Shown here piece after piece: positions 1 through 64,000 of a DNA stretch of 64,000 nucleotides. A model generated the notes under the pieces. It saw only the letters and a program-made list of their open reading frames with translations, was not told the DNA's origin and ran no database searches. Made by a program: the position numbers and the translations under genes. The stretch lies in NCBI GenBank assembly GCA_019637295.1, contig JAHBVX010000007.1, forward strand, positions 62,001 to 126,000. The letters are read 5' to 3'. The first letter of the stretch is position 1; the number at the start of each line of letters is the position of its first letter. The DNA comes from Polyangiaceae bacterium (GTDB lineage Bacteria; Myxococcota_A; Polyangia; Polyangiales; Polyangiaceae).

Positions 1-1
1 C

Positions 2-1240
2 AGGATCGATAGCGCTCGCGAGCGCGCACGAGAGGCCGCGCACCCGCCGCCCCCCCCGCAGCGAGAGAAGGGGCTGATCAGAAAGGTCGCCGGGACGCTG
101 CTCGGGGCTTCTCCACAGGAAGAGCGAGCCCGCCCACCGAGGATCGATCAGTGGGCGGCGAGAGATGAGGGGAAGCGGAGGTTGAAGTCTGGCGCTGCGG
201 CCCCAGGCGATGCGGACGCCGTCGCGGACCTCGCCGCAGAGCTCTGCCTCCGATGGAAACACCCGAAGTCCGCGCCGCTGGCGCGCGCGTGGCTCGCCGA
301 ATCGAAGCTCGATGTGGAGACGCTGATGGACATGGACGGTCGAACTCTGGCGCTCATCGTCGGTGTCGCGGCAGCCGCTGCTGTGCTTGCGTTGGTAATT
401 GTCGTGCGGCGCGGCCGCAGCGTATCCATCGCTCGCCACGAACTCGCCCCTTCGCCCGACTTTCGCGCGCTGGTGATCGTCGCCGAGGGGGAAGGCGAAG
501 CGGCCGCGATCGCGACCCGCATCCAGTCGGAGGTCGCAGAGCCGTGGTCCTGGCGGCTGACGGACGGCCTTCGTGGGCTCTCGCCCGGCGCCAAGCGCAG
601 CCTGCTCAGCGCGCTCGCAGAGCGCGACCTCTGCGAGGTGTCGGCCTTCGCGCCCAAGGCAGGCGAGGACTTCGATGCGAGCCGGATGTCTCCCGCGGTT
701 CCCCTCAACACGGACGACCTCTGGGTCGTGGCAAGCAACACGCCGGACGACAGACGAGGATACCGCATCGCCGATCGCGTCGAGGTTCTTGCTGAAGTCG
801 AGGTCTGCACTGCGGACTGGTGGGTCCTTTCACGCGCGGGCTGCACGGTCGGCGAGGCGATCATCGAGCGGGCCGACAATCTCATCGCTGGAGGTCGTGC
901 CAAGGCGGCGTCATGGCGGGCGCCCTGGGGGTTCACCTTCCCCGAGGACCTCCGTGGCATTCCCGAGACAGTCCTGGATGGGTGGCGGCAGCGACTGATC
1001 GCCGAGCTCAACCCCCGCTATCGCGATCGGCCGGAGCGGCAGCTCGTACTCGTGGGAAGTCCGGGCGAGCCCTTCGAGTCCTCGATGGAGACCGAAGACG
1101 GACGCAGCCCGGTTGGGGATGCGGTCGTCTCCGAGGTGGTTCTGCGCGACGGAGTTCCGCAGTACGGCCTCGCATGCCCTGGGGGCAGTCCGCTCCTGCT
1201 CGCGGTCGTGCGCACCAGGCCTGCGAGGAGCGGCGCATGA
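2..1240 (+). CDS. Membrane-anchored protein, first visible gene of HerA operon (5' end open)
   Basis: I do not recognise a family. The reading frame is open from the left window edge, so the gene may begin outside; 412 codons are visible. Possible internal starts are TTG 182 (its GGAGG abuts the codon, so unlikely) and ATG 326, which has GGAG six bases upstream. One hydrophobic segment lies at about 350-410 and is followed by RRGR, so the C-terminal part should be cytoplasmic. About 270 residues after it form a soluble region with no motif I know. The stop overlaps the next ATG (ATGA), so it is translationally coupled to the HerA-like ATPase. It could serve as the membrane anchor or sensor of that system (inference). 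Confidence 0.6.
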   Translation, partial: RIDSARERAREAAHPPPPPQREKGLIRKVAGTLLGASPQEERARPPRIDQWAARDEGKRRLKSGAAAPGDADAVADLAAELCLRWKHPKSAPLARAWLAESKLDVETLMDMDGRTLALIVGVAAAAAVLALVIVVRRGRSVSIARHELAPSPDFRALVIVAEGEGEAAAIATRIQSEVAEPWSWRLTDGLRGLSPGAKRSLLSALAERDLCEVSAFAPKAGEDFDASRMSPAVPLNTDDLWVVASNTPDDRRGYRIADRVEVLAEVEVCTADWWVLSRAGCTVGEAIIERADNLIAGGRAKAASWRAPWGFTFPEDLRGIPETVLDGWRQRLIAELNPRYRDRPERQLVLVGSPGEPFESSMETEDGRSPVGDAVVSEVVLRDGVPQYGLACPGGSPLLLAVVRTRPARSGA

Positions 1241-4200
1241 CGAACCGAAAGGCGAAGAGCAGAAGGACCGTCGACATCGATGATGCATCGGCGGTCGAAC
1301 TCGAGTTGATTCTCGGCCTCGGCTCCGAAGACGCAGAGCTGGTTCTTGCCCCGGAGACGCGCAGCCTGGATCTGCAGCCCTGGCTGCTCGACTGCGTCGC
1401 GGTCCAAGTGAACTGCCTTGGACACCAGGACGAGTTCCCGCGCGCGTGGGACTGGGAGAACGTCCTGACGCTCCTCGAGCCTGGGGAGGAGCTGCTCTAC
1501 GTGCTCGACCACGTCCGCGGCGACGGCAACCAGACGGGGCGCGCATTCACGCTCTGGCTCGCCGTTCGCTTTCCGCAGCGTCAGGCCCTCTCGGCTGGTG
1601 ATCTCGACCGCCGCCGGAAACGCGCGAGGATGATCGTCTCGCAGTTCCAACGCCAAGCATTTCCGGGCTCCGACGTGCGCTGGGTGGATCCCAGCGAGCT
1701 CCAGACGCTGCTCGGATTCTCGACGGGAGGAGAGCAGCGATGCGTGTGCGTCAGCGGTCTTCCATCGCCACGTGATCTCGAAGACGATCGACGAGAGACC
1801 GAGCGCGCCAACGCCACGCGAAACTACCAGTCTCTCAACGATGTCGCGGAGTCGCTTGTCGACCTCAGGTGTGACTACCGCATCGCGTTCGTCATCGAGC
1901 GCGTGGAGGCGGACTCGCTGAAGGTGCGACTTGGCCAGGCCACGCAACTGCGCGACGCGATCCATCCCCATGTGCGCGGGACGGTTCAGGCAGGAGGCAG
2001 CAGGGGGACGAACACCTCGACGTCGAGGTCCCAGGCCGATGGCACGAGCCGCTCGAAGCAGACAACGGACAGCAGCGGCAGCAGCGATTCTGAGCAGAGC
2101 GAGGACGGATGGGCCAAGCGGGCATGGGATGGCGTCAAGAACGTGTTCCACCCGATTCGACGACACAGCACCGGGCCCCGCACCGAAGGTCGAACGTGGA
2201 CGCGCAGCACCAGCGAGACGGATGGCGAGTCCAAGACGGTCACTGTGGGTACGTCTACGGGGACCTCTGAGGATGCCAACTGGAGCGAGAGCCAAGAGCG
2301 TCTTCGGTCGATGCTTGAACTCGCCGATCGCTCCCTGGAGCGTACCGTCGCGGCGCTCCATGAGGCCCACGGCACGGGCGGCTACCGCTGGTCCGCGTTC
2401 ATACTTGCCGATGGCAAGAACGCTGATTTGATCAGCGGCGCGCTCGTTGGTGTCCTCGCCGGTTCGCGCACAAAGGACTATCCGTTCAACCGCTTCGCCG
2501 TGCACGGCGCGGGCGCCGAGCTGCTCCTCGGGAATGAGTCGCTGCTGGACCTCGTCGAGGAAGCGGCACCGATCCTGCCGCTCTCGCGAGCGTGTGAGGC
2601 CTTGCTGCTGCCAGAGGCGGAACTCCCCGGGGTGCGGCTTCGTAGAAACGTGTTCCTCGGCAGGACGTTTAGCCCGCCGGAGGATGGGCAGCCGCGTGTG
2701 GGGCTGGGCCCCGATGCCTTCTCTGCCCTCACTGGCGAGGAACATCCCGAGTTCATCGAGATTCCTCGACGGGACCTGTTCCGTCACATCCTCGTGGCCG
2801 GTACGACGGGGTCCGGCAAGACGACGCGGGTTGTCGAGATCCTCAACAACCTCGAGGACGATCACCTCAGCGTGATCGTCTTCGAGACGGCAAAGCGGAC
2901 CTACCGTAAGCGACTCCAGCGGGCCGGCCGCCCTGCGCCACTCGTGTACTCGCTCGGGAGCAGTCGTGACGTTCCTGGGGACCGGTACCGACCGCTTCGG
3001 CTGAACCCGTTCTTCTTTGAAGTCGGCACGTCGCTGAAACGCCACATCGCCGTGCTCTCGGACGCGCTCGCGGAGTTGATGCCCACGGAGGCGATGATCG
3101 CGCCGCTCATGAGGAAGGCGGTCGAGGCATCCTACGTCGAACGTGGCTGGGACATCGAGAGAGGCCTTCCGACCCGAGACCGGTCCGCGTCGTGGCCCTC
3201 TGTCTTGGACTTCGCCGCCCATGTCCGGCAGGTGGCGCAGACGTTGAACTACGGGCCGGAGGTGACGGCGAACTACCGAGGTGCCCTCGAGAGCCGGGCG
3301 GCGCTTTTCGTGGACGCGACCTTCCAAGACATCTTCGCTCACGGCGGCAACGTTCCCGTCGACGAGCTCTTCCCGGTCGGACACGACGCCATCGTCGAGG
3401 TGGAGGATCTTCCGCCGAGCGAAGTCGACATCCGCGCCTTTGTGATGACGCTGCTGCTGAGTCGACTGCGAGCTGTGCAAGCTGCTCGAGGCTCGCAGCC
3501 GCTGGCCTCGGAGTCGCCCCCCCGACTGCTCGAGGCGCCGGCCACGCCTTCCGAACCGGATGGTGAGCACGCCACAACGCTGCGGCGGGCGGTCGATGAG
3601 CACCTTCGTTCGCTCGGCCGGTACGCGAAGGCGGATCGGAAGCGGCTGTTCAAGAGTGGCGACGTCTCGGTGAACGGGGTCGTCGCCACCGACGGTGAAC
3701 GCCGTCTGTCCCATCGCGACCGGGTCGTCGTTGGCGGCGTGCAGATCTGGCCGCGAATCGACGGGCTCGCGTCGTCGACCCCGATCCGACACCCGGTGCC
3801 ATCCGAGGCTACGCTTCGAGAACACCCGGTGCAGGTCGCGGCCGGCCCGCGTCGCTGGCTCGTTGTCGTCGAAGAAGCGCACAACGTCCTGGACCGGTCC
3901 TTCGAGGTCCGACGCCCCGCCGACGAGAGCAACGCCGGACGCACCCTTCTTCGGTGCATCGACCGGCTCCTCCAGGAAGGGCGCGAGATGGAGCTGGGCG
4001 TGATGGTCATCGACCAGTCGCCCGCGAGCCTGGCGCGGAGCGTCATCTCGAACACGGGCACCAAGATCGTCATGCGCCTGGAGGACGGCGCCGAGATGGA
4101 GGAGATCGGGAGAGCGCTCGGGCTCGAGGAAGACGCTTGGAAGAAGCTCGGGTACCTCCAGGAGGGCGAGGCGATCATCAAGGCGTCGTTCATGGATGCC

Positions 4201-5097
4201 CCTGTAAAGACCGCACGCTTCAACAACACGACGTCGGGACCCAGTGAACGCGACCGGACGGAAGCAGGCACGGTTCCCCGCTATGCGGAGCTGGGCGGAC
4301 TCTGGAGCGGCGTGCTCACCGGCGCGCGCAGGCCGGATGATGCGTGGCTGCAGGACATGCTCACTGCCGCCGACGGGAGGGTGGACCTTGCTGCCTTCGT
4401 CGGGGTGAAGGGCCTCCTTGAGCAGCACCGCAACGACGCTGAGATCCTCGCCAAGACCCGAGAACTGCGAACAGTGCTCGCAGCGGATGAGGCTCGCGGA
4501 AGCCACCTGCTCGATGCCGCACGGGAGACGTTCAAGCGAAGCGTCGTCGTGGCGAACTACCGGCCGCTCCTCGACGTCGCGCGCCTCATGTTCCGCGCTC
4601 TCGTGAAGCCTGCAGCAGCCGACCCGGCGATCCCTGTGACGGGAGTCGGCATTCAACGCGCGGCGGACCTGATGGCGCTCGCTGGCCTCGGCAACCCCGA
4701 GACATGGCGTGCGCTCCTCCTCGGCCTGTCGGGCCGGCCTGGGCTTCGCTGGCAAGATGCCTGCGGGAGGTTCGCCGGATACTGCAACGAGGTGGGGCGG
4801 TCGGACGCGACGACGCCGGTTCGAGTGCTCCTCCTGTCTGCAGAGACCGCGCGCAGCACGATCGCGAACGGGCACGACGCAGACCCGGTCGAGTTGGTGC
4901 TTCACGCCCAGGCCTTGCTCCAGCCGTTGATCGAGCTCGGCCCTCAGATCGAGGAGCCGGCCGTCACCCAGCGGTGGCAGGTCCTCGCCGATCACGCCGC
5001 GCGGGAATTGGCGCTCGACATGGCGTCGCGCCATGGGGAGGGAGTCCGATCGGCTGTTGCGGTACTCTTGAACGTGGAGGCCACCAGCGATGCCTGA
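1237..5097 (+). CDS. HerA/DUF87-type ATPase with internal S4-like domain
   Basis: The product has 1286 residues and an ATPase core of the HerA/VirB4-like translocase class. Walker A GTTGSGKT is at 522-529, Walker B VVVEEAH at 876-882 and a sensor-like MVIDQSP at about 923-929. Between Walker A and B, residues 781-840 read like an S4 RNA-binding domain (LFKSGDVSVNG, then HRDRVVVGG), which I do not know from this family. Residues about 255-345 are Ser/Thr-rich and low in complexity. The start is set by the ATGA overlap with the upstream gene; a longer frame from 820 lies inside that gene and is rejected. HerA ATPases often work with a nuclease in defence systems, and the next gene is a nuclease candidate. 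Confidence 0.8.
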   Translation: MTNRKAKSRRTVDIDDASAVELELILGLGSEDAELVLAPETRSLDLQPWLLDCVAVQVNCLGHQDEFPRAWDWENVLTLLEPGEELLYVLDHVRGDGNQTGRAFTLWLAVRFPQRQALSAGDLDRRRKRARMIVSQFQRQAFPGSDVRWVDPSELQTLLGFSTGGEQRCVCVSGLPSPRDLEDDRRETERANATRNYQSLNDVAESLVDLRCDYRIAFVIERVEADSLKVRLGQATQLRDAIHPHVRGTVQAGGSRGTNTSTSRSQADGTSRSKQTTDSSGSSDSEQSEDGWAKRAWDGVKNVFHPIRRHSTGPRTEGRTWTRSTSETDGESKTVTVGTSTGTSEDANWSESQERLRSMLELADRSLERTVAALHEAHGTGGYRWSAFILADGKNADLISGALVGVLAGSRTKDYPFNRFAVHGAGAELLLGNESLLDLVEEAAPILPLSRACEALLLPEAELPGVRLRRNVFLGRTFSPPEDGQPRVGLGPDAFSALTGEEHPEFIEIPRRDLFRHILVAGTTGSGKTTRVVEILNNLEDDHLSVIVFETAKRTYRKRLQRAGRPAPLVYSLGSSRDVPGDRYRPLRLNPFFFEVGTSLKRHIAVLSDALAELMPTEAMIAPLMRKAVEASYVERGWDIERGLPTRDRSASWPSVLDFAAHVRQVAQTLNYGPEVTANYRGALESRAALFVDATFQDIFAHGGNVPVDELFPVGHDAIVEVEDLPPSEVDIRAFVMTLLLSRLRAVQAARGSQPLASESPPRLLEAPATPSEPDGEHATTLRRAVDEHLRSLGRYAKADRKRLFKSGDVSVNGVVATDGERRLSHRDRVVVGGVQIWPRIDGLASSTPIRHPVPSEATLREHPVQVAAGPRRWLVVVEEAHNVLDRSFEVRRPADESNAGRTLLRCIDRLLQEGREMELGVMVIDQSPASLARSVISNTGTKIVMRLEDGAEMEEIGRALGLEEDAWKKLGYLQEGEAIIKASFMDAPVKTARFNNTTSGPSERDRTEAGTVPRYAELGGLWSGVLTGARRPDDAWLQDMLTAADGRVDLAAFVGVKGLLEQHRNDAEILAKTRELRTVLAADEARGSHLLDAARETFKRSVVVANYRPLLDVARLMFRALVKPAAADPAIPVTGVGIQRAADLMALAGLGNPETWRALLLGLSGRPGLRWQDACGRFAGYCNEVGRSDATTPVRVLLLSAETARSTIANGHDADPVELVLHAQALLQPLIELGPQIEEPAVTQRWQVLADHAARELALDMASRHGEGVRSAVAVLLNVEATSDA

Positions 5098-6106
5098 ACC
5101 GATCACGATGGCGACCGTGGCGGCGGTGACGGAAGCCGGAGTCGCCGCCGGTGAGGGGGTTGCAGCTACGTCTACTGCCGTGAGCGCAGCGGAGGTCGGC
5201 CGCCAACTTGTGGCGGTCGAGAGCGTGGGCCTGGGCACGGCCGGGGCGTCCACCGAAGCGTTCGTCGGCTCGCTTGAGCTTGATGCAGCCGGGCTCGGAG
5301 ACGTGGTGCTGAGCCGCGCCGAAACGTCGGGGGCAGCGCTGTCCGAGGCGCTGCGCAAGGCAGGTACGGAGCTGCCGCAGATCGCCAAGTCCTCGGTGGA
5401 CGCCGGGGGAGGTACGACAGCTTTCGACGCTGCTCGTTGGTCCGAGTGGAGCCCTCAAGCCGGCGAGCGCGTAACCCCGCCGAGCATCGCAGAGAGGTTC
5501 CGTCCGCTTCGCGATCCGTCGAACCTCGAGTCGTACGCGCGTAACCTCGAGCAGCGGGACGCCGGCTTCGCGAAGGAGCTGGCCCGCCGCCAAGAGCAAC
5601 TCCAGGCGGCTAGGTCGCCGGCCGAGCTCGATGCAGCGCTCCAGCAGTTGCGCAAGACCACCGCCGGGAAGCTGGGCGAGTCGATCGCGACCGACGGACT
5701 GAAGCCCTACTTCAACGGGTTGGAGTTGCAGCGGCGCGTTGAAACCGCGAACGGCATGACGTTCATCGACGGTCGCTTCACCGAGGCACGTTGCTCGATC
5801 ATCTTCGCGCGGGGCCACAGTGTCGCGGAGGGAGGCACGCTCTCAGTCGAGGTCAAGACCGGCCAACCGGTGTACCTCGAGCGCGAGGTGAGCCACATCG
5901 CTGGTCGCCAGGTGCAGGGGCACCTGGCGGGTGGAGACAAGTCGCTCGTGCTGGTCTCGCGGGATGTGTACGCGATGACCGGCGAGCGCGCTGCGCGAGA
6001 CACTGTGGCCGAAGCCGGCTCGCGCGTCATGGCGCTGCTCCCCGAGAAGCGGACGATGGATGAGGCTCTCCTGCGACTCGTGCGAGACAGGGTGGAGAGG
6101 GCATGA
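5090..6106 (+). CDS. PD-(D/E)XK-type nuclease candidate
   Basis: The product has 338 residues. The C-terminal part has a restriction-endonuclease-like pattern: Asp227 in TFIDG, then Glu254-x-Lys256 in SVEVKTG, then a helix with SHIAGRQVQGH. This is the D-(X)n-ExK arrangement of PD-(D/E)XK enzymes. The first 90 residues are Ala/Val-rich without a clear signal peptide, and a charged, possibly coiled-coil stretch lies around 160-200. It overlaps the HerA gene by 8 bases and the next gene by 4, so all three are co-translated. The likely role is the DNA-cutting partner of the ATPase. The fold is inferred from motif order only, and a toxin-type REase domain is an alternative. Confidence 0.6.
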   Translation: MPEPITMATVAAVTEAGVAAGEGVAATSTAVSAAEVGRQLVAVESVGLGTAGASTEAFVGSLELDAAGLGDVVLSRAETSGAALSEALRKAGTELPQIAKSSVDAGGGTTAFDAARWSEWSPQAGERVTPPSIAERFRPLRDPSNLESYARNLEQRDAGFAKELARRQEQLQAARSPAELDAALQQLRKTTAGKLGESIATDGLKPYFNGLELQRRVETANGMTFIDGRFTEARCSIIFARGHSVAEGGTLSVEVKTGQPVYLEREVSHIAGRQVQGHLAGGDKSLVLVSRDVYAMTGERAARDTVAEAGSRVMALLPEKRTMDEALLRLVRDRVERA

Positions 6107-6480
6107 CCATGAAGTGCATCTACGCGATCCCACCCGACGATTCCGAGGCGGCGAAGAAGCTCGCCAAGCGGTACACGCAAGCGCTCTCCAATCTCTCCGA
6201 CGACGTCATCGCGCTGGGCGACGACCTGCGCGCGTTCGCCGAGATGCACGGCGCTGCGGTCCTCAAGCTGGACGACGACGACTGGGCCAGCGCCACCGAG
6301 GGGCTTTCTCTGCCCGGTGACCGAGACCTGGCGGGCGAGCTGTTCTGGTCGCCGGCGGATGCTCAGCGCTTCCTGCATGCGCTCGATGGGAGTGCTGACC
6401 TCGCAGCGAGGCGCACCGTGTCAGCGTGGCTGGGCACCCAGGTGGGCCGTGAGCGTTCCGTTCTTCTCGTGGCCACATGA
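6103..6480 (+). CDS. Small acidic protein of the HerA operon
   Basis: The product has 125 residues and is not recognised. It is acidic in the middle (KLDDDDWASA), has no transmembrane segment and is probably alpha/beta. ATG 6103 overlaps the nuclease stop as ATGA; ATG 6109 is an alternative two codons later. Its place directly after a nuclease gene would fit an immunity or regulatory subunit, but only position supports that. It ends 37 bases before the macro-domain gene. Confidence 0.6.
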   Translation: MTMKCIYAIPPDDSEAAKKLAKRYTQALSNLSDDVIALGDDLRAFAEMHGAAVLKLDDDDWASATEGLSLPGDRDLAGELFWSPADAQRFLHALDGSADLAARRTVSAWLGTQVGRERSVLLVAT

Positions 6481-6517
6481 GCGCGCGCCGAGAGCTGCGT
6501 GATCTGGAGTGCCGAGC

Positions 6518-6911
6518 ATGAAGCTCAGCGTCTACACCGGCTCGCTTGTCGACCCAGCCATCGGCGCGCACGCCGTCGTCAACGCATCCAACCCGAGCGT
6601 CGCCCTCGGAAGCGGCGTCTCGGGTGCGCTTCGCGAGGCCTGCGGCGGTACCGCCTTCCAGCAGGAGCTTCGCGATCGGCTCGAGGAGGACTTCGACGCG
6701 GAGCTCGAGCCGGATGAGTGCCTCGTCACTTCAGCGGGCACCAGCACCGCCTTCCGCTGGGTGCTGCACGTACCGGCGGTCGACTACCGTAAGCGAGACC
6801 CGGAGACCGGAGGTCCCTCGGGCCCGCGCCGCGTTCGTGCGTGCGTGCGCGCGTTCCTCGACGCTGCCGCATCGCTCGCCACGGAGAACGACCTCACCGG
6901 GCAGTTTATCC
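6518..6911 (+). pseudogene. Macro-domain protein, truncated by IS66 insertion
   Basis: The first 131 codons read as a macro domain, the fold that binds ADP-ribose or NAD metabolites. VVNASNPSVAL at 20-30 followed by GSGVSGALREACGG matches the ligand-binding loop. The frame then runs straight into the left inverted repeat of the IS66 element at 6912 and ends at 7021 inside it. The expected second half (the GxGxGG loop and final helix) is missing, and I could not find it beyond the right IS end. The gene is therefore broken and has probably also lost flanking DNA. Its place after a HerA/nuclease operon suggests a former fifth component working on ADP-ribosyl signals (inference). Confidence 0.7.
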
Positions 6912-6936
6912 GTACGTCCTCGCCGTGCCCCGATCG
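6912..6936 (+). repeat. IS66 left inverted repeat
   Basis: This 25-base end matches the reverse complement of 9306-9330 with one mismatch near the inner side. Confidence 0.88.
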
Positions 6937-6971
6937 TGACAGTCCCGGCAGCGACCGCGACACTGCTGGTC

Positions 6972-7319
6972 ATGGACCGAGCAATGCAGGCGACGAGCGA
7001 CGGACTTCGGCGAGCGGTTGAAGCACTTGGCGAGCGCGGGCGAGGACGTCCTTATCCAAAGGGGTTGCGCGACGAGCTCATGCAGTACCTGCGCGCACGA
7101 CGCGCCGCCGGCGCAAAGCTCGAAACGATCGGCGCAGAGATCGGCGTTCCCTGGAAGACACTGTCGCGTTGGTCTGGCCCACAGCGGCGACGAAAGGCAT
7201 TCCGACGCGTCGAGGTCGTCGCGCCATCTGCTGTCGTGACGGTGCATGGTCCGCACGGTGTGCGGATTGAGGGTCTGGATCTTGACGGTCTAGCCGAGCT
7301 TCTACGGAGACTCGGGTGA
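6972..7319 (+). CDS. IS66 TnpA-like helix-turn-helix protein
   Basis: The product has 115 residues and is the first of the three IS66 proteins. A helix-turn-helix is visible in the middle (LETIGAEIGVPWKTLSRW), followed by a basic stretch (PQRRRKAFRRVEV). ATG 6972 is the first start that lies wholly inside the element and gives a normal length. Its stop overlaps the tnpB start as GTGA. It is an accessory transposition protein and probably binds DNA. Confidence 0.75.
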   Translation: MDRAMQATSDGLRRAVEALGERGRGRPYPKGLRDELMQYLRARRAAGAKLETIGAEIGVPWKTLSRWSGPQRRRKAFRRVEVVAPSAVVTVHGPHGVRIEGLDLDGLAELLRRLG

Positions 7320-7705
7320 TCGTTTCAGCGCGACAGGTAGCGGTGTTCGCGTACGCCGAGCCCGTAGACATGCGCAAGAGCTTCGACACGCTCGCCGCGC
7401 TCGTGAAGCATGCGCTCGACAAGGATCTGTTGAGCGGGAGTTTGTTCCTGTTCGTCTCGAAAGATCGAAAGCGAGCGAAGGTGCTGTACTTCGACGGCAC
7501 CGGGCTATGTCTATTCGCAAAGCGGTTGGAGAAGGGGCGCTTCGCACCGGTCTGTGATCGCGTCCGGAGTAGCTCGGTTACGATGACGCTGAGCGAGCTC
7601 ACGCAATACATCGAGGGCAGCGAGCGGCTCGGACAGAGCCCGGCTCTGTTGACGTGGGCAGACTTGACACCTCGCTGGCCAGAAAAGAATCGACGCGCCG
7701 GTTGA
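7316..7705 (+). CDS. tnpB: IS66 accessory protein TnpB (Orf2)
   Basis: The product has 129 residues and matches the IS66 Orf2 family: VDMRKSFDTLAALV near the start, then SLFLFVSKDRKRAKVLYFDG and GLCLFAKRLEKGRF. It starts with GTG in a GTGA overlap with tnpA. The protein is needed for IS66 transposition, though its exact action is unknown. Length and motifs look intact. Confidence 0.92.
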   Translation: MIVSARQVAVFAYAEPVDMRKSFDTLAALVKHALDKDLLSGSLFLFVSKDRKRAKVLYFDGTGLCLFAKRLEKGRFAPVCDRVRSSSVTMTLSELTQYIEGSERLGQSPALLTWADLTPRWPEKNRRAG

Positions 7706-7743
7706 ATGGTTGAATCCATTCGCCGCCGACGCGTCCTACGGGC

Positions 7744-9255
7744 ATGCTGCGTCTTGGCGTGGAGAAGGACATCGAAGTCGTCCGCCAGGCCGCGCTGCTG
7801 CTCGAGGCGGAGAATCAGAAGCTGGTCCAGAAGATCCTGGTGCTGCAGCGCGAGCTGCTTCAGCTGAAGGGAGGCGACCCGACGCAGCTTGCGCTCAAGC
7901 TCGCCGAGCTCGAGCAACAGCTTGCTCAGCGCAATCAGACGCTGTTCGGCGACTCGTCGGAGCGCCGAGCTAAGACGAAGCGCTCGGGTGCAAAGCCGCC
8001 ACAACGCGGGCACGGTCCGAAGAAACAGAATCTGCGCGAGGTCGAGCAGGTCATCGACCTTGGCCCCGTTGCAGCCACGGTCTGCGAGCACTGTAAAAAG
8101 GCCGTCGAGGAGTGGCCGGGCCAGTTTGAGGCAAGCGATGAGATTGATGTCATCACGCGCGAGTTCGTGTGCAAGAAGATCAAGCGCAAGAAGGCGCGCT
8201 GCAAGTGCCACCGCACCATCGTGACGGCGCCAGCGCCTCCGAAGCTGTTTCCCAGCGCCCGCTACTCGATCGACTTCGCGATCCTCGTGGTGATCGCAAA
8301 GTACCTCGATCACCTTCCGCTGGAGCGGCAAGCGCGCATCATGAAGCGCGAAGGCTTGGACGTCGATTCACAGACGCTGTGGGACTACGTCTATGCAGTC
8401 GCGCGGATCCTTCGGCCCGCCCACGATCAGTTGCGCGACTACCTGTTGGACAAGGCAGTGGTCGGAGTCGACGAGACGTGGTGGCGCCTGATGGGCGCTG
8501 AGGGCAAACGCGCCGGCGGTGACGGCAAGCGCTGGCAAGTCTGGTCGCTGTGCGGCAATGACGCTGTCTACTACCAGCTCGAGGACACGCGCGGGCTCAG
8601 CGCAGCAGAGAAGCTTCTGAAGAACTATCGCGGCGTCGTGATGGCCGACGGCTACGGTGTCTACAGCGCGCTCGCCAAGAAAGGCGGGGGCTTCGAGCTG
8701 GCTCATTGTTGGAGCCACGTTCGACGCAAGTTCCTCGAAGCAGAAGAAGCATTTCCAGAAGAAGCTGCGTTTGCCACCGAAAGAATCGACGCGCTCTTCC
8801 ACATCGATGGGCTGTGTCCCACGGGTCCACCCGGTGATGCGATGCGCGCAAAGCTGCGCGCCGAAAGATCGCGACCGGTTGTCGACGAGATCAATCGCTG
8901 GGTGTTCACCGTCACGGCGCTCCCGCGCAGCAGTCTGCGCAAAGCCATCGACTACATGCTCGGCTTGTGGAAGGGGCTCACACGCTTCTTAGATGACGCA
9001 CGCATACCGCTGAGCAACAACCACACAGAGCGTTCGCTACGCGGGCCGGTCGTCGGAAGAAAGAACCACTACGGCTCACGCTCACGGCGCGGCACGGAGG
9101 CTGCGGCAATTCTCTACTCATTCGTCGAGAGCGCGAAGCTGGCTGATGTCGACCCGCACGCCTACCTGCGCGTCGCCATCCTTGCCGCGCTCGCCGGAGA
9201 GCGGATCCCCCTCCCGCACGAACTCGTCACGACGACGGCCATGCCGTCTCCGTGA
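7744..9255 (+). CDS. tnpC: IS66 transposase TnpC
   Basis: The product is a 503-residue DDE transposase. An N-terminal coiled region with Gln/Glu-rich helices is followed by a zinc-finger-like pair (VCEHCKK and ARCKCHR). The catalytic core has VVGVDETWW, VVMADGYGVY and the family signature LSNNHTERSLRG with GRKNHYGSRSRRG. A typical C-terminal LRVAILAALAG segment closes it. Length is normal and no frame break is seen, so the element could be active. It starts 38 bases after tnpB. Confidence 0.95.
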   Translation: MLRLGVEKDIEVVRQAALLLEAENQKLVQKILVLQRELLQLKGGDPTQLALKLAELEQQLAQRNQTLFGDSSERRAKTKRSGAKPPQRGHGPKKQNLREVEQVIDLGPVAATVCEHCKKAVEEWPGQFEASDEIDVITREFVCKKIKRKKARCKCHRTIVTAPAPPKLFPSARYSIDFAILVVIAKYLDHLPLERQARIMKREGLDVDSQTLWDYVYAVARILRPAHDQLRDYLLDKAVVGVDETWWRLMGAEGKRAGGDGKRWQVWSLCGNDAVYYQLEDTRGLSAAEKLLKNYRGVVMADGYGVYSALAKKGGGFELAHCWSHVRRKFLEAEEAFPEEAAFATERIDALFHIDGLCPTGPPGDAMRAKLRAERSRPVVDEINRWVFTVTALPRSSLRKAIDYMLGLWKGLTRFLDDARIPLSNNHTERSLRGPVVGRKNHYGSRSRRGTEAAAILYSFVESAKLADVDPHAYLRVAILAALAGERIPLPHELVTTTAMPSP

Positions 9256-9305
9256 CCCGGCCCCCTTGGCGGCTCACGCTGCCGCCGTAATTCGTGCTGG
9301 ACCGG

Positions 9306-9330
9306 CGACCGGGGCACGGCGAGGACGTAC
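9306..9330 (-). repeat. IS66 right inverted repeat
   Basis: This is the reverse complement of 6912-6936 with one mismatch. It marks the right end of the element. Confidence 0.88.
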
Positions 9331-9724
9331 CGATGAGCGCCGCGTGGGACAGCCCTCCCGCTCTCTCTCCTGTCCCGTGGGGAGAGAGAAGCCGAGAGGC
9401 GTTTAACTGCGTACCCGGCGATCAACAGTCGACCCCGTTGGTCAACAGCTTCGCCGGGCGCGACGAGGCCGAGCCTGTTCATCATCGGGGCGACGGCTCG
9501 CGAGGAGCGACGAACGGTTGCCCGCTTGGCACGGGGCGAACCTCTCGTGCGAGGCCCGTGGTCGCGGGCGTCGCCGGGCCTGTTGATCGCTGGGGCGCTG
9601 TCCCAGCCGCGCGGCGGCCCGACACCGTTGCCGGGCGGAACGCCCTGGACCACGTCGGCGGCAACGGCGACAACTGGAGCGTCATGGTCCCGTTCATTCC
9701 CTTCGCCGCGCACCCGAGGTTGAG
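9331..9724. other. Gene-less spacer right of IS66
   Basis: I see no convincing gene in these 394 bases. They do not restore the missing part of the macro-domain gene in any frame. A hairpin with 8-base arms (CTCTCTCC, 10-base loop, GGAGAGAG) lies at 9363-9388 without a following T-run. Two loosely similar stretches (around 9470 and 9578, each GCCGxGCCTGTT then ATC and GGGGCG) hint at an old short duplication. The stretch is probably decayed sequence. Confidence 0.5.
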
Positions 9725-10648
9725 GTGATCGTCGGCGTCGACTTCGGTGCGCCGCAGCGGGCGCGCGACCAGCAACGGAAGATCATCGCCGTCGCCGCGC
9801 ACTCGACGGGCTGGCACTCCTACCGCATCGACGCGACCGGGATGAACACACGGCTCCTCGCGAACGAGCCTCCGGGCTGGACCGCGAAGGAACTCGTCGA
9901 CGAGCTCGTGGCCCGACCGGCGCGCGTCGTCGGGTGCGACTTCCCATTCTGCGTCCCGCACGCGCTCCTACGCGACCCGAAGTTCGCCGCCGACGTCGGC
10001 CACACGGACGGCGCGTTCCTCGGCTGGCGCTCGTTCAACTGGTGGATCGCGCAGCGCCTCCCGCTCACCGACCCGCTCGACTTCACGTCCTTCGCCCCGT
10101 GGCGAGCCCGCGCCGAGCGCGCGCGGCTCTGGACGAAGCGCGCGACGGACATCGCCGCCGGCGGGCAGCCGCCGCTCAAGGACAAGTTCCAGGCAACGTT
10201 CCAGATGACGCTCCTCGGGAACGTGTTGCTCTCGAAGCTGTGGGAGTCACACAAGTACCGCGTGCTGCCGTTCCCTGGCGGACGCGGCGCTGGCGAAATC
10301 ATCGAGGTCTACCCAGGCGCGACGCTCCGCGCGATGGGGCTCGCGAGCTACAAGTCGAGGCCCGACGAAGCGGTGCGTCTCGGCATCGCTGCGTGTGCCG
10401 CCGCCGGCATCAAGCTCGACGTCGATCTACGGCTCGTCGCCCTCGCGTGCCGCTACAGCTCGGGTACCACGAAGCCGCCCGACTACGACGTCGCCGACGC
10501 CTTCGTCGCGCTCTGCACGGCCATCCTCCACGCGGAGAACGGCTGTCGCCCGGTGCTCGCGCCCGACCCGACGTGGCAAGAGCGGCTCGTGAAGGAGTGG
10601 GAGGGCGCGATCTGGGTCCCGACCATCACGACGAGCGCACCGGCGTAG
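9725..10648 (+). CDS. DUF429 family protein (predicted RNase H-like nuclease fold)
   Basis: The product has 307 residues. MIVGVDFGAP at the N-terminus and VVGCDFPFCVP at about 60-70 give the paired acidic strands of the DUF429 / RNase H-like fold. EVYPGATLRAMG and YDVADAFVALCTA in the second half are typical of the family. The start is GTG 9725, with GAGGTTGAG just upstream. It ends with TAG. The function is unknown; DUF429 genes occur in defence and mobile regions. It stands alone between the IS66 flank and the helicase gene, 237 bases before the latter. Confidence 0.75.
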   Translation: MIVGVDFGAPQRARDQQRKIIAVAAHSTGWHSYRIDATGMNTRLLANEPPGWTAKELVDELVARPARVVGCDFPFCVPHALLRDPKFAADVGHTDGAFLGWRSFNWWIAQRLPLTDPLDFTSFAPWRARAERARLWTKRATDIAAGGQPPLKDKFQATFQMTLLGNVLLSKLWESHKYRVLPFPGGRGAGEIIEVYPGATLRAMGLASYKSRPDEAVRLGIAACAAAGIKLDVDLRLVALACRYSSGTTKPPDYDVADAFVALCTAILHAENGCRPVLAPDPTWQERLVKEWEGAIWVPTITTSAPA

Positions 10649-10885
10649 GCGGTCGTAACACCGGCGCGGTGCTGGACGCGCGTGGCACGTGACGAGCGGG
10701 GTTTCGGCGCGACTCCCGTCCGGGTAGAATTGCCCGTCTCCGGGTCGTATCGCCCGGCGGAAGGATCGCCCCTGTACGCGCAAAACCCCAAGTCGACGAC
10801 GAAGCCACCTCTGAAGGTGAGTGGCACGAGGCTCGCTCTATCGGGCGCGCGGCGACATCCCGTCGCGCACACGGAGAGCTGACGC
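10649..10885. other. Intergenic region before the chimeric helicase
   Basis: No gene can be supported here. The stretch holds several GCCCG/CGGGT blocks around 10725-10775 that can pair. It is the only place where a promoter for the helicase - 44-aa - NO VEIN-like operon could lie, but I see no clear -35/-10 pair. GAGAGCTG precedes ATG 10886. Confidence 0.4.
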
Positions 10886-13800
10886 ATGGCCCTACTGCAC
10901 TACGAAAATCTCGACGTCCGACGGCCCGACATCCTGCTGAAGAGCGCCTTCCACGGGCTCGGCACCTTCTTCAGGTTCCTCGACCAGACCAAGAAGCACA
11001 TGGAGAGCGACGCCGCCGTGCAGCGGCTCGCGGTCAAGCCCGGTGTCGCGCCGGAGGAGGACGAGGTCCGCACGACGCGCGGCGTGTGGGTCCAGCTCGA
11101 AGAACCGTCGGATCGTCCCAACGAGCCTGAGTCGACGTTCCGCGCCTTCATGGACGAGAACGTCCGCGAGGTGTTCGAGGTGCTGCCGCTCGACGGTAAA
11201 GAGACGGCCGACCGTCGGCGGGCGACGCAACGGAAGTTCGCGCCCGAGAGGAAGATCGCTGTGCTCGACCGTGACCCGGAGACGTCGCAGCTCCTGCTCG
11301 AGCGCAAGCCCGACGGGGAGCAGCTCCTCCTCCGGCCCAACACGCTCACGCTGCAGCGCCAGATCAAAGCGCTTCAGTTCCTTCAGAACGAGCCGTCGCC
11401 CGCGCACCTCCCGCTGCTTCGGCTGATGGAGGCGACCGAGCACGCGCGGTGGCCGGCGTTTACGCCTGTCCTAATCGGCGGCGATGACTGGCTGGTGTTG
11501 AAGGACTCCGAACGCCCAGGGACCGTCGAGCAGCGGACCTTCGTGAGCCTCGCTCTCGGGACGCCGGACTTCGTCTTCCTGGAGGGGCCGCCTGGCTCCG
11601 GGAAGACCACGGCAATCTGCGAGCTCATCCTTCAACTCGCGCACCAGGGGAAGCGCGCGCTGCTCTGCGCCTCGACCCATGTCGCTGTCGACAACGTGCT
11701 CGAGCGGCTCATGGATGACCGCAACCCGAACCGCGACCTCGTCATCCCAATCCGCATCGGCGAGCGGCGCAACGTCTCGGACAAGGCGCGCCCGTGGCAG
11801 ATGGAGAACTTCGTCAAGTCCGAGCGCGAGCGGCTCCTTCGCAAGCTCGAAGGACAGCGAGCGCTGAGCGACTCCCAGCGGGCTCTGCTCGAAGCGCTGC
11901 GCCACGGCACGACGGCCATCGAGCGCATGGTGCTCGACGCGGCGAACCTCGTCTGCGGCACGACGATCGGCATCCTGCAGCACCCCGACATCAAGGCGGG
12001 TGGCGCGGCCGCAACCTTCGACGTGCTCATCGTCGACGAGGCGTCCAAGACCACGTTCCAGGAGTTCCTCGTCCCCGCGCTGTACGCGAAGCGCTGGGTG
12101 ATTGTCGGCGACCCGAAGCAGCTCTCGCCCTACGTCGACGACGAGGCGATGGCCGTGAACATCGAGTCCTGCCTCCCGAGCGCGGAGGTACGGGACGCGT
12201 GCATCGACGTCTTCAACGCTGGTACCGCCGATCACCGGCGCCGACGCGTGGCGGCCGTCGTCACGGACACGCCGAAGGCGCGGCAGGCGTACCTTGCCCA
12301 GGCTGCAGCGCGCGATGTCGCGGCGGCCGATGCCGCCGTTGATGATGCCAGCGTCGCGGTCGCTTCGGTCGTCGTCGGCGACCTTGAGACCATGCGGCGC
12401 CGCGAGCGCGACCTCCCGCTCGACGTAGCGACCGTGCGTGCGCCAAGCGACGAACTCGACCACCTCCGACGGCGCGCCGATGCGTGGCTGCACATGGAGA
12501 AGCGAGGCCGCGAGGAACAGCCCGAGTGGGCCGACGAGATCGCCTGGCGTCTAGCCCGTCTGTACGAGCAGCGCTTCTCGAAAGAGGAAGCCATCGTCGT
12601 CCGCAACCGCCCCTGGCGCTCCACCGGCGAGCGGCTACGCGAGCAGGTCAACGACCTTCTGCCCGCCGCCGACACCGGCGTCGACACCGACAAGGTGTGG
12701 AACGAGATCGATCGCGTTCGCCGCGTGGCGCTGCCGTCCGTCCTCGAGTCGCTCCGGTACGGCTTCGAGCGAGACCCGAACGCCCGCAAGGGCACGGCGC
12801 TCTCCGATGGCTTGCCCGAGACCGCGCTCAGGATGCGCCACGTTCTGTTGAGCACCCAGCACCGCATGCACCCCGACATCGCGCGCTTCTCCCACGAACG
12901 GATTTACGACGGGCAGGCGCTCATCACGCCGCCGCGCATGACGACCGAGCGCGCGTGGGGGTTCCCGCGACACGCACACCGCGCGGTCTGGGCCGACGTG
13001 CGAGGCGGATTCAACGGGCGCTTCAATTCGAACAAGCGCGAAGCAGAGGCCGTCGTCGAAGAACTGAACACCGCCATCGTCTGCACCTCGACGATGGAGC
13101 TCGGCATCGACGTTGGCGATCTCGACCAGGTCATCCAGGTCGACGCGCCCACCTCGGTGGCGTCGTTCCTCCAGCGCCTCGGGCGCACGGGGCGCCGCGC
13201 AAACACCCGCGCCAACTGCACTTTCTTCTGCCTCAGCTCCGAGTCGCTGCTCCAGTCGGTGGCGCTGCTGCGGCTCGCCGAAGCGGGCTGGGTCGAGGAC
13301 GTCACGCCCGCCGCTCACGCGATGCACGTGCTCGCGCACCAGGTGATGGCGCTCATTCTTCAGGAGGGCGGCATCTCGCGGCACAAGCTGATGCCGTGGA
13401 TGGAGGCCGCCTACCCGTTCTCGTCAATCCGCCCCGAGCGCGTGCAGGAGCTGGTCGACACGATGGTGGCGCGCGAGATCCTCTACGAGGCCGATGGACT
13501 GCTCTCGCTCGGTACGCGCGGCGAGAAGCTCTACGGCAAGAAGAACTTCTTCGAGCTCTACGCTGTGTTCACCGCGCCGCCGGTGATGAAGGTGCAGCAC
13601 GGCAAGGAGGACGTCGGCTACGTGCAGGCGCTCTTCGTGACCATGCACGACGCCAGCAAGGGCCCGCTGTGCTTCCGTCTCTCGGGCCGCGCGTGGGAGG
13701 TCGGGCAGATCGACTTCGGCAAGGGCGTGCTCCACGTCAGGCCGGCCGACTACGGGCGGGTGCCGAGCTGGCTCGGACTCCCCGGCGTGCTCTCGAACCC

Positions 13801-14932
13801 GCTCTGCATGGCGATGCTCGACGTGCTCCTTCACGAGCGCCAGGAGGGCGGGTGGCTCAGCAAGGCCGCCGCCGCCGAGCTCGCGGCCATGCGTGACAGC
13901 TACGACGGCCTCCTCGAAGAAGGCACCGCGCCCCTCGAGGAGCATCCCGACGGCGTCCAGTGGCACACGTTCGCGGGCGGTGCGGTGAACCGGTTGCTGG
14001 CCGCAGGCCTCGGACAGAAGTCCGGCAAGAAGTGGGTGGCCGGAAACCTCTCGCTGAAGTGCAAGGACATCGCGTTCACGGCAGCGAGCGAAGCCGTGCG
14101 CAGCCTCGCCGACTTGAACTGGGAGAGCGTCGCCGGAGGCGCGGCTCGCGAGATGGCACGCGGCATGCTCAGCAAGTTCCAGCCGTGCCTCCCAGAGGAG
14201 GCCGAGGACCGGCTCCTCTCCGAGCGGCTCCTCGACCAGCCCGGCACCCTTCGCTTCCTCGCCACCGTGAAGGTGAACGGCACGCGCATCGCGGCGCGCC
14301 CCAGCGGCATGCGCCTCGCGGACATCGAGGCCACCGGCCCGCTGCCCTTGGAGTTCACGGTGCGCGCCGCGCCGGGCCCTACGGCCTCGCCCAAGAACGA
14401 CGTCCAGTGGGTGGACACGCCGGCGGCCCTCCGCGCGGTGAGCGAAGAGCTGCGGAGCGCCGACGTCGTCGGCCTCGACGTCGAGACCGCGCTCGACTTC
14501 GGCACGCTCTGCCTCCTGCAGATCGCCACCCGCACGCGCACCTTCCTCATCGACCCGCTCGCCGTCGGCGATCTCAAGCCCATCATCGACGTGCTCGGCG
14601 GATCGGTGCCCGTGAAGGTCATCCACAACGCCCGCTTCGAGCGTCGGGTCCTCGCGGCGATCGGCGTCGCCCTCGACGGCGTCTACGACACGCTCGAAGC
14701 GTCGCGCCGCGCGCGCGGCAAGGACGCCCTCGGCGGCCACAGCCTCGCGATGGTCTGCGAGCGCGAGCTCGGCGTGGCCCTCGACAAGGGCGAACAGACG
14801 TCGAACTGGAGCCGCCGCCCCCTCGACGCTGACCAGTTGAAGTACGCCGCCCTCGACGCCAAGATCCTCCTCGCCCTGCACGAGCGGTTCAACGAGCTGG
14901 GCATTGTGTCCGATGAGGGCGCTTCGCGGTGA
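10886..14932 (+). CDS. Chimeric SF1/SF2 helicase with C-terminal DEDDy 3'-5' exonuclease
   Basis: The product has 1348 residues and looks like two proteins joined in frame. Residues 1-727 are an SF1 (Upf1/Dna2-like) helicase: Walker A GPPGSGKT 234-241, VDEAS at 383-387, GDPKQLSPY, and STQHRMHP 656-663. Its motifs V and VI are absent. From about 728 the sequence becomes the back half of an Lhr-like SF2 helicase: STMELGIDVGDLDQVIQ from 735 and QRLGRTGRR 763-771. That half lacks its own Walker A and B. Residues about 1180-1340 are an RNase D-like exonuclease with DVE (1198-1200), IHNARFE and Y1320-x3-D1324. ATP hydrolysis and strand movement may be uncoupled, while the exonuclease looks complete. 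Assembly error is possible. Confidence 0.8.
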   Translation: MALLHYENLDVRRPDILLKSAFHGLGTFFRFLDQTKKHMESDAAVQRLAVKPGVAPEEDEVRTTRGVWVQLEEPSDRPNEPESTFRAFMDENVREVFEVLPLDGKETADRRRATQRKFAPERKIAVLDRDPETSQLLLERKPDGEQLLLRPNTLTLQRQIKALQFLQNEPSPAHLPLLRLMEATEHARWPAFTPVLIGGDDWLVLKDSERPGTVEQRTFVSLALGTPDFVFLEGPPGSGKTTAICELILQLAHQGKRALLCASTHVAVDNVLERLMDDRNPNRDLVIPIRIGERRNVSDKARPWQMENFVKSERERLLRKLEGQRALSDSQRALLEALRHGTTAIERMVLDAANLVCGTTIGILQHPDIKAGGAAATFDVLIVDEASKTTFQEFLVPALYAKRWVIVGDPKQLSPYVDDEAMAVNIESCLPSAEVRDACIDVFNAGTADHRRRRVAAVVTDTPKARQAYLAQAAARDVAAADAAVDDASVAVASVVVGDLETMRRRERDLPLDVATVRAPSDELDHLRRRADAWLHMEKRGREEQPEWADEIAWRLARLYEQRFSKEEAIVVRNRPWRSTGERLREQVNDLLPAADTGVDTDKVWNEIDRVRRVALPSVLESLRYGFERDPNARKGTALSDGLPETALRMRHVLLSTQHRMHPDIARFSHERIYDGQALITPPRMTTERAWGFPRHAHRAVWADVRGGFNGRFNSNKREAEAVVEELNTAIVCTSTMELGIDVGDLDQVIQVDAPTSVASFLQRLGRTGRRANTRANCTFFCLSSESLLQSVALLRLAEAGWVEDVTPAAHAMHVLAHQVMALILQEGGISRHKLMPWMEAAYPFSSIRPERVQELVDTMVAREILYEADGLLSLGTRGEKLYGKKNFFELYAVFTAPPVMKVQHGKEDVGYVQALFVTMHDASKGPLCFRLSGRAWEVGQIDFGKGVLHVRPADYGRVPSWLGLPGVLSNPLCMAMLDVLLHERQEGGWLSKAAAAELAAMRDSYDGLLEEGTAPLEEHPDGVQWHTFAGGAVNRLLAAGLGQKSGKKWVAGNLSLKCKDIAFTAASEAVRSLADLNWESVAGGAAREMARGMLSKFQPCLPEEAEDRLLSERLLDQPGTLRFLATVKVNGTRIAARPSGMRLADIEATGPLPLEFTVRAAPGPTASPKNDVQWVDTPAALRAVSEELRSADVVGLDVETALDFGTLCLLQIATRTRTFLIDPLAVGDLKPIIDVLGGSVPVKVIHNARFERRVLAAIGVALDGVYDTLEASRRARGKDALGGHSLAMVCERELGVALDKGEQTSNWSRRPLDADQLKYAALDAKILLALHERFNELGIVSDEGASR

Positions 14933-15063
14933 AGTTGCCTCTCAACCAGAAGGCGGCGGGTTTCGACCGCAGCATCAAGGGTGGCTTCGCAACGAACCAC
15001 GACGACGCACTCGGAGCGGTGGTCGAGATCCTCCACCTCGGCTGCTCGGTGCGGAAGCCATGA
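14929..15063 (+). CDS. 44-residue ORF bridging helicase and NO VEIN-like genes
   Basis: A GTG at 14929 overlaps the helicase stop (GTGA), and the TGA of this ORF overlaps ATG 15060 of the next gene (ATGA). The 44-residue product begins MKLPLNQKAAGF and ends SVRKP, and it is not recognised. It closes the space between two large genes exactly, which favours real translation, either as a small subunit or as a coupling leader. It could also be the tail of a gene lost in the recombination that made the chimeric helicase. Confidence 0.5.
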   Translation: MKLPLNQKAAGFDRSIKGGFATNHDDALGAVVEILHLGCSVRKP

Positions 15064-18000
15064 GGGACGACGTCGTGGTGCCGTCGGAGTTGCGCGCCCT
15101 CTGGCGTCAGCGCGCCGAGGTGCTGGCGACGAACGTCGCGAGCGGCGGTCGCGAGCACCGCGAGATCGCCCACGCCGCCGCGCTGATTCGGCAGGACTAC
15201 CACGACCGCTTCCTCGTCGAGCTGCTCCAGAACGCGAACGATCAGGCGCTGGTCGGCGGCGTCCACGACTCCACGGTCGTCATCGTTCGCACGACGCAGT
15301 TCCTCGCCGTGTCCAACGGCGGGCAGGCCGTCACCGCACGCAACCTCGAACGCCTCAGCTCCTTGGCGGACAGCGACAAGACCGGCGTGCTCGTCGGCAA
15401 CAAGGGCGTCGGTTTCAAGGCCGTCTACCAGGTCACCGATGCGCCCGAGGTCTACAGCGCTTCGTCGGAGCCAGCTTCGGGCAGCATCTTCACGAACTTC
15501 GGCGTCGGCATCGCGCTCGAGCAGCACCCGTTCGAGCAACGCGTTCTGCGCGCTGCCGTCGAGGACGACGTGCGCACGTTCTTCCGCGAGAACGCTGGGC
15601 TCGCGCAGACGCTCACGAGTCGTGGCATCGAAGACCCGCTCGCGGCTGTTCGCCCCGAGTTCGAGCGCGTCGCGGGGTTCAAGTTTCCGCTCGCCCGCGA
15701 CGCTCGTGACCTTGATGCCCGACTCGACGATCTGCGCATCCCGGAGGGCGAGCGCGACGCGATTCGCACGCTCGTCGTGGTCCCTCTACGCGACCACAAG
15801 GCGAGCGACGACGTCGAGGGCGCCATCGACCGGCTCGTGGGAGACGAGGACGAGAGCGAAGCGGGGCAAGCCGAGCTGGCGCTGCTCTTCCTCATGGGCG
15901 TGTCGAGGATCGTCGTCATCGACCGGGTGCGCGATGCGCAGTGGACGTTTGCTCGCGCGACTGACGATGGAACGCCAACCATTGCCACGATCACGGCGAC
16001 CACGCCGAACGCTGCCGAGCGCGTCGCGCGATTCTGGACTCTGCGGCGGGATGCCCTCTCATGCGACGCGTCCGTCAGCACCGAGCGCCGACGAGTCGTT
16101 CAGGACGCGCTGCGTGAGTTCTGCCTCGAAGCGTGGAAGGACGATGATCCGCTGCCGGTGACGATCGCGCTCCCGATGCCCACCGCCGATCAGATTGGCC
16201 CACTCGGACCTCCCGGCCGCTTCTGCCTCGGACTTCCAACCCAGCAGCCCACGGGCCTGCCGGTGCATGTCGATGCCCGGTTCTTCGCGACCATCTCACG
16301 CACGGGCCTCGACTTCGCGCTGCCCTACAACGCCATGCTCCTCGACGTGACCACGGAGCTGGTCGGCGACTTGCTCGGCACCCTCCGCGACTCGCCTCGT
16401 ATCGAAGAACGTCGAGCGGTCACGCTGGCGCTGCATCGAACGGCGGGTGCCCTCGCGGACCGCGTCTTTGCTGCCGAGGGCGTTGCCGACGGCGAGGTTG
16501 TGCTCGCGTGGGCCGGCACGAGCTTTCTGCCGAGAACGGAATGTCGCCTGCCGTCAGACGCCGAACGAGCTCTGCTCGGCTTCGTGCGCGACGCGCTCGC
16601 TCAGCTCGGCGAGGTTGGGGCCCTTCCCGAGGAGGGCCTGCTGGTGCATGCGGCCTCGGTGCTCGACTCCATCGGATTGCCGCCGCTGGCGGCGTCGCCG
16701 CATCCGTGGCTGGAACGCGCCGACGAGACGAGCGTGGTCGAGCGGGCCGCACGCCACCACCGTGCTGACGGTCCGAGCTACTGGGAGGGTTTCGCGAACA
16801 CGCTACTCGACTGCTTCGAGGTCGTAGAACTGCAGGAACAGGCGTGGTTGCCCGTTGGGACGAAAGAGCTGGCCGCACCATCGCAGCGTGTCTTCCTCCC
16901 GACGTCGGGTGACATGCAGGGCGATGACGAGGAGGTGGCAAACGTGCCGCCACGCGTTGCGGCGATGATTCGGCTTCTCGACGGTTCCGCGCTGCACATC
17001 CGCGAAGACGGCCGTGTCCTCACCAAGCTCGCATCCCGCCTCGACCAAGAGAAGCTGGTGCGGAGACCGCGCAAGACCGAGCTGCTCGAGGAGGCGCTGT
17101 TCCCAGCGTTGTCCAGCGCTGCCGAACAGGACGATGACATCGCCTTCGAGCTGTTCGTTCAGGCCGTCATCTGGATCGCCTCGATGCGTGACCTCTCGCG
17201 CAAGAAGCTGGATTGCAGCGAGGCGTACGTGCCCATCGTCGACGAGCAGGGCGACCTGGTCTGGTCCCTGGCCGGCGTGAGCTACCTGGGGGAAGGTTGG
17301 GGCCTGCCGCAAGAGCACGAGCGATTGCTCGCTGCTGCCTACCCAGGAGGACGGCTCGTTCCGTTCGGGCAGCTCCGCGAGCGTTTCGGCCTCGCGGAGG
17401 ACGCGGTCACGAGTTGGCGAACCGCTGTCGAGGTGATGGGCGTCCACCGGCTCCCACGCGTTGTTTCGTACTCGGAGCGTCAAGCCCCGCTCGTGAGCTA
17501 CAACGGCAACCTTCAGGTGGTCGGCACGCCGACACTCACCGGCGGTGAGAACTCGGCGCTCGACAAGATCTACCAAAAGTACGTCCAACATCTCGCGGCG
17601 ACCAACTCGACGAGGTGGACGCACCGACTCCCTCACGATGTGAGCGACGTCTTCTGGATCGACGACCTCGAACTCGCGACACGACGTGAGGCAATCGTCG
17701 ACCTGGTGCTGGGTCACCACGAGCAGTACGTGCAGCGCCTCAGCGTGTCCCTGGGACGAGCTGGGCAGGGGCCGTGGTCCACGGTCAGCGTCATGTGGGT
17801 CTTCGCGCTATCGGCTCTCGGTTGGCCAGTACTCCCTGGCGAGCAGGGCGTCGGAATGAAGCCAGTCCGAGTTAGCGCCAAGCAGCTCTGGCGCCTGCCG
17901 GACGGTGCGCGCCGCGCCCTCTATGCACAGATGCTCAACGTCGTGCCTCACGGGCTGGCCGGAGCTTCGCGGCTCCTCGGGGCCATTGGCGTGCCTTCGG

Positions 18001-20513
18001 TAGAGGAGGCGCCGCTCAGTCGGCTCATCGGTGCGCTCGGAGAGCTTTCTCGGCGGCTCGACGATGAGCGTCTGAACACGCGTCGCGAGGCCCACTCCCT
18101 CGCGATCGAGCTGTACACGCAGGTCAACTCACGACTCGAGAGGGAGCAGCTTTCAGGAGTGCCGTCTGGGCTCAAGCTCCCGCTGCTTCGCGACCGCAGG
18201 ATCGAGAGCGTCGACCCGGGTGAGGCAGGCGTGGTCGTACTCTTCGACGACGAGCCCGCGCGCGCGCGACACATCGCTGGTCTGGAGCGGGCGTACCGAG
18301 TTCCTGTCGCCCGCGATGCCGCCGTCGACAGGTTGCACGCCCTCTTCTCCCAGTGGTGGGGCGCAGACCGCGTGCTTCGGTCGTCGACGGCCGCTGTCCG
18401 CGTGGCGTTCTCTCCTTCTGCGCCCAATGAGAGCTTCCTGCGGTGGCTTCAGCGCGAGCATCCCCACGTCGAGGTGGCCGCTCACTTGGCGACGCTCCTC
18501 ACGTTCGGCGGTGAGCGCCTGGTCCGCACGGAGCCCGTCAGCCGACAGTGGAAGGCGTACGAGAAGCTCTCGCTGGTGTTCGGGACGTTCGACGACCCGA
18601 CGGTGACGGCGTTCTACGACCGCGCCAATGACCGGCTGTCGGTGTCGGTGTCGCTCGACAAGTTCGATGTTCTCGCAGCGACCTGGGAACTTGCCGGTGC
18701 GCGGTCTCGAGATCTCTGGGCCGGATATGCCAACGCCCTTCGAACCGGGACCACCCACGCCTTCCTGCTCGAGCGCGAGATCCGAGAGGATGTCGAGGTC
18801 ATCGACGTCGCCGACGCTGCTGGCCTCAATCGGGCGATGAGCGTGAAGGCGCTGGCTCCCGCGCTGCTCGCGGCGCGGTGCCACTTCGTTCCCGGCACGA
18901 CGCTCGACGATGCCGCCGACTGGCTTTCAACCATCGGCGATCGTCCAGACGACGTGGCCCTGGCTCTCGGTAGGGACGACCTCGCAGCGATCCTGACGAA
19001 CGCACTTGGTCAACGCTCGCCCGAAGGGGAGATTCAAGTCGTCCGACACCTCGGCGTTCCGTGGCCCCTGTGGCAAGAGGCCCTGGTCCGGCGCGACGGG
19101 GAGCGGTACGTCTTTCGAGAATCCGCGCAGCGCTTCCGACGTGTTCGCGAACACCTCGTCGCCATGGCGCGGGAGATCGGTGCGCGTGAAGCCAACGTCG
19201 ACTTGGACGCACTCTCGATGGCGCTCGCCTCGATCGCTGCCACTCCGGCCCCGGACACCGTGCAATTCGTGCCTCTCGATGAGGCGAAGGCGGATGAGAC
19301 CGCGCTGGAGGTCGTGCGAGACGCGGTCGTGACGGTCGATCTGGTGAGTCGCGGATTCGCGGAACTGCCCGCGCTTCCTTGGCGACTGGACGATGAACTG
19401 CCCGTTCCCGAGAAGAGCGCTACCCAACGCGGCGTTCGCCTGTTCCGAGACGCTTCAGCTTCCGCACGCGAGTCCGACGCGACCACCTCGGTGAACGCTG
19501 TCGTCAACGTGGCCGTGCGCGTGGCAGCGACTGTCGACGAGACGGTGGACGCGTCTGCGATCTTGGGTGACACCAAGCTCGCGGCGCGCATGCGCGGCGA
19601 GTGGGCCCACGTGTACTCGGCGCTCTTGCTGCTGCGTCCGATGATCGAGAAGGCGGCCCCGGAGACGACCAAGAAGCTGTCGGCGGCTCATGCGTTTCGC
19701 GACCCGACTACATACGCGCGGCTCGTCCAGAGCATCCCTGACCTCCCGCGCGCGGAGCGCGACGTTCCGCAGCCGAAGCAGTCGGTGCTGGGGCAGGAGT
19801 TCACTGCGAGCGAACTGCGCGCTGACCTTGCCGCTGGAGCGACGGGAGCTCTCGGGGCGAAGCTCGCCGCTGCAGCGGCACGCGGCCTTGATCCGGCACT
19901 CCTGTCCGCCTCGCGAAGTGCTCTGCCGCCTCCCGGCACGCGCGCAAAGGGCGGCGGAGGTCGCGGCGGTGGCGGCGGCACCTCCACCGGACAGCAACGC
20001 CGGGAGCCTGAACTCATCGGCGACCTCGGCGAGGCGTTGGTTCATGAGTGGCTTGGCTCCGTGCTCGGTGCGGAGTACGGGCCCGACTGCTGGGTGTCGA
20101 AGTCACGCGAGCGCTATGGCCTGCCTCCTGGCAACGATGGGCTAGGGTTCGACTTCAAGGTTCCCGATCCGAAGGGGGCGCTCTTCGGCACGTCAGCCGC
20201 GTCGGTGCAGATCGAGGTCAAAGCGACCAGCACGGACGGGAGCGGCCCGTTTCCCATGTCGCGCGCGGAGTGGGAGGAGGCGCGCCGATGCCACGTCGAG
20301 GGCACCGAGGGCACCGAGCTCTTCGTGATCGTCCGGGTGTTCGACGTCGATACCGATCCGAGGATCGGCGATGTCATCGTCGATCCGTTCGCAGCCCACG
20401 GGCGTGGTGAGATTCGGCTCGCCGATCGCGACCTCTGGGTGACCGTTGCGCCGCCGCAGATCGCTGTGGAAGAGGAAGAAGCAGACGATGAGCGCGACGA
20501 CGACGAGCTGTGA
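15060..20513 (+). CDS. NO VEIN/sacsin-like GHKL ATPase with C-terminal DUF3883 nuclease-like domain
   Basis: The product has 1817 residues. The N-terminus is a GHKL (Hsp90/histidine-kinase type) ATP-binding domain: N-box ELLQNANDQ 54-62, SNGG 85-88 and glycine loop GNKGVGFK 113-120. The C-terminus (about 1654-1800) matches the NO VEIN C-terminal domain (DUF3883), with GDLGEALVHEWL, Asp1698 in GFDFKV and Glu1719-x-Lys1721 in IEVKATS, a PD-(D/E)XK-like core. A Gly-rich linker at about 1630-1640 joins it to a long, poorly conserved middle. The tail is very acidic. ATG 15060 is chosen for its ATGA overlap; TTG 14904 would lie inside the helicase gene. The likely role is ATP-gated recognition and cutting of foreign DNA (inference). 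Confidence 0.8.
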   Translation: MRDDVVVPSELRALWRQRAEVLATNVASGGREHREIAHAAALIRQDYHDRFLVELLQNANDQALVGGVHDSTVVIVRTTQFLAVSNGGQAVTARNLERLSSLADSDKTGVLVGNKGVGFKAVYQVTDAPEVYSASSEPASGSIFTNFGVGIALEQHPFEQRVLRAAVEDDVRTFFRENAGLAQTLTSRGIEDPLAAVRPEFERVAGFKFPLARDARDLDARLDDLRIPEGERDAIRTLVVVPLRDHKASDDVEGAIDRLVGDEDESEAGQAELALLFLMGVSRIVVIDRVRDAQWTFARATDDGTPTIATITATTPNAAERVARFWTLRRDALSCDASVSTERRRVVQDALREFCLEAWKDDDPLPVTIALPMPTADQIGPLGPPGRFCLGLPTQQPTGLPVHVDARFFATISRTGLDFALPYNAMLLDVTTELVGDLLGTLRDSPRIEERRAVTLALHRTAGALADRVFAAEGVADGEVVLAWAGTSFLPRTECRLPSDAERALLGFVRDALAQLGEVGALPEEGLLVHAASVLDSIGLPPLAASPHPWLERADETSVVERAARHHRADGPSYWEGFANTLLDCFEVVELQEQAWLPVGTKELAAPSQRVFLPTSGDMQGDDEEVANVPPRVAAMIRLLDGSALHIREDGRVLTKLASRLDQEKLVRRPRKTELLEEALFPALSSAAEQDDDIAFELFVQAVIWIASMRDLSRKKLDCSEAYVPIVDEQGDLVWSLAGVSYLGEGWGLPQEHERLLAAAYPGGRLVPFGQLRERFGLAEDAVTSWRTAVEVMGVHRLPRVVSYSERQAPLVSYNGNLQVVGTPTLTGGENSALDKIYQKYVQHLAATNSTRWTHRLPHDVSDVFWIDDLELATRREAIVDLVLGHHEQYVQRLSVSLGRAGQGPWSTVSVMWVFALSALGWPVLPGEQGVGMKPVRVSAKQLWRLPDGARRALYAQMLNVVPHGLAGASRLLGAIGVPSVEEAPLSRLIGALGELSRRLDDERLNTRREAHSLAIELYTQVNSRLEREQLSGVPSGLKLPLLRDRRIESVDPGEAGVVVLFDDEPARARHIAGLERAYRVPVARDAAVDRLHALFSQWWGADRVLRSSTAAVRVAFSPSAPNESFLRWLQREHPHVEVAAHLATLLTFGGERLVRTEPVSRQWKAYEKLSLVFGTFDDPTVTAFYDRANDRLSVSVSLDKFDVLAATWELAGARSRDLWAGYANALRTGTTHAFLLEREIREDVEVIDVADAAGLNRAMSVKALAPALLAARCHFVPGTTLDDAADWLSTIGDRPDDVALALGRDDLAAILTNALGQRSPEGEIQVVRHLGVPWPLWQEALVRRDGERYVFRESAQRFRRVREHLVAMAREIGAREANVDLDALSMALASIAATPAPDTVQFVPLDEAKADETALEVVRDAVVTVDLVSRGFAELPALPWRLDDELPVPEKSATQRGVRLFRDASASARESDATTSVNAVVNVAVRVAATVDETVDASAILGDTKLAARMRGEWAHVYSALLLLRPMIEKAAPETTKKLSAAHAFRDPTTYARLVQSIPDLPRAERDVPQPKQSVLGQEFTASELRADLAAGATGALGAKLAAAAARGLDPALLSASRSALPPPGTRAKGGGGRGGGGGTSTGQQRREPELIGDLGEALVHEWLGSVLGAEYGPDCWVSKSRERYGLPPGNDGLGFDFKVPDPKGALFGTSAASVQIEVKATSTDGSGPFPMSRAEWEEARRCHVEGTEGTELFVIVRVFDVDTDPRIGDVIVDPFAAHGRGEIRLADRDLWVTVAPPQIAVEEEEADDERDDDEL

Positions 20514-20577
20514 GAAGCAAGGACCTTCAACGCGGGCGCCTCACGGTCTCAGCATCTGCGATCGCGTCTCGCGCTTC

Positions 20578-21735
20578 GTGTCGCTGGCCGGCCGCGCGCT
20601 GGAATTCGCCGCGTACCACGCGCTGCTCTCCACGGTGGACCGTGTCTCGCGCCTCCCGCGCAACACGACCGTGCCCGAGGCGATGCGCCTGTACCGCGAG
20701 AACATCGCGCTGAAGGCGCAGCTCGACGCGCTCGAGGCCGAGCTGGCCCAGCGCACCAAGCCCGCGCCGGTGCCGATGGCGACACGCGCGTCGCAGGTCT
20801 TCGCGTACTTCCTCACGCGCGGTGACGAGCCCTTCCAACGCTACTTCCTTTCCGCGTCGATGAGCACCGTGAAGCGCTGGGCGACGCGGTTCCGCTCGCT
20901 CTTCCGACGTCGGAACGTCGGCGGGCGCCCGCCGCTCGACGAGAAGGTCGTCGAGCTCATCGTGACGTTGAAGCGCGAGAGCCCGGCGTGGGGCTGCCGT
21001 CGCATCCGCGAGGAGCTGCGGCGCATGGGCATCCGCGTGAGCGAGCCGACCGTCTCGCGCATCCTTAAGGAGAACGGGTTCTCCCCGCGGCCAGGGCGGA
21101 AGCTCGACTTCGAGCGCGTGAGGTCATCCGCGAAGGACGCGCTCTGGGCGCTCGACTACTTCGCGGTGCAGACGGCCAAGGGCGTCTGGCTGCAGGCGCT
21201 CCTCATCATCGACGTTCACACGCGCGAGCTGATCGACCTGCGCGTCCACGACGGCTGGGACGTCGACTCGGTGTAGACCATTCGCATGTTCAACGAGGCC
21301 TGCGCTCGCGAGAAGCGCACGCCGAAGGCGGTGGTTCATGACCACGGCGCGCACTTCTTGGGGCAGTTCGAGCGCCAGATGCGCGTGCTGGAGATCGAGA
21401 ACGAGCTCACGCCGGTCGGGCTGCCCTCGATGAACTGCTACGCGGAGCGCGCCATCGGCTCCATCCGCCGCGAGCTGCTCCGGCACATCCGCGTGGCCGA
21501 TGCGAAGGAGCTGCAGTTCTTCCTCGACGAGTACCGGCGCTACGCGAACACGGAGCGCCCGCACCAGGGCATCGGCGGGCGCACGCCGGAGGAGCGCTCG
21601 CAGGACGCGCCGCTCGCCGACGTCATCGACCTCGACACGGTCCAGCGGCGGAAGCTCGAGCGCCGCGAGTACGCGCACGGCCTGCTTCGAGGCTACGCGC
21701 TCGCCGAAGACGCCCCGCCGGCCAAGGCAGCCTGA
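20578..21735 (+). pseudogene. Integrase-core (rve) transposase split by an in-frame TAG
   Basis: This is a DDE transposase of the IS3/IS481 superfamily. A helix-turn-helix region (WGCRRIREELRRMGIRVSE) precedes the catalytic core with ALDYF, VVHDHGAHF and a glutamate in MNCYAERAIGSIRRE. NTERPHQGIGGRTPEE is the usual ending. The frame is broken only by TAG at 21274-21276, where a Trp codon is expected (DVDSV-stop-TIRMF), and continues without shift to 21735. The probable start is GTG 20578; ATG 20488 would overlap the upstream gene. I could not define terminal inverted repeats. It is probably inactive. Confidence 0.75.
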
Positions 21736-21977
21736 CCATGAACGCCGCCCACATCACCATCGCGCCCCAGCTCCCCGGACCGCGCGAACGGGCGCCCTTT
21801 GTCCCGAGCCTGCGGTGGACGCCCGGGGCGTCGCGCTCGGCGCGCCACGCGCCAACGTGGGCGCCGTGGTGGCGCTCGTCCACGCTCGCGCTGCTCGTCC
21901 GTGACGCGCTCGCGGAGCCCTTCGACGCGGCCGGCGGGGTTTCTTGGGATCTGGCTGAGGGCGCCCAGGTCGGTCCA

Positions 21978-22023
21978 GGGGGCCGCTCGGGACTCGAACC
22001 GGGGCACGCTACGCTTGGCCCCC
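21978..22023 (-). other. tRNA-3'-end-like element, possible attachment-site remnant
   Basis: On the minus strand GGGGGCC and GGCCCCC form a perfect 7-base acceptor-like stem. Between them is a T-arm-like sequence with the conserved GGTTCGAGTCC core. The D and anticodon arms are missing (only 32 bases between the stems), and the T-stem has two mismatches, so this is not a functional tRNA gene. Such fragments are common where elements integrate into tRNA 3' ends. No integrase is seen in the window. Confidence 0.3.
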
Positions 22024-22034
22024 GCGGTCGTCGC

Positions 22035-22063
22035 GGGACGCTGCGATTTTGCGAACGCGTCCC
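22035..22063. repeat. 29-base dyad, copy 1
   Basis: GGGACGC and GCGTCCC form 7-base arms around a loop containing TGCGA and GCGAA. It matches 22111-22139 at 24 of 29 positions. Confidence 0.55.
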
Positions 22064-22110
22064 AGCGCCCCGCGTGCAAGCCGCTGGATTCGCAATGCGA
22101 ACGGTTTTCT

Positions 22111-22139
22111 GGGACGCTGCGAATCGGCGAATCCGTCCC
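22111..22139. repeat. 29-base dyad, copy 2
   Basis: The arms are GGGACG and CGTCCC, with the same length and core as the dyad 76 bases upstream. Between them a further perfect dyad, TTCGCA-A-TGCGAA, lies at 22089-22101. Confidence 0.55.
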
Positions 22140-22192
22140 GGCTGACCCTCTGGAGAACGTTCGCGAAGGGCTCGGCTAACGGAGCCATTCAT

Positions 22193-22218
22193 GCGGCCCC
22201 ACCCACTCGTGGGGCCGC
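22193..22218. terminator. Strong hairpin, possible terminator
   Basis: GCGGCCCCAC and GTGGGGCCGC form a perfect 10-base stem with a 6-base loop. There is no T-run directly after it. It sits 15 bases before a second hairpin. Confidence 0.45.
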
Positions 22219-22232
22219 GCCAGTTTACAGCA

Positions 22233-22260
22233 GCCCCGGTCGGCAACGGCCGGGGCTTTT
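22233..22260 (+). terminator. Rho-independent terminator
   Basis: GCCCCGGTCG and CGGCCGGGGC pair over ten positions (one G-T) around a GCAA tetraloop, and TTTTC follows. This is a textbook intrinsic terminator on the plus strand, closing the transposase region. Confidence 0.7.
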
Positions 22261-22299
22261 CTTCGAAACGGCCAGTGTTCGCGGGGTTCTGGGCGAGCG

Positions 22300-22580
22300 G
22301 TGATCGCGACGGCGGGCCTGCGTGCGAGCGGGCAGACGCAAAACAGCGTGCTGGAAGAGGCCCTCGCGCGCCAGGTGGGCGAGACCAGTCCTTTGTTCAA
22401 GAAGCTGAGCCCAACCGATAGCGAGGGTCTCGTGAAGACGCTCGAAGAGCAGCTCCGCAAGGTGATGGACGACGGGCATGCCGAGCTCGTGCGTGCGCTC
22501 GATCCCGTGTCGGAGGATGGCGCGGTCTCCCGGTTCCTCACAGTGCTCGCCGTATTGAGGCGTGCCGATGCGGAGCGCGC
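22300..22580 (+). pseudogene. 5' fragment of an unrecognised gene
   Basis: The first 90 or so codons from GTG 22300 read like real protein: helical and charged, with SPLFKKLSPTDSEGLVKTLE and ELVRALDPVSEDGAVSRFL. Beyond about 22580 the frame runs on but becomes the antisense of a minus-strand frame and no longer looks coding. I take this as the front of a gene that has lost its remainder. Function is unknown. Confidence 0.35.
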
Positions 22581-22584
22581 GCGC

Positions 22585-23028
22585 TCAGTCGTCGTCATGT
22601 TCGTCTCCGTCATCGTGCTCCTCGCGATGGTCCCGGCTTCGACCGCGATGCTCCTCGCGCTCGTGCGCCTCGTAGCGCGCGAGCAGGAGCTCGGGCTCCG
22701 CTTGCACGGGGTTGACCGCCGGGAGGTCGGAAGCCACCGGGACCAGGACGACGTTGGCTCCGCTCGATGGCGCGGCCGGCTGGGGCTCGGTCGTATTGGG
22801 GCTCTCCTCGTTCCCGGGGGCCGCCGCGGTGAGCGACGCCTGGTCGCGGGCGGGCACGATGTACCCTCCGAGCGCCGCGGCGGTGACACCCACGGCGACA
22901 CTGAGTCCAGCGTGGTCAGCCGGTGCTCGAGGGGCCATCTGCTGTTCGTGATAACGAAGGAGTTTCAAGAGCTTGGGCGGCCAGAACCTCACATCCGAAG
23001 GACGGCTCCTGACGGGCGCCGCGTTCAT
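22585..23028 (-). CDS. Hypothetical protein downstream of fic
   Basis: This 147-residue frame has a weakly hydrophobic segment (LSVAVGVTAAALGGYIV), a Pro/Ala-rich middle and a His/Asp-rich tail. It starts 92 bases after the Fic stop on the same strand. No family is recognised, and the composition of the tail makes it doubtful as a real gene. Confidence 0.3.
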   Translation of the reverse strand: MNAAPVRSRPSDVRFWPPKLLKLLRYHEQQMAPRAPADHAGLSVAVGVTAAALGGYIVPARDQASLTAAAPGNEESPNTTEPQPAAPSSGANVVLVPVASDLPAVNPVQAEPELLLARYEAHEREEHRGRSRDHREEHDDGDEHDDD

Positions 23029-23119
23029 GGCGCGACGTTTGCGCGACCTCGTTCAGCGGTCGCTCTCGCCCTCGTCGTCGATCGCCTGCGCGACCAGCGC
23101 CTCGATGTCGGCGTGTTCT

Positions 23120-24322
23120 TCAGCGTCGACCGGGGACCTGTGCGCCACCGAGCTCGGTGCCGACGCGGAGTCGATCGAGATAGCTCCGGTACACGAAGGA
23201 GCGATCCCGCTTCTTGCCGGTCGTCTCGACGAGAACGCCCGTGGCCACGAGCAGCTCGACCGCCCGTCCCGCGGTGGGCTTGGTGGTCTCCACCAGCTTC
23301 ATCACCGATGCGACGGTCACGACGGGGTGGCGCGGCAACAGCTCGAAGAGCCGCAGCGTAACCACCGACATCCCCTCGTGCGCGAGCACGCGCGTGCGGT
23401 CCACCGCCACGAGCGCGAACAGCTCCCGTGCGGAGTCTACGGCCTCGTCGGCGATCGTCGCGATGCCGTCGAGGAAGAAGTCGAGCCAGCCCTCCCAGTC
23501 GCCGTCGATCCGGACAGCGTTGAGCCGACGGTAGTAGTCGTCTCGATGCTGCTTGAAGAAGAGGCTCAGGTAGAGGAGCGGCTTGGTCAGCAGCTTCCAG
23601 TGCTCGAGGAGCAGCGTGACCAGCAGGCGTCCGATGCGGCCGTTGCCGTCGAGGTATGGGTGGATGGTCTCGAACTGCACGTGCAGCAGCCCCGCGCGCA
23701 CCAGCGGCGGCAGCGCGTCGTCTGCGTGCAGGTACTTCTCGAGCGCGCCGAGCACCTCGCCGAGCGCCTGCGGAGGTGGCGGTACGTACGCGGCGTTGCC
23801 GGGGCGGCTTCCGCCGATCCAGTTCTGGCTGCGACGCACCTCGCCGGGCAGCTTTTCGGTGCCGCGGACGCCGCGCATGAGGCGCGAGTGCGTCTCGCTC
23901 AACAGGCGCATCGAGAGCGGCAGGCCCTTCGGGTCGCCGAGCTGCGCGCGCGCGTAGGCGAGCGCGTCGAGGTAGTTGCACACCTCCTCGACGTCGGCGT
24001 TTGGCGCGGCGCTCTGCTCGGCGCCGCCCTGGGCCTCGAACGTGAGCAGGTCGACGAGGGTCGCCTGTGTTCCCTCGATCTGGGAGGACAGCACGGCCTC
24101 CTTGCGGACGAACGCGTAGATGAACCAGTCGAGCGAGGGGACCATCTCCCCAGCCAGCTCGAGGCGAACGAGCGCCTGCTCGGCTGCACGGAGTCGCTCG
24201 GCCAAGGCGGCGTCGACGACGATGGGCGGATCCGCGGGCGGCAGCGCGTGCGGGACGAAGGCCGCGACCTCCTCCCCGCCCACGGCGGTCCGCTCGTATC
24301 GTCCGGTGGCTCGCTTGGGCAT
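23120..24322 (-). CDS. Fic-domain adenylyltransferase with built-in inhibitory helix
   Basis: The product has 400 residues. The catalytic Fic motif HPYLDGNGRIGR is at 221-232; this class usually transfers AMP to protein Tyr/Thr/Ser. The inhibitory motif SSQIEG at 79-84 (S-x3-E-G) lies N-terminal, so the enzyme is a class II Fic protein that restrains itself and needs no separate antitoxin. RSQNWIGG and YVPPPP at about 164-184 form the usual target-binding flap. The last 100 residues look like a winged helix. Length is full and no damage is seen. Its role could be stress control or abortive infection. Confidence 0.88.
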   Translation of the reverse strand: MPKRATGRYERTAVGGEEVAAFVPHALPPADPPIVVDAALAERLRAAEQALVRLELAGEMVPSLDWFIYAFVRKEAVLSSQIEGTQATLVDLLTFEAQGGAEQSAAPNADVEEVCNYLDALAYARAQLGDPKGLPLSMRLLSETHSRLMRGVRGTEKLPGEVRRSQNWIGGSRPGNAAYVPPPPQALGEVLGALEKYLHADDALPPLVRAGLLHVQFETIHPYLDGNGRIGRLLVTLLLEHWKLLTKPLLYLSLFFKQHRDDYYRRLNAVRIDGDWEGWLDFFLDGIATIADEAVDSARELFALVAVDRTRVLAHEGMSVVTLRLFELLPRHPVVTVASVMKLVETTKPTAGRAVELLVATGVLVETTGKKRDRSFVYRSYLDRLRVGTELGGAQVPGRR

Positions 24323-24370
24323 GTCGGCTCCGCTCGGAATGCCCGCTTGACCAGGCGCGCAGGCTGGGAA

Positions 24371-24385
24371 AGCCGGCGTTACTAG
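24371..24385. repeat. 15-base direct repeat upstream of fic, copy 1
   Basis: AGCCGGCGTTACTAG is repeated exactly at 24433-24447, 62 bases away, in the fic promoter region. CTAG-type words lie between the copies. It could be an operator pair or the footprint of a small insertion. Confidence 0.5.
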
Positions 24386-24432
24386 GGCGTGGCACTAGAA
24401 ACGGATCCTTTACCAGCTAGCCCTGCTAGTCA

Positions 24433-24447
24433 AGCCGGCGTTACTAG
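24433..24447. repeat. 15-base direct repeat upstream of fic, copy 2
   Basis: This is an exact copy of 24371-24385. Confidence 0.5.
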
Positions 24448-24458
24448 CGATGCCGAAA

Positions 24459-24478
24459 GGCCTCCCGCCGCGGAGGCC
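24459..24478 (-). terminator. Hairpin after the DsbA-like gene
   Basis: GGCCTCC and GGAGGCC form a perfect 7-base stem with a 6-base loop. On the minus strand it is followed by TTTCGG. It lies about 100 bases after the DsbA-like stop and before fic, so it probably separates the two. Confidence 0.45.
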
Positions 24479-24578
24479 ACGCAGCGGGCATGACGCCCTG
24501 CTGGTGCTCTCGGGATCACTGGTCGGGCTCCACGTCGTCGTTGACCAGCACGCGCCAGCGGGGATCGAGGCCTGCGCA

Positions 24579-25403
24579 TCAGCGGTGCGCAGAGGTTGCC
24601 GCCGTTGCGGCGGCATCGAGCGCATCCACGAGCTTCGCTCCCGTCGTGTACCCGACCGCAAGCACGCTGGTGCTCGTCCCGTCGCGGTAAAGGACGGTCG
24701 GGAACGCGCGCACGCCCAGCGCCCGGACCTCCCGGAACTCGACCGCCGTCGCTCTCTTCGCGTCAGGGCGCTCGAACCTCGTCACGAAGGTCGAGAAGTC
24801 GAGGTCGTGCGCGTCGCAGATGCTCCGGTAGAAGGACGCGTCCGTCGGGTCCTCCGCGTCCGCGTAGAACTTCCTCTGGACGGCGGCGAAGACCTCGTAC
24901 GCGTCCGTCGCCGCGCCAGCCCTGTCGCTCAGCATGTCGCGCAGGACCACGAACGCGCGGCACGAGGGCTCCGTGTCGTAGTCGAAGTCTCCGCGGTCGA
25001 GGAAGCGGGTGGAGAAGGGCTGACCCGTGCGCGCGCCGATCTCCTCCCAGTGATGGCGCAGGAAGTCCCTGAACTCATCGGTCCACGCGTCGCCTCCGCC
25101 AGCGCGAAGCCCGCCCACCAGGATACGAAAGGGGATTCGTCGCGCCGACGCCTCGGCCTCGAGCTGGCGAAGGGCGGGCGAGATCCCCCAGCACGCGGAG
25201 CACATCGGATCGCCGACGTAGAGCACCTCACCCCTGGCGCTGTCCGCGCGCGGCTCCGCGTGCCGCGGGGCTGCTGCGACCGGCAGCTCGCACACTCCGG
25301 TTTCGGCATCGCAGAGCGACTCCACGGGGCGGGCCGCTGCTCGCTGCGCGCCGGCAAGATCCGAGGCGTCCTTCGATTCATTCCTGAGGGTGGTGGTCTT
25401 CAT
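24579..25403 (-). CDS. DsbA-family (FrnE-like) thiol oxidoreductase
   Basis: The product has 274 residues. After a disordered N-terminal part of about 60 residues comes a thioredoxin-like fold with the redox motif C-S-A-C in YVGDPMCSACWGISPAL. The usual helical insertion and a cis-Pro segment VRAFPTVLYRDG follow. FrnE-type proteins normally carry CSWC, so Trp to Ala at the third position is a small deviation. No signal peptide is visible, so it is probably cytoplasmic. ATG 25403 is used because the longer frame overlaps the upstream gene. It lies 25 bases after the SnoaL-like gene and is likely co-transcribed with it. Confidence 0.8.
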   Translation of the reverse strand: MKTTTLRNESKDASDLAGAQRAAARPVESLCDAETGVCELPVAAAPRHAEPRADSARGEVLYVGDPMCSACWGISPALRQLEAEASARRIPFRILVGGLRAGGGDAWTDEFRDFLRHHWEEIGARTGQPFSTRFLDRGDFDYDTEPSCRAFVVLRDMLSDRAGAATDAYEVFAAVQRKFYADAEDPTDASFYRSICDAHDLDFSTFVTRFERPDAKRATAVEFREVRALGVRAFPTVLYRDGTSTSVLAVGYTTGAKLVDALDAAATAATSAHR

Positions 25404-25428
25404 GGTCAGCTCCGAGAAATGGGTTTGG

Positions 25429-25776
25429 CTAGAAGCGGATGCCGAAGGGCGCATCGATGACGTAGCGCCACCCACCATCACGCTCGCGACGGACGACGTC
25501 CGACGTGGTTCCGCCGACACCATTCGGCAGGGTCCACTCGGCGAAGACGATCGCGATGTCGCTCTGAACGACGGCGCGTCGGAGCGTCATGGTGATGGGA
25601 CCGGGGAGGCCGAGGAAGCCCTCGAGCGCGGCGCGCAGGCCGCTCGTCGAGACCTCGGCCGTGCCGTCTGCGACGAGCAAGGCGTCGTCGGCGTAGAGCG
25701 CGAGCAACGCGTCGACGTCCTTACGGTTGAAGGCAGCGGCGAAAGCGGCGGGGATGTCTTGGGGGCTCGGAACCAT
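25429..25776 (-). CDS. SnoaL-like / NTF2-fold small protein
   Basis: The product has 115 residues with the cone-shaped NTF2/SnoaL pattern: AFAAAFNRKDVDALLALYADDALL, a central LRAALEGFL helix, and strands ending VIDAPFGIRF. Members act as small hydrolases, isomerases or detoxifying proteins. ATG 25776 gives the family length; the longer frame would run into the divergent LysR fragment. It is transcribed away from that LysR remnant and shares its upstream region, which fits a former LysR target gene. Confidence 0.75.
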   Translation of the reverse strand: MVPSPQDIPAAFAAAFNRKDVDALLALYADDALLVADGTAEVSTSGLRAALEGFLGLPGPITMTLRRAVVQSDIAIVFAEWTLPNGVGGTTSDVVRRERDGGWRYVIDAPFGIRF

Positions 25777-25990
25777 GGTCGTCTCCTCGATGCGCGACGT
25801 TGCGCACACATCATTTGTAGCCACCCGACGATCGCTTGACACCCCGGCGTAGACGCACAGAAGATGTGCATGGATGCACATCTCTTGGGAAGACCTGCAC
25901 ACCCTCGAGGCGCTCGTGCGCACCGGGAGCGTCGAGGCCGCCGGCCGGGAGCTCGCGCTTCAGCACTCCACGGTGTCGCGCCGCATCGCC
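25777..25990. repeat. 214-bp direct repeat, copy 1 (LysR upstream region and 5' end)
   Basis: This copy aligns without gaps to 28674-28887, offset by 2897 bases, and most positions are identical. It holds TGCGCGACGTTGCGCA, a TTGACA box, a palindrome over the LysR start and the LysR helix-turn-helix codons. The repeat flanks the whole TetR operon and the cytochrome b genes. Confidence 0.75.
25863..25882. promoter_or_regulatory. Palindrome over the LysR start codon
   Basis: GATGTGCAT-GG-ATGCACATC is a perfect 9-base inverted repeat that includes ATG 25874. TTGACA lies about 30 bases upstream. It is a good candidate for an autoregulatory operator. The second copy (28760-28779) keeps 7-base arms. 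Confidence 0.5.
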
Positions 25991-26076
25991 GCCCCGACCG
26001 ACCGCCAGCGCCCTTTTTCGCCCGCAACCGCAGACACTTGCGCGTCCTGGCGGAAGGGACCACCGCCAGCGGGTAG
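25874..26076 (+). pseudogene. LysR-type regulator remnant (HTH only, frameshifted)
   Basis: The first 40 codons (MHISWEDLHTLEALVR, then LQHSTVSRRIAA) are the N-terminal helix-turn-helix of a LysR regulator. The frame shifts around 25990: the expected continuation FARNRRHLRVLAEGTTA appears in another frame and stops near 26076. The effector-binding domain, about 200 residues, is gone. It diverges from the SnoaL-like gene. Confidence 0.75.
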
Positions 26077-26225
26077 CCACCACAGGAGTAGCGAGATCTC
26101 ATTTTCGAAGAGCCGACGACTCGAAGGCGCCCTCGAGAAGAAAATTGCGAATTGCTTCTGAGTAGACCTACCCGCCGAAAGCTGTCCAGAAGCGCGCTGT
26201 GACGATCCACGGGAGGTGCGGAGGG

Positions 26226-26612
26226 TCACTTCAGGAACGGCACCATCCGCCTGAGCACTCCACCTTTGCGAACCTGCTGGAGCATCACGCCACCCACGTG
26301 GAGGAGCACGAGGCCGAGCAGCGCGAACACGAGCACCTCGTGCGCCTCGCGAGACGCGAGCGCTTCCAGCGCCGGGGCTTCCGCGAGCTGCCCTCGCAGG
26401 TAGTCCGGCCACGCGCTTCGCGCCCCGGTGACGAAGCCGGTGGCGCCGATCAGCGTCGCCCCACCGAGCGTGTGGAGCCGCGAGATGCGCAGCCGCCCGC
26501 TCGAGTCAGCCGGAAGGTCCGTCATGACGAACCCTGCAGTCGCCAGTCCGACGATGAGTGCTGCAGCGAGCTAGTGGAGCGCGACGCTCGCATTGGACAA
26601 ACGTTCCTTCAT
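26226..26612 (-). pseudogene. Cytochrome b561-like gene with in-frame TAG
   Basis: From ATG 26612 the frame reads 13 codons ending VALH, then TAG at 26573-26571, then LAAALIVGLATAGFVMTDLP and on to 26226. In cytochrome b561-like proteins this place normally reads HW, so a Trp codon has become TAG. Downstream HTLGG and EAHEVLVFALLGLVLLHVGGV fit the later heme-binding helices. Restart at ATG 26525 would give only 99 residues. Its start overlaps the upstream stop as ATGA, so it was the last gene of the TetR operon. Confidence 0.65.
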
Positions 26613-27031
26613 GGCATCCTCCGATCGAGCACGCGCGGCAAGAGCAGCGCCTGGGAGATCCAGAACCCCGAGCGCAAGGTCATGGCGATGACGGTGCGCA
26701 ACTCGAAGGCGCCCCCCGCGATCACGTGCGCGCCGAAGGCGACGAAGACCCCCAGCGTTGCGACCGCGAGCGCCCGGACGATCCAGATGGCCCATGACCG
26801 GCCGAGCAGCGCCGCGAGGCCTGCGGCCACGTAGGCGAAGCCCGCGCCGAAGTTGAACAGCAGCACGAACGAGACGACGTTGCCGGCCTCGTCTCGAGCG
26901 GCGGCACCGCCGAAGAGGACGTGTCCCCCCTCGACCAGCGTCGCGATGCCGAACAGGACGGCTGTCGCGCCGAGCGCCCAGCGGCCAAGTGTCACCCGTG
27001 GTTGGGGATGGGAAACCGTCGCCCCGGTCAT
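26609..27031 (-). CDS. Four-helix membrane protein
   Basis: The product has 140 residues with about four hydrophobic helices (WALGATAVLFGIATLVEGG, VVSFVLLFNFGAGFAYVAAG, WAIWIVRALAVATLGVFVAFG and one near the C-terminus). The family is not recognised. It overlaps both neighbours by ATGA, so it is co-translated with the 141-residue membrane protein and the cytochrome b561-like gene. A redox or membrane-stress role is guessed from context only. Confidence 0.65.
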   Translation of the reverse strand: MTGATVSHPQPRVTLGRWALGATAVLFGIATLVEGGHVLFGGAAARDEAGNVVSFVLLFNFGAGFAYVAAGLAALLGRSWAIWIVRALAVATLGVFVAFGAHVIAGGAFELRTVIAMTLRSGFWISQALLLPRVLDRRMP

Positions 27032-27453
27032 GTCGCGCTCCTTGCGTCACCCCAGTGCTTCAGCGCGAGCACGCCGGTGAGCACCACGGAGGCCGTCATC
27101 GACACGGCGCCGAGCAGCACGAAGATCGGCGAGAGCCCGAGGTACACCTCACCGAGAATGCCGACAGGCATCAGGAGGCCCGCGAGGCCGAGCCCGGCTG
27201 CCACGGTGCGCGCCCTGTCACTCGCCGCCGCGAGACGCACGAGCACGAACCCCAGCGCGAGGTTGAGCAGCGCGAACAGGTTCCCATGTACGTGGGCGAG
27301 TCGCGCCTCGAAGTGCTTGCCAACCGAGTAGCTGGCGACCCAGGCTTCCTTGTCGGGCGCGAAGTCACGCAGGTAGATGAGGAGGAACCCGTAGAACATG
27401 AAGCCCGCCATGACGAGCAGGCCCACGCCGACGTTGTAGCGACCGGTCTTCAT
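27028..27453 (-). CDS. Membrane protein with His-rich second helix
   Basis: The product has 141 residues and four predicted membrane helices. The segment KHFEARLAHVHGNLFALLNL puts three His near the start of helix two, a pattern used for heme or metal binding in small membrane oxidoreductases; the actual family is not known to me. ATG 27453 is preferred over longer frames. The stop overlaps the next gene. It begins inside the end of the cupin lipoprotein frame. Confidence 0.65.
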   Translation of the reverse strand: MKTGRYNVGVGLLVMAGFMFYGFLLIYLRDFAPDKEAWVASYSVGKHFEARLAHVHGNLFALLNLALGFVLVRLAAASDRARTVAAGLGLAGLLMPVGILGEVYLGLSPIFVLLGAVSMTASVVLTGVLALKHWGDARSAT

Positions 27454-27886
27454 TGGTGATGCTCCTCTCGCGTCCGAGGTGATGAACCAGCAGCACCAGA
27501 TCGGTCCTGGTGTCCGGCTCGACGGAGTGCGGAACGTTCGGCGCAAGGACGACCGCATGTGTGGGGTCGAGGCGAAGCCGCTCGGCGCCGGCCACCACGG
27601 TGCCGCTACCCTGAAGAGCCGTGATCGTCACCGGCACCTCGGAGTGGTGCGTCGGCAGCACGGTGCCGGCCCGAAGTACGATGCTCGCGAGCTTCAACGC
27701 GGGCTCGTCGACGAGCACCCGAACCTCGCGCGGCTCGCCCGCGCTCGGCGTGCCGGGGAGCTCGACGACGCGACTTGCTGGTCCGCCAAGCGTGGGTGCG
27801 TGGTGCTGCGCCGCGGACTGCGTGGCACAACCGCCAAGCGACAGCGCAGCGACCGCGACGGTGGAGGCGAGAATCTGACACGTCAT
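27365..27886 (-). CDS. Cupin-domain lipoprotein
   Basis: The product has 173 residues as read. A lipoprotein signal peptide ends in SLGGC. A small cupin barrel follows with VLPTHHSEVPVTITALQGSG and a second motif HAVVLAPNVPHSVEP; two His lie in each metal-site strand. ATG 27886 overlaps the tetR stop. The frame runs 89 bases into the next gene, ending in Arg-rich low-quality sequence, so a late frameshift may have removed a natural stop near 27455. Confidence 0.7.
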   Translation of the reverse strand: MTCQILASTVAVAALSLGGCATQSAAQHHAPTLGGPASRVVELPGTPSAGEPREVRVLVDEPALKLASIVLRAGTVLPTHHSEVPVTITALQGSGTVVAGAERLRLDPTHAVVLAPNVPHSVEPDTRTDLVLLVHHLGRERSITNEDRSLQRRRGPARHGGLHVLRVPPHLPA

Positions 27887-28503
27887 GGGGAACTCTTTCT
27901 GCTCGACGTGGGAGCAACAGCGGGCGAACGGAGGAGCGCGAGCAGGCTGCCCAAAACTGCGCGCGCTTCGGCATTCCGCTGCCGAGCCTTCGAGGGAGAG
28001 AGCGCCAGCATCTGCACCGTGCCCATGACGATCGGTGCGAGCGTCTCGGCCGGGAGATCTGAGCGCAGCTCGCCTGCGTCCTGGCCCTTGCGCACGCACT
28101 CGAGCACGAACGCGCGCGTCTTCTGCACGCAGGCCGCAAGGCGGGCCGAGCCGCTCTCCGGGAGCGCGAGCAGGAACTGCTCCGAGAGAACGAGCCGCAG
28201 GATGCCGAGCTGATTGCCCACCGCGGTGCTTCGAGCTTCGACGAAGCGTCCGAGGCGCTCAACGGGGGGAAGCGTCGACGGCGGGTAGGTGGACTCGAGA
28301 ACAGCTTCGACGCGCGTCACGACAGCGTCGAGCAACGCTTCGAGCGATGCGAAGTGCCTGAAGATCGCACCGCTCGAGAGCCCGACCTGTGCTGCGAGGC
28401 TGCGCGTGCTCAAGGCCGCGATGCCCTTGGTCGCGATGATGTGAAGCGCGGCGTCGGTCAGCTCGACCTGTCGATCCAAGGATGTGCGCCGAAGCTCGCC
28501 CAT
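27883..28503 (-). CDS. TetR-family repressor
   Basis: The product has 206 residues. The N-terminal helix-turn-helix reads IIATKGIAALSTRSLAAQVG, then LSSGAIFRHFASLEALL, followed by a helical ligand domain. ATG 28503 is the best start. It heads an operon (cupin lipoprotein, two membrane proteins, cytochrome b561-like) in which every junction is overlapped. A palindrome lies 10 bases upstream of the start, so autoregulation is likely. Confidence 0.85.
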   Translation of the reverse strand: MGELRRTSLDRQVELTDAALHIIATKGIAALSTRSLAAQVGLSSGAIFRHFASLEALLDAVVTRVEAVLESTYPPSTLPPVERLGRFVEARSTAVGNQLGILRLVLSEQFLLALPESGSARLAACVQKTRAFVLECVRKGQDAGELRSDLPAETLAPIVMGTVQMLALSPSKARQRNAEARAVLGSLLALLRSPAVAPTSSRKSSP

Positions 28504-28512
28504 GCACAAGAG

Positions 28513-28526
28513 AGTAAGCACTTACT
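28513..28526. promoter_or_regulatory. TetR operator candidate
   Basis: AGTAAG-CA-CTTACT is a perfect 6-base inverted repeat 10 bases before the tetR start, typical in size and place for autoregulation of the tetR operon. A weaker dyad, CTTGC-N6-GCAAG, follows at about 28525-28540. Confidence 0.6.
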
Positions 28527-28673
28527 TGCGTGCGGGCAAGACATCGCGCGCAAGTATGTGCCGTGATTGTTATTTGCGTCCGCGATCCGGCGCCATGGCT
28601 CCCCGGTTCGGAGTTTCCGGTTTGGGGATGGGAGAGAGGGACCCCGGAACCAGCGCCCGATCCTGCCCTGGCA

Positions 28674-28887
28674 GGTCGTCTCCTCGATGCGCGACGTTGC
28701 GCACACATCATTTGTAGCCACCCGGCGGGCGCTTGACAGCCCAGCGCTAGCGCACAGAAGATGTGCGAAGATGCACATCGCCTGGGAAGACCTGCAGACC
28801 TTGGAGGCGCTCGTGCGTAGGGGGAGCGTCGAGGCCGCTGGCCGGGAGCTCGGGCTTCGGCACTCCACGGTGTCGCGACGCATCTCC
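28674..28887. repeat. 214-bp direct repeat, copy 2
   Basis: This is the second copy of 25777-25990, aligned without gaps. No SnoaL-like gene lies upstream of this copy; the repeat begins exactly where that gene's start codon lies in copy 1. Confidence 0.75.
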
Positions 28888-29004
28888 GCGCTCGAGGGCC
28901 GGCTGGGCGCCACGTAGGCGGTCGCGGCCGACCAGCTCAAGATCGGGATCGCGACCCTGTACCGCAAGCTCAAACAGTACGAGTCTGCGAGTGGAGCGAT
29001 GTGA
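28771..29004 (+). pseudogene. LysR HTH remnant joined to a Fis-type HTH remnant
   Basis: The first 48 codons from ATG 28771 are a LysR helix-turn-helix (HSTVSRRISALEGRLGAT) ending in TAG at 28915-28917. In the same frame the next 28 codons read AADQLKIGIATLYRKLKQYE, the C-terminal Fis-type DNA-binding helix pair of sigma-54 activators. Neither protein is complete. The join looks like debris from recombination between two regulator genes. Confidence 0.65.
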
Positions 29005-29148
29005 CCGCTGCAGAGATATACGATGGAGGCGCCTGGGTGCAACCCTGACTGGTGCGGGGCGGCGTGACTCGCCGCAGCTCAGAGCGTTCCACATGCGAGA
29101 CAGTGAGTTCAATCCATGACTACTAGGCTTCCACAGGAACAGCCTTAC

Positions 29149-29183
29149 GTTGGGTTCAGCAACGAACCACAGGAGAACCCAAC
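29149..29183 (+). promoter_or_regulatory. Inverted repeat enclosing the yceI ribosome-binding site
   Basis: GTTGGGTTC (29149-29157) and GAACCCAAC (29175-29183) are perfect 9-base arms. The loop holds AGGAG and the right arm touches ATG 29184. Folding in the mRNA would hide the start and part of the ribosome-binding site; as DNA it could be an operator. Confidence 0.55.
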
Positions 29184-29732
29184 ATGGAAGCCAAGCTCTG
29201 GAACATCGACACCACCCACTCGGGGATCAGCTTCTCGGTCCGTCACCTGGTGTTTGCCAAGGTGCGAGGGCGCTTCGCGCAGTGGAGCGGGGCCGTGCGC
29301 CTCGATCCGACGGACCTCACCCGGTCGACCGTCGAGGTCGAGATCGAGGCCGCGAGCATCGACACGGGCGTGGCGGATCGGGACACCCACCTGCGCTCGG
29401 CCGACTTCTTCGACGTGGAGCGGTTTCCGAAGCTGCGCTTCCGGGGTACGGCGGTGGAGCAGTCGGGCGCCGAGCAATACCGGCTGCGCGGCGAGCTCAC
29501 CATCCGCGACGTGACCCGTGAGGTGGTGCTCGACGTCGAGTACGGCGGACAGGCCAAGGACCCTTGGGGTAACACCCGCGCGCTGTTCACGGCCAAGACC
29601 TCGGTCAACCGCGGCGACTTCGGCCTCAACTGGAACCAGGTCCTCGAGGCCGGCGGGGTGCTCGTCGGCGAGCGCATCGACATCGAGCTCGAGGTGCAGG
29701 CCGTGGCCGCCGGGGCCTCCCAGGCCGCGTGA
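29184..29732 (+). CDS. YceI-like lipocalin-fold protein
   Basis: The product has 182 residues. It is a clear YceI family member: WNIDTTHSGISFSVRHLVFAK, then DLTRSTVEVEIEAASIDTG, RDTHLRSADFFDVERFPKLRF, and SVNRGDFGLNWNQVLEAGG. The family binds isoprenoid-like lipids in a long beta barrel, and many members are acid- or base-stress proteins. No signal peptide is visible, so this one is probably cytoplasmic. It stands alone, with AGGAG before ATG 29184. Confidence 0.93.
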   Translation: MEAKLWNIDTTHSGISFSVRHLVFAKVRGRFAQWSGAVRLDPTDLTRSTVEVEIEAASIDTGVADRDTHLRSADFFDVERFPKLRFRGTAVEQSGAEQYRLRGELTIRDVTREVVLDVEYGGQAKDPWGNTRALFTAKTSVNRGDFGLNWNQVLEAGGVLVGERIDIELEVQAVAAGASQAA

Positions 29733-29867
29733 GCCACGCTCGGCCGGACGGTGAGGTGCCCAGAAACCTCCCGTCCGGCGGCGAACGAGCCACCGCGGCG
29801 CGCTCGAGCTGCGCTAGTCTCGGGCCGGGCGACTCCCGCCGTCGGGCAGGGAAGCGAGGAGCGAGGC

Positions 29868-30434
29868 ATGCTAGCGGCACATCGGCGGGGGCTCGTTTGG
29901 CTGGTCGCGGCCGGGGCCATCGCGGCGTCGTGCTCGCTCTCGCCCCTGGACGATCTGACGCGCAACCACGTCGACGGCGGCTCCTGCGAGCGCGGAGTGA
30001 AGTGCAGCGGCTGCGCGACCTGCGCCTCGTTCTGCGACTGCGTCGTCGCCAGCGACGTGGTCGAGTGCATCCTGAGCTGTCAGGGCAGCGGTGGCTCGGG
30101 CGGCGGCGCGCCCGCAGACGGCGCGAGCGACGCGGCGGGGGGCAGCGGAGCGCTCGGCGGCGGCGCCTGTACCGTCGGGGACAATCAGTTCTGCGCGACC
30201 TGCTGCGAGGAGCTGTCTCCTGGGGGCTGGCAGGCGTACACCGACACCATCGAGGCGTGCGTGTGCGGCCCGGGCGCGCCCTGCGAGCAAGACTGCGCCG
30301 CGTTCTGCAGCGGCGGCGGCACGGGCGAGTGCGTGGCGTGCCTCGGGACGCCGGCCGCCTCCGACTGCACCTCCACTCATTGCCAGGCGGCGTGTCAGGA
30401 GTTCAACACCTGCTACTTCAACTGCGGGAGTTGA
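29868..30434 (+). CDS. Cys-rich lipoprotein
   Basis: The product has 188 residues. A signal peptide with lipobox AIAASC targets it to the membrane. A short linker is followed by Cys-rich segments (CSGCATCASFCDCVV, TVGDNQFCATCCEEL, CVACLG), about 24 Cys in all, joined by a Gly/Ser/Ala stretch. The pattern suggests a secreted disulfide-rich surface protein of the kind common in Myxococcota. Function is unknown. ATG 29868 is chosen for the signal peptide. Confidence 0.7.
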   Translation: MLAAHRRGLVWLVAAGAIAASCSLSPLDDLTRNHVDGGSCERGVKCSGCATCASFCDCVVASDVVECILSCQGSGGSGGGAPADGASDAAGGSGALGGGACTVGDNQFCATCCEELSPGGWQAYTDTIEACVCGPGAPCEQDCAAFCSGGGTGECVACLGTPAASDCTSTHCQAACQEFNTCYFNCGS

Positions 30435-30503
30435 GCGACCGACGTCAATCGACGAGGGACGTGCCCTCGAATCGAGACGCCCGGCAGCGAACGACGACGT
30501 GTC

Positions 30504-30941
30504 TCACTGGTTCTCGGAGGCCGCCTCGGCGCGGGCCTTGAGGCAGGCGGCGAACTCGTCGAACGCGGGCTGCAGATCCGGGATGGACTTGCCGATGAGG
30601 CCGCTCAGCAGACCGTCGAAGCTCTCTTCCATGGTGAACTCGACGCTGTGATCCTGCAGGGGTGTGAGCGCGAAGGTGCGCTCACCCTTGAACAAGAACC
30701 GCAGCGGCGCGCCCCCGGTCCACACCATTCGATGCGGCGGCTCGAGCGCCGTGACCCTCACCGGGAAGGCGCGACCGGGAGAGAGCTTCGCGTGCACCGT
30801 GACCTTCTGCCCGAGCGCCGCGGAGCCCTCGACCCGGGTCACCGTCGTGTTCCACCTCGGGTAGTCCTCGAGGCGCGTGAGGATGGCCCAGACCGCCTCG
30901 GGAGTCGCGCGGATGACGGTGTGCGTCGAAAACGACCTCAT
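30504..30941 (-). CDS. SRPBCC-fold (START-like) protein
   Basis: The product has 145 residues with the polyketide-cyclase/START pattern: VIRATPEAVWAILTRLEDYP at the N-terminus, the central KGERTFALTPL, and the long C-terminal helix ending CLKARAEAASENQ. Such proteins bind hydrophobic ligands. An inverted repeat GTAAC-N6-GTTAC lies 10 bases upstream of the start and is the same as the one before the arsR-type gene at 31427-31747. Confidence 0.82.
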   Translation of the reverse strand: MRSFSTHTVIRATPEAVWAILTRLEDYPRWNTTVTRVEGSAALGQKVTVHAKLSPGRAFPVRVTALEPPHRMVWTGGAPLRFLFKGERTFALTPLQDHSVEFTMEESFDGLLSGLIGKSIPDLQPAFDEFAACLKARAEAASENQ

Positions 30942-30950
30942 GGAGCATTG

Positions 30951-30966
30951 GTAACTTAATTGTTAC
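30951..30966. promoter_or_regulatory. ArsR-type operator candidate, site 2
   Basis: GTAAC-TTAATT-GTTAC lies just upstream of the SRPBCC gene. It shares its arms and spacing with 31749-31764. Confidence 0.6.
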
Positions 30967-30998
30967 TGATGGTCAACCGCGACGAGCGCGCGCCGAGC

Positions 30999-31430
30999 CT
31001 AGGGTGAAGCCGTCGCCGCGGCCTGCTGCCAGGCGGCGAGCACGAGCGTCCAGGCGCGCTCGTAGGCCGGCGCCTTCTGCCGGTAGCCGTCCGCGCTGCG
31101 CGGGCCGGCCTGGTGGGTCAGGTGAACCCGCGTGCCGGTGCCCTCCGGGCTGAGCTTCAGCTCGACTTGCGTGGGCTCGGTTGGGCCCGTGCCGGGGTAC
31201 CAGTCCAGCACCAAGCGCACCGGAGGCTCGAACACCTGCACCACCCCCAGCTCGATCTCGGTCCCGTCGCTCGCTCGCTCGTAGAAGCGTCCGCCGGGCT
31301 CGATGCGGATGGCGCTCCCGGGATCGGCCGTGTGCCGGCGCTCGGGAGGCCACCAATCTCCGGCCCTTTCTGTGAGCAAGCTGAACGCGCGCTCCAGGGA
31401 GCACGCTAGCAGCACCGTCTTCTCGATCAC
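30999..31430 (-). CDS. AHSA1/SRPBCC-domain protein
   Basis: The product has 143 residues of the activator-of-Hsp90-homology/START-like family: KTVLLACSLERAFSLLTE, GDWWPPERRH, then RIEPGGRFYER, RLVLDWYPG and a C-terminal helix WTLVLAAWQQA. In many bacteria such genes are co-transcribed with a small ArsR-type regulator, as here (ATGA overlap). Its ligand is unknown. Confidence 0.85.
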   Translation of the reverse strand: MIEKTVLLACSLERAFSLLTERAGDWWPPERRHTADPGSAIRIEPGGRFYERASDGTEIELGVVQVFEPPVRLVLDWYPGTGPTEPTQVELKLSPEGTGTRVHLTHQAGPRSADGYRQKAPAYERAWTLVLAAWQQAAATASP

Positions 31431-31747
31431 GCGCGCCTGCCCTTCGGCGGCGTCGCCGACTCGCTCCGAGCCAGCTCCTCGAGCCGTCCGAGGGCGACCT
31501 CCCAGAAGCTGTCGAGGAACGCTTGTACCGATTGGAACCCCTGCACGCGCACGGTGTACAGGTTCTTCGTTCCGCGCTCGCGTTGAGCCACCAGGCCCGC
31601 CTCCTCGAGCACCCGTAGGTGGCGAGAGATCGCGGGGCGGCTGACGGGAAACCGCTGCGCGAGCGCACCCACGGACAGCGGCGAGTGCCGCAGCGCGATC
31701 AGGATCTCGCGACGGAGCGGACTGCCCAGAGCGTCGAGCGCGTGCAT
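31427..31747 (-). CDS. ArsR-type winged-helix regulator
   Basis: The product has 106 residues. SPLRREILIALRHSPLSVG and RFPVSRPAISRHLRVLEEAG form the ArsR winged helix, and the wing follows with RERGTKNLYTVR. There are no metal-binding Cys, so it is probably not an arsenic sensor. It is coupled to the AHSA1 gene. The start codon is two bases from the palindrome GTAAC-N6-GTTAC, so the repressor probably covers its own promoter and start; the message may be nearly leaderless. Confidence 0.88.
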   Translation of the reverse strand: MHALDALGSPLRREILIALRHSPLSVGALAQRFPVSRPAISRHLRVLEEAGLVAQRERGTKNLYTVRVQGFQSVQAFLDSFWEVALGRLEELARSESATPPKGRRA

Positions 31748-31748
31748 G

Positions 31749-31764
31749 GTAACGTCAGTGTTAC
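31749..31764. promoter_or_regulatory. ArsR-type operator candidate, site 1
   Basis: GTAAC-GTCAGT-GTTAC lies one base upstream of the regulator gene's start. The same half-sites and 6-base spacing occur at 30951-30966. Confidence 0.62.
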
Positions 31765-31867
31765 ATGTCGCCGGCCGCGAGCCAAGCCGGGCGGCGAGCG
31801 GGGCAATCGGGCTCTGCGCAGCGAGACGCTGGTCGCCGCCGTTGCGTTCCGCCTAGACTCGGCCCCC

Positions 31868-32614
31868 ATGTCGCGCCCCGCCGTGCTCCTCGTCGCGATG
31901 CTCTCCGCCTGCGGCGGCTCGTCACCGCCGGCTGCAGCGCCGCCTCAGGGCGCGGCTCAGCCGACGGCGGTCGCCGCCGTCGAGTCCGCCCCGCCGCCCT
32001 CGGATGGTACGCACTTCCTTCACCTGCGGAGCTTCGATGGCGAGGAGTGCCCCGGGGGTGGCACCCGAGGCGTCGTCCTGCGCGCCGTCGTGGCGCTGGT
32101 GCTCGAGGGGGACGCGGCTCAGCTCTTCGTCACCGCGGACCGGAAGGAGGAGACCGACGGGGGCTGCGCGATGCGTGGCCGCAACACGCAGCGGCGTGAG
32201 CGCTGGGTCGGTTCGTCGACGGTCGAAGGCAGCGTCCGCAGACTGCGGTTCCGTCAGCGCTGGCCGGCAGAGCTCATGGAGCACACCTACGCGCATGGCG
32301 AGCCGCAAGACGTCGATCTCACCCTCGAGTGCGAGGTCGCGTCAGTCGCCGTGTACGCCGAGAACGACGAGGAGACCCTGGGCGTCGCCACCGACGATCC
32401 GCCGACGCCCATGTCAGTGGTTCGTTGCCGACCGAGCCGCCCGGTGTTCGACGACGAGAGCGTCGATCTGTGGCTCGTCGATGGCGCGCTGCTGCTCGCC
32501 CCCGAGCCGGGCCTCGACTGGGCAACCGCCCGTCCCTGGCCGGAGGCGACCCCCAACGGGATCCGCGCCGGCTCGGCAGGCCAGCGCAGCGCCCGGCAGG
32601 CTGCCAGGTGGTGA
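31868..32614 (+). CDS. Lipoprotein of unknown function
   Basis: The product has 248 residues. The lipoprotein signal peptide ends MLSACGG. A Pro/Ala linker of about 30 residues is followed by a beta-rich domain (LRSFDGEECPGGGTRGVVLRA; TLECEVASVAVYAEN). No family is recognised. ATG 31868 is chosen because it begins the signal peptide; earlier in-frame starts lie inside the regulator's promoter. Confidence 0.65.
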   Translation: MSRPAVLLVAMLSACGGSSPPAAAPPQGAAQPTAVAAVESAPPPSDGTHFLHLRSFDGEECPGGGTRGVVLRAVVALVLEGDAAQLFVTADRKEETDGGCAMRGRNTQRRERWVGSSTVEGSVRRLRFRQRWPAELMEHTYAHGEPQDVDLTLECEVASVAVYAENDEETLGVATDDPPTPMSVVRCRPSRPVFDDESVDLWLVDGALLLAPEPGLDWATARPWPEATPNGIRAGSAGQRSARQAARW

Positions 32615-32622
32615 GCGTTCGC

Positions 32623-32659
32623 GCCTCGGGCTGCCCGCCGACCAAGCGCAGCCCGAGGC
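32623..32659. terminator. Hairpin between convergent genes
   Basis: GCCTCGGGCTGC and GCAGCCCGAGGC form a perfect 12-base stem with a 13-base loop. It sits between the convergent lipoprotein genes. There is no T-run, so it may be Rho-independent only in part. Confidence 0.55.
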
Positions 32660-32667
32660 CGACGCCG

Positions 32668-33444
32668 TCAGCTACAGCTGCCCGCCTCGCACTTGTCGCT
32701 GCAGCACTGCCAGCTCTGGGTGCAGTTCTGGCTCGCTGCCGCGCAGGCCAGGCCTGCCGCGCACTTGCCCGCAGCGCAGCTGCCGCTGCAGCAGTCCGAG
32801 GCCTTGTCGCAGCTCGCGAACGCCGCCGCGCACTGACCCGCGCCTACGGTGCAGATCCCGCCGGAACACTGCTTGCTACAGCAGGCGGCGCTGGAGGTGC
32901 AGAGCGAGCCCGTCAGGGCGCACGCGTTCAGCACCAGCGCGCACTTGCCGTTCGCGCAGTTGCCCGTGCAGCACTCGTCCTTGACGCTGCACGCGGCGTC
33001 GAAGGCCTTGCACAGGTTGGTCGGCCAGGTACAGGTGCCGTTGGCACACGAGCCCGAGCAGCACGCGCTCGCCTCCGTGCAGGCCAGCCCGGTGTTCGTG
33101 CACGTCGCCGCGACGCACACGCCGCTCGCGCACTTCTGATCGCAACACTCCGAGTCGCCCGCGCAGGCGGTGCCCTGCGCACCGCACGCCGCGGCGTCGC
33201 TGCCCGCGTCTCCCGCGCTGCCCGCGCTGCCTGCGGCTCCCGCACTTGCCCCAGTGCCCGCGGAGCCACCGCCGCTTCCGCCGGCTGCGGCGCCGCCGCT
33301 TCCGCCCGAGGACCCGCCGGTGCCGGCGTCCTGACCTCCGCTGCCCGCCGCCGCCTCCGAGTCGCTGCCGCCGCACGCGGCGAGGCCGCTGCCGGCGATG
33401 CACGTCAGAACCACACTTGCCCACACGAGTCCATGCTTTCTCAT
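32668..33444 (-). CDS. Lipoprotein with repeated Cys-rich modules
   Basis: The product has 258 residues. The signal peptide ends GSGLAACGG, followed by a Gly/Ser/Ala linker of about 70 residues. Six tandem modules of 25-28 residues follow, each with the pattern C-x6-C-x5-CC-x3-C-x4-C (for example SECCDQKCASGVC and DCCSGSCAAGKC). The modules should fold as small disulfide knots on the cell surface. Related proteins are common in Myxococcota; the ligand is unknown. ATG 33444 gives the correct signal peptide. Confidence 0.75.
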   Translation of the reverse strand: MRKHGLVWASVVLTCIAGSGLAACGGSDSEAAAGSGGQDAGTGGSSGGSGGAAAGGSGGGSAGTGASAGAAGSAGSAGDAGSDAAACGAQGTACAGDSECCDQKCASGVCVAATCTNTGLACTEASACCSGSCANGTCTWPTNLCKAFDAACSVKDECCTGNCANGKCALVLNACALTGSLCTSSAACCSKQCSGGICTVGAGQCAAAFASCDKASDCCSGSCAAGKCAAGLACAAASQNCTQSWQCCSDKCEAGSCS

Positions 33445-33581
33445 CCGCTTCTCCTGGCTTCCGTGCCCGAGCTCGAAACGGCAGAATTGCCGCAAGATCC
33501 GAGCTCGCGCTCCCATCGCCGCCCACAGTGCGCTCTTGACGCGCATCAAGCCATGACCTCCGAGGTAAGGTTCGGCGCGTC

Positions 33582-34382
33582 ATGGCCTCTCCCCCCTTCG
33601 GTCGCCTGGTTCGACGCCATCGCCACCGGCTGAAGATGTCGCAGGAGAAGCTGGCCGAACGCGCCGGGATCTCCAGCCGGCACATGAGCTTCATCGAGAA
33701 CGGCAGGGCGCAGCCGAGTCGCGAGATCGCCCTCGAGATCGCCAACGCGCTCGAGGTGCCGACCCACGAGCTCGGCTTGTTCCTCGAGGTCGCGGGCTAC
33801 GTCGCGCCGACCGAGGACGCGCTGCCCCTGAAGCAGCAGGAGCTGCACGTGCTGATGCAGGTGATCAGCGATCCGGCGATCATGCACGATCGCTACGGCG
33901 TGATCAGCGCGGTGAACGCCAAGGCCATGGCCTTGTTCGGCATGTTCCTCGATCCGGCGCTGGTGCGCAGCACCGATCACGGCCTTCGACTGTTCGAGCT
34001 GCTGCGACCCAAGCTGAAGAACTGGGGCGAGTTTCAGGCGTTCTATCGCCGGCGTGTGTTCCTGGAGCTGCTCCGCTCGGGCAACAGCGATCCCGAGCTG
34101 GAGCGCCTGGTGCGTCGCTGGAGCGGCGACGGCGAGAGCCTGCGGGGCGACGTGGCGGGCGCGGTGGCGCGCGCCGCGATGCTCTGGGGCGACCAGATCG
34201 CCGAGTTTCGCCTGCTCACGGCCACCCTCGGCACCCCCAGCGACGTCGCGTTTCGCGACTACCGCTTCGCGCTCATTCTGCCGGGCAACGAGCTGGCGGT
34301 CGAGCTCATCGAGCGCGCCGAGGCCACCGTCGCCGGAGGCGCAGCGTCCAAGCGCTCGGTGTATCCGCCGTCGGCTCCGTGA
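33582..34382 (+). CDS. XRE-family regulator with MmyB-like ligand domain
   Basis: The product has 266 residues. An HTH_3 domain at about 7-60 (MSQEKLAERAGISSRHMSFI) is followed by a MmyB-like ligand-binding domain (YGVISAVNAKAMALFGMFLD; FRDYRFALILPGNELAVELI). MmyB domains bind fatty-acid-like ligands in the one structure known to me, so this may be a lipid-sensing regulator. It is convergent with the permease operon and about 140 bases from the Cys-rich lipoprotein gene. Confidence 0.85.
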   Translation: MASPPFGRLVRRHRHRLKMSQEKLAERAGISSRHMSFIENGRAQPSREIALEIANALEVPTHELGLFLEVAGYVAPTEDALPLKQQELHVLMQVISDPAIMHDRYGVISAVNAKAMALFGMFLDPALVRSTDHGLRLFELLRPKLKNWGEFQAFYRRRVFLELLRSGNSDPELERLVRRWSGDGESLRGDVAGAVARAAMLWGDQIAEFRLLTATLGTPSDVAFRDYRFALILPGNELAVELIERAEATVAGGAASKRSVYPPSAP

Positions 34383-34406
34383 CGAGACAGCGCCACGCGA
34401 GGGAGT

Positions 34407-35705
34407 CTAGCTCGGTGCAGTGGGCGCTCGCGCGCGACGCCGGCTGAGCGCGTGCCAGCCGAGACCCGCGGCGATCAACGCCAGCCCCGTGAGCCAGATC
34501 CGCGGCTCGACCCAGAACGCGAGACCGAGGCAGCTCACCAGGCCCAGGGCGGGCACGACCGAGGGGTACAGGCGGCTCTCGGCGGGCAGCCGGAGCGCGG
34601 CCAGGTTGGTGAGGGCGTAGTACACGAGCACGCTGAAGGCGCTGAAGGACCAGGTGGCGCGCACGCTGCCGCTCAGCGTCAGCAACGCGATGAAGCCGCC
34701 GACGGCGAGGACCGCGCTCCGGGGCGACGCGTGCCCGGCGGCGAGTCGCCCGAGCGCCCGCGGCAGATCGCCTCGCCGCGCCATGGCGAGCACGACGCGG
34801 GACAAGCCCAACAGCAGGTTGAGCAGCACGCCGAGCATGGCGGTGATCGCGCCGAGCGCGACGAGCCAGACCGCCTCGGGGCGCGAGAAGCGCGCGGCGA
34901 CGACGCTGAGCGGCGCGACGGCTCCCCGGGTGGCTCGCGCCAGACCGTCGGCGCCCACGTGGCCCAGCGCGACGAACGTGACCGCGACGTACACCAGCAT
35001 CGTGACGAGCAGCGTGGTGACGATGGCCTTCGGGATGTTCCTGCTCGGCTCGCGGATCTCTTCGCCCAGGGTGGCGATGCGCCCGTAGCCCGTGTACGCG
35101 ACGAACATCAAGGCCGTAGCCTGGAGCAACGCGGGGACTCCGTGGCTCGGCTGCAAGGGTGAGGCGAGGTGTTCGCTGGCGCCAGCGAGCGCCCCCCTGA
35201 ATCCGAACACGACGAACGCGGCGAGCGCGAGCAGCGTCGTGGTCACGATCACGGCGTTGGCCCGGCTCGAGCGGCTCATGCCGCCCGCCACGACCGCGGT
35301 CAGCGCCCCCACGGCCGCCAGGGCGAGGGTGAGCCGCGCGAGGGAGCCGCCCCAGCCGAGCGCCGACAGCACGTAGCCCGCGAAGCCCAGCGCCGCGGTC
35401 GCCGCCGAGGCGCTCTTGGCGCACAAGAACATCCACCCGGCGGTGAAGCCCAGGGCAGGGCTCAGGTAGCGATAGCCGTACTCGTAGCTGCCGCCGCTGA
35501 CCGGGTGACTGGCCGCGAGCTGGGCGCTCGACAGGCCGTTGAAGGTCGCCACCAGGGCGCCGAGCGCCACCGCGAGCAGCACCGAGGGCCCGGTGACGCC
35601 GGCGGCCATCCCGACGCTCACGAAGATGCCCGTGCCCAGGATGGAGCCGAGCCCCATCAGGACGGCGCCGGGGACGCCGACGATCCGGGGCAGCGAGCGC
35701 GTCAC
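34407..35705 (-). CDS. APC-family amino-acid permease
   Basis: The product has 432 residues with about twelve membrane helices. GLGSILGTGIFVSVG in helix 1 is the unwound substrate-binding segment of the APC superfamily, and SYEYGYRYLSPALGFTAGW and GEEIREPSRNIPKAI are further family marks. It should exchange or import amino acids or amines across the inner membrane. It starts inside the end of the ceramidase-like gene (4-base overlap), so the two form one operon. Confidence 0.87.
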   Translation of the reverse strand: MTRSLPRIVGVPGAVLMGLGSILGTGIFVSVGMAAGVTGPSVLLAVALGALVATFNGLSSAQLAASHPVSGGSYEYGYRYLSPALGFTAGWMFLCAKSASAATAALGFAGYVLSALGWGGSLARLTLALAAVGALTAVVAGGMSRSSRANAVIVTTTLLALAAFVVFGFRGALAGASEHLASPLQPSHGVPALLQATALMFVAYTGYGRIATLGEEIREPSRNIPKAIVTTLLVTMLVYVAVTFVALGHVGADGLARATRGAVAPLSVVAARFSRPEAVWLVALGAITAMLGVLLNLLLGLSRVVLAMARRGDLPRALGRLAAGHASPRSAVLAVGGFIALLTLSGSVRATWSFSAFSVLVYYALTNLAALRLPAESRLYPSVVPALGLVSCLGLAFWVEPRIWLTGLALIAAGLGWHALSRRRARAPTAPS

Positions 35706-37360
35706 CGTGCGCCGCTGGCGAGCGTCAGTGAGGAGAACGTCTCGGCGAGCGCCGCGGCCGTGTCGGGGCCCAGCGAGTTGACCTCGCCGTACTGCGGGTC
35801 ATTGCCGGTGACGTACGCGTAGGGCTTTACCTGATCCCACTGCGCCTTGGGGATGATGTAGCCGAGCGCGTCGTTCGCGTTGTTGACGATCACCGAGACG
35901 GTCCCGGCGGGCAGCAGGCTGGACAGCGCCGGCTCCTTGGGCGCATCGGGGAAGTCCGCGCCTTCGGGCCGCTCGATGAGGCTCTGGCCGTCCGGCAGGG
36001 TGAGCCACAGCTCCGGGTACAGCTCGCCGGGGACCATCGCGATCGCGAGCGGACCGAGGCGCAGCAGGTTCAGCTCGGTCTGCAGCGCGACGTTCCCGCC
36101 CACGATCTCGCCGAGCCCGACCACTGCCTGCTCTTCGGCGCTCAGCTGCGCGCCGGTCTCGACGCTGAACAGGTTGCGGGGCAAGAGCCCGAGGGTGAAG
36201 GCGAGCGCCAGGGCGCCGTTGGTCGTGGTGAGCAGCCGCGAACGGCGCTCGAAGCCGAGCGCTGCCGCGCCGCTGCCGACCTCGACGGCGTCACTCGCGG
36301 CCAGGGCCGAGAGCGCGCGGCTCGCGGCGCCGCGTCCGACGTACTCGGCGCGCTCGAAGGTGCCCTGCGGACACGTCTGCTCGCCGGTGCCGTCCGGACA
36401 GCCCACGATGCCGATCGTGGTGGACAGTCCCCCGAGGGAGCCGTTGAAGTACAGCGCCACCGCGTCGGGGTGCGCTTGCTCGAGCTCGTCGCGTAGGTAG
36501 TGGGGGAAATCCGAGGTGAGCTCGCTGTTGTTCGAGCCGAGCGCCTCGGGGTGGTTGCCCCAGAACACGGCGCTGGCGATGGCCTCGTTGTCTTGCGCAT
36601 CGCGGAAGAGCACCGCCGTCAGCGCTTGATCGATCACCTTCGGCAAGCGCGTGTCGTTCACGAGCTCCGGCGCCTCCGTCCGCGCGAACCGCAGAGTCGC
36701 CGGCCGTGCCGCGGCGTGCGCCTCCTTCAGCGCTTGGACCGCGCGCTCGCGCAGGCGCTGGACGTAGGCCGCGTCGTAGCCGGAGATCCCCGTCGCCGGG
36801 CCCCAGATCCCCATCGTGTCCGGGCCCTGGTGATTGTGGGTGGTCGCCACCACCACGTGGTCGAAGGGCAGGCCCGCGTCCCGCGCGGCTTGGCGGATGG
36901 CGAGCACGTCGTCGTGAAAGAAGCCGACCAAATCGAGCGCGAGCAGGCCGATGGACACGTCGCCCTGCTCGAGCACCAGGGCGCGCGCCCACACGTCGTC
37001 GTGCACCGAGGTCGCGGCGCGGGCGTTGCCGAAGCCCGCGAGCCACACGCCATCCCACTGACCGTTGCCGTTCAAATCGTCGAAGGGTTCGTCGTCGTTG
37101 TGAACTCCGTTGCCGTCCGTGTCCGTCCAGGTCTCCACCGCGGGCGTGATCGCGACCTTGGCGGCGCCCACCCGGAGCTCGCCGGTCGCGGTCGCGCACC
37201 AGGCCGCGCCCGGACACGAGAGCGGCGGGACCCGACCCTGCTCGTCGAGGATGGGGGCCATGCTCGGCGCGGCCTTCGGCGCGGCCGGAGCGTCGGAGCA
37301 CGCCGCGAGCGCGGCGGCGAGGGCGGCACACAGGAAGGAGCGAGTGACGAGGCTGGGCAT
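35702..37360 (-). CDS. Neutral-ceramidase-like lipoprotein
   Basis: The product has 552 residues. The signal peptide ends AAALAAC, so it is a lipoprotein. The body resembles neutral/alkaline ceramidases: RVGAAKVAITPAVETW at the N-terminal strand, VVVATTHNHQGPDTMG with the zinc-type His pair, and GLGEIVGGNVALQTELNLL. An Asp-rich DTDGNGVHNDDEPFDDLNGN insertion looks like a Ca-binding loop. It probably cleaves amide-linked lipids outside the cell, and the coupled permease could take up a product. The family call is moderate, since only the N-terminal half matches well. Confidence 0.68.
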   Translation of the reverse strand: MPSLVTRSFLCAALAAALAACSDAPAAPKAAPSMAPILDEQGRVPPLSCPGAAWCATATGELRVGAAKVAITPAVETWTDTDGNGVHNDDEPFDDLNGNGQWDGVWLAGFGNARAATSVHDDVWARALVLEQGDVSIGLLALDLVGFFHDDVLAIRQAARDAGLPFDHVVVATTHNHQGPDTMGIWGPATGISGYDAAYVQRLRERAVQALKEAHAAARPATLRFARTEAPELVNDTRLPKVIDQALTAVLFRDAQDNEAIASAVFWGNHPEALGSNNSELTSDFPHYLRDELEQAHPDAVALYFNGSLGGLSTTIGIVGCPDGTGEQTCPQGTFERAEYVGRGAASRALSALAASDAVEVGSGAAALGFERRSRLLTTTNGALALAFTLGLLPRNLFSVETGAQLSAEEQAVVGLGEIVGGNVALQTELNLLRLGPLAIAMVPGELYPELWLTLPDGQSLIERPEGADFPDAPKEPALSSLLPAGTVSVIVNNANDALGYIIPKAQWDQVKPYAYVTGNDPQYGEVNSLGPDTAAALAETFSSLTLASGAR

Positions 37361-37404
37361 GGCGGCGGCCTGGACTCTAGTTCAAGCTCGCCGGCGTCGC
37401 CGGG

Positions 37405-37445
37405 TTGACGGAGCCCACGCCGCCCGCTATATCGTAATTCTACGA
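37405..37445 (+). promoter_or_regulatory. arsR promoter and operator
   Basis: TTGACG (37405-37410), a 17-base spacer and TATATC (37428-37433) make a good sigma-70 promoter. The palindrome TCGTA-ATTC-TACGA (37432-37445) overlaps the -10 box and reaches the arsR ATG at 37445. Transcription should start about 5 bases before or at the ATG, so the message is probably leaderless. Confidence 0.72.
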
Positions 37446-37780
37446 TGATGCCCACAGACGAGTGTTGTCCGCCCGCCGCAGACGTGGGGGCTCTCGGGTC
37501 CGTCGAGGGCGACGACGCGGACCAGGAGCTCGCCGCGCTGACCAAGGCCATCGGTCACCCCGCCCGAGTCAAGATCCTCCGCCTGCTCGCGCGCCGGGCC
37601 GGCTGCATTTGTGGGGACATCGTGGACGAGCTGCCGCTCGCTCAATCGACCGTCTCGCAGCACCTCAAGGTGCTCAAGGCGGCGGGGCTGATCCGCGGCG
37701 ACGTGGACGGACCTCGGGTCTGCTACTGCATCGAGCCCGGCGCGCTCGGTCGCCTGAAGGCCCTGGTTGGCGGACTGTGA
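37445..37780 (+). CDS. arsR: Arsenic-responsive repressor ArsR
   Basis: The product has 111 residues. [23 protein letters not shown] and [21 protein letters not shown] form the winged helix, with the Cys pair of CICGD near the recognition helices and more Cys in VCYCIE and ECCPP. These Cys can bind As(III). The start is ATG 37445 or the adjacent 37448. It lies 58 bases before arsM and is followed by sigZ. The operator overlaps its own promoter. Confidence 0.9.
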
Positions 37781-37838
37781 GCGAGCCCGTGCGTCCTTTC
37801 GTGGCCAAGGCCGTCTTGGCGAGCAGGAGACTACCAGC

Positions 37839-38663
37839 ATGAACGACCGGAACCAGGACTCAGTGCGGGCAGCGGTACGCGAGCAGTATGGAAGCATCGC
37901 GCGCTCCGGAGGTGGCTGCGCGCCGGGATGTTGCGGTCCCTCACCGGATGCGAGCTTGGCTCTCGGCTATTCGGCCGACGATCTCGCGGCGGTGCCCGAC
38001 GGCGCGAACATGGGGCTCGGCTGCGGCAACCCGCAGGCCATCGCCGCGCTCGCCCCAGGCGAGACGGTGCTCGATCTGGGCGCCGGCGGCGGGTTCGACT
38101 GCTTCCTCGCGGCCAAGCAGGTGGGGCCGACGGGACGAGTCATCGGTGTGGACATGACGCCAGACATGGTGGAGAAGGCGCGCAAGAACGCGCTCACCGT
38201 CGGCGCCCAGAACGTGGAGTTTCGCCTCGGCGAAATCGAGCACCTGCCCGTCTCGGACGCGAGCGTGGACGTCATCCTCTCCAACTGCGTCGTCAACCTG
38301 AGCCCGGACAAAGCCTCGGTGTTTCGCGAGGCGTATCGCGTGCTCAAGCCCGGCGGGCGGCTGGCGATCAGCGACGTGGTCGCGCTCGATGCGCTGCCGG
38401 CGGCGCTCTCCGAGGACATCGCGGCGTTGACGGGCTGCGTCGCTGGAGCGGCGCGGGTAGATGCGCTGACGCAGACGCTCGTCGCCGCGGGCTTCGAGGA
38501 CGTGCGCGTGGAGGTCAAGCCCGAGAGCCGCGCGTTCATCGCTGAGTGGATGCCCGGCAAGGGAGTCGAAGACTTCGTCGCGTCCGCGACCATCGAGGCC
38601 GTCAAGCCCGGGAGCGGCTCGTGCTGCGCGCCCTCGTGCTGCGACGGAAAGGGTACCCCGTGA
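37839..38663 (+). CDS. arsM: Arsenite S-adenosylmethionine methyltransferase
   Basis: The product has 274 residues. The SAM motif [33 protein letters not shown] and the Cys at [11 protein letters not shown] are typical of ArsM; GCVAGA carries another conserved Cys. The N-terminal [12 protein letters not shown] adds the first Cys cluster, and the C-terminal tail has CCAPSCC. The enzyme methylates As(III) to volatile or less retained forms. ATG 37839 is chosen over 37767, which overlaps arsR. The stop overlaps the sigma-factor start as GTGA. Confidence 0.93.
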
Positions 38664-39247
38664 TCGCGGCTGCCGAACGCGGCGCGTGGCAACAGCTCGA
38701 GGCGAAGCTCCGACCCTTCGTCGCTCGCCGCGTGACCTCGCCCGCGGACGTGGACGACGTGGTTCAAGACACGCTCCTGCGCATCGAGCGAGGAGTGACG
38801 CAGCTGCGGGACGACCAGCGCTTCGGGCCCTGGGTCTATCGCGTCGCCCGCAGCGCCATCGTCGATCATCGCCGCTCCGCCGCGCGACACCCCCTCGCCA
38901 GCGCGGAGGTGCCCGAGCAAGCCGATGTGGAAGAGAGCGACGAGCTCGCCCGCGACGAGCTCGCCGGCTGCATCGCGCCCTTCGTCGCCGCGCTGCCGTC
39001 GCCCTACCGGGAGGCGCTGACCCTCACCGAGCTCGAGGGCATGACCCAGCGAGACGCCGCCGCCATGCTCGGGATCTCCCTATCGGGCATGAAGTCGCGC
39101 GTGCAGCGCGGACGGCGACTGCTGCGGCGCTCGCTCGAGCAGTGCTGCCACATCGCTCTCGACGCCCGGGGAGGGGTCATGGACTGGCAGGCGCGCCCGG
39201 ATGGGTGCGTGCCGTCACGCTGCGGCAGTGGCCTGGCGGGTAGATGA
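38660..39247 (+). CDS. SigZ-type ECF sigma factor, coupled to arsM
   Basis: The product has 195 residues. Region 2 reads [19 protein letters not shown] and region 4 reads [26 protein letters not shown]. The C-terminal tail has [15 protein letters not shown] and CVPSRC, the Cys-containing extension typical of SigZ proteins. It starts with GTG 38660 in a GTGA overlap with arsM, so it is translated with the arsenic genes. No anti-sigma gene follows; the Cys tail may sense metals or thiols (inference). Confidence 0.85.
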
Positions 39248-39286
39248 CCGTTGACGCAGCGGACGGTCCTGACTTGGGATCACCGC

Positions 39287-39883
39287 ATGCCCGAGCCGGA
39301 TCGTCGCGTCGACGCCTACATCGCCCGCGCGCCGGAGACGGCGCGGCCCATCTTGGAGAAGCTGCGCCGCGCGGTGCACGCTGGGGGGCCCGCGCTGAGC
39401 GAGGACATCAAGTGGGGCTCTCCTGCGTTCGTGGGTGAGCGGATCGTGTGCAGCTTGGTGGCGTTCAAGAAGCACACGGCCATTTGGTTTCATCAGGGCG
39501 CCCGGCTCGCGGATCCGGGCGGCGTGCTCCTACCCGGCAAGACCGTCGCCATGCGCGCCGCTCACTTCACCGACGGCAAGCAGGTGAGCCTGCGCGCCAT
39601 CACGGCGCTCGTGCAGCAAGCGGTGGCGCTCGATGCCCACGACTCGGCCGCGGGCAGGCCCCGAGCGCGGCGACCCCCGCCCGAGGTCCCTCCGGCTCTA
39701 CTGGCGGCGCTGAGAGGGAACGCCAAGGCCAAGCGCTTCTTCGCGAGCCTGACCGCCGGTCGGCAACGCGACTACGTGGACTGGATCACCTCCGCCAAGC
39801 GCGCCGACACGGTTGACCGGCGAATCGCCGAGACCATTGCCCGGCTCGCGCGGGGGCAGCGCTTCGGCGAGAAGGCCGAGTGA
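39287..39883 (+). CDS. DUF1801/YdeI-like protein
   Basis: The product has 198 residues. The N-terminal DUF1801 domain (RPILEKLRRAVHA; SEDIKWGSPAF) is followed by a YdeI/OmdA-type C-terminal domain (ALRGNAKAKRFFASLTAGRQRDYVDWI in outline). Proteins of this kind protect against antimicrobial peptides or bind small ligands. ATG 39287 is preferred to 39251. It stands between the arsenic module and dps. Confidence 0.82.
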   Translation: MPEPDRRVDAYIARAPETARPILEKLRRAVHAGGPALSEDIKWGSPAFVGERIVCSLVAFKKHTAIWFHQGARLADPGGVLLPGKTVAMRAAHFTDGKQVSLRAITALVQQAVALDAHDSAAGRPRARRPPPEVPPALLAALRGNAKAKRFFASLTAGRQRDYVDWITSAKRADTVDRRIAETIARLARGQRFGEKAE

Positions 39884-39944
39884 GTGCCGGGGTCGACGAC
39901 CGTCGGGTTTCTGACTAAGTAATCCAGGCACCCAGGACGATCAC

Positions 39945-40412
39945 ATGAAAATCGACATCGGAATAGACGCCAAAGATCGTGAGGAGATCGCCGGAGGGCT
40001 CTCGCACGTGCTGGCCGACACGTACACGCTGTACCTCAAGACGCACAACTTCCACTGGAACGTCACCGGTCCGATGTTCCAGACGCTGCACGTCATGTTC
40101 GAGACCCAGTACGACGAGCTCGCGCTCGCCGTCGATCTGATCGCGGAGCGCATCCGCGCGCTCGGCTTGCCCGCGCCGGGCACGTACAAGCAGTTCGCCA
40201 AGCTCTCGGCCATTCAGGAAGAGGACGAGGTGCCGTCCGCCAAGGACATGATCCGCCTGCTCGTGCAAGGACACGAGACGGTGGCGCGCACCTCGCGCAA
40301 GGCGTTCAAGGCGGCCGAGAAGGTCAGCGATCAGCCGACCTGTGATCTTCTCACTCAGCGCATGCAGGTGCACGAGAAGACGGCGTGGATGCTGCGCAGC
40401 CTGCTGGAGTGA
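39945..40412 (+). CDS. dps: Dps ferritin-like DNA-protection protein
   Basis: The product has 155 residues. [16 protein letters not shown] and [20 protein letters not shown] carry the intersubunit ferroxidase ligands of Dps. The protein forms a 12-subunit cage that oxidises Fe(II) with peroxide and shields DNA. It ends in a GTGA overlap with an alpha/beta hydrolase gene, so both are co-translated. A ribosome-binding site is not striking. Confidence 0.93.
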
Positions 40413-40936
40413 GCGACGCGGGCCCGAGGCTGCTCTTCGCCCACGGGCTCGAGAGCGGCCCCGTCGGCAAGAAGTCGGAGGCCCTGCGCGCCGCGGGCTT
40501 CGCGCTGGTGGCGCCGGATTGCCGGGGCCTCGAGCTGGCCGCGCGGATCGACGTGCTCCGCGCGGCGATTGTCGCGGAGGGCGAGCCGCCGCTGCTCGTG
40601 GGCTCGTCCTTCGGCGGACTCGCGGCGCTCCGCGCGGCCGCGTTGGCGGCGCGGGACGGTCACGCCGTGCGGGCCCTCCTGCTGTGCGCTCCGGCGCTCG
40701 GCCTCGCGCCTGCCGAGTGGGCGGCGGAGCTCGGGCCGCCCGCCCGCACGGAGCTCGTGCACGGCCTGCGCGACGCGGTGGTGCCCATCGCCGACAGCCG
40801 CCGCTACGCTGCCGCCTACGGCGCGACGCTGTTCGAGGTGGACGACGATCACCGGCTGAACGAGCGCGGGCTCGCGGTCATCCTCGAGCGCGCGGCGGTG
40901 CTTCTGTGTCAGACTGAGGGTCGGGACATGCGATGA
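40409..40936 (+). CDS. Small alpha/beta hydrolase (YqiA-like)
   Basis: The product has 175 residues. [19 protein letters not shown] is the oxyanion-hole region, [12 protein letters not shown] the nucleophile elbow (Ser in GSSFGG) and DDDHRLNE contributes the catalytic His. The size fits YqiA-like esterases. GTG 40409 is used because it overlaps the dps stop; an ATG 24 bases earlier is possible. It overlaps the next gene by ATGA. Confidence 0.82.
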
Positions 40937-42156
40937 CGCGGACGGCGGAGACGATGCGAGGCGCGCGGCGGTGGCCGTGGCCTGCCGGTGTGGCCCTCCT
41001 GATGGCGATCGCGGCCTTTGGCTGTGGCGGCGACGGGGACGACGAACCGGGGCTCGGGGCCGAGCCCGCGCCCGGCGCGGCCGACGCGCTCGGCCCCTAC
41101 GGCGTGGGCGTCACCACGTTCACCTTGGACGAGGCGGACCGGCCGCTGCCCGTCGAGGTCTGGTACCCCGCCGGGAGTGGCGGCACGCCGGCCGAGTACG
41201 ACGTGATGATCGGCGCGATCAAGCTGGCGTCCATCGAGAGCGCTCACGGCGCGCGCCGGGACGCCAAGGTGGATCGTCGCGGCGCGCCCTACCCGGTGGT
41301 CGTCTTCTCGCACGGCAGCGGCGGCACTCGCGTACAGAGCGTGTACTTGACCGAGTACCTCGCCAGTCACGGCTTCGTCGTCGTCGCGCCCGACCACCTG
41401 GGCAACACCATCGCCGAGGAGGTCAACAAGTCGGCGGCGCTGGTGCCGGCCGAGGCGGCGCGGCTCCGGCCCATCGACGTGTCGGTCTCGCTGGACGCCC
41501 TGCTCGCTCTGCCCCAGGGCGATCGCCTGCACGGCGTGGGCGACGTCGCGCGCGTTGGGATCGCGGGGCACAGCTTCGGCGGCTTCACCGCCATGCGCAT
41601 CGCGGGCGCGACCATCGACGTGGACGCGGTGATCACCGAGTGCGAAGGCTCGGGGGATCTGGTGTGCCAGGGCTACGAAGAGGTGGTCGAGCCGTTCCCG
41701 ATCTCCGCCCGGGATCCGCGCTTCCTCGCGGCGCTGCCGCAGGCCCCGGGCGGCACGAAGGTGTTTCAGGCCGGCGGAGCGGATGGGTTCGCCGCCGTGC
41801 AGGTACCGACCTTCATCCAGGCCGGGACGACCGACGCCACGACGCCCTACGACTACGAGGCGCAGCTGCCGTTCGCCCACCTGCCGTCGCCAGCCTACCT
41901 GCTCGGCATCGAGGACGCCGGCCACTTCACCTTCTCGGACATTTGTCGCCTGCTCACGACCGCGGGATTGACCTTCGACGCCTTCGACGACGGCTGCAGC
42001 CCGAGCAACATCCCCGCCGCCGACGCCCACGCGCTGCTCTTGCCGTCGGCGACCGCGTTCTTTCAGCTCTACCTGCGCCAGGACGCGAGCTTCGCTTCGT
42101 GGCTCGTGCCGCCATCGCCGTTGCCCCAGGGGGTCGCCGAGTTCGAGGTGCGCTGA
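40933..42156 (+). CDS. Secreted alpha/beta hydrolase (PAF-acetylhydrolase-like)
   Basis: The product has 407 residues. A lipobox-like end IAAFGCGGD after a hydrophobic segment indicates a lipoprotein. The fold has PVVVFSHGSGGTRVQ (oxyanion loop), GIAGHSFGGFTAM (nucleophile Ser) and DAGHFTFSD (His). The general layout resembles platelet-activating-factor acetylhydrolases and dienelactone hydrolases. It is coupled to the YqiA-like gene and dps. The substrate is unknown. Confidence 0.8.
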   Translation: MTRTAETMRGARRWPWPAGVALLMAIAAFGCGGDGDDEPGLGAEPAPGAADALGPYGVGVTTFTLDEADRPLPVEVWYPAGSGGTPAEYDVMIGAIKLASIESAHGARRDAKVDRRGAPYPVVVFSHGSGGTRVQSVYLTEYLASHGFVVVAPDHLGNTIAEEVNKSAALVPAEAARLRPIDVSVSLDALLALPQGDRLHGVGDVARVGIAGHSFGGFTAMRIAGATIDVDAVITECEGSGDLVCQGYEEVVEPFPISARDPRFLAALPQAPGGTKVFQAGGADGFAAVQVPTFIQAGTTDATTPYDYEAQLPFAHLPSPAYLLGIEDAGHFTFSDICRLLTTAGLTFDAFDDGCSPSNIPAADAHALLLPSATAFFQLYLRQDASFASWLVPPSPLPQGVAEFEVR

Positions 42157-42283
42157 GTCCGCTGGGCGGTGACGAGCGTTCTAGGCTAGACTCAACGCTC
42201 GGCGGTCTTCCATTTCCGCTGCCTTGCCCACCGGCGCCAACGACGAGCTGGGCTTCTGCTGCGCGACGTGAGCGAACCTGGTC

Positions 42284-43156
42284 ATGCGTTACGAAGGACG
42301 GATCTTCAGGCCGCCGAGCGAAGCGCGGTCCCTCATCCTGCAGGCCACCATCGGCTGCTCCTGGAACCACTGCACGTACTGCGACATGTATCGCGACAAG
42401 ACCTTCCGCGTACGAGCGCTGGAGGAGACCCTGGCGGACGTGCGCGCCGCGGGGAGCGCGTTCGGCGAGGACGTGCGCAAGGTGTTCGTCGCCGACGGTG
42501 ACGCGCTGGTGCTCGACCTGGAGCACTGGGAGGCGATCCTCGCGGCCTGCCGCCGCGAGTTCCCCCGGCTCGAGCGGGTCAGCGCCTACGCCACGGCGAT
42601 GAACCTGAACGCCAAGGCGCCCGAGGAGCTCGCGCAGCTGCGGAGCTGGGGTCTCTCGCTGCTCTACATCGGGCCCGAGACCGGCGACGAGGTCACGTTC
42701 AAGCGCATCGCCAAGGGTGCGGGCTTCCAGGAGCACGTCGAGGCGGCGCGCCGGGCCAAGGACGCGGGCATCGCCCTCAGCGCCATCTTTCTCTTGGGCG
42801 CGGGCGGGACGGACCGCGCGCAGGAGCACGCCGAGGGCAGCGCGCGGCTGATCACCGCGATGGACCCCGAGTTCGTGTCGCTGCTCACGCTGACCGTCGT
42901 GGAGGGCACGCCGCTCGCGACGCTGAGCGCGCGCGGTCGCTTCGAGTTGCCACCGGTACCGGCGCTGCTCGCGGAGCTGCGGACCGTGGTCGCGCTCGCG
43001 AGGCCGACCCGGGCGGTGTTCCGCACCAACCACGCATCGAACTATCTGCCGCTGGCGGGGACGCTGCCGGACGATCGCGCGCGCATCGTGCAGGTGCTCG
43101 ACGCGGCGCTGCGGGGCGAGGTGCGGCTGGTGCCAGAGTCGGCGCGCGGGCTCTGA
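42284..43156 (+). CDS. Radical SAM protein
   Basis: The product has 290 residues. The iron-sulfur motif in GCSWNHCTYCDMY is C-x4-C-x2-C, one residue longer than the classical C-x3-C-x2-C but seen in some uncharacterised radical SAM groups. Later parts (YIGPETGDEVTF; LTVVEGTPLATL) follow the Elp3/MiaB-like core. The product and substrate are unknown. It stands alone, 127 bases after the hydrolase. Confidence 0.85.
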   Translation: MRYEGRIFRPPSEARSLILQATIGCSWNHCTYCDMYRDKTFRVRALEETLADVRAAGSAFGEDVRKVFVADGDALVLDLEHWEAILAACRREFPRLERVSAYATAMNLNAKAPEELAQLRSWGLSLLYIGPETGDEVTFKRIAKGAGFQEHVEAARRAKDAGIALSAIFLLGAGGTDRAQEHAEGSARLITAMDPEFVSLLTLTVVEGTPLATLSARGRFELPPVPALLAELRTVVALARPTRAVFRTNHASNYLPLAGTLPDDRARIVQVLDAALRGEVRLVPESARGL

Positions 43157-43180
43157 GCTCGCTCGTGGTACATCCAGGGC

Positions 43181-43696
43181 GTGAGCGACGCGAGCGGTGC
43201 AGGGCAGGCGAGTCGGGCGGAGCCCCCGGCGCCGCGTCGGCTGTCGGCGCTGGTGGGCGGCGGATTCGCGCTGGCCCTGGCTGCGTTCACGGTCGTCACC
43301 GTGCTGCGCGAGCGCCCCGCGCGGGTGCCGCGTGAGCTCGGCGGCGTCTCCCTCGACAGCAGCCGGGAGGAGTTGGTTCAGGCCGGCTACCGCGACGCGG
43401 CCCAGGGTGCGCCCCGGTTAGTGGCGTCGTCGGAGGTCTTCGGCGAGGCGGCGACCTGCAGCGCGGCGCTCTCCGAGCAGGGCGTCACCACCGAGATCCG
43501 GTGCTCGATCGACTCGCCTAGCGCCGCGGCCGCTCGCGCCAGCGAGAAGAAGGTGCTGGCCGTGCTGCGTCGACTGTACGGCGACGAGAGCCCAGGTCCC
43601 GAGTCGGGGCTGTGGCGCGGCTCGCAGGCCCAGCTCTCGGTCACTCGCAGCGACGAGGGTGTGCGCGTCGAGCTGAGTCGCAGGCTGCCCCCCTGA
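43181..43696 (+). CDS. Membrane-anchored hypothetical protein
   Basis: The product has 171 residues. One membrane helix near the N-terminus (LVGGGFALALAAFTVVTVL) is followed by a small soluble domain (GGVSLDSSREELVQAGY; RRLYGDESPGPESGLWRG). No family is recognised. GTG 43181 lies 24 bases after the radical SAM stop, so it may be in the same operon. Confidence 0.65.
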   Translation: MSDASGAGQASRAEPPAPRRLSALVGGGFALALAAFTVVTVLRERPARVPRELGGVSLDSSREELVQAGYRDAAQGAPRLVASSEVFGEAATCSAALSEQGVTTEIRCSIDSPSAAAARASEKKVLAVLRRLYGDESPGPESGLWRGSQAQLSVTRSDEGVRVELSRRLPP

Positions 43697-43785
43697 CCCC
43701 GCTACTCGGGTGATATTGCCCGCCGCAGCGCTCGGTGGTGGCTTTGAACGTGCAGGCGGGGGCAAGCCCAGCTATCTTTGCGCGT

Positions 43786-45135
43786 ATGCGCCGCTTGGTC
43801 TTCGCGTCTGCGCCGCTCCTGGTGTTCACCACCTTTCACTCGGGCTGCGGGTCGGATGCGGATCCCCACTCCGCCCCAGCGGGCCAAGCTGGCGTCGGTG
43901 CGGCCGCCGGCTCGGGTGGGGAGGGCAACGCGGGCAGCGGCGGCTCGGGCAACGCGGGCAGCGGTGGCTCGGGTAACGCGAGCAGCGGCGGCGCGGGCGG
44001 CAGCGGCGGCTCGGGCAACGCGAGCAGCGGCGGCTCGGGCAACGCGGACGCGAGCGCCGACGCGGATCTGCCTGACGTGGTCTTCGTGTACGAGGGCCCC
44101 GACGGCAGCGGGCAGGACGCGTGCGCCGAGACCTCCGTCACGACCCAGCTCAAGCCCCTCGACATGTACGTGATGTTCGATCGCTCGGGCTCCATGAGCG
44201 AGCCGGGCTTCGCCTGGTACGCGCCGGCCTCGGACTGCGACGTCGGCGCCCCCATCGTCAACAGTCGCTGGTGTCGCGCCGTCAACGGCCTCGGCCAGTA
44301 CTTCATGTTGCCCGCGGCTGCCGGCAACCGCGCGGCCATCCAGTACTTCCCCCGCGCGGGCGTCACCACCTGCGGCGGCGCGAGCACCGCGGGCTACGGC
44401 GTCGCGGCGGTGGGGCTCACGCTGCTGCCGAGCGCGACCAGCGGGCCCCTCATCAACTCGCTCAACGCCGAAGCGCCGCTCGGGACCTACACCCCGACCC
44501 ACGACGCGATCTTGGGCCTGAACGCCTTCACCTCGGCGAACAAGGATCCGAACCGCCAGATGATCAGCGTGCTGATCACGGACGGACTGCCCAACAGCTG
44601 CGCCATCAACTCGGAGACGGGTCTCGCGCAGCTGCTGGCCCAGCACCACGCGGCCACCGGCATCCCGACCTACGTCATCGGCGTCACCGGCGTGGACTTC
44701 GCCAAGCTCGAGGTCATCGCCCAGGGCGGCGGCACGCTGCCGCATCCCACGCAGATCTCCGGCTTCAACAACCTGTGCGGCAACGGCGCGACCAGCTGCT
44801 ACCACTGGAACGTGGGCGACGGCGATCCGAACGTCTTCGTGCAGGCCCTCAAGTCGATCCAGCAGCAGGCCGTGGGCTGTACCCTCGACATCCCGCTGCC
44901 GTCCCAGGGCGTGCCGGACTGGAGTCAGGTCAAGGTGCAGTACCTCCCAGGCGGCAACCCGCCGCCGCAGCAGCTGCCGAAGGTGAACTTCGCGAGCAAC
45001 TGCTCCGGTCCAGGCTGGTACTACGACAACAACGCGTCGCCGACGAAGATCAACCTGTGCCCCTCCACGTGTACGACGGTGCAGGCCGATCCCGCGGCCA
45101 AGGTCGAGCTGCTGCTCGGTTGCCTCGGTAGCTGA
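43786..45135 (+). CDS. VWA-domain lipoprotein with Gly/Ser linker
   Basis: The product has 449 residues. The signal peptide ends FTTFHSGCG, so it is a lipoprotein. A linker of about 60 residues repeats GSGGSGNA/S. A von Willebrand A domain starts at MYVMFDRSGSMSE, with the metal-site DxSxS, and continues to VLITDGLPN and TYVIGVTGVDF. It probably binds a protein or sugar partner on the cell surface. ATG 43786 matches the signal peptide; an earlier GTG does not. Confidence 0.8.
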   Translation: MRRLVFASAPLLVFTTFHSGCGSDADPHSAPAGQAGVGAAAGSGGEGNAGSGGSGNAGSGGSGNASSGGAGGSGGSGNASSGGSGNADASADADLPDVVFVYEGPDGSGQDACAETSVTTQLKPLDMYVMFDRSGSMSEPGFAWYAPASDCDVGAPIVNSRWCRAVNGLGQYFMLPAAAGNRAAIQYFPRAGVTTCGGASTAGYGVAAVGLTLLPSATSGPLINSLNAEAPLGTYTPTHDAILGLNAFTSANKDPNRQMISVLITDGLPNSCAINSETGLAQLLAQHHAATGIPTYVIGVTGVDFAKLEVIAQGGGTLPHPTQISGFNNLCGNGATSCYHWNVGDGDPNVFVQALKSIQQQAVGCTLDIPLPSQGVPDWSQVKVQYLPGGNPPPQQLPKVNFASNCSGPGWYYDNNASPTKINLCPSTCTTVQADPAAKVELLLGCLGS

Positions 45136-45162
45136 AGGTCTGTCAAGAATTGACCCAGTTCA

Positions 45163-45280
45163 TGCCGGCGAAGCCGGCCCGCGTGGGGTGGGGCCCCAAC
45201 GAATTCACTTCGTTGGGGCGGGGAGGCGCGTGCCTCCCCGGCGACAGAATGAAAGAGCTGTCGAGTTTTCGACAGCTCTT
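45163..45280. terminator. Cluster of four hairpins between convergent genes
   Basis: Four stems follow each other: GCCGGC-GAA-GCCGGC (around 45164), 11-base arms GCCCCAACGAA/TTCGTTGGGGC (45193-45219), 8-base arms GGGGAGGC/GCCTCCCC (45220-45239) and 12-base arms AAGAGCTGTCGA/TCGACAGCTCTT (45253-45280). All are perfect. The last is a good bidirectional terminator for the VWA gene and the opposing lipoprotein. Confidence 0.72.
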
Positions 45281-45286
45281 GACGCC

Positions 45287-45940
45287 TCACGGGTTGCCGG
45301 CGATCGTCAACGTCCAGGGCGAGGTGCAGGCCCCGGACTTGTGCGCGATCTCCAGGATCACGTCGCGGTCGTCGTCGCTGCTGCTGCCGGTCAACCCGTC
45401 GCCCCAGGTCGCGCTCAGGGCTTCGTTCTGTCCGGTGCCGCCGGCGTCGGACTTGGCGAACGGCGGCAGGCCGCAGGGCGACGTGTCGGCGGCCTCGTTC
45501 ACGTACAGGTACAGATCCTGGTCTGCATCCGCGGGCACGGCGAGAGACACCGAGAGCTCGAGCGCTTCGCCGAGGGGGCCGTGGTTGTCCTCGGTCACCC
45601 GCAACCGAACGAAGGCCGGCCCTTGTCCCGTGACGGTCGTCACGGGTTTACCCGCGTCGCCGCTGATGGCGCCGCGGTCGTCGGGGGTCTGGCAGGTGGT
45701 GGGCGCTGGGCACCCCGCCCTTCCGCCGCTGCCGCCGCTCGATGAGCCGCCAGCGCCGCTCGCGCCGGCGCCGCCCGCAGCGGTCGCGCCCGCGCCCGCG
45801 GCGCCTGCAGCGGCCGCTCCCGCGCTGCCCCCGGCGGCGAGCTGACCGCCGGAGCCACCACTCGGCGTGTCTGCCTCGGAGCCACCCGTGGCGCAGCCGA
45901 GCACCGCCAGCAGCAGGAGCGAGAGCCCGAGGGTGCGCAT
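45287..45940 (-). CDS. Lipoprotein with Gly/Ala/Ser linker
   Basis: The product has 217 residues. The signal peptide ends LLAVLGCATG. A linker of about 50 residues is followed by a beta-rich domain (TTVTGQGPAFVRLRVTEDNHG; DLYLYVNEAADTS) that resembles pre-peptidase-type domains of secreted proteins. It starts 10 bases after the cysteine desulfurase stop, so it may share that transcript. The four-hairpin cluster ends it. Confidence 0.65.
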   Translation of the reverse strand: MRTLGLSLLLLAVLGCATGGSEADTPSGGSGGQLAAGGSAGAAAAGAAGAGATAAGGAGASGAGGSSSGGSGGRAGCPAPTTCQTPDDRGAISGDAGKPVTTVTGQGPAFVRLRVTEDNHGPLGEALELSVSLAVPADADQDLYLYVNEAADTSPCGLPPFAKSDAGGTGQNEALSATWGDGLTGSSSDDDRDVILEIAHKSGACTSPWTLTIAGNP

Positions 45941-45950
45941 GGGCCCCAGT

Positions 45951-47093
45951 CTAACCGGAACGCAGCGAGCGCGCCGCGGAGACCAGGCACGCGGCCGCGC
46001 GCTCGATCTGCTCCTCCGTCGTCAGGACACCCACGGAGAGGCGCACGCCGCCGAGCGCCCGCTCCCGGCTCACGCCCATCGCGGCGAGCACCGCGGACGG
46101 GTGCTCCGAGTCGCTGTGGCAGGCCGAGCCGGTGGAGGCCTCGAGCTCGGGGCTCCGGTCGAGCAGCTCCCGGCCCACCAGACCGGGGAACGACACGTTG
46201 ACGGTGTTGGGCAGGCGCTCGAGCTCGGGGCCGTTCAGGACGAGCCCGGGGATCTCCGCCCGCAGCCGCCACAAGAGCCCGCTCGCCAGAGCGCGCAGGC
46301 GCGCTTGCCGCGCGGGTAGCTCGCGGGCGGCGAGCGCGCAGGCGGCGCCGAAGCCGACGATGCTGGCCACGTTCTCGGTGCCCGGCCGCAGCCCTCGCTC
46401 CTGACCGCCGCCGAGCAGCTGCGGCGCCAGCGTCGTGCCGCGGCGCACGACCAGGGCGCCCACCCCCTTGGGCGCGTACAGCTTGTGACCCGCGAGCGTG
46501 AGCAAGTCCGCGTCCAGCTCGCCGATCGGTACCTTGCCCGCGGACTGCGCTGCGTCGACGTGGACCAGGATGCCCTGGGCGCGGGCCAGCGCCGCGATCT
46601 CGGCCGCTGGCTGCAGCGCGCCGGTCTCGTTGTTGGCGTGCATGACGCTGACGCACAGAGTGTCCGGGGTCAGCGCGTCGAGCACCGCGCGCGTGGTCAC
46701 CCGGCCGTCCGGCTCGACGGGCACGATCACGAGCTCGTAGCCGTCCTGGGCGAGACGCCGACACGGCTCGAGGGTCGCGGGGTGCTCGATCGACGTCGTG
46801 ACGATGCGCCGCTTCTCGCGGTGCGCCCGCGCGAGGCCCGCGAGCGCCAGGTTCGACGCCTCCGTGCCCGAGCCCGTGAACACGATCTCGTCCGCAGCTC
46901 GCCCCACCAACTCTGCGACTTGCTGGCGGGCGCGCTCCACCGCCGCCCGCGCCGTCCGGCCGCGGGCGTGCCCGCTCGAGGGGTTACCGAACCCGTCCCG
47001 CAGCAGCGGCAGCATGGCGTCGAGCACCTCCGGCAGGAGCGGGGTGGTGGCGTTGTAGTCCAGGTAGATGGGCTCGCGTTTCACGCGCCGCAT
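45951..47093 (-). CDS. Cysteine desulfurase (NifS/IscS type)
   Basis: The product has 380 residues. IYLDYNATTPLLPEVLDAML, FTGSGTEASNLAL, SIEHPATLEP, DAAQSAGKVPI and the PLP lysine in LAGHKLYAPKG fit class V aminotransferase folds. The catalytic Cys is in STGSACHSDS. The enzyme takes sulfur from cysteine for iron-sulfur clusters or thiolation. ATG 47093 is chosen; a longer frame would run antisense through msrA. No isc or suf partners are nearby, so it is probably a specialised or stand-alone copy. Confidence 0.9.
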   Translation of the reverse strand: MRRVKREPIYLDYNATTPLLPEVLDAMLPLLRDGFGNPSSGHARGRTARAAVERARQQVAELVGRAADEIVFTGSGTEASNLALAGLARAHREKRRIVTTSIEHPATLEPCRRLAQDGYELVIVPVEPDGRVTTRAVLDALTPDTLCVSVMHANNETGALQPAAEIAALARAQGILVHVDAAQSAGKVPIGELDADLLTLAGHKLYAPKGVGALVVRRGTTLAPQLLGGGQERGLRPGTENVASIVGFGAACALAARELPARQARLRALASGLLWRLRAEIPGLVLNGPELERLPNTVNVSFPGLVGRELLDRSPELEASTGSACHSDSEHPSAVLAAMGVSRERALGGVRLSVGVLTTEEQIERAAACLVSAARSLRSG

Positions 47094-47162
47094 CGTCGCA
47101 CGGTGGCGCGGACCGTCCACCGCCTTGCGTCCGCACGAGCCTCTCGCTAGGGATCCGTCGCC

Positions 47163-47813
<651 letters not shown>

Positions 47814-47838
47814 CGGGCCGTGGTAGAACCGCGGTGGG

Positions 47839-49083
47839 ATGAAGCTCGTCCACGCCGCCGATCTGCACCTCGACAGCCCGCTGCACGGCCTCGTGCGCTA
47901 CGAGGGCGCGCCCGTCGAGCGCATCCGCGGGTCCACCCGGCGCGCGCTGCAGAACCTGGTGTCCCTGTGCTTGGAGCAGGACGCCCGGCTGCTGCTCATC
48001 GCGGGGGATCTCTACGACGGCACCTGGCGAGATCACTCCACCGCGCTGTTCTTCACGGAGCAGATGGCGCGGCTGCGTGCGGTGGACTGTCGCGTGGTGT
48101 GGGTGCGTGGCAATCACGATGCGCAGAGCCGGCTGACGGGGCACCTGCGCCCGGGCAGTCACGTGCTGGAGTTGCCCCATGACCGGCCGGGCACCGAGCG
48201 CTTCGAGGAGCTGGGGATCGCCGTGCACGGCCAGGGGTTCTCCCGGGCCGACCTGACCGACGATCTGCTGGCGGCGTACCCCGTCCCGGTCGGCGACCTG
48301 CTCAACATAGGGCTCTTGCACACGGCGCTCACGGGGCGCGCGGGGCATGCGCTGTATGCGCCGTGCAGCCTCGAGCGACTGGTGGCGCAGGGCTACGACT
48401 ACTGGGCGCTGGGGCACGTGCATCAGCGCGAAGAGCTGTGCCGCGAGCCGTGGGTCGTGTTCCCCGGCAACCTCCAGGGGCGCCACGCGCGGGAGACCGG
48501 GCCCAAGGGCGCTACGGTGATCACCGTGGACGGCGGTCGCATCACGGAGGTGCGGCCGGTGGCGCTCGACGTGATGCGCTGGGAGCGCGCCGAGGTCGAC
48601 GTGACGCTGGCCAAGAACCTGGACGACGTGCTCGACGCCGTCAGCGGGCGGCTGGACGAGCTCTCGCTGCGAGCGGACGGGAGGCTGTGCGCGGTGCGGG
48701 TCGTGCTCGCGGGTCGCTCGCCCATGCACACCGGGCTGCTGCGCGAGCAGAGCGGGCTCGACCTGGGCGTGCGCGAGCTGGCTCACGGCGTCGGTGAGCT
48801 GTGGATCGAGAGGGTGAAGCTCGCCACCGAGCCACCCCGAGATCTCGACGCGCTGGCCGAGCGGGACGACGCGGTGGGGGGCGTGCTCGCGGCGCTGCAC
48901 CGCCTACGCGAGGAACCTCGCGCCCTCTCGGAGCTCGCCGAGCTGGTCGCGCCCATGACCGCCAAGCTGCCACCGGAGCTGCGCGGCCTGGTGCTGCCGA
49001 GTGAGCCCGGGGCGCTCGCGGAGCTGTCGCGGGACGTGGAGCAGATCGTGCTCAGTGAGCTGCTCGACGGAGACGGCGCGTGA
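47839..49083 (+). CDS. SbcD/YhaO-like metallophosphoesterase
   Basis: The product has 414 residues. The calcineurin-like motifs are HAADLHLDSPLHGL, AGDLYDGTWRD, RGNHDAQSRL and LGHVHQREEL; they bind two metal ions. The protein belongs to the YhaO/SbcD branch of DNA repair exonucleases. It overlaps the 1167-residue ATPase gene by ATGA, and the pair should form an Mre11-Rad50-like complex at DNA ends. Confidence 0.9.
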   Translation: MKLVHAADLHLDSPLHGLVRYEGAPVERIRGSTRRALQNLVSLCLEQDARLLLIAGDLYDGTWRDHSTALFFTEQMARLRAVDCRVVWVRGNHDAQSRLTGHLRPGSHVLELPHDRPGTERFEELGIAVHGQGFSRADLTDDLLAAYPVPVGDLLNIGLLHTALTGRAGHALYAPCSLERLVAQGYDYWALGHVHQREELCREPWVVFPGNLQGRHARETGPKGATVITVDGGRITEVRPVALDVMRWERAEVDVTLAKNLDDVLDAVSGRLDELSLRADGRLCAVRVVLAGRSPMHTGLLREQSGLDLGVRELAHGVGELWIERVKLATEPPRDLDALAERDDAVGGVLAALHRLREEPRALSELAELVAPMTAKLPPELRGLVLPSEPGALAELSRDVEQIVLSELLDGDGA

Positions 49084-52000
49084 GACTCGCGCGCCTCAGC
49101 CTGAGTCGCTTCGGGCCGTTCACGGACGTGGAGCTCGACCTCGGCCCGCCGGGCGGGCTGACGCTCGTGGTCGGTCCCAACGAGGCGGGCAAGAGCACGG
49201 CGCTGCGTGCCTTGGTGGGCTTGCTCTTCGGGATCGACGAGCGCACGGTCGATGCGCACCTGCACGCGCCGAAGGATCTTCGCCTCGGCGCCGAGCTCAT
49301 CGACGCCTCGGGCTGCGTGCTGTCGGTGGTCCGTCGCAAGGGCCGAAAGAACACGCTCACGACCCCCGGCGGCGAAGCCATCGACGACGCGGCGCTCGCG
49401 GGGATGCTCGGTGGGCTGACGCGAGAGGCGTACCTTCGCGGTTTCGCCATCGACCACGCGCGGCTGCGGGAAGGCGGCGACGCGCTGCTGCGTGGCAGCG
49501 GCGAGGTGGGCCAGACCTTGTTCGACGCCAGCCGCGGCGGCCGCAGCGTGCAGCGCGTGCTCGAGCGGCTCAAGGGGCGGGCCGAGGAGATCTTCACGCC
49601 CCGCAGTCGAACCAAGACGCTGAACGAGGCGCTAGGGCGGCACAACGCGGCGCGCGAGGCGCTGCGCGAGCAGCTGCACGACTCGGACGCGTACGCCGTC
49701 CAGCAGCGGGCGGTGGACGAGCGACGGGCGAGCCTGCAAGCGCTGGAGGGAGCGCGGCGCGCGCTGTCGCTCGAGCGCGAGCGTCTCACGCGAGCCCGAC
49801 GCGTGCTGCCGAAGCTCGCGGAGCGGGCGCGCAAGCGCGCCGAGCTCGAGGCCCTGGGTCCGCTGCCGCTGCTGCCGAGCAGCACGCGAGAGCGGCGCCT
49901 GGCGCTGGAGGTCGAGCTCGAGTCCATTCGTCCCCGGCGCGAGCTCGTGGGGCTCGAGCTCGAGCGCAAGGGCGCCGCGCTGGCGGGGCTGGGCGCGCCG
50001 GAGCCGCTAGCGGAGGTGGCGGCGCAGGCGGTGCAGGCCCTGGCCGATCGGGCTGCGGTGTTGACGCGGGATCTGCCGCAGCTCCCCGCGCTCCGCGCGC
50101 GACGCGCGGAGCTCGAGGACGAGCGCACGCGGGCGCTGGCGCGCCTCGAGGTCCCCGCCGCGGCCGACGCGCGCCGCTTCGAGCTCTCCGCCGCCGCCGA
50201 GGCGCGCCTGCGCGAGCTGAGCCGCGCGCCGGAGCGGCCGGACGGCGTCGAGGCTGACGTAGTGCACGCCTCCGAGCGCGTAGCGCGGCTTCGGGCCGAG
50301 CTCGAGGGCCTACCGCTCGGCACCGGCCGCGCCGAGCTCGGCTGGGCGCTGGAGGACGCCAAGCGCCGCAGTCCGAGCGAGCGACTGCGGGCGCTGGAGC
50401 GCGAGGCGCAAGCGCTGCAGGACGCCGAGCGAGACCTGCTGCGGGCGCTGTCGCCATGGGCCGGGACGGCCGCCGCGCTCGCCGATCTGCCGCTGCCGGC
50501 GGAGGAGTGGCTCGAGCGCTGGGGCGCCGAGCGCGAGCGTCTCGCGCGCGACGTCGACGCTCACGCGCAGCTGCGCGCGGCGCTCGAGGTCCGCTTGCGC
50601 GGGGCAGAGCGCGAGCTGCTGGCGCTGATCGCGGCCTCGGCGGTCCCGTCGGAGGCGGAGCTCTCGGCGCTGCGCCAGCAGCGGGATCGGCTCCTGACGG
50701 GCCTGCTCGAAGGAGAAGGTCCGCTGCCCCGCTCCGCGCTCGCGCCGCTGCCCGCCGCCGTGCGCGCCGCGGACGAGACGGCCGACCGCTTGCGGCGCGA
50801 GGCCGAGCGCGTTTCGCGTCGCGCCGCGCTCGAGGCGGACATCGCCGAGGCGAGGACGGCCCAGACTCGCGCGGAGGGTCGTGCAGCCGAGCTCGCGTCC
50901 CGTGAGCAGCAGTGGAAGGCGGACTGGTCGAGCTCGTTGCCGCACCCCAGCCTCGGCTCGCTGTCCGTCGCGGAGCTGCGTCGGTGGGCCGACCGGGCTC
51001 GGGCCGCGCGCGCGGCCGTCGACGCGCGGCTCGCCAAGCAGCACGAGGTCGACCAGGCGCGCCGAGAGGTTGGTGCGCTGCGGGACCGCCTCGCCGCGCT
51101 GCTGGGCGAGGGCGAAGACGCGGCGTTCGATGCGCTGCTCGCGAAGGCCGAGGCTCACTCGCAGCAGCTGGCGAACGTCGCCGCACGGCGGGTGGAGGTC
51201 GAGGCGCGGCTGACGGCGGCGGTCGAGACTCGGGCCGAGCTCGAGGCTCGGCTGGGGCGCGCCCGCGCCGAGTACGACGCCTGGCAGGTCGCGTGGAGCG
51301 CGTCGGTCGCGGCGCTGGGGCTCGGGGATGCCCCGACGCCGGAGCAGGTCGCCGTGGTGCTGGAGCAAGCGCGCGCGCTGTTCGAGCTCGAGCGAGAGGC
51401 GGAGCGCGTCGACGCCCAGCTCGAGCTCACCGAGACCGAGAGCCGCACGCTGCTCGTGGATGCCCAGGCGCTGGCCGCGAGCGCGGGAGTGAGCGCGGAG
51501 GCGAAGGACGGCGTGACGCTCGTGGCCACGCTGCAGAAGCGGCACGCCGAGGCGGTCGCTCGACGCGATCGGCGGCTCGAGGTCGCGGCGGACCTGGAGC
51601 GAGCCCGAGCGGAAGCGGCGGAGCTCGCCGAGCGCGAGCGGGCGGCTCAGACCGCGCTCGCAGCGTTGCTGCTGGAGTGCGGCGTCGCGAGCCGAGAGGC
51701 GCTGCTCGAGGCCGAAGCGCGGGTGGAGAATCACGCGCGGCTCGAGCAGGAGCTGGCTCGGGTCGAGCGTGAGCTGGACGAGGCGGGCGACGGCCGAACG
51801 TCCGACGAGCTGCAGCGCGAGACCCGGGATCTCGACGCCGATCTGGCGCGCGTGCGCCTGCACGAGCTCGACACGGAGCTGGAGGAGCTGGATCTCGAAC
51901 GGCAAGCGGCCGTGGGCGCCATCAAGGACGCTGAGCACGGCCTGTCTCGCTTCCACGAGCAGACGGCGGTGGACGCGGCCGAGCACCTCGAGCTCACGCG

Positions 52001-52583
52001 CCACGCGGTGCTCGAGGAGGCGGCGCTGTACGTGCGGCTCACCCTGGCTCGCGGCATCTTGGCTCGCGAAATCGAGCGCTTTCGCGAGGAGAATCAGGGG
52101 CCCTTGGTGGGGCGAGCCGCGCACATCTTCGCCCAGCTCACGGCCCTGCGTTACCCCCAACTGCGCGTGGAGCACCTCGACGGCGAGCAGCCGGTGCTGC
52201 TCGCGGTGCGTGCGGACGAGGTGACCCACTCGCTCTCGGAGCTGAGCGAGGGCACCGCCGACCAACTCTATCTGGCGCTTCGGCTCGCGAGCTATGAGCA
52301 CTTCATCGCGCGCGGCGAGCCGTTGCCGCTGGTGCTCGACGACGCGCTCGTCACCTTCGACGAGCCCCGCGCCCGCGCGGCGCTGCGGGTGCTGGCCGAG
52401 CTCGCGCGTCGCACGCAGGTGCTGCTGTTCTCCCATCACGAGCACCTGCTGACACTGGCCGAGGACACCCTGGAGCCGGGCCAGTATCACGTGCGACGCC
52501 TGACGCGCCGCGAGGTGAGCGCGGGCGGTGCCGAGTCAGCGCCGGGCGTTGCTCACGCAGCGCGCCACCCCGAGTCCGGGTAG
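49080..52583 (+). CDS. YhaN/SbcC-like SMC-type ATPase
   Basis: The product has 1167 residues. The N-terminal Walker A is GPNEAGKST (about 33-41). A very long Ala/Glu/Arg-rich coiled coil follows, and the C-terminus has ELSEGTADQLYLALRLASYE (signature) and LPLVLDDALVTFDEP (Walker B). VLLFSHHEHLL carries the switch His. It is a Rad50/SbcC-like partner of the preceding metallophosphoesterase. The last 48 bases overlap the opposing cytochrome gene. Confidence 0.9.
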   Translation: MRLARLSLSRFGPFTDVELDLGPPGGLTLVVGPNEAGKSTALRALVGLLFGIDERTVDAHLHAPKDLRLGAELIDASGCVLSVVRRKGRKNTLTTPGGEAIDDAALAGMLGGLTREAYLRGFAIDHARLREGGDALLRGSGEVGQTLFDASRGGRSVQRVLERLKGRAEEIFTPRSRTKTLNEALGRHNAAREALREQLHDSDAYAVQQRAVDERRASLQALEGARRALSLERERLTRARRVLPKLAERARKRAELEALGPLPLLPSSTRERRLALEVELESIRPRRELVGLELERKGAALAGLGAPEPLAEVAAQAVQALADRAAVLTRDLPQLPALRARRAELEDERTRALARLEVPAAADARRFELSAAAEARLRELSRAPERPDGVEADVVHASERVARLRAELEGLPLGTGRAELGWALEDAKRRSPSERLRALEREAQALQDAERDLLRALSPWAGTAAALADLPLPAEEWLERWGAERERLARDVDAHAQLRAALEVRLRGAERELLALIAASAVPSEAELSALRQQRDRLLTGLLEGEGPLPRSALAPLPAAVRAADETADRLRREAERVSRRAALEADIAEARTAQTRAEGRAAELASREQQWKADWSSSLPHPSLGSLSVAELRRWADRARAARAAVDARLAKQHEVDQARREVGALRDRLAALLGEGEDAAFDALLAKAEAHSQQLANVAARRVEVEARLTAAVETRAELEARLGRARAEYDAWQVAWSASVAALGLGDAPTPEQVAVVLEQARALFELEREAERVDAQLELTETESRTLLVDAQALAASAGVSAEAKDGVTLVATLQKRHAEAVARRDRRLEVAADLERARAEAAELAERERAAQTALAALLLECGVASREALLEAEARVENHARLEQELARVERELDEAGDGRTSDELQRETRDLDADLARVRLHELDTELEELDLERQAAVGAIKDAEHGLSRFHEQTAVDAAEHLELTRHAVLEEAALYVRLTLARGILAREIERFREENQGPLVGRAAHIFAQLTALRYPQLRVEHLDGEQPVLLAVRADEVTHSLSELSEGTADQLYLALRLASYEHFIARGEPLPLVLDDALVTFDEPRARAALRVLAELARRTQVLLFSHHEHLLTLAEDTLEPGQYHVRRLTRREVSAGGAESAPGVAHAARHPESG

Positions 52584-54023
52584 CGTGCGTTCGAAGCCGT
52601 ACAGCGGGTCCTGGGCGCTGGCGGTCGTCCACTCGAGGCTCACCTCGGACAGGCCGCGGTTCGGCAAGAGGTCCAGGGTCTGCATCTCGTCGCGGATCGC
52701 TGGCGCGAGATCGCCGGAGGCGACCAGGTCGTCGAGCACATCGAGGCCCACCGGGCGCAGGCGCACCCGCAGGGTGACCCGATCCGGCGAGCCCTGAGCG
52801 ACCTGGGTCTGCGGGAAACGCCGCGAGACGTGGGTGACGTAGAAGTCCGGATGAGTCTTGTCGATGGTGACCGGACCGGGGATGGTGCAGCCCGGACGGG
52901 ACAGGTCGCTACAGTCGTTCTTGGTGGAGGCCACGTCCCAGAACATGTGCGCCTCGCTGCCGTCGCTCTTGAACACGCCCTCCCGCAAGAGCCACAGCTC
53001 GGGATCCGGGTGACCGACGACGGGCTCGCCATCTGCCACCACGCCGCTCTGGTACAGGCGCGTCTGCCCCTCGTAGGCGATGACCTCGGTGAACACTCGG
53101 CGGTCGTGGGCCGCGCCGCTCGGGAAGCGATGTCCGGCGCCCACGTTGTCGAGCAGCACCTCGAGCACGAAGCCACCCGGCACCTCCGCGAGGCAGATCT
53201 CCGAACGCAGCGTCACGTCCAGCATCTGCTCGGTCAGCTGTCTTTGTTCTGCGCGACGCGGGAACGACGTGAGCGCCAGATCGACCCCCACCATGTCGTG
53301 GGTGTAGCGCGCGGGTCGCACACCAGCGCCCGGCACGTCGGCGATCACGCTGTTGGGCACCGGCAGCATGTGGCAACTGTTGCAGGTCTGCAGCTCCCCG
53401 CCCGTCTTGCCGCTGAAGAGGCCCTCGGTCCACTCCAGGTACGTGCGCTCGAGGTGCACCGCGGCGGGCGCCGGCGGCGAAGGCAGCACGATGTCGTGGC
53501 AGCTGCCGCACAGCTCCGCGCTGCGTGGATCGCGCCGGTCGAAGAGGGGCGAGTACTTGGAGCGGTGGGCCTTGCTCTTCAGCGGGTCGGGGATGCTGCC
53601 GCGCATGGTGGTGTCGTTGGCGAGCTTCAGGGCAGCGTTGTGGGTGCCCGTCACGCTCTCGACGTTGTGGCAGAAGTAGCAGGTCACGCCGCGCAGGGCG
53701 GCTGGCACGTCGTCGAGGTTCAGTCCGTCCGTCGTGAGCCCTTCGCGGACCGCGAGGGGCGCGTGGCAGCCGACGCAGAAGTCGCCCAGCGCGCCGCCGG
53801 TCTCGCGCTGGCCGCGCGCGTTCATGGCGCGAAAGACAGGATCCTCCGCGGCGTAGGCGTGCATGCTGCCGGACCACTCGGCGTGCTGCGCCGGATGGCA
53901 CTCGGCGCAGGTCGCGGGATCGAGCAGTTGGTCGCGGCTGAAGGTGGAGCTCTGCCCTGGAGGATCCTCGCCGCAGCCGAAGGCCAGCAGCGATCCGAGC
54001 GCCGCGCACGGCAGGCGCCTCAT
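52536..54023 (-). CDS. Five-heme c-type cytochrome lipoprotein
   Basis: The product has 495 residues. The signal peptide ends LLAFGCGE. Five CxxCH heme sites are visible: CAECH, CVGCH, CYFCH, CGSCH and CNSCH. The C-terminal third, without hemes, is beta-rich and ends NARR. The HAEWSGSMHAYA context near the first heme resembles cytochrome c554-type/multiheme proteins. It probably carries electrons at the cell surface. It is the third gene of an ATGA-coupled operon. Confidence 0.85.
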   Translation of the reverse strand: MRRLPCAALGSLLAFGCGEDPPGQSSTFSRDQLLDPATCAECHPAQHAEWSGSMHAYAAEDPVFRAMNARGQRETGGALGDFCVGCHAPLAVREGLTTDGLNLDDVPAALRGVTCYFCHNVESVTGTHNAALKLANDTTMRGSIPDPLKSKAHRSKYSPLFDRRDPRSAELCGSCHDIVLPSPPAPAAVHLERTYLEWTEGLFSGKTGGELQTCNSCHMLPVPNSVIADVPGAGVRPARYTHDMVGVDLALTSFPRRAEQRQLTEQMLDVTLRSEICLAEVPGGFVLEVLLDNVGAGHRFPSGAAHDRRVFTEVIAYEGQTRLYQSGVVADGEPVVGHPDPELWLLREGVFKSDGSEAHMFWDVASTKNDCSDLSRPGCTIPGPVTIDKTHPDFYVTHVSRRFPQTQVAQGSPDRVTLRVRLRPVGLDVLDDLVASGDLAPAIRDEMQTLDLLPNRGLSEVSLEWTTASAQDPLYGFERTLPGLGVARCVSNARR

Positions 54024-54436
54024 CGCAGCGCTCCTGCCTCGACCCACAGCCGGAGCGCGCACGCTTCTTGGGCGGAGAGCGGGGTCTTCGGTGGCATGGA
54101 CCAAGGGTGACCCGCGCGATGAGTGCGCACGACCAGCTCGCTGCAGGCGGGATCACCCGGGCGCAGGCGGCCCTTCTCGAGCAGCGCGGCGTGCGCACCG
54201 TCCGGATCGTCCGACGAGAACGCCAGCCCGCCGCGCTTCTTGTCCGCAGAGTGGCAGGCGCCCTCCGCTTGGCCGCAGGTGGGCACCAGTGTGCGCACGA
54301 AGACCTCGTCGAAGGTGGGGGGATACAGCGGGCTGCAGGCTGGCGACAGCTCCACGCAGTCGGGCATGGGCTCGGCCGCTTCCGCGGAGCACGAGGCACA
54401 GGCCAGCAGGGTGAGCCAGGTGACGACTCGGCTCAT
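54020..54436 (-). CDS. Cytochrome-c-like lipoprotein lacking a full heme motif
   Basis: The product has 138 residues. The signal peptide ends LACASC. The segment TCGQAEGACHSADKKRGGLAF is like the heme region of planctomycete-type cytochromes, where CxxCH would be expected. Here the spacing is C-x6-CH, so covalent heme attachment is doubtful. LSAQEACALRLWVEAGAL is the usual C-terminal helix of that fold. It is coupled to both neighbours by ATGA. Confidence 0.68.
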   Translation of the reverse strand: MSRVVTWLTLLACASCSAEAAEPMPDCVELSPACSPLYPPTFDEVFVRTLVPTCGQAEGACHSADKKRGGLAFSSDDPDGAHAALLEKGRLRPGDPACSELVVRTHRAGHPWSMPPKTPLSAQEACALRLWVEAGALR

Positions 54437-54894
54437 CCGACGCAGAAGGTGAAGGTCGTGCCGTCCGAGGTGGAGCCGGACTGCGCCTCGACCCGCACCT
54501 CCCACAGCCCGGGCATGAACAGGTTCACGGGTGAGAGCTGGTAGCGCCCGTCACCCTGGGGGCTGACTTGAGTCTGCTTGGGGCTGCCGTGCTCGTGGTC
54601 CGGCATCCAGGTGCTGACCGTGAGGGTGGCGCCATCGAGCGCGGCGCCGGCGGCTGACAGCTCGAGCAGCCAGCTGTTGTCGAAGAGCTGCGGGGGGGCG
54701 GGGGTGGCGCTCACGAGGGTGAACGTGAGCGCGCCGTCATCCCCGGGGTGCGTCATGCCGGCGCTGAAGGTCTCGCCGCGTCCGCCGCAGGGCGTGCCGG
54801 CGCCGCCCGTGCCGCCGCTGCCCTGCGGGTCGTCGCTGCTGCTGCAGCCCGAGCCCAAGGCGAGCAGGGCAGCAGCGAGGAGCCAGACGCGCAT
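54433..54894 (-). CDS. FixH/YtkA-like lipoprotein
   Basis: The product has 153 residues. The lipobox is GSGC, followed by a short Ser/Gly linker and an Ig-like domain (ALTFTLVSATPAPPQLFDNSW; GLWEVRVEAQSGS). The pattern LMPGLWEV is typical of FixH/YtkA-like domains, which occur near cytochromes and copper proteins. It is the first gene of the cytochrome operon. Confidence 0.7.
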   Translation of the reverse strand: MRVWLLAAALLALGSGCSSSDDPQGSGGTGGAGTPCGGRGETFSAGMTHPGDDGALTFTLVSATPAPPQLFDNSWLLELSAAGAALDGATLTVSTWMPDHEHGSPKQTQVSPQGDGRYQLSPVNLFMPGLWEVRVEAQSGSTSDGTTFTFCVG

Positions 54895-54935
54895 GGGCGA
54901 ACCATAGAACACGCCGACAGGGTCGCAAGTTCGCG

Positions 54936-54973
54936 CGCCTCAGCGCGGGGGAAATGGGCGCCCGTCGAGCTCG
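54936..54973. repeat. 38-bp repeat, copy 1: displaced 3' end of the cupin gene
   Basis: It matches 55683-55720 at 35 of 38 positions. On the minus strand it encodes ELDGRPFPPR-stop, the C-terminus of the ChrR-like gene (there EIDGRPFPPR-stop). The rest of the gene is not present here. Together the two copies flank the methyltransferase gene. Confidence 0.7.
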
Positions 54974-55012
54974 TCCGGACGCTTCCGCGTCTACCCGACA
55001 GCGGTCAGCGCC

Positions 55013-55609
55013 CTAGCGGGGCTTGTCCGCGACCACGAACGCGAACCAGCCGACGAGCTCCTCGCTGCCGCGGATGACGAAGCCCGCGTCCTCGAGCGCG
55101 CGGGTGAGCTGGGGACCGCTGAAGCGATCGTGCAGCGGATGCTCGAGCAGGCGGCGCCAGACCGGGTGCAGGATGAACTTCGCGAGCACCTCTTCCAGGT
55201 AGAGGCGCCCGCCGGGCTCGAGCACCCGGTGCGCTTCGGCGAGGGCGCGCCGCCAGTCGGGGATGTGGTGCACGATGCCGAAGTCGAAGACCGCGCCGTA
55301 GCTGCCGCTGTCCGCCGCGATGTCCGTCGCGCTGCCCTGCCACACTCGCACTCGCGTTCCACGCGAGGCGAGGCGCCGCCGGGCGAGGGCGACCATGTGG
55401 GGATCGAGATCGAAGGCGTCCACCGACGCGGCCCCGAAGTGATCGAGGATGATCTCGGTGCCCACGCCGCGGCCACACCCCAGCTCGAGGCAGCGCCGCC
55501 CCGCCGCGCGCCCGCCGAGCCGCGTCAGGGTGCGCGCCTCGAAGTGCCGCTGGATCCCCGCGCGGACCGGGTTGTTCATCATCGCCTTCTCGAAGCGGTT
55601 CAGCAGCAC
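55013..55609 (-). CDS. Class I SAM-dependent methyltransferase
   Basis: The product has 198 residues. The SAM motif is CLELGCGRGVGTEIIL, then VDAFDLDPHMVALAR, GIVHHIPDWRRALAEAHRVL and EPGGRLYLEEVL. The family is the UbiE/type-11 methyltransferases; the substrate is unknown. GTG 55609 gives a normal N-terminus; longer frames are Arg/Pro-rich and poor. It lies between two copies of a cupin 3' end, so it may have been inserted there. Confidence 0.75.
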   Translation of the reverse strand: MLLNRFEKAMMNNPVRAGIQRHFEARTLTRLGGRAAGRRCLELGCGRGVGTEIILDHFGAASVDAFDLDPHMVALARRRLASRGTRVRVWQGSATDIAADSGSYGAVFDFGIVHHIPDWRRALAEAHRVLEPGGRLYLEEVLAKFILHPVWRRLLEHPLHDRFSGPQLTRALEDAGFVIRGSEELVGWFAFVVADKPR

Positions 55610-55682
55610 GAGCCAGCTGTGGCAGAGGGCCGCGCGCGGCGCAAGCGGGACGCACGACAGGCCGGGCGCGCGGGCGCCGGGG

Positions 55683-55720
55683 CGCGTCAGCGCGGGGGGA
55701 ATGGGCGCCCGTCGATCTCG
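55683..55720. repeat. 38-bp repeat, copy 2: native 3' end of the cupin anti-sigma gene
   Basis: This is the original copy at the end of the ChrR-like gene. It is 35 of 38 identical to 54936-54973. Confidence 0.7.
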
Positions 55721-56274
55721 ATGCCCTCGTGGAGCACGACCGCGAACACGCACGGCTCGGCGTCGAGCACTCGGTAGGCGTGCGACGAACCCGCGGGCAT
55801 CTCGTGCAGCGCGCCGGGTCCGAACTCCGCGCCCGTCGAGTCGACGTAGCCGCCCGAGAGCACCAGCACCCGCTCGAGCCCCCGGTGCGTGTGCTCGGGG
55901 AACGCCGTGCCCGGCTCGAGGCTGACGATGCCGGCGTCGGCGGCCGCCAGCGCTGGCCCCGGCTCGAGATGATAGAGGCGCATCCCCGCGACGGGAGCGG
56001 CTTGCCAGCGGGCCGGAGCGTCGAGTTCGGCCAGGATGGACCGGACTCGCTCGAGGGGCAGCTCGAACAGCTCGCCGAGGCGCTGCCAGAAGGGGGCGTA
56101 GCGTTCGGCGCCGCCGCGCAGCGAGGCGAGCAGCCGCTCGCGCAGGCGCTCCGGCGCTGGGGCCGCGACCGCGAGCGCGTAGTACGCGAGCACCTCCGCC
56201 AGCGCTGCGGCGTCGGGCTCGTCGAGCTCGTCGAGCTCCAGGGACTCGCGCACGAACGCGGGCAGCCTCGTCAC
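55687..56274 (-). CDS. ChrR-like cupin anti-sigma factor without N-terminal zinc motif
   Basis: The product has 195 residues. The C-terminal cupin has FPEHTHRGLERVLVLSGGY and FGPGALHEMPAGSSHAYRV, with His and Glu metal ligands. The N-terminal region (about 1-90) is helical but has no H-x3-C-x2-C zinc motif and no Cys at all, unlike classical ChrR. It overlaps the sigma-factor gene by ATGA, so the two are made together. Release would have to rely on the cupin, or on a zinc-free interaction. Confidence 0.78.
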   Translation of the reverse strand: MTRLPAFVRESLELDELDEPDAAALAEVLAYYALAVAAPAPERLRERLLASLRGGAERYAPFWQRLGELFELPLERVRSILAELDAPARWQAAPVAGMRLYHLEPGPALAAADAGIVSLEPGTAFPEHTHRGLERVLVLSGGYVDSTGAEFGPGALHEMPAGSSHAYRVLDAEPCVFAVVLHEGIEIDGRPFPPR

Positions 56275-56837
56275 CGCTCCACCCCCAGCGCGCTGCGCAG
56301 CTTGTGCATGGCGGCGGCGGTCCGCGACTTGACCGTGCCTATGGGGATGCCGAGCCGCTCGGCGATCTCCGACGCGCTCAGCCCCTCGAAGTACCCCAGT
56401 CGCATCACGTCGAGCTGCTCCTCGGGTAGCGCGGTGAGCGCCTGCAGCACCCGCTGGCGATCGTGCGAGAGCGTCGGGTCATCGTCTCGGGTCGACGCCC
56501 AGCGCGCGCTCTCGGGCAGCGCGGTGGAGCGGCTGACCGCGGCTGACTTGACGTGATCGAGCGCGCGACTGCGCGCTCGCAGCGCGAGCCACGCGCGCGC
56601 GGTACCCCGGGCGGCGTCGTAGTCCCCGGCGCGCCGCCAGGCCTCGAGGAACACGTCGTGGGCCACGTCTTCGGCCTCGGCCTCCGACGAGACGATGCGG
56701 CGCACCACGCCGTACACGAGCCCGCCGAGCTCGTCGTAGAGCTCGCCGAGGGCCTCGACGTCGCCACGGGCCATGCGCTCGACGAGCGCGCGGTGGCTCG
56801 GGGAGTCCCCCTTCCGGTCGTCGCTGCTCGCGCCCAC
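56271..56837 (-). CDS. ECF sigma factor (SigK/RpoE-like) paired with cupin anti-sigma
   Basis: The product has 188 residues. Region 2 reads LGELYDELGGLVYGVV and AEDVAHDVFLEAWRRAGDYD; region 4 reads LGYFEGLSASEIAERLGIPI and GTVKSRTAAAMHKLRSAL. The class is the SigK/RpoE group that works with ChrR-type anti-sigmas in singlet-oxygen or peroxide stress. GTG 56837 is used; longer frames are antisense to the flavoprotein. A promoter-like pair (GATCC, 16 bases, CGTATC) lies about 75-100 bases upstream. Confidence 0.88.
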   Translation of the reverse strand: MGASSDDRKGDSPSHRALVERMARGDVEALGELYDELGGLVYGVVRRIVSSEAEAEDVAHDVFLEAWRRAGDYDAARGTARAWLALRARSRALDHVKSAAVSRSTALPESARWASTRDDDPTLSHDRQRVLQALTALPEEQLDVMRLGYFEGLSASEIAERLGIPIGTVKSRTAAAMHKLRSALGVER

Positions 56838-56910
56838 GCGGGCACCGTAGCAAACGGCGCCAGCGCGCGGAAGGCGGGGAGGGCCGCCGGGGCCGGGCCG
56901 AACATGCTCA

Positions 56911-56939
56911 GATACGAGCGGCGCGCGGTTTCGGATCGG
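56911..56939 (-). promoter_or_regulatory. Candidate autoregulated ECF promoter
   Basis: On the minus strand GATCC (56937-56933), a 16-base spacer and CGTATC (56916-56911) resemble the TGATCC/CGTA-type promoters of ECF/ChrR systems. It would start the sigma gene about 67 bases before its GTG. I do not see the same pair clearly before the 59803 operon. Confidence 0.4.
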
Positions 56940-56969
56940 GCTTGGCCTCCGGGGCGCTAGATTCCCCCG

Positions 56970-58607
56970 ATGCCCGCCGTGCCGGAAGAGATCACCCTCG
57001 AGCTCGGACTCGACGACGCTGACGAGCCCGACGCGCTCTCGGCGCGGGCGGCGCGGGCGGTGGGCTGCAGCGTGGCCGAGCTGCCGCCGCTCGAGCTGAA
57101 GAAGCGCAGCATCGACGCGCGGCGCGGCCGAGTGCGCTTCGTGTTGGTGCTCGGCCAGCCCGAGCCCGAGGCCGCGCTCGGCGAGCCGCCGCCGCGTCCG
57201 GCTCGGAGCGCCGGGCAGGTGGTCATCGTGGGGGATGGACCAGCGGGCTTGTTCGCCGCCTACGAGCTCGCGCGTCACGGCGTCGGCGCCGTCGTCCTCG
57301 ATCGCGGCAAGCTCGTGCAGCCGCGGCGCCGAGACTTGAAGGGACTCAACCGCCACGGGCTAGTCGATCCGGACAGCAACTACTGCTTTGGTGAGGGAGG
57401 CGCGGGAACGTACAGCGACGGCAAGCTCTACACCCGGGCGCACAAGCGTGGGAATGTGCGCGACGTCCTTCAGATCCTCGCCGCGCACGGTGCGCCCGCG
57501 GCGATCTTGACCGAGGCACGACCGCACATCGGCAGCAACCGGTTGCCGCTGGTGATCACCGCGCTACGCGAGCACCTCGAGTCGGTAGGGGTTCAGTTTC
57601 GCTTCGGCGTGAAGGTCGTCGGTCTGCGCACCGAGGGTGGGCCTGGCAGCCGGCGGCTCGCCGCCGTCTGCCTCGACGACGGCAGCGAGCTCGAGGCGCG
57701 CGCGGTGGTGGTGGCCACCGGGCACTCGGCGCGGGACGTGTTCGACTGGCTCGCCGCGGCCGGCGCCCGCTTGGAGGCGAAGCCCTTCGCGCTCGGCGTC
57801 CGCATCGAGCACCCCCAGCCGCTGATCAACGCCATTCAGTACGGTCGCGACGCGGGGCACCCCAAGCTGCCGGCGGCCGCGTATCGCCTCGTCGAGCAGT
57901 GTGACGGGCGTGGGGTGTTCTCGTTCTGCATGTGCCCCGGCGGGTTCATCGTCCCCGCGTCCACCGAGCCCGAGGGCCTGGTGGTCAACGGCATGAGCCT
58001 GTCCAAGCGCGACTCTCCGTTCGCGAACTCGGGGCTCGTGGTGCAGATCGAGCTCGAAGACCTGGAGCGGGTCGGGCTGCGGGGTCCGCTCGCCGGGGTC
58101 GAGCTGCAGCGCCGGGTCGAGCGCGCGGCGCTCGCCGCCGGCGGAGGCCGGCTGGTCGCGCCGGCGACTCGGGTGACGGACTTCCTCGCGCGCCGCGGGT
58201 CGACCACCGCGCCTCGCTCGAGCTACGTCCCCGGGCTCGCCGCCGGCGACGTCGCGGAGGTGCTCGCGGTGGCCGAGCTCGGCCTCGAGCAGCGGCTACG
58301 CCACGCGCTCGGCGCGTTCGGCAAGCGCCTGCGGGGCTACGTCAGCGAGGAGGCCGTGCTGGTCGCGACCGAGTCTCGCACCAGCTCACCGGTGCGCGTG
58401 GTGCGAGACCCGCAGACGCTCCAGGTGCCCGGGCTGACGGGCGTGTGCCCAGCGGGGGAGGGCGCCGGGTACGCGGGCGGCATCGTCAGCGCCGCCGTGG
58501 ACGGCATGCGGGTCGCGCGCGCGCTGCTTCAGGCCGGCTTGCTCGACTCCAGCACCACGCGCGTGATCTCCGCCGGCGCGCCCAGCCGCATGGGCGGACC
58601 CCAGTAG
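56970..58607 (+). CDS. FAD-dependent oxidoreductase (COG2509-like)
   Basis: The product has 545 residues. An N-terminal domain of about 70 residues precedes the Rossmann motif VVIVGDGPAGLFAAYELAR. YCFGEGGAGTYSDGKLYTR and CMCPGGFIVPAS are typical of an uncharacterised FAD protein group. VCPAGEGAGYAGGIVSAAVDG is the C-terminal FAD-binding segment. The substrate is unknown. It diverges from the sigma-factor operon, and its last 79 bases overlap the opposite gene. Confidence 0.85.
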   Translation: MPAVPEEITLELGLDDADEPDALSARAARAVGCSVAELPPLELKKRSIDARRGRVRFVLVLGQPEPEAALGEPPPRPARSAGQVVIVGDGPAGLFAAYELARHGVGAVVLDRGKLVQPRRRDLKGLNRHGLVDPDSNYCFGEGGAGTYSDGKLYTRAHKRGNVRDVLQILAAHGAPAAILTEARPHIGSNRLPLVITALREHLESVGVQFRFGVKVVGLRTEGGPGSRRLAAVCLDDGSELEARAVVVATGHSARDVFDWLAAAGARLEAKPFALGVRIEHPQPLINAIQYGRDAGHPKLPAAAYRLVEQCDGRGVFSFCMCPGGFIVPASTEPEGLVVNGMSLSKRDSPFANSGLVVQIELEDLERVGLRGPLAGVELQRRVERAALAAGGGRLVAPATRVTDFLARRGSTTAPRSSYVPGLAAGDVAEVLAVAELGLEQRLRHALGAFGKRLRGYVSEEAVLVATESRTSSPVRVVRDPQTLQVPGLTGVCPAGEGAGYAGGIVSAAVDGMRVARALLQAGLLDSSTTRVISAGAPSRMGGPQ

Positions 58608-59728
58608 CCGGTGCCGTTGCTCACGTACACCAGCGTCTCGCCGAAGCGGCTGAGGCCGCTCACGACGGGCTGCTGCAGCCGAACGAACAGGTTCCAAGGC
58701 CAGATCTGGCCGCCGTGGGTGTGACCCGAGAGCTGCAGACCGACGCCGAGCTTCTGCGCCTCGAAGGCCGCGCGGGGCTGATGCGCGAGCAGCACCAGCT
58801 CGCGCTCCACGTCGCGTCCGTCGAGCGCGCGCGGTAGGTCCGCCCCGTGACCGCGTCCGAAGCGATCGGCGTTGTAGTCGTCGATGCCCGCCAGGTCGAA
58901 GCCGTCCTCGCCGCCGATCGCCACGCGCTCGTTGCGCAGCACGCGAATGCCCAGCCGTTCGAGCTCCGCGCACCAGTCCTCCGCCCCGGAGTAGTACTCG
59001 TGATTACCGGTCACGAAGTACACGCCGTGCTTGGCGCGCAGCTTCGCCAGGGGCGCCACGTGCTCCCGGAGCTGCTCCACCGAGCCGTCCACCAAGTCGC
59101 CGGTGATCGCGATCAGATCCGGCTCCAGGGCGTTGGTGCGCGCCACCACCTCCTCGATGAACGCCTTGTGAATGGTGGGGCCGACGTGGACGTCCGTGAG
59201 CTGCGCGATGGTGAAGCCGCTCAGCCCCCGGGAGAGTCTCGCCAGAGGCACGCGCACCTCCTTGACGAAGAGCCGCGTCAGCCCCTGATGGGTCGCCACG
59301 GCCCCGAGCCCGCCCGCGAGCACGGCGACGGAGGCGCCGAGGATGCGCGCGAGGGCGAGGCGGCGCTCCGGATCCGGCGGGCCGAGCTCGCTCGCGAGCG
59401 CGTGGCGCAGGCTCCACGCGGCGCGCACCAGCTCCCCGAGGCCGAGCAGCACGACCGTGAGGAACAAGAGCCCCATCCAGCCAAAGGCGAGCAGCATCAG
59501 CGGGCGCATGCGCTCGAGCGGGAACTGTTGAGAGAGCCAGAAACTCAGCGGAACGCTCAGGAACAGCAGCACCACCAGGGTCGTCAGGGTGCGGTGCAGG
59601 GCGGGCGGCAGCTCCAGATCCCGCACCAGCCTCGCCCAGATGAAGTAGTGCAGCCCGCCCGCCAGGCTGATGACCACGGTCAGGAACAAGAAGAACGTCA
59701 GCGCTCGACCCACCGCAGGCATATGCAT
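58529..59728 (-). CDS. Membrane metallophosphoesterase (YaeI-like)
   Basis: The product has 399 residues. About four membrane helices fill the first 150 residues, followed by a calcineurin-like domain: AQLTDVHVGPT, ITGDLVDGS, TGNHEYYSG and LSGHTHGGQIWP. Relatives (YaeI) hydrolyse lipid-linked phosphates such as UDP-diacylglucosamine. It is divergent from the amine oxidase operon, with 74 bases between starts. Confidence 0.88.
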   Translation of the reverse strand: MHMPAVGRALTFFLFLTVVISLAGGLHYFIWARLVRDLELPPALHRTLTTLVVLLFLSVPLSFWLSQQFPLERMRPLMLLAFGWMGLLFLTVVLLGLGELVRAAWSLRHALASELGPPDPERRLALARILGASVAVLAGGLGAVATHQGLTRLFVKEVRVPLARLSRGLSGFTIAQLTDVHVGPTIHKAFIEEVVARTNALEPDLIAITGDLVDGSVEQLREHVAPLAKLRAKHGVYFVTGNHEYYSGAEDWCAELERLGIRVLRNERVAIGGEDGFDLAGIDDYNADRFGRGHGADLPRALDGRDVERELVLLAHQPRAAFEAQKLGVGLQLSGHTHGGQIWPWNLFVRLQQPVVSGLSRFGETLVYVSNGTGYWGPPMRLGAPAEITRVVLESSKPA

Positions 59729-59802
59729 CGGTGGGCTCCGAATGCCAACCGTTGGTCGGGGGCACTCCCATTCTTGTCCAGGACGTTCTATGGACAGCCT
59801 CG

Positions 59803-61050
59803 ATGCGGATCGCCGTTGTCGGGGCTGGGATCTCTGGGCTGGTGACGGCCTATTTGCTCGCGCGGCGCCACGAGGTCCACGTGTTCGAGGCCCTCGACGC
59901 CATCGGTGGTCACACCCGCACCGAGCGCGTCAGCCACGGCGGCAAGCAGTACGCGGTGGACACCGGGTTCATCGTGTTCAACACCTGGACCTACCCGAAC
60001 TTCACGCGTCTGATGCAGACCCTCGGTGTGGCGTCGCGCCCCACCCGCATGAGCTTCGGGGTGTGGGACGAGCCGAGCGGGATCCAGTACGCCGCCACGA
60101 CCCTCGCGGGTCTGTACGCCACGAGGCGGGCGCGCTGGTCGCCGTCGCACCACCGCATGGTGCTCGAGATCCTGCGCTTCAGCCGGACCGCCCAGGCCGC
60201 GCTCGATCGGAGTGAGCCCGACGTCTCGCTGCGGGAGCTGCTCGACCAGGGCCGCTACGGCGAGGCGTTTCGGGAGCGCTTCGTCGTGCCCATGGCGGCG
60301 GCGATCTGGTCAGCGGATCGACGCGAGATCCTCGACGGTCCGGCGCGCTTCTTCCTGCGTTTCTTCGAGCATCACGCGATGCTGAGCCTGATCGATCAGC
60401 CCGTGTGGAGGACCATCGTCGGCGGCTCGCAGTCGTACGTCGCGCCGCTGACCGCCCGCTTTCACGACCGAATCGCGCTCGAGCGACCGGTGCGCGCGGT
60501 GCGCCGCCGGGCGAGCGCAGTGGAGCTGGCGTTCGATGACGGCCCGGCCACGAGCTTCGACCAAGTGGTCCTGGCGTGTCATAGCGATCAGTCCTTGGCG
60601 CTGTTGGCGGACCCTTCGCCCGAGGAGCGGGAGGTGCTCGGAGCCCTCCGCTACCAGGAGAACGAGGCGGTGCTGCACACCGACGACTCGGTCCTGCCCC
60701 CCGCACCCCGGGCGCGCGCCGCCTGGAACTACCACGTGACCGGTCGCGGCGAAGGGCCGGTGGCCGTGACCTACGACATGAATCGGCTGCAGGGTCTGGA
60801 GGCCGACGTGACCTTCTGCGTCACCCTCAACCGCCACGATCGCATCGATCCGAGGCGCATCCTGCGGCGTACGACCTATCACCACCCCGTGTTCGACCGC
60901 GCCGCCGTCCGCGCTCAGAGCCGCTTCGAGCACATCAGCGGCGTCGGGCAGACCCACTACGCCGGCGCGTACTGGTACAGCGGCTTCCACGAGGACGGCG
61001 TCAGGAGCGCGCTGCGGGTCGCGCGGCGCTTCGGGAGCTTCCTGCAGTGA
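59803..61050 (+). CDS. FAD-dependent amine oxidase-like protein (COG2907)
   Basis: The product has 415 residues. RIAVVGAGISGLVTAYLLAR is the FAD-binding start, then IGGHTRTERVSHGG, DTGFIVFNTWTYPNF and QTHYAGAYWYSGFHEDG. This group is regularly found with DUF1365 and cyclopropane-fatty-acid synthase genes, as here, and is often controlled by ECF/ChrR pairs. It may oxidise or reduce a lipid or carotenoid-like compound; the reaction is not established. ATG 59803 is chosen. It overlaps the next gene by ATGA. Confidence 0.9.
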   Translation: MRIAVVGAGISGLVTAYLLARRHEVHVFEALDAIGGHTRTERVSHGGKQYAVDTGFIVFNTWTYPNFTRLMQTLGVASRPTRMSFGVWDEPSGIQYAATTLAGLYATRRARWSPSHHRMVLEILRFSRTAQAALDRSEPDVSLRELLDQGRYGEAFRERFVVPMAAAIWSADRREILDGPARFFLRFFEHHAMLSLIDQPVWRTIVGGSQSYVAPLTARFHDRIALERPVRAVRRRASAVELAFDDGPATSFDQVVLACHSDQSLALLADPSPEEREVLGALRYQENEAVLHTDDSVLPPAPRARAAWNYHVTGRGEGPVAVTYDMNRLQGLEADVTFCVTLNRHDRIDPRRILRRTTYHHPVFDRAAVRAQSRFEHISGVGQTHYAGAYWYSGFHEDGVRSALRVARRFGSFLQ

Positions 61051-61868
61051 CGCACAGCGCGCTGTACGAGGGCTTCGTGCGCCATCGCCGCCATGGACGG
61101 CCGACGCACGAGCTTCGCACCCGAGTCTTCCAGTGTTACCTGGATCTGGCAGAGCTGCCCGAGGTGCTCGCGCACTGGCCCTGGGCGTCCGCCGAGCGGC
61201 CCGCGCTGTCGTGGCTGCGCCGGCGGGATCACTTCGGGGATCGGACCGAGCCGCTCGACGAGGCCGTGCGCGCGCTCGTCGCCCGCGAGACCGGCGCCCG
61301 GCCGCGCGGTCCGATCCGACTGCTCACCCACCTTCGGAGCTTCGGGCTGTCGTTCAACCCGGTGAGCTTCTTCTATTGCTTCGACGCAGGGGGCGCCCGC
61401 GTGGAGACGATCCTGGCGGAGGTCGACAACACGCCCTGGGGCGAGCGTCACGTGTACGTCTTGTCGCGCCCGGGGCTCGATGCGCCCCTCGACTTCAGCT
61501 TCGACAAGGCGTTCCACGTCTCGCCCTTCATGCCCATGCAGCAGCGCTACCGCTGGCGATTCGGCGAGCCCTCGCGCTCCCTCGCGATGCACCTGCAGAG
61601 CTTCGAGGGACAGACCCTGCGGCTCGACGCCACCTTCAGCGGCGAACGGCGAGAGCTCACGCGTGACGGCCTTCGGCGCATGACCCTGCGCTATCCAGCC
61701 ATGACCGCGAGGGTCCTCGGCGCCATCTACCTGAACGCCCTTCGCCTGTGGCTGCGAGGGGCGCCCTTCTTCGAGCACCCGGCGCCCTCGCGTCGCTCAG
61801 ACAAAAAGGAGCGCCCTGGGGTGTCGGTCGTCCTGCGTTCCCAGCCATCGCCGCGAGCAGCCCCATGA
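61047..61868 (+). CDS. DUF1365 protein
   Basis: The product has 273 residues. SALYEGFVRHRRHGRPTHEL, RLLTHLRSFGLSFNPVSFFY and FDKAFHVSPFMPMQQRYRWR in outline are the three conserved blocks of DUF1365. Its exact role is unknown; it is genetically tied to the amine oxidase and Cfa. It is coupled on both sides by ATGA overlaps. Confidence 0.92.
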   Translation: MTHSALYEGFVRHRRHGRPTHELRTRVFQCYLDLAELPEVLAHWPWASAERPALSWLRRRDHFGDRTEPLDEAVRALVARETGARPRGPIRLLTHLRSFGLSFNPVSFFYCFDAGGARVETILAEVDNTPWGERHVYVLSRPGLDAPLDFSFDKAFHVSPFMPMQQRYRWRFGEPSRSLAMHLQSFEGQTLRLDATFSGERRELTRDGLRRMTLRYPAMTARVLGAIYLNALRLWLRGAPFFEHPAPSRRSDKKERPGVSVVLRSQPSPRAAP

Positions 61869-63205
61869 AAGACTCCGTCCTGTCCAGCTCGGACCTCGTC
61901 CTGCGACGACGCCCGGGCCTCGTCGACCGCGCCCTGCAGCGTGCGCTGTTCTCCACCCTTGCACACCTCGAGGACGGTCGGCTCGTGTTCGACGACGAGA
62001 CCGGGCGCCACGCCTTTGGACGCACCACCGAGCGCTTCCCCGACGAGGTCCGCGTGCAGGTCCACCACCTCGGCGCGTATCGCAAGGCGGTGCTCGGCGG
62101 CAGCCTGGGCGTGGCAGAGGCGTACGTGGCGGGCGCGTTCGACGTGAGCTGTCTGGTGACCCTGGCGCGTCTCTTCGCCGGGCAGCCGGCGCTGCTCGGA
62201 CGCCTCGATGGCTCCCTCGCGCGGCTGTCCCAGCCGCTCCATCGACTGCTGCACGCCGGCAGGCGCAACACGCTGCGGGGCAGTCGGCGCAACATCGGCG
62301 CGCACTACGATCTCGGCAACGCCTTCTATCGGCTGTGGCTCGACGAGACCTTGAGCTACTCGGCTGCCATCTTCGAACACGACGGTCAGCCCCTGGCGGA
62401 GGCGAGCCGCGTCAAGAACGAGCGCATCTGCCGAAAACTCGCGCTCGGCCCAGGCGACCACGTCCTCGAGATCGGCACGGGCTGGGGCGCCTTCGCGCTG
62501 CACGCTGCCGAAGTGCACGGCGCGCGCGTGACCACCACCACCATCAGCGAGGAGCAACACCGCTTCGCGACCGAGCTGGTGCGACGGCGCGGTTTGGAAG
62601 GCCGAGTAACCGTCCTGTACGAGGACTATCGCGCCCTGACCGGGCGCTACGACAAGCTCGTCAGCGTCGAGATGATCGAAGCGGTGGGCCACGAGTTCTT
62701 CGATACGTTCTTCCGTCGCGCGTCCGAGTTGGTCGCGTCGGACGGGTGCGCGCTGATACAGAGCATCACCATCCGAGACCAGCTGTACGAAGCCGCGCGC
62801 GACGGCGTGGACTTCATCAAGGCCTACGTATTCCCGGGGAGCTGCATCCCGAGCGTGACCGCCCTGCTGCAGAGCGCCACCCGCGCCAGTGATCTGCGCT
62901 TGGTCCACCTGGAGGACCTCACGCCTCACTACGCGCTCACGCTGCGGCACTGGCGAGAGCGCTTCCTCGCGGCGCGGGCCCAGGTCGCGGCGCTGGGCTT
63001 CTCCGAGGCGTTCCAGCGCTCCTGGGAGCTGTACCTCGCGTACTGCGAGGCCGCGTTCTGGGAGCGCTACCTGGGCGACGTGCAGCTCGTCCTGGCGCGC
63101 CCGGGCTGCCGTGCGCTGCCCATCCTGCCCGCCCTCGCGCCGCCGGCGCCACGGCCGGATCTGACGCCGGGGGCTCGGGCGACGCGAGCCCGGAGCCGAG
63201 CATGA
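61865..63205 (+). CDS. cfa: Cyclopropane-fatty-acyl-phospholipid synthase
   Basis: The product has 446 residues. The N-terminal domain is followed by RRNIGAHYDLGNAFYRLWLD, LSYSAAIFE, then VLEIGTGWGAFALHAAEVHG (SAM site), VSVEMIEAVGHEFFDTFFRR and YVFPGSCIPSVTALL. All are standard for CFA synthases, which methylenate membrane lipid double bonds. The final part is Pro/Ala/Arg-rich. It overlaps a second cfa-like gene by ATGA. Confidence 0.92.
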   Translation: MKDSVLSSSDLVLRRRPGLVDRALQRALFSTLAHLEDGRLVFDDETGRHAFGRTTERFPDEVRVQVHHLGAYRKAVLGGSLGVAEAYVAGAFDVSCLVTLARLFAGQPALLGRLDGSLARLSQPLHRLLHAGRRNTLRGSRRNIGAHYDLGNAFYRLWLDETLSYSAAIFEHDGQPLAEASRVKNERICRKLALGPGDHVLEIGTGWGAFALHAAEVHGARVTTTTISEEQHRFATELVRRRGLEGRVTVLYEDYRALTGRYDKLVSVEMIEAVGHEFFDTFFRRASELVASDGCALIQSITIRDQLYEAARDGVDFIKAYVFPGSCIPSVTALLQSATRASDLRLVHLEDLTPHYALTLRHWRERFLAARAQVAALGFSEAFQRSWELYLAYCEAAFWERYLGDVQLVLARPGCRALPILPALAPPAPRPDLTPGARATRARSRA

Positions 63206-64000
63206 GCGCCAGCAGCCCGCTGGGCCGGGGCATCGAGCTGGCCGAGCGCGGCGTGCTGCCGGATCTCGCGGTGCGCGTCGGCATTCGGCGGCTGCTCGCG
63301 GAGCGGCTCCGGGCCGAGGCTCGGGGCAGCCCGGACGACCAGGAGGAGCGCAAGCAGGCGCTGCTCGCGGATGCGGCGCGTAGCCCGATCGCGGTCGCGC
63401 AGGCCGCGGCCAACGCCCAGCACTACGAGGTGCCGCCGGAGTTCTTCCGCGTCGTGCTCGGGCCTCGACTCAAGTACTCCGCGGCCTACTTCCCGCCGGG
63501 TGTACGGACCTTGGCCGACGCGGAGGAGGCGATGCTCGCGCTCAGCACCGAGCGGGCGCTCATCCAAGACGGGATGCGCGTGCTGGAGCTCGGCTGCGGC
63601 TGGGGCTCTCTGTCGCTGTACTTGCTCGAGCGCTTTCGGTCATTGCGCGTGACGGCGGTCTCGAACTCGGCGCCGCAGCGGCTGGCGATCGAGCAGCGCG
63701 CCCGCCAGCTGGGCGTCAGCGACCGGCTCGAGGTGCTGACTCGAGACGTGACCGACTTCGAGCCCCAGGCGCGCTTCGATCGCGTCGTGAGCGTCGAGAT
63801 GCTCGAGCACGTGAGGAACCACGCCGAGCTGCTGCAGCGCATCGCCGGCTGGCTGGCGTCGGATGGACGGCTCTTCGTCCATGTCTTCTGCCACCGGAGC
63901 TTCGCCTACCCGTTCGAGAGCGAGGGGGAAGACAACTGGATGGGCCAGCACTTCTTCACCGGCGGCATGATGCCATCCTTCGACTACCTCGCGCTGCAGC
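63202..64000 (+). CDS. Second CFA-synthase-like methyltransferase (3' end outside window)
   Basis: The first 266 codons are visible. AQHYEVPPEFFRVVLGPRLK, then YSAAYFPPG, VLELGCGWGSLSLYLLERF and VVSVEMLEHVRNHAELLQRI fit the same family, but with a shorter N-terminus than the gene before it. It probably acts on a different lipid position or chain. The window ends inside the gene, after MMPSFDYLALQ. Confidence 0.88.
   Translation, partial: MSASSPLGRGIELAERGVLPDLAVRVGIRRLLAERLRAEARGSPDDQEERKQALLADAARSPIAVAQAAANAQHYEVPPEFFRVVLGPRLKYSAAYFPPGVRTLADAEEAMLALSTERALIQDGMRVLELGCGWGSLSLYLLERFRSLRVTAVSNSAPQRLAIEQRARQLGVSDRLEVLTRDVTDFEPQARFDRVVSVEMLEHVRNHAELLQRIAGWLASDGRLFVHVFCHRSFAYPFESEGEDNWMGQHFFTGGMMPSFDYLALQ

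What the first reader, a model, noticed from the sequence alone, without database searches (positions are those of the whole stretch)
10886..14932. In-frame fusion of an SF1 helicase front to an SF2 helicase back
Residues 1-727 hold SF1 motifs I-IV, and from about 728 the protein has only SF2 motifs V-VI of an Lhr-like helicase, then an exonuclease. Each helicase lacks what the other has. The join near 13065-13070 lies at an EELN/TAIV boundary. It is either a deletion between two neighbouring genes or a true new architecture.
Basis: seen in the sequence. Interest (0 to 1): 0.75.

Follow-up and report, generated by a model that had tools for sequence, protein, structure and literature searches.

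The report
Two defence helicases accidentally fused
One open reading frame joins the front of one phage-defence helicase to the back of another, unrelated one; no relative found has this join, and it looks like the scar of a DNA deletion rather than a new working machine.

Summary
ORF 10886-14932 (+, 1348 aa) joins residues 1-727 of a UPF1/DNA2-like SF1 helicase to a BREX-type BrxHI SF2 helicase-exonuclease from its residue 297 on. The join is 13066|13067, with no inserted base. Both source genes are complete elsewhere: SF1 (14 of 15 read: 847-909 aa) in a four-gene operon, BrxHI (9 read: 702-925 aa) after BrxC-PglZ-BrxD. No relative spans the join: 0 of 50 other places in 108 family genomes, 0 of 155 other loci. 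The genome lacks the missing half of each gene; searches for two partner genes found none (PglZ) or one weak hit (PLD). Both helicases lose the middle of RecA domain 2. AlphaFold2 folds that domain in an intact relative but not in the fusion, although the fusion's alignment held no BrxHI rows. Signs of relaxed constraint are weak and mixed. Best explanation: a private, in-frame deletion or rearrangement scar in a defence island, probably without helicase activity, although exonuclease residues, a sigma-54-like promoter and, 14 kb upstream, an RtcR-type activator remain. An assembly join cannot be excluded without reads. A functional new architecture is possible but unsupported. Interest is low.

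The parts
10822..10837 (+). sigma-54-type promoter-like site (TGGCACGAGGCTCGCT), 64 nt upstream of the start codon, shared with many intact SF1 relatives
   Evidence: 11 of 15 SF1 genes (some close relatives of each other) have a site of score 9 or more (of 12) at -52 to -77; background in 65-nt stretches of the window 0.016 (9 or more) and 0.0015 (10 or more). Consensus recalled, not from a call
10886..13066 (+). front part: residues 1-727 of an SF1 UPF1/DNA2-like (Mokosh MkoA-like) helicase; lacks about 150 C-terminal residues (second half of RecA2, motifs V-VI)
11585..11608 (+). Walker A (GPPGSGKT) of the SF1 RecA1
   Evidence: sequence; alignment positions
12035..12040 (+). Walker B (DE) of the SF1 RecA1
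   Evidence: sequence; alignment positions
12857..12868 (+). QHRM motif at the entry to RecA2 of the SF1 part
   Evidence: alignment positions 464-467
13066..13067 (+). the join: CTG (Leu727) | AAC (Asn728)
13067..14932 (+). back part: BrxHI from its residue 297 to the end (motifs V-VI, the region described in print as wHTH/beta-barrel/Lhr-type CTD, exonuclease); lacks RecA1 and the first half of RecA2
   Evidence: domain names from PMC12839542 section 24
14402..14893 (+). 3'-5' exonuclease domain (DNA_pol_A_exo1); aligned DxE, HNARFE and YxxxD positions as in most of the seven relatives aligned
15060..20513 (+). TmtA (Tiamat-like) gene with NOV_C domain, next gene downstream; full length against its model; not part of the fusion. 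Start placed by homology to G029 (the mechanical ORF begins at 14904)
6908..9334 (.). IS66 element upstream (transposase 7744-9255, 29-nt inverted repeats at 6908-6936 and 9306-9334)

Best explanation
The ORF is the product of an illegitimate deletion or rearrangement in a defence island. It joined codon 727 of the helicase gene of a Mokosh-like SF1/PLD/RtcR operon in frame to codon 297 of the brxHI gene of a BREX type 2-like system. The event removed the end of the first gene, the first third of the second, and in all likelihood everything between. Shown: two separate families, a base-exact join, no relative with the join among those searched, and absence of the missing halves from this genome. 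Inferred: a single deletion as the mechanism; transcription from the old sigma-54-type promoter; a protein with an intact SF1 RecA1 but a broken RecA2, hence no directional unwinding; and possible survival of the C-terminal exonuclease as the only working part. It is most likely a decaying remnant that is still open because the event is recent or because the exonuclease end is tolerated.
For: SF1 homology ends at 13066 and BrxHI homology begins at 13067. Of the 51 places listed in the family search, the 50 that are not the window's own stop by residue 738 or start at 709 or later (five best candidates per genome scored). Of 157 fetched loci (not all distinct places), 91 encode the SF1 side and 59 the BrxHI side; only L001 and L133, the window's own, encode both. 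No spanning hit in the listed rows for 317 class genomes (list cut) or 377 phylum genomes (E 1e-40 or better). In the own genome the SF1 probe finds only the fusion plus two weak short hits; the BrxHI probe finds its residues 291-914 there and elsewhere helicases of 37% identity or less and one 40% exonuclease match. PglZ gave no match (no positive control), PLD one 31% hit. AlphaFold2: intact relative mean pLDDT 87.7 with RecA2 blocks 82-96; fusion 76.5 with segments below 50 at protein residues 691-715 and 736-788. Lineage-specific N:S in the BrxHI half is higher in the window than in L037: 27:30 vs 24:64 (p 0.02), 29:46 vs 19:59 (p 0.08), 20:37 vs 17:53 (p 0.24).
Against: The 4-kb frame is fully open with coding-type GC3 throughout and conserved exonuclease residues, as a selected protein would have. 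An RtcR_PspF2-type CARF activator gene lies on the same contig about 14 kb upstream, so the old promoter may still be usable. N:S on the window branch is below a neutral ratio (expected value recalled). Against L155 as partner the N:S sign is reversed (33:52 vs 52:50), and the SF1 half shows no consistent difference. The fusion's AlphaFold2 alignment held SF1 rows only, so low confidence in its BrxHI segment is partly expected. A single deletion cannot be shown, because no relative with both genes in this order was found.
Confidence: 0.7

Rival explanations
1. Assembly artefact: the assembler joined two contigs or collapsed an island, and the organism carries the two genes separately.
For: No reads are held. 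The join is in one genome only and falls between genes that no fetched relative has in this order. The genome is a 25-contig assembly.
Against: A mis-join should leave the missing halves elsewhere in the 98.47% complete assembly, and they are not there. The join lies deep inside a 461,715-base contig. The 120 bases around it match nothing else over more than 39 bases, so no long repeat could mislead an assembler. The frame is kept across the join (prior about 1/3 by chance).
Confidence: 0.12
2. A true new architecture: a selected composite enzyme in which an SF1 ATPase front drives the BrxHI DNA-binding modules and exonuclease.
For: The frame is open. Walker A and B, the BrxHI motif V-VI region and the exonuclease motifs are intact. 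The sigma-54-type promoter site is retained and an RtcR_PspF2-type activator gene lies about 14 kb upstream. Both source proteins come from loci whose genes match defence-system models.
Against: No second example. RecA2 is a patchwork lacking central elements and is not predicted to fold, unlike the intact control. Partner genes tested are missing or give one weak hit. Weak, mixed sign of relaxed constraint.
Confidence: 0.13
3. A natural, widespread architecture in which BrxHI-like and SF1 modules are normally fused.
For: One plasmid locus has relatives of both families about 1.3 kb apart (L145).
Against: There they are separate genes in the opposite order, with the SF1 relative matched only over residues 1-273 beside an IS26. 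Apart from the window's own locus no fetched locus has both probes.
Confidence: 0.01

Closest known systems
BrxHI helicase of BREX type 2 (Pgl)
   Same: Residues 728-1337 match BrxHI to its end (PDLC02501); nearest relative 541 of 620 aligned residues identical (L037), in a BrxC-PglZ-BrxD-BrxHI cluster. Published description: SF2 core, wHTH, beta-barrel, Lhr-type CTD (PMC12839542, section 24 read).
   Different: The first 296 residues (RecA1 with Walker A/B and the first part of RecA2) are missing; no BREX PglZ found in this genome (no positive control).
Mokosh-like (MkoA) SF1 helicase in a helicase / unknown / PLD / RtcR-CARF operon
   Same: Residues 1-727 are 70-73% identical to operon members in Aquitalea, Rhodoferax and family genome G026; same start and similar upstream sigma-54-type site.
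   Different: The last ~150 residues, including SF1 motifs V-VI, and the operon's PLD gene are missing here; no operon partner lies in the window.
Shango SngC and other SF2 defence helicases
   Same: SngC model hits 718-1124.
   Different: Weaker than BrxHI (195 vs 430 bits) and not covering the exonuclease end.

Membership tests
BREX type 2 BrxHI helicase | Complete SF2 helicase core: DEAD-type RecA1 with Walker A/B, plus RecA2 | tested here: not met
   SF2 sequence starts at BrxHI residue 297; Helicase_C only from profile position 58
BREX type 2 BrxHI helicase | C-terminal modules and, in this clade, the 3'-5' exonuclease domain | tested here: met
   PDLC02501 to profile position 920 of 925; DNA_pol_A_exo1 1173-1336; alignment
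BREX type 2 BrxHI helicase | Encoded beside BrxD and PglZ | tested here: not met
   BrxC, PglZ and BrxD of L037 give no hit in the window or its 20 kb upstream. PglZ has no match in the whole genome (no positive control run). BrxC, BrxD, PglX and PglW were not searched genome-wide
Mokosh-like SF1 helicase | AAA_11 + AAA_12 core with both RecA domains complete | tested here: not met
   AAA_12 stops at profile position 101 of 195 here, against 194 of 195 in L044
Mokosh-like SF1 helicase | Companion PLD nuclease gene | tested here: not met
   PLD of L044 finds only one weak 31% hit in the genome and none in the window
Tiamat (neighbour gene 15060-20513) | TmtA-type protein over its full length | tested here: met
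   PDLC03966 E 3.6e-169, residues 59-1848, profile 2-1652 of 1655; 76% identical homologue in G029 over the 581 N-terminal residues used as query

The most novel reading that the evidence does not exclude
The fusion is a working composite enzyme made by one accidental deletion: an SF1 ATPase front, still under the old sigma-54-type promoter and within reach of the RtcR-type activator that remains upstream, coupled to the DNA-binding and exonuclease back of BrxHI. That would be a defence enzyme born by joining halves of RecA domains from two helicase superfamilies.
Probability: 0.1. Interest if true: 0.65.

Novelty: new variant of a known kind. Interest (0 to 1): 0.2.

Why it matters
If it is only a scar, it is a clean example of how deletions in defence islands create long open frames that look like new multidomain proteins, and a warning for domain-architecture mining: one genome with an in-frame join is not a new architecture. 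If the protein worked, it would show that RecA halves from SF1 and SF2 helicases can be exchanged in nature.

Tried and rejected
Considered and rejected: (1) a frequent natural fusion; no second case among the loci fetched or the listed hits. Two strong hits that reach well before the join, G305 (query 62-299) and G359 (87-299), were fetched: G305 (L148) is an ordinary full-length BrxHI and neither has an SF1 match. L046 (60-267) likewise has none. Further rows start up to about 35 residues before the join or end up to about 10 after it; they were not fetched one by one. (2) A second deletion downstream, between TmtA and a truncated transposase: the difference from G029 is at a transposase gene and can be explained by separate insertions, so I do not count it. 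(3) Repeat-mediated deletion: no repeat lies at the join, and, judged from relatives, at most one or two bases are shared. (4) An alignment holding both SF1 and BrxHI rows for structure prediction: MAFFT misplaced rows in each version tried, so the fusion was modelled with SF1 relatives only, to residue 788. (5) Viral contigs gave no relative; phage records gave three weak matches. (6) Loss of every possible activator: not so, an RtcR_PspF2-type gene lies upstream. (7) Papers: searches listed no paper whose title or shown abstract opening describes such a fusion; the listed papers were not read for this. Of other papers I saw section 24 and passages of PMC12839542 and passages of PMC12458937, PMC11090510 and PMC4012209.
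Full report
The observation. ORF 10886-14932 on the + strand is open for 1348 codons. Pfam finds AAA_11 (best stretch 215-315) and a cut-off AAA_12 (profile 15-101 of 195, residues 650-729), then Helicase_C only from profile position 58 (residues 724-771), then DNA_pol_A_exo1 (1173-1336). PADLOC matches an MkoA-type SF1 helicase to 66-728 and BrxHI to 718-1337, the latter starting at profile position 289 of 925. Compared with intact relatives, the SF1 helicase of L044 aligns to window 10886-13066 (its residues 1-726, 70% identity) and BrxHI of L037 to 13067-14920 (its residues 297-914, 88%), with no base between. The DNA reads GAACTG|AACACC. At this place the six SF1 relatives shown have GAGCT(T/C) (four), GAACTG (one) or GAGATC (one), followed by other codons; of eleven BrxHI relatives shown, eight have CAGAAC and the others CAAAAC, CGGAAC or GAGAAC, then AC(C/G). 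Judged from these, at most one or two bases are shared, and no repeat sits at the join.

What the two halves are. Of 15 SF1 relatives read, 14 are 847-909 aa and one 758 aa; nine BrxHI relatives are 702-925 aa. In L044, L117, L151 and L153 the SF1 gene is followed by genes of a conserved operon: an unknown protein, a PLD nuclease and, where the contig reaches, an RtcR/PspF-type CARF-AAA-HTH activator. The plasmids of Pontibrevibacter and Vibrio aerogenes show the same order: helicase, hypothetical protein, phospholipase D-like, sigma 54-interacting regulator. BrxHI relatives follow BrxC, PglZ and BrxD: in L037 by PADLOC, and by homology to L037 in L149 (PglZ and BrxC matched in part), L150 (one 987-aa gene inserted), L152, L154 and L155. 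The published analysis of BrxHI (PMC12839542, section 24 read) gives SF2 core, wHTH, beta-barrel and Lhr-type CTD; 'exonuclease' does not occur in the main text of that paper, while 'rnase d' occurs once in a passage I did not see. The exonuclease end is present in relatives of this clade, for example L037.

No relative found has the join. In 108 genomes of the same family (five best candidates each scored), 37 had a match at E 1e-20 or better. Of the 51 listed places, the 50 that are not the window's own stop by residue 738 or start at residue 709 or later. A scan of GTDB r220 gave 123 relatives of a join-spanning query; the best 80 were kept. Class-wide (133 of 317 genomes with a match at E 1e-15, list cut) and phylum-wide (43 of 377 at E 1e-40), no listed hit but the window's own covers both sides. 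Two strong hits that begin 41 and 66 residues before the join (G359, G305) have no SF1 match when checked; weaker rows that overlap the join by up to about 35 residues were not fetched. Of all 157 loci fetched (some cover the same place), 91 encode the SF1 side and 59 the BrxHI side; both only in L001 and L133, the window's own. Among plasmids, 0 of 887 matching records cover 80% of the protein at one place. One, Rhodobacter xanthinilyticus pEJ01 (L145), has relatives of both families about 1.3 kb apart, as separate genes in the opposite order, the SF1 relative matched only over residues 1-273 beside an IS26.

The genome holds no other half. Searching the assembly (7,651,130 bases, 25 contigs, 98.47% complete) with intact BrxHI returns the fusion from BrxHI residue 291, and otherwise only helicases of 37% identity or less plus one 40% exonuclease match. 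Intact SF1 returns the fusion over its residues 1-727 and two weak short hits. PglZ gave no match; the tool notes that without a positive control an empty answer shows nothing. The PLD gene gives a single 31% hit. The 120 bases over the join match nothing else beyond stretches of at most 39 bases, and the contig is 461,715 bases long. A mis-join should have left the other halves somewhere, so a real deletion is favoured; without reads it is not proved.

Can it work? The SF1 RecA1 keeps Walker A and B, and the BrxHI back keeps motif V-VI and exonuclease residues. RecA2 is a patchwork. The SF1 strand-helix WEVAVLTFYRGQ and SF1 motifs V-VI are gone, and so are the SF2 units KKSLVFVESR and VEVFIHHSS (compare sequences). 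AlphaFold2 on residues 195-788 with 19 SF1 relatives gave mean pLDDT 76.5. In the RecA1 part 18 of 22 ten-residue blocks are 82 or more and four are 64-77, but pLDDT is less than 50 over protein residues 691-715 and 736-788, and also 567-577 in the insertion. The intact relative L117 with the same relatives gave 87.7, with RecA2 blocks (its residues 481-650) of 82-96 and RecA2 strands formed; its insertion has a dip of 57 at the same place. The fusion's alignment held no BrxHI rows, so this is suggestive only.

Selection. Lineage-specific nonsynonymous:synonymous counts in the BrxHI half are 27:30 for the window against 24:64 for L037 (outgroup L149, Fisher p 0.02), 29:46 against 19:59 (L155, p 0.08) and 20:37 against 17:53 (L118, p 0.24). 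Against L149 as partner they are 27:30 against 73:124. With five outgroups pooled they are 19:26 against 17:53 (not tested). With L155 as partner the sign is reversed (33:52 against 52:50), and in the SF1 half there is no consistent difference (37:49 against 41:45; 119:105 against 21:32). The relaxed-constraint signal is therefore weak and mixed.

Expression. A TGGCACG-N4-TCGCT site lies 64 nt before the start codon. Of 15 SF1 genes, 11 have a comparable site (score 9 or more of 12) at -52 to -77; four do not (L119, L120, L056, L146). Some of the 15 are close relatives. The background in 65-nt stretches of the window is 0.016 for score 9 or more and 0.0015 for score 10 or more. The sigma-54 consensus is recalled. 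The operon's RtcR_PspF1-type activator is not in the window. Of 44 matches to it in the whole genome, one covers its CARF part as well (C23:57919-59166, minus strand, 34% identity); the other 43 start at its residue 144 or later. That gene matches the RtcR_PspF2 model (E 1.4e-162) and lies about 14 kb upstream of the fusion, so a related activator, probably of another system, is still at hand.

Setting. Directly downstream is a TmtA (Tiamat-like) gene, full length against its model (15060-20513). Upstream are a DUF429 gene, an IS66 element with 29-nt inverted repeats (6908-9334) and a HerA-like ATPase (820-5097). The family is probably Polyangiaceae: inferred because contigs of same-family genomes match, in length and locus, records titled Polyangium fumosum (60,266 bases, L124 and L060) and Polyangiaceae bacterium (7,399 bases, L119 and L057).

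Verdict. The fusion is real in the assembly and base-exact. It is private to this genome as far as searched, and most likely a deletion or rearrangement scar between two defence systems with a broken helicase core. Confidence is about 0.7; functional novelty about 0.1. The re-check added the upstream RtcR-type gene and moved the TmtA start to 15060; neither changes the odds.

Noticed in passing
10822-10837, and upstream of SF1 genes in L117, L151, L044, L045, L048, L049, L059, L062, L147, L153: A sigma-54-type promoter-like site at a similar distance precedes 11 of 15 helicase genes of the SF1/unknown/PLD/RtcR-CARF operon type, so this Mokosh-like system may be inducible through a CARF-sensing activator.
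   Followed up: partly
L156:15709-17379 (-), own contig C23, about 14 kb upstream of the fusion gene: RtcR_PspF2-type CARF-AAA-HTH activator near a 265-aa protein with a look of TerY (by eye) and a frame of 1179 aa with a weak SF1 helicase match at C23:52761-53027; possibly a further RtcR-linked defence system such as a CoCoNuT.
   Followed up: partly
L044:8693-9961 and the second genes of L117, L151, L153, L146, L147: The second gene of the SF1 operon has no Pfam (1e-4) or PADLOC (1e-10) match in L044, yet homologues stand beside the helicase and PLD genes in L117, L151 and L153.
   Followed up: no
window 20446-21874: Transposase remnant directly behind TmtA, 84% identical in DNA to a longer copy in G029, apparently split into two frames in the window.
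   Followed up: partly
L131/L132 (G029), reverse complement 19339-20913 upstream of its TmtA gene: In the only other family genome with a close TmtA among those searched, the gene upstream starts inside what looks like an HsdR-type restriction subunit (by eye, no database call), so TmtA again follows an apparently truncated defence gene.
   Followed up: no
L145 (Rhodobacter xanthinilyticus pEJ01) 8110-11980: BrxHI/SngC-like and SF1 helicase relatives sit about 1.3 kb apart as separate genes, the SF1 relative matching only residues 1-273 beside an IS26 transposase.
   Followed up: partly
window 47839-52583: Metallophosphoesterase followed by an AAA_27/SMC-like ATPase of 1167 aa, an SbcDC-like pair.
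   Followed up: no
window 820-6106: 1425-aa HerA-like ATPase (PADLOC HerA/mad8) followed by a 338-aa protein without Pfam or PADLOC match; a possible further defence pair.
   Followed up: no
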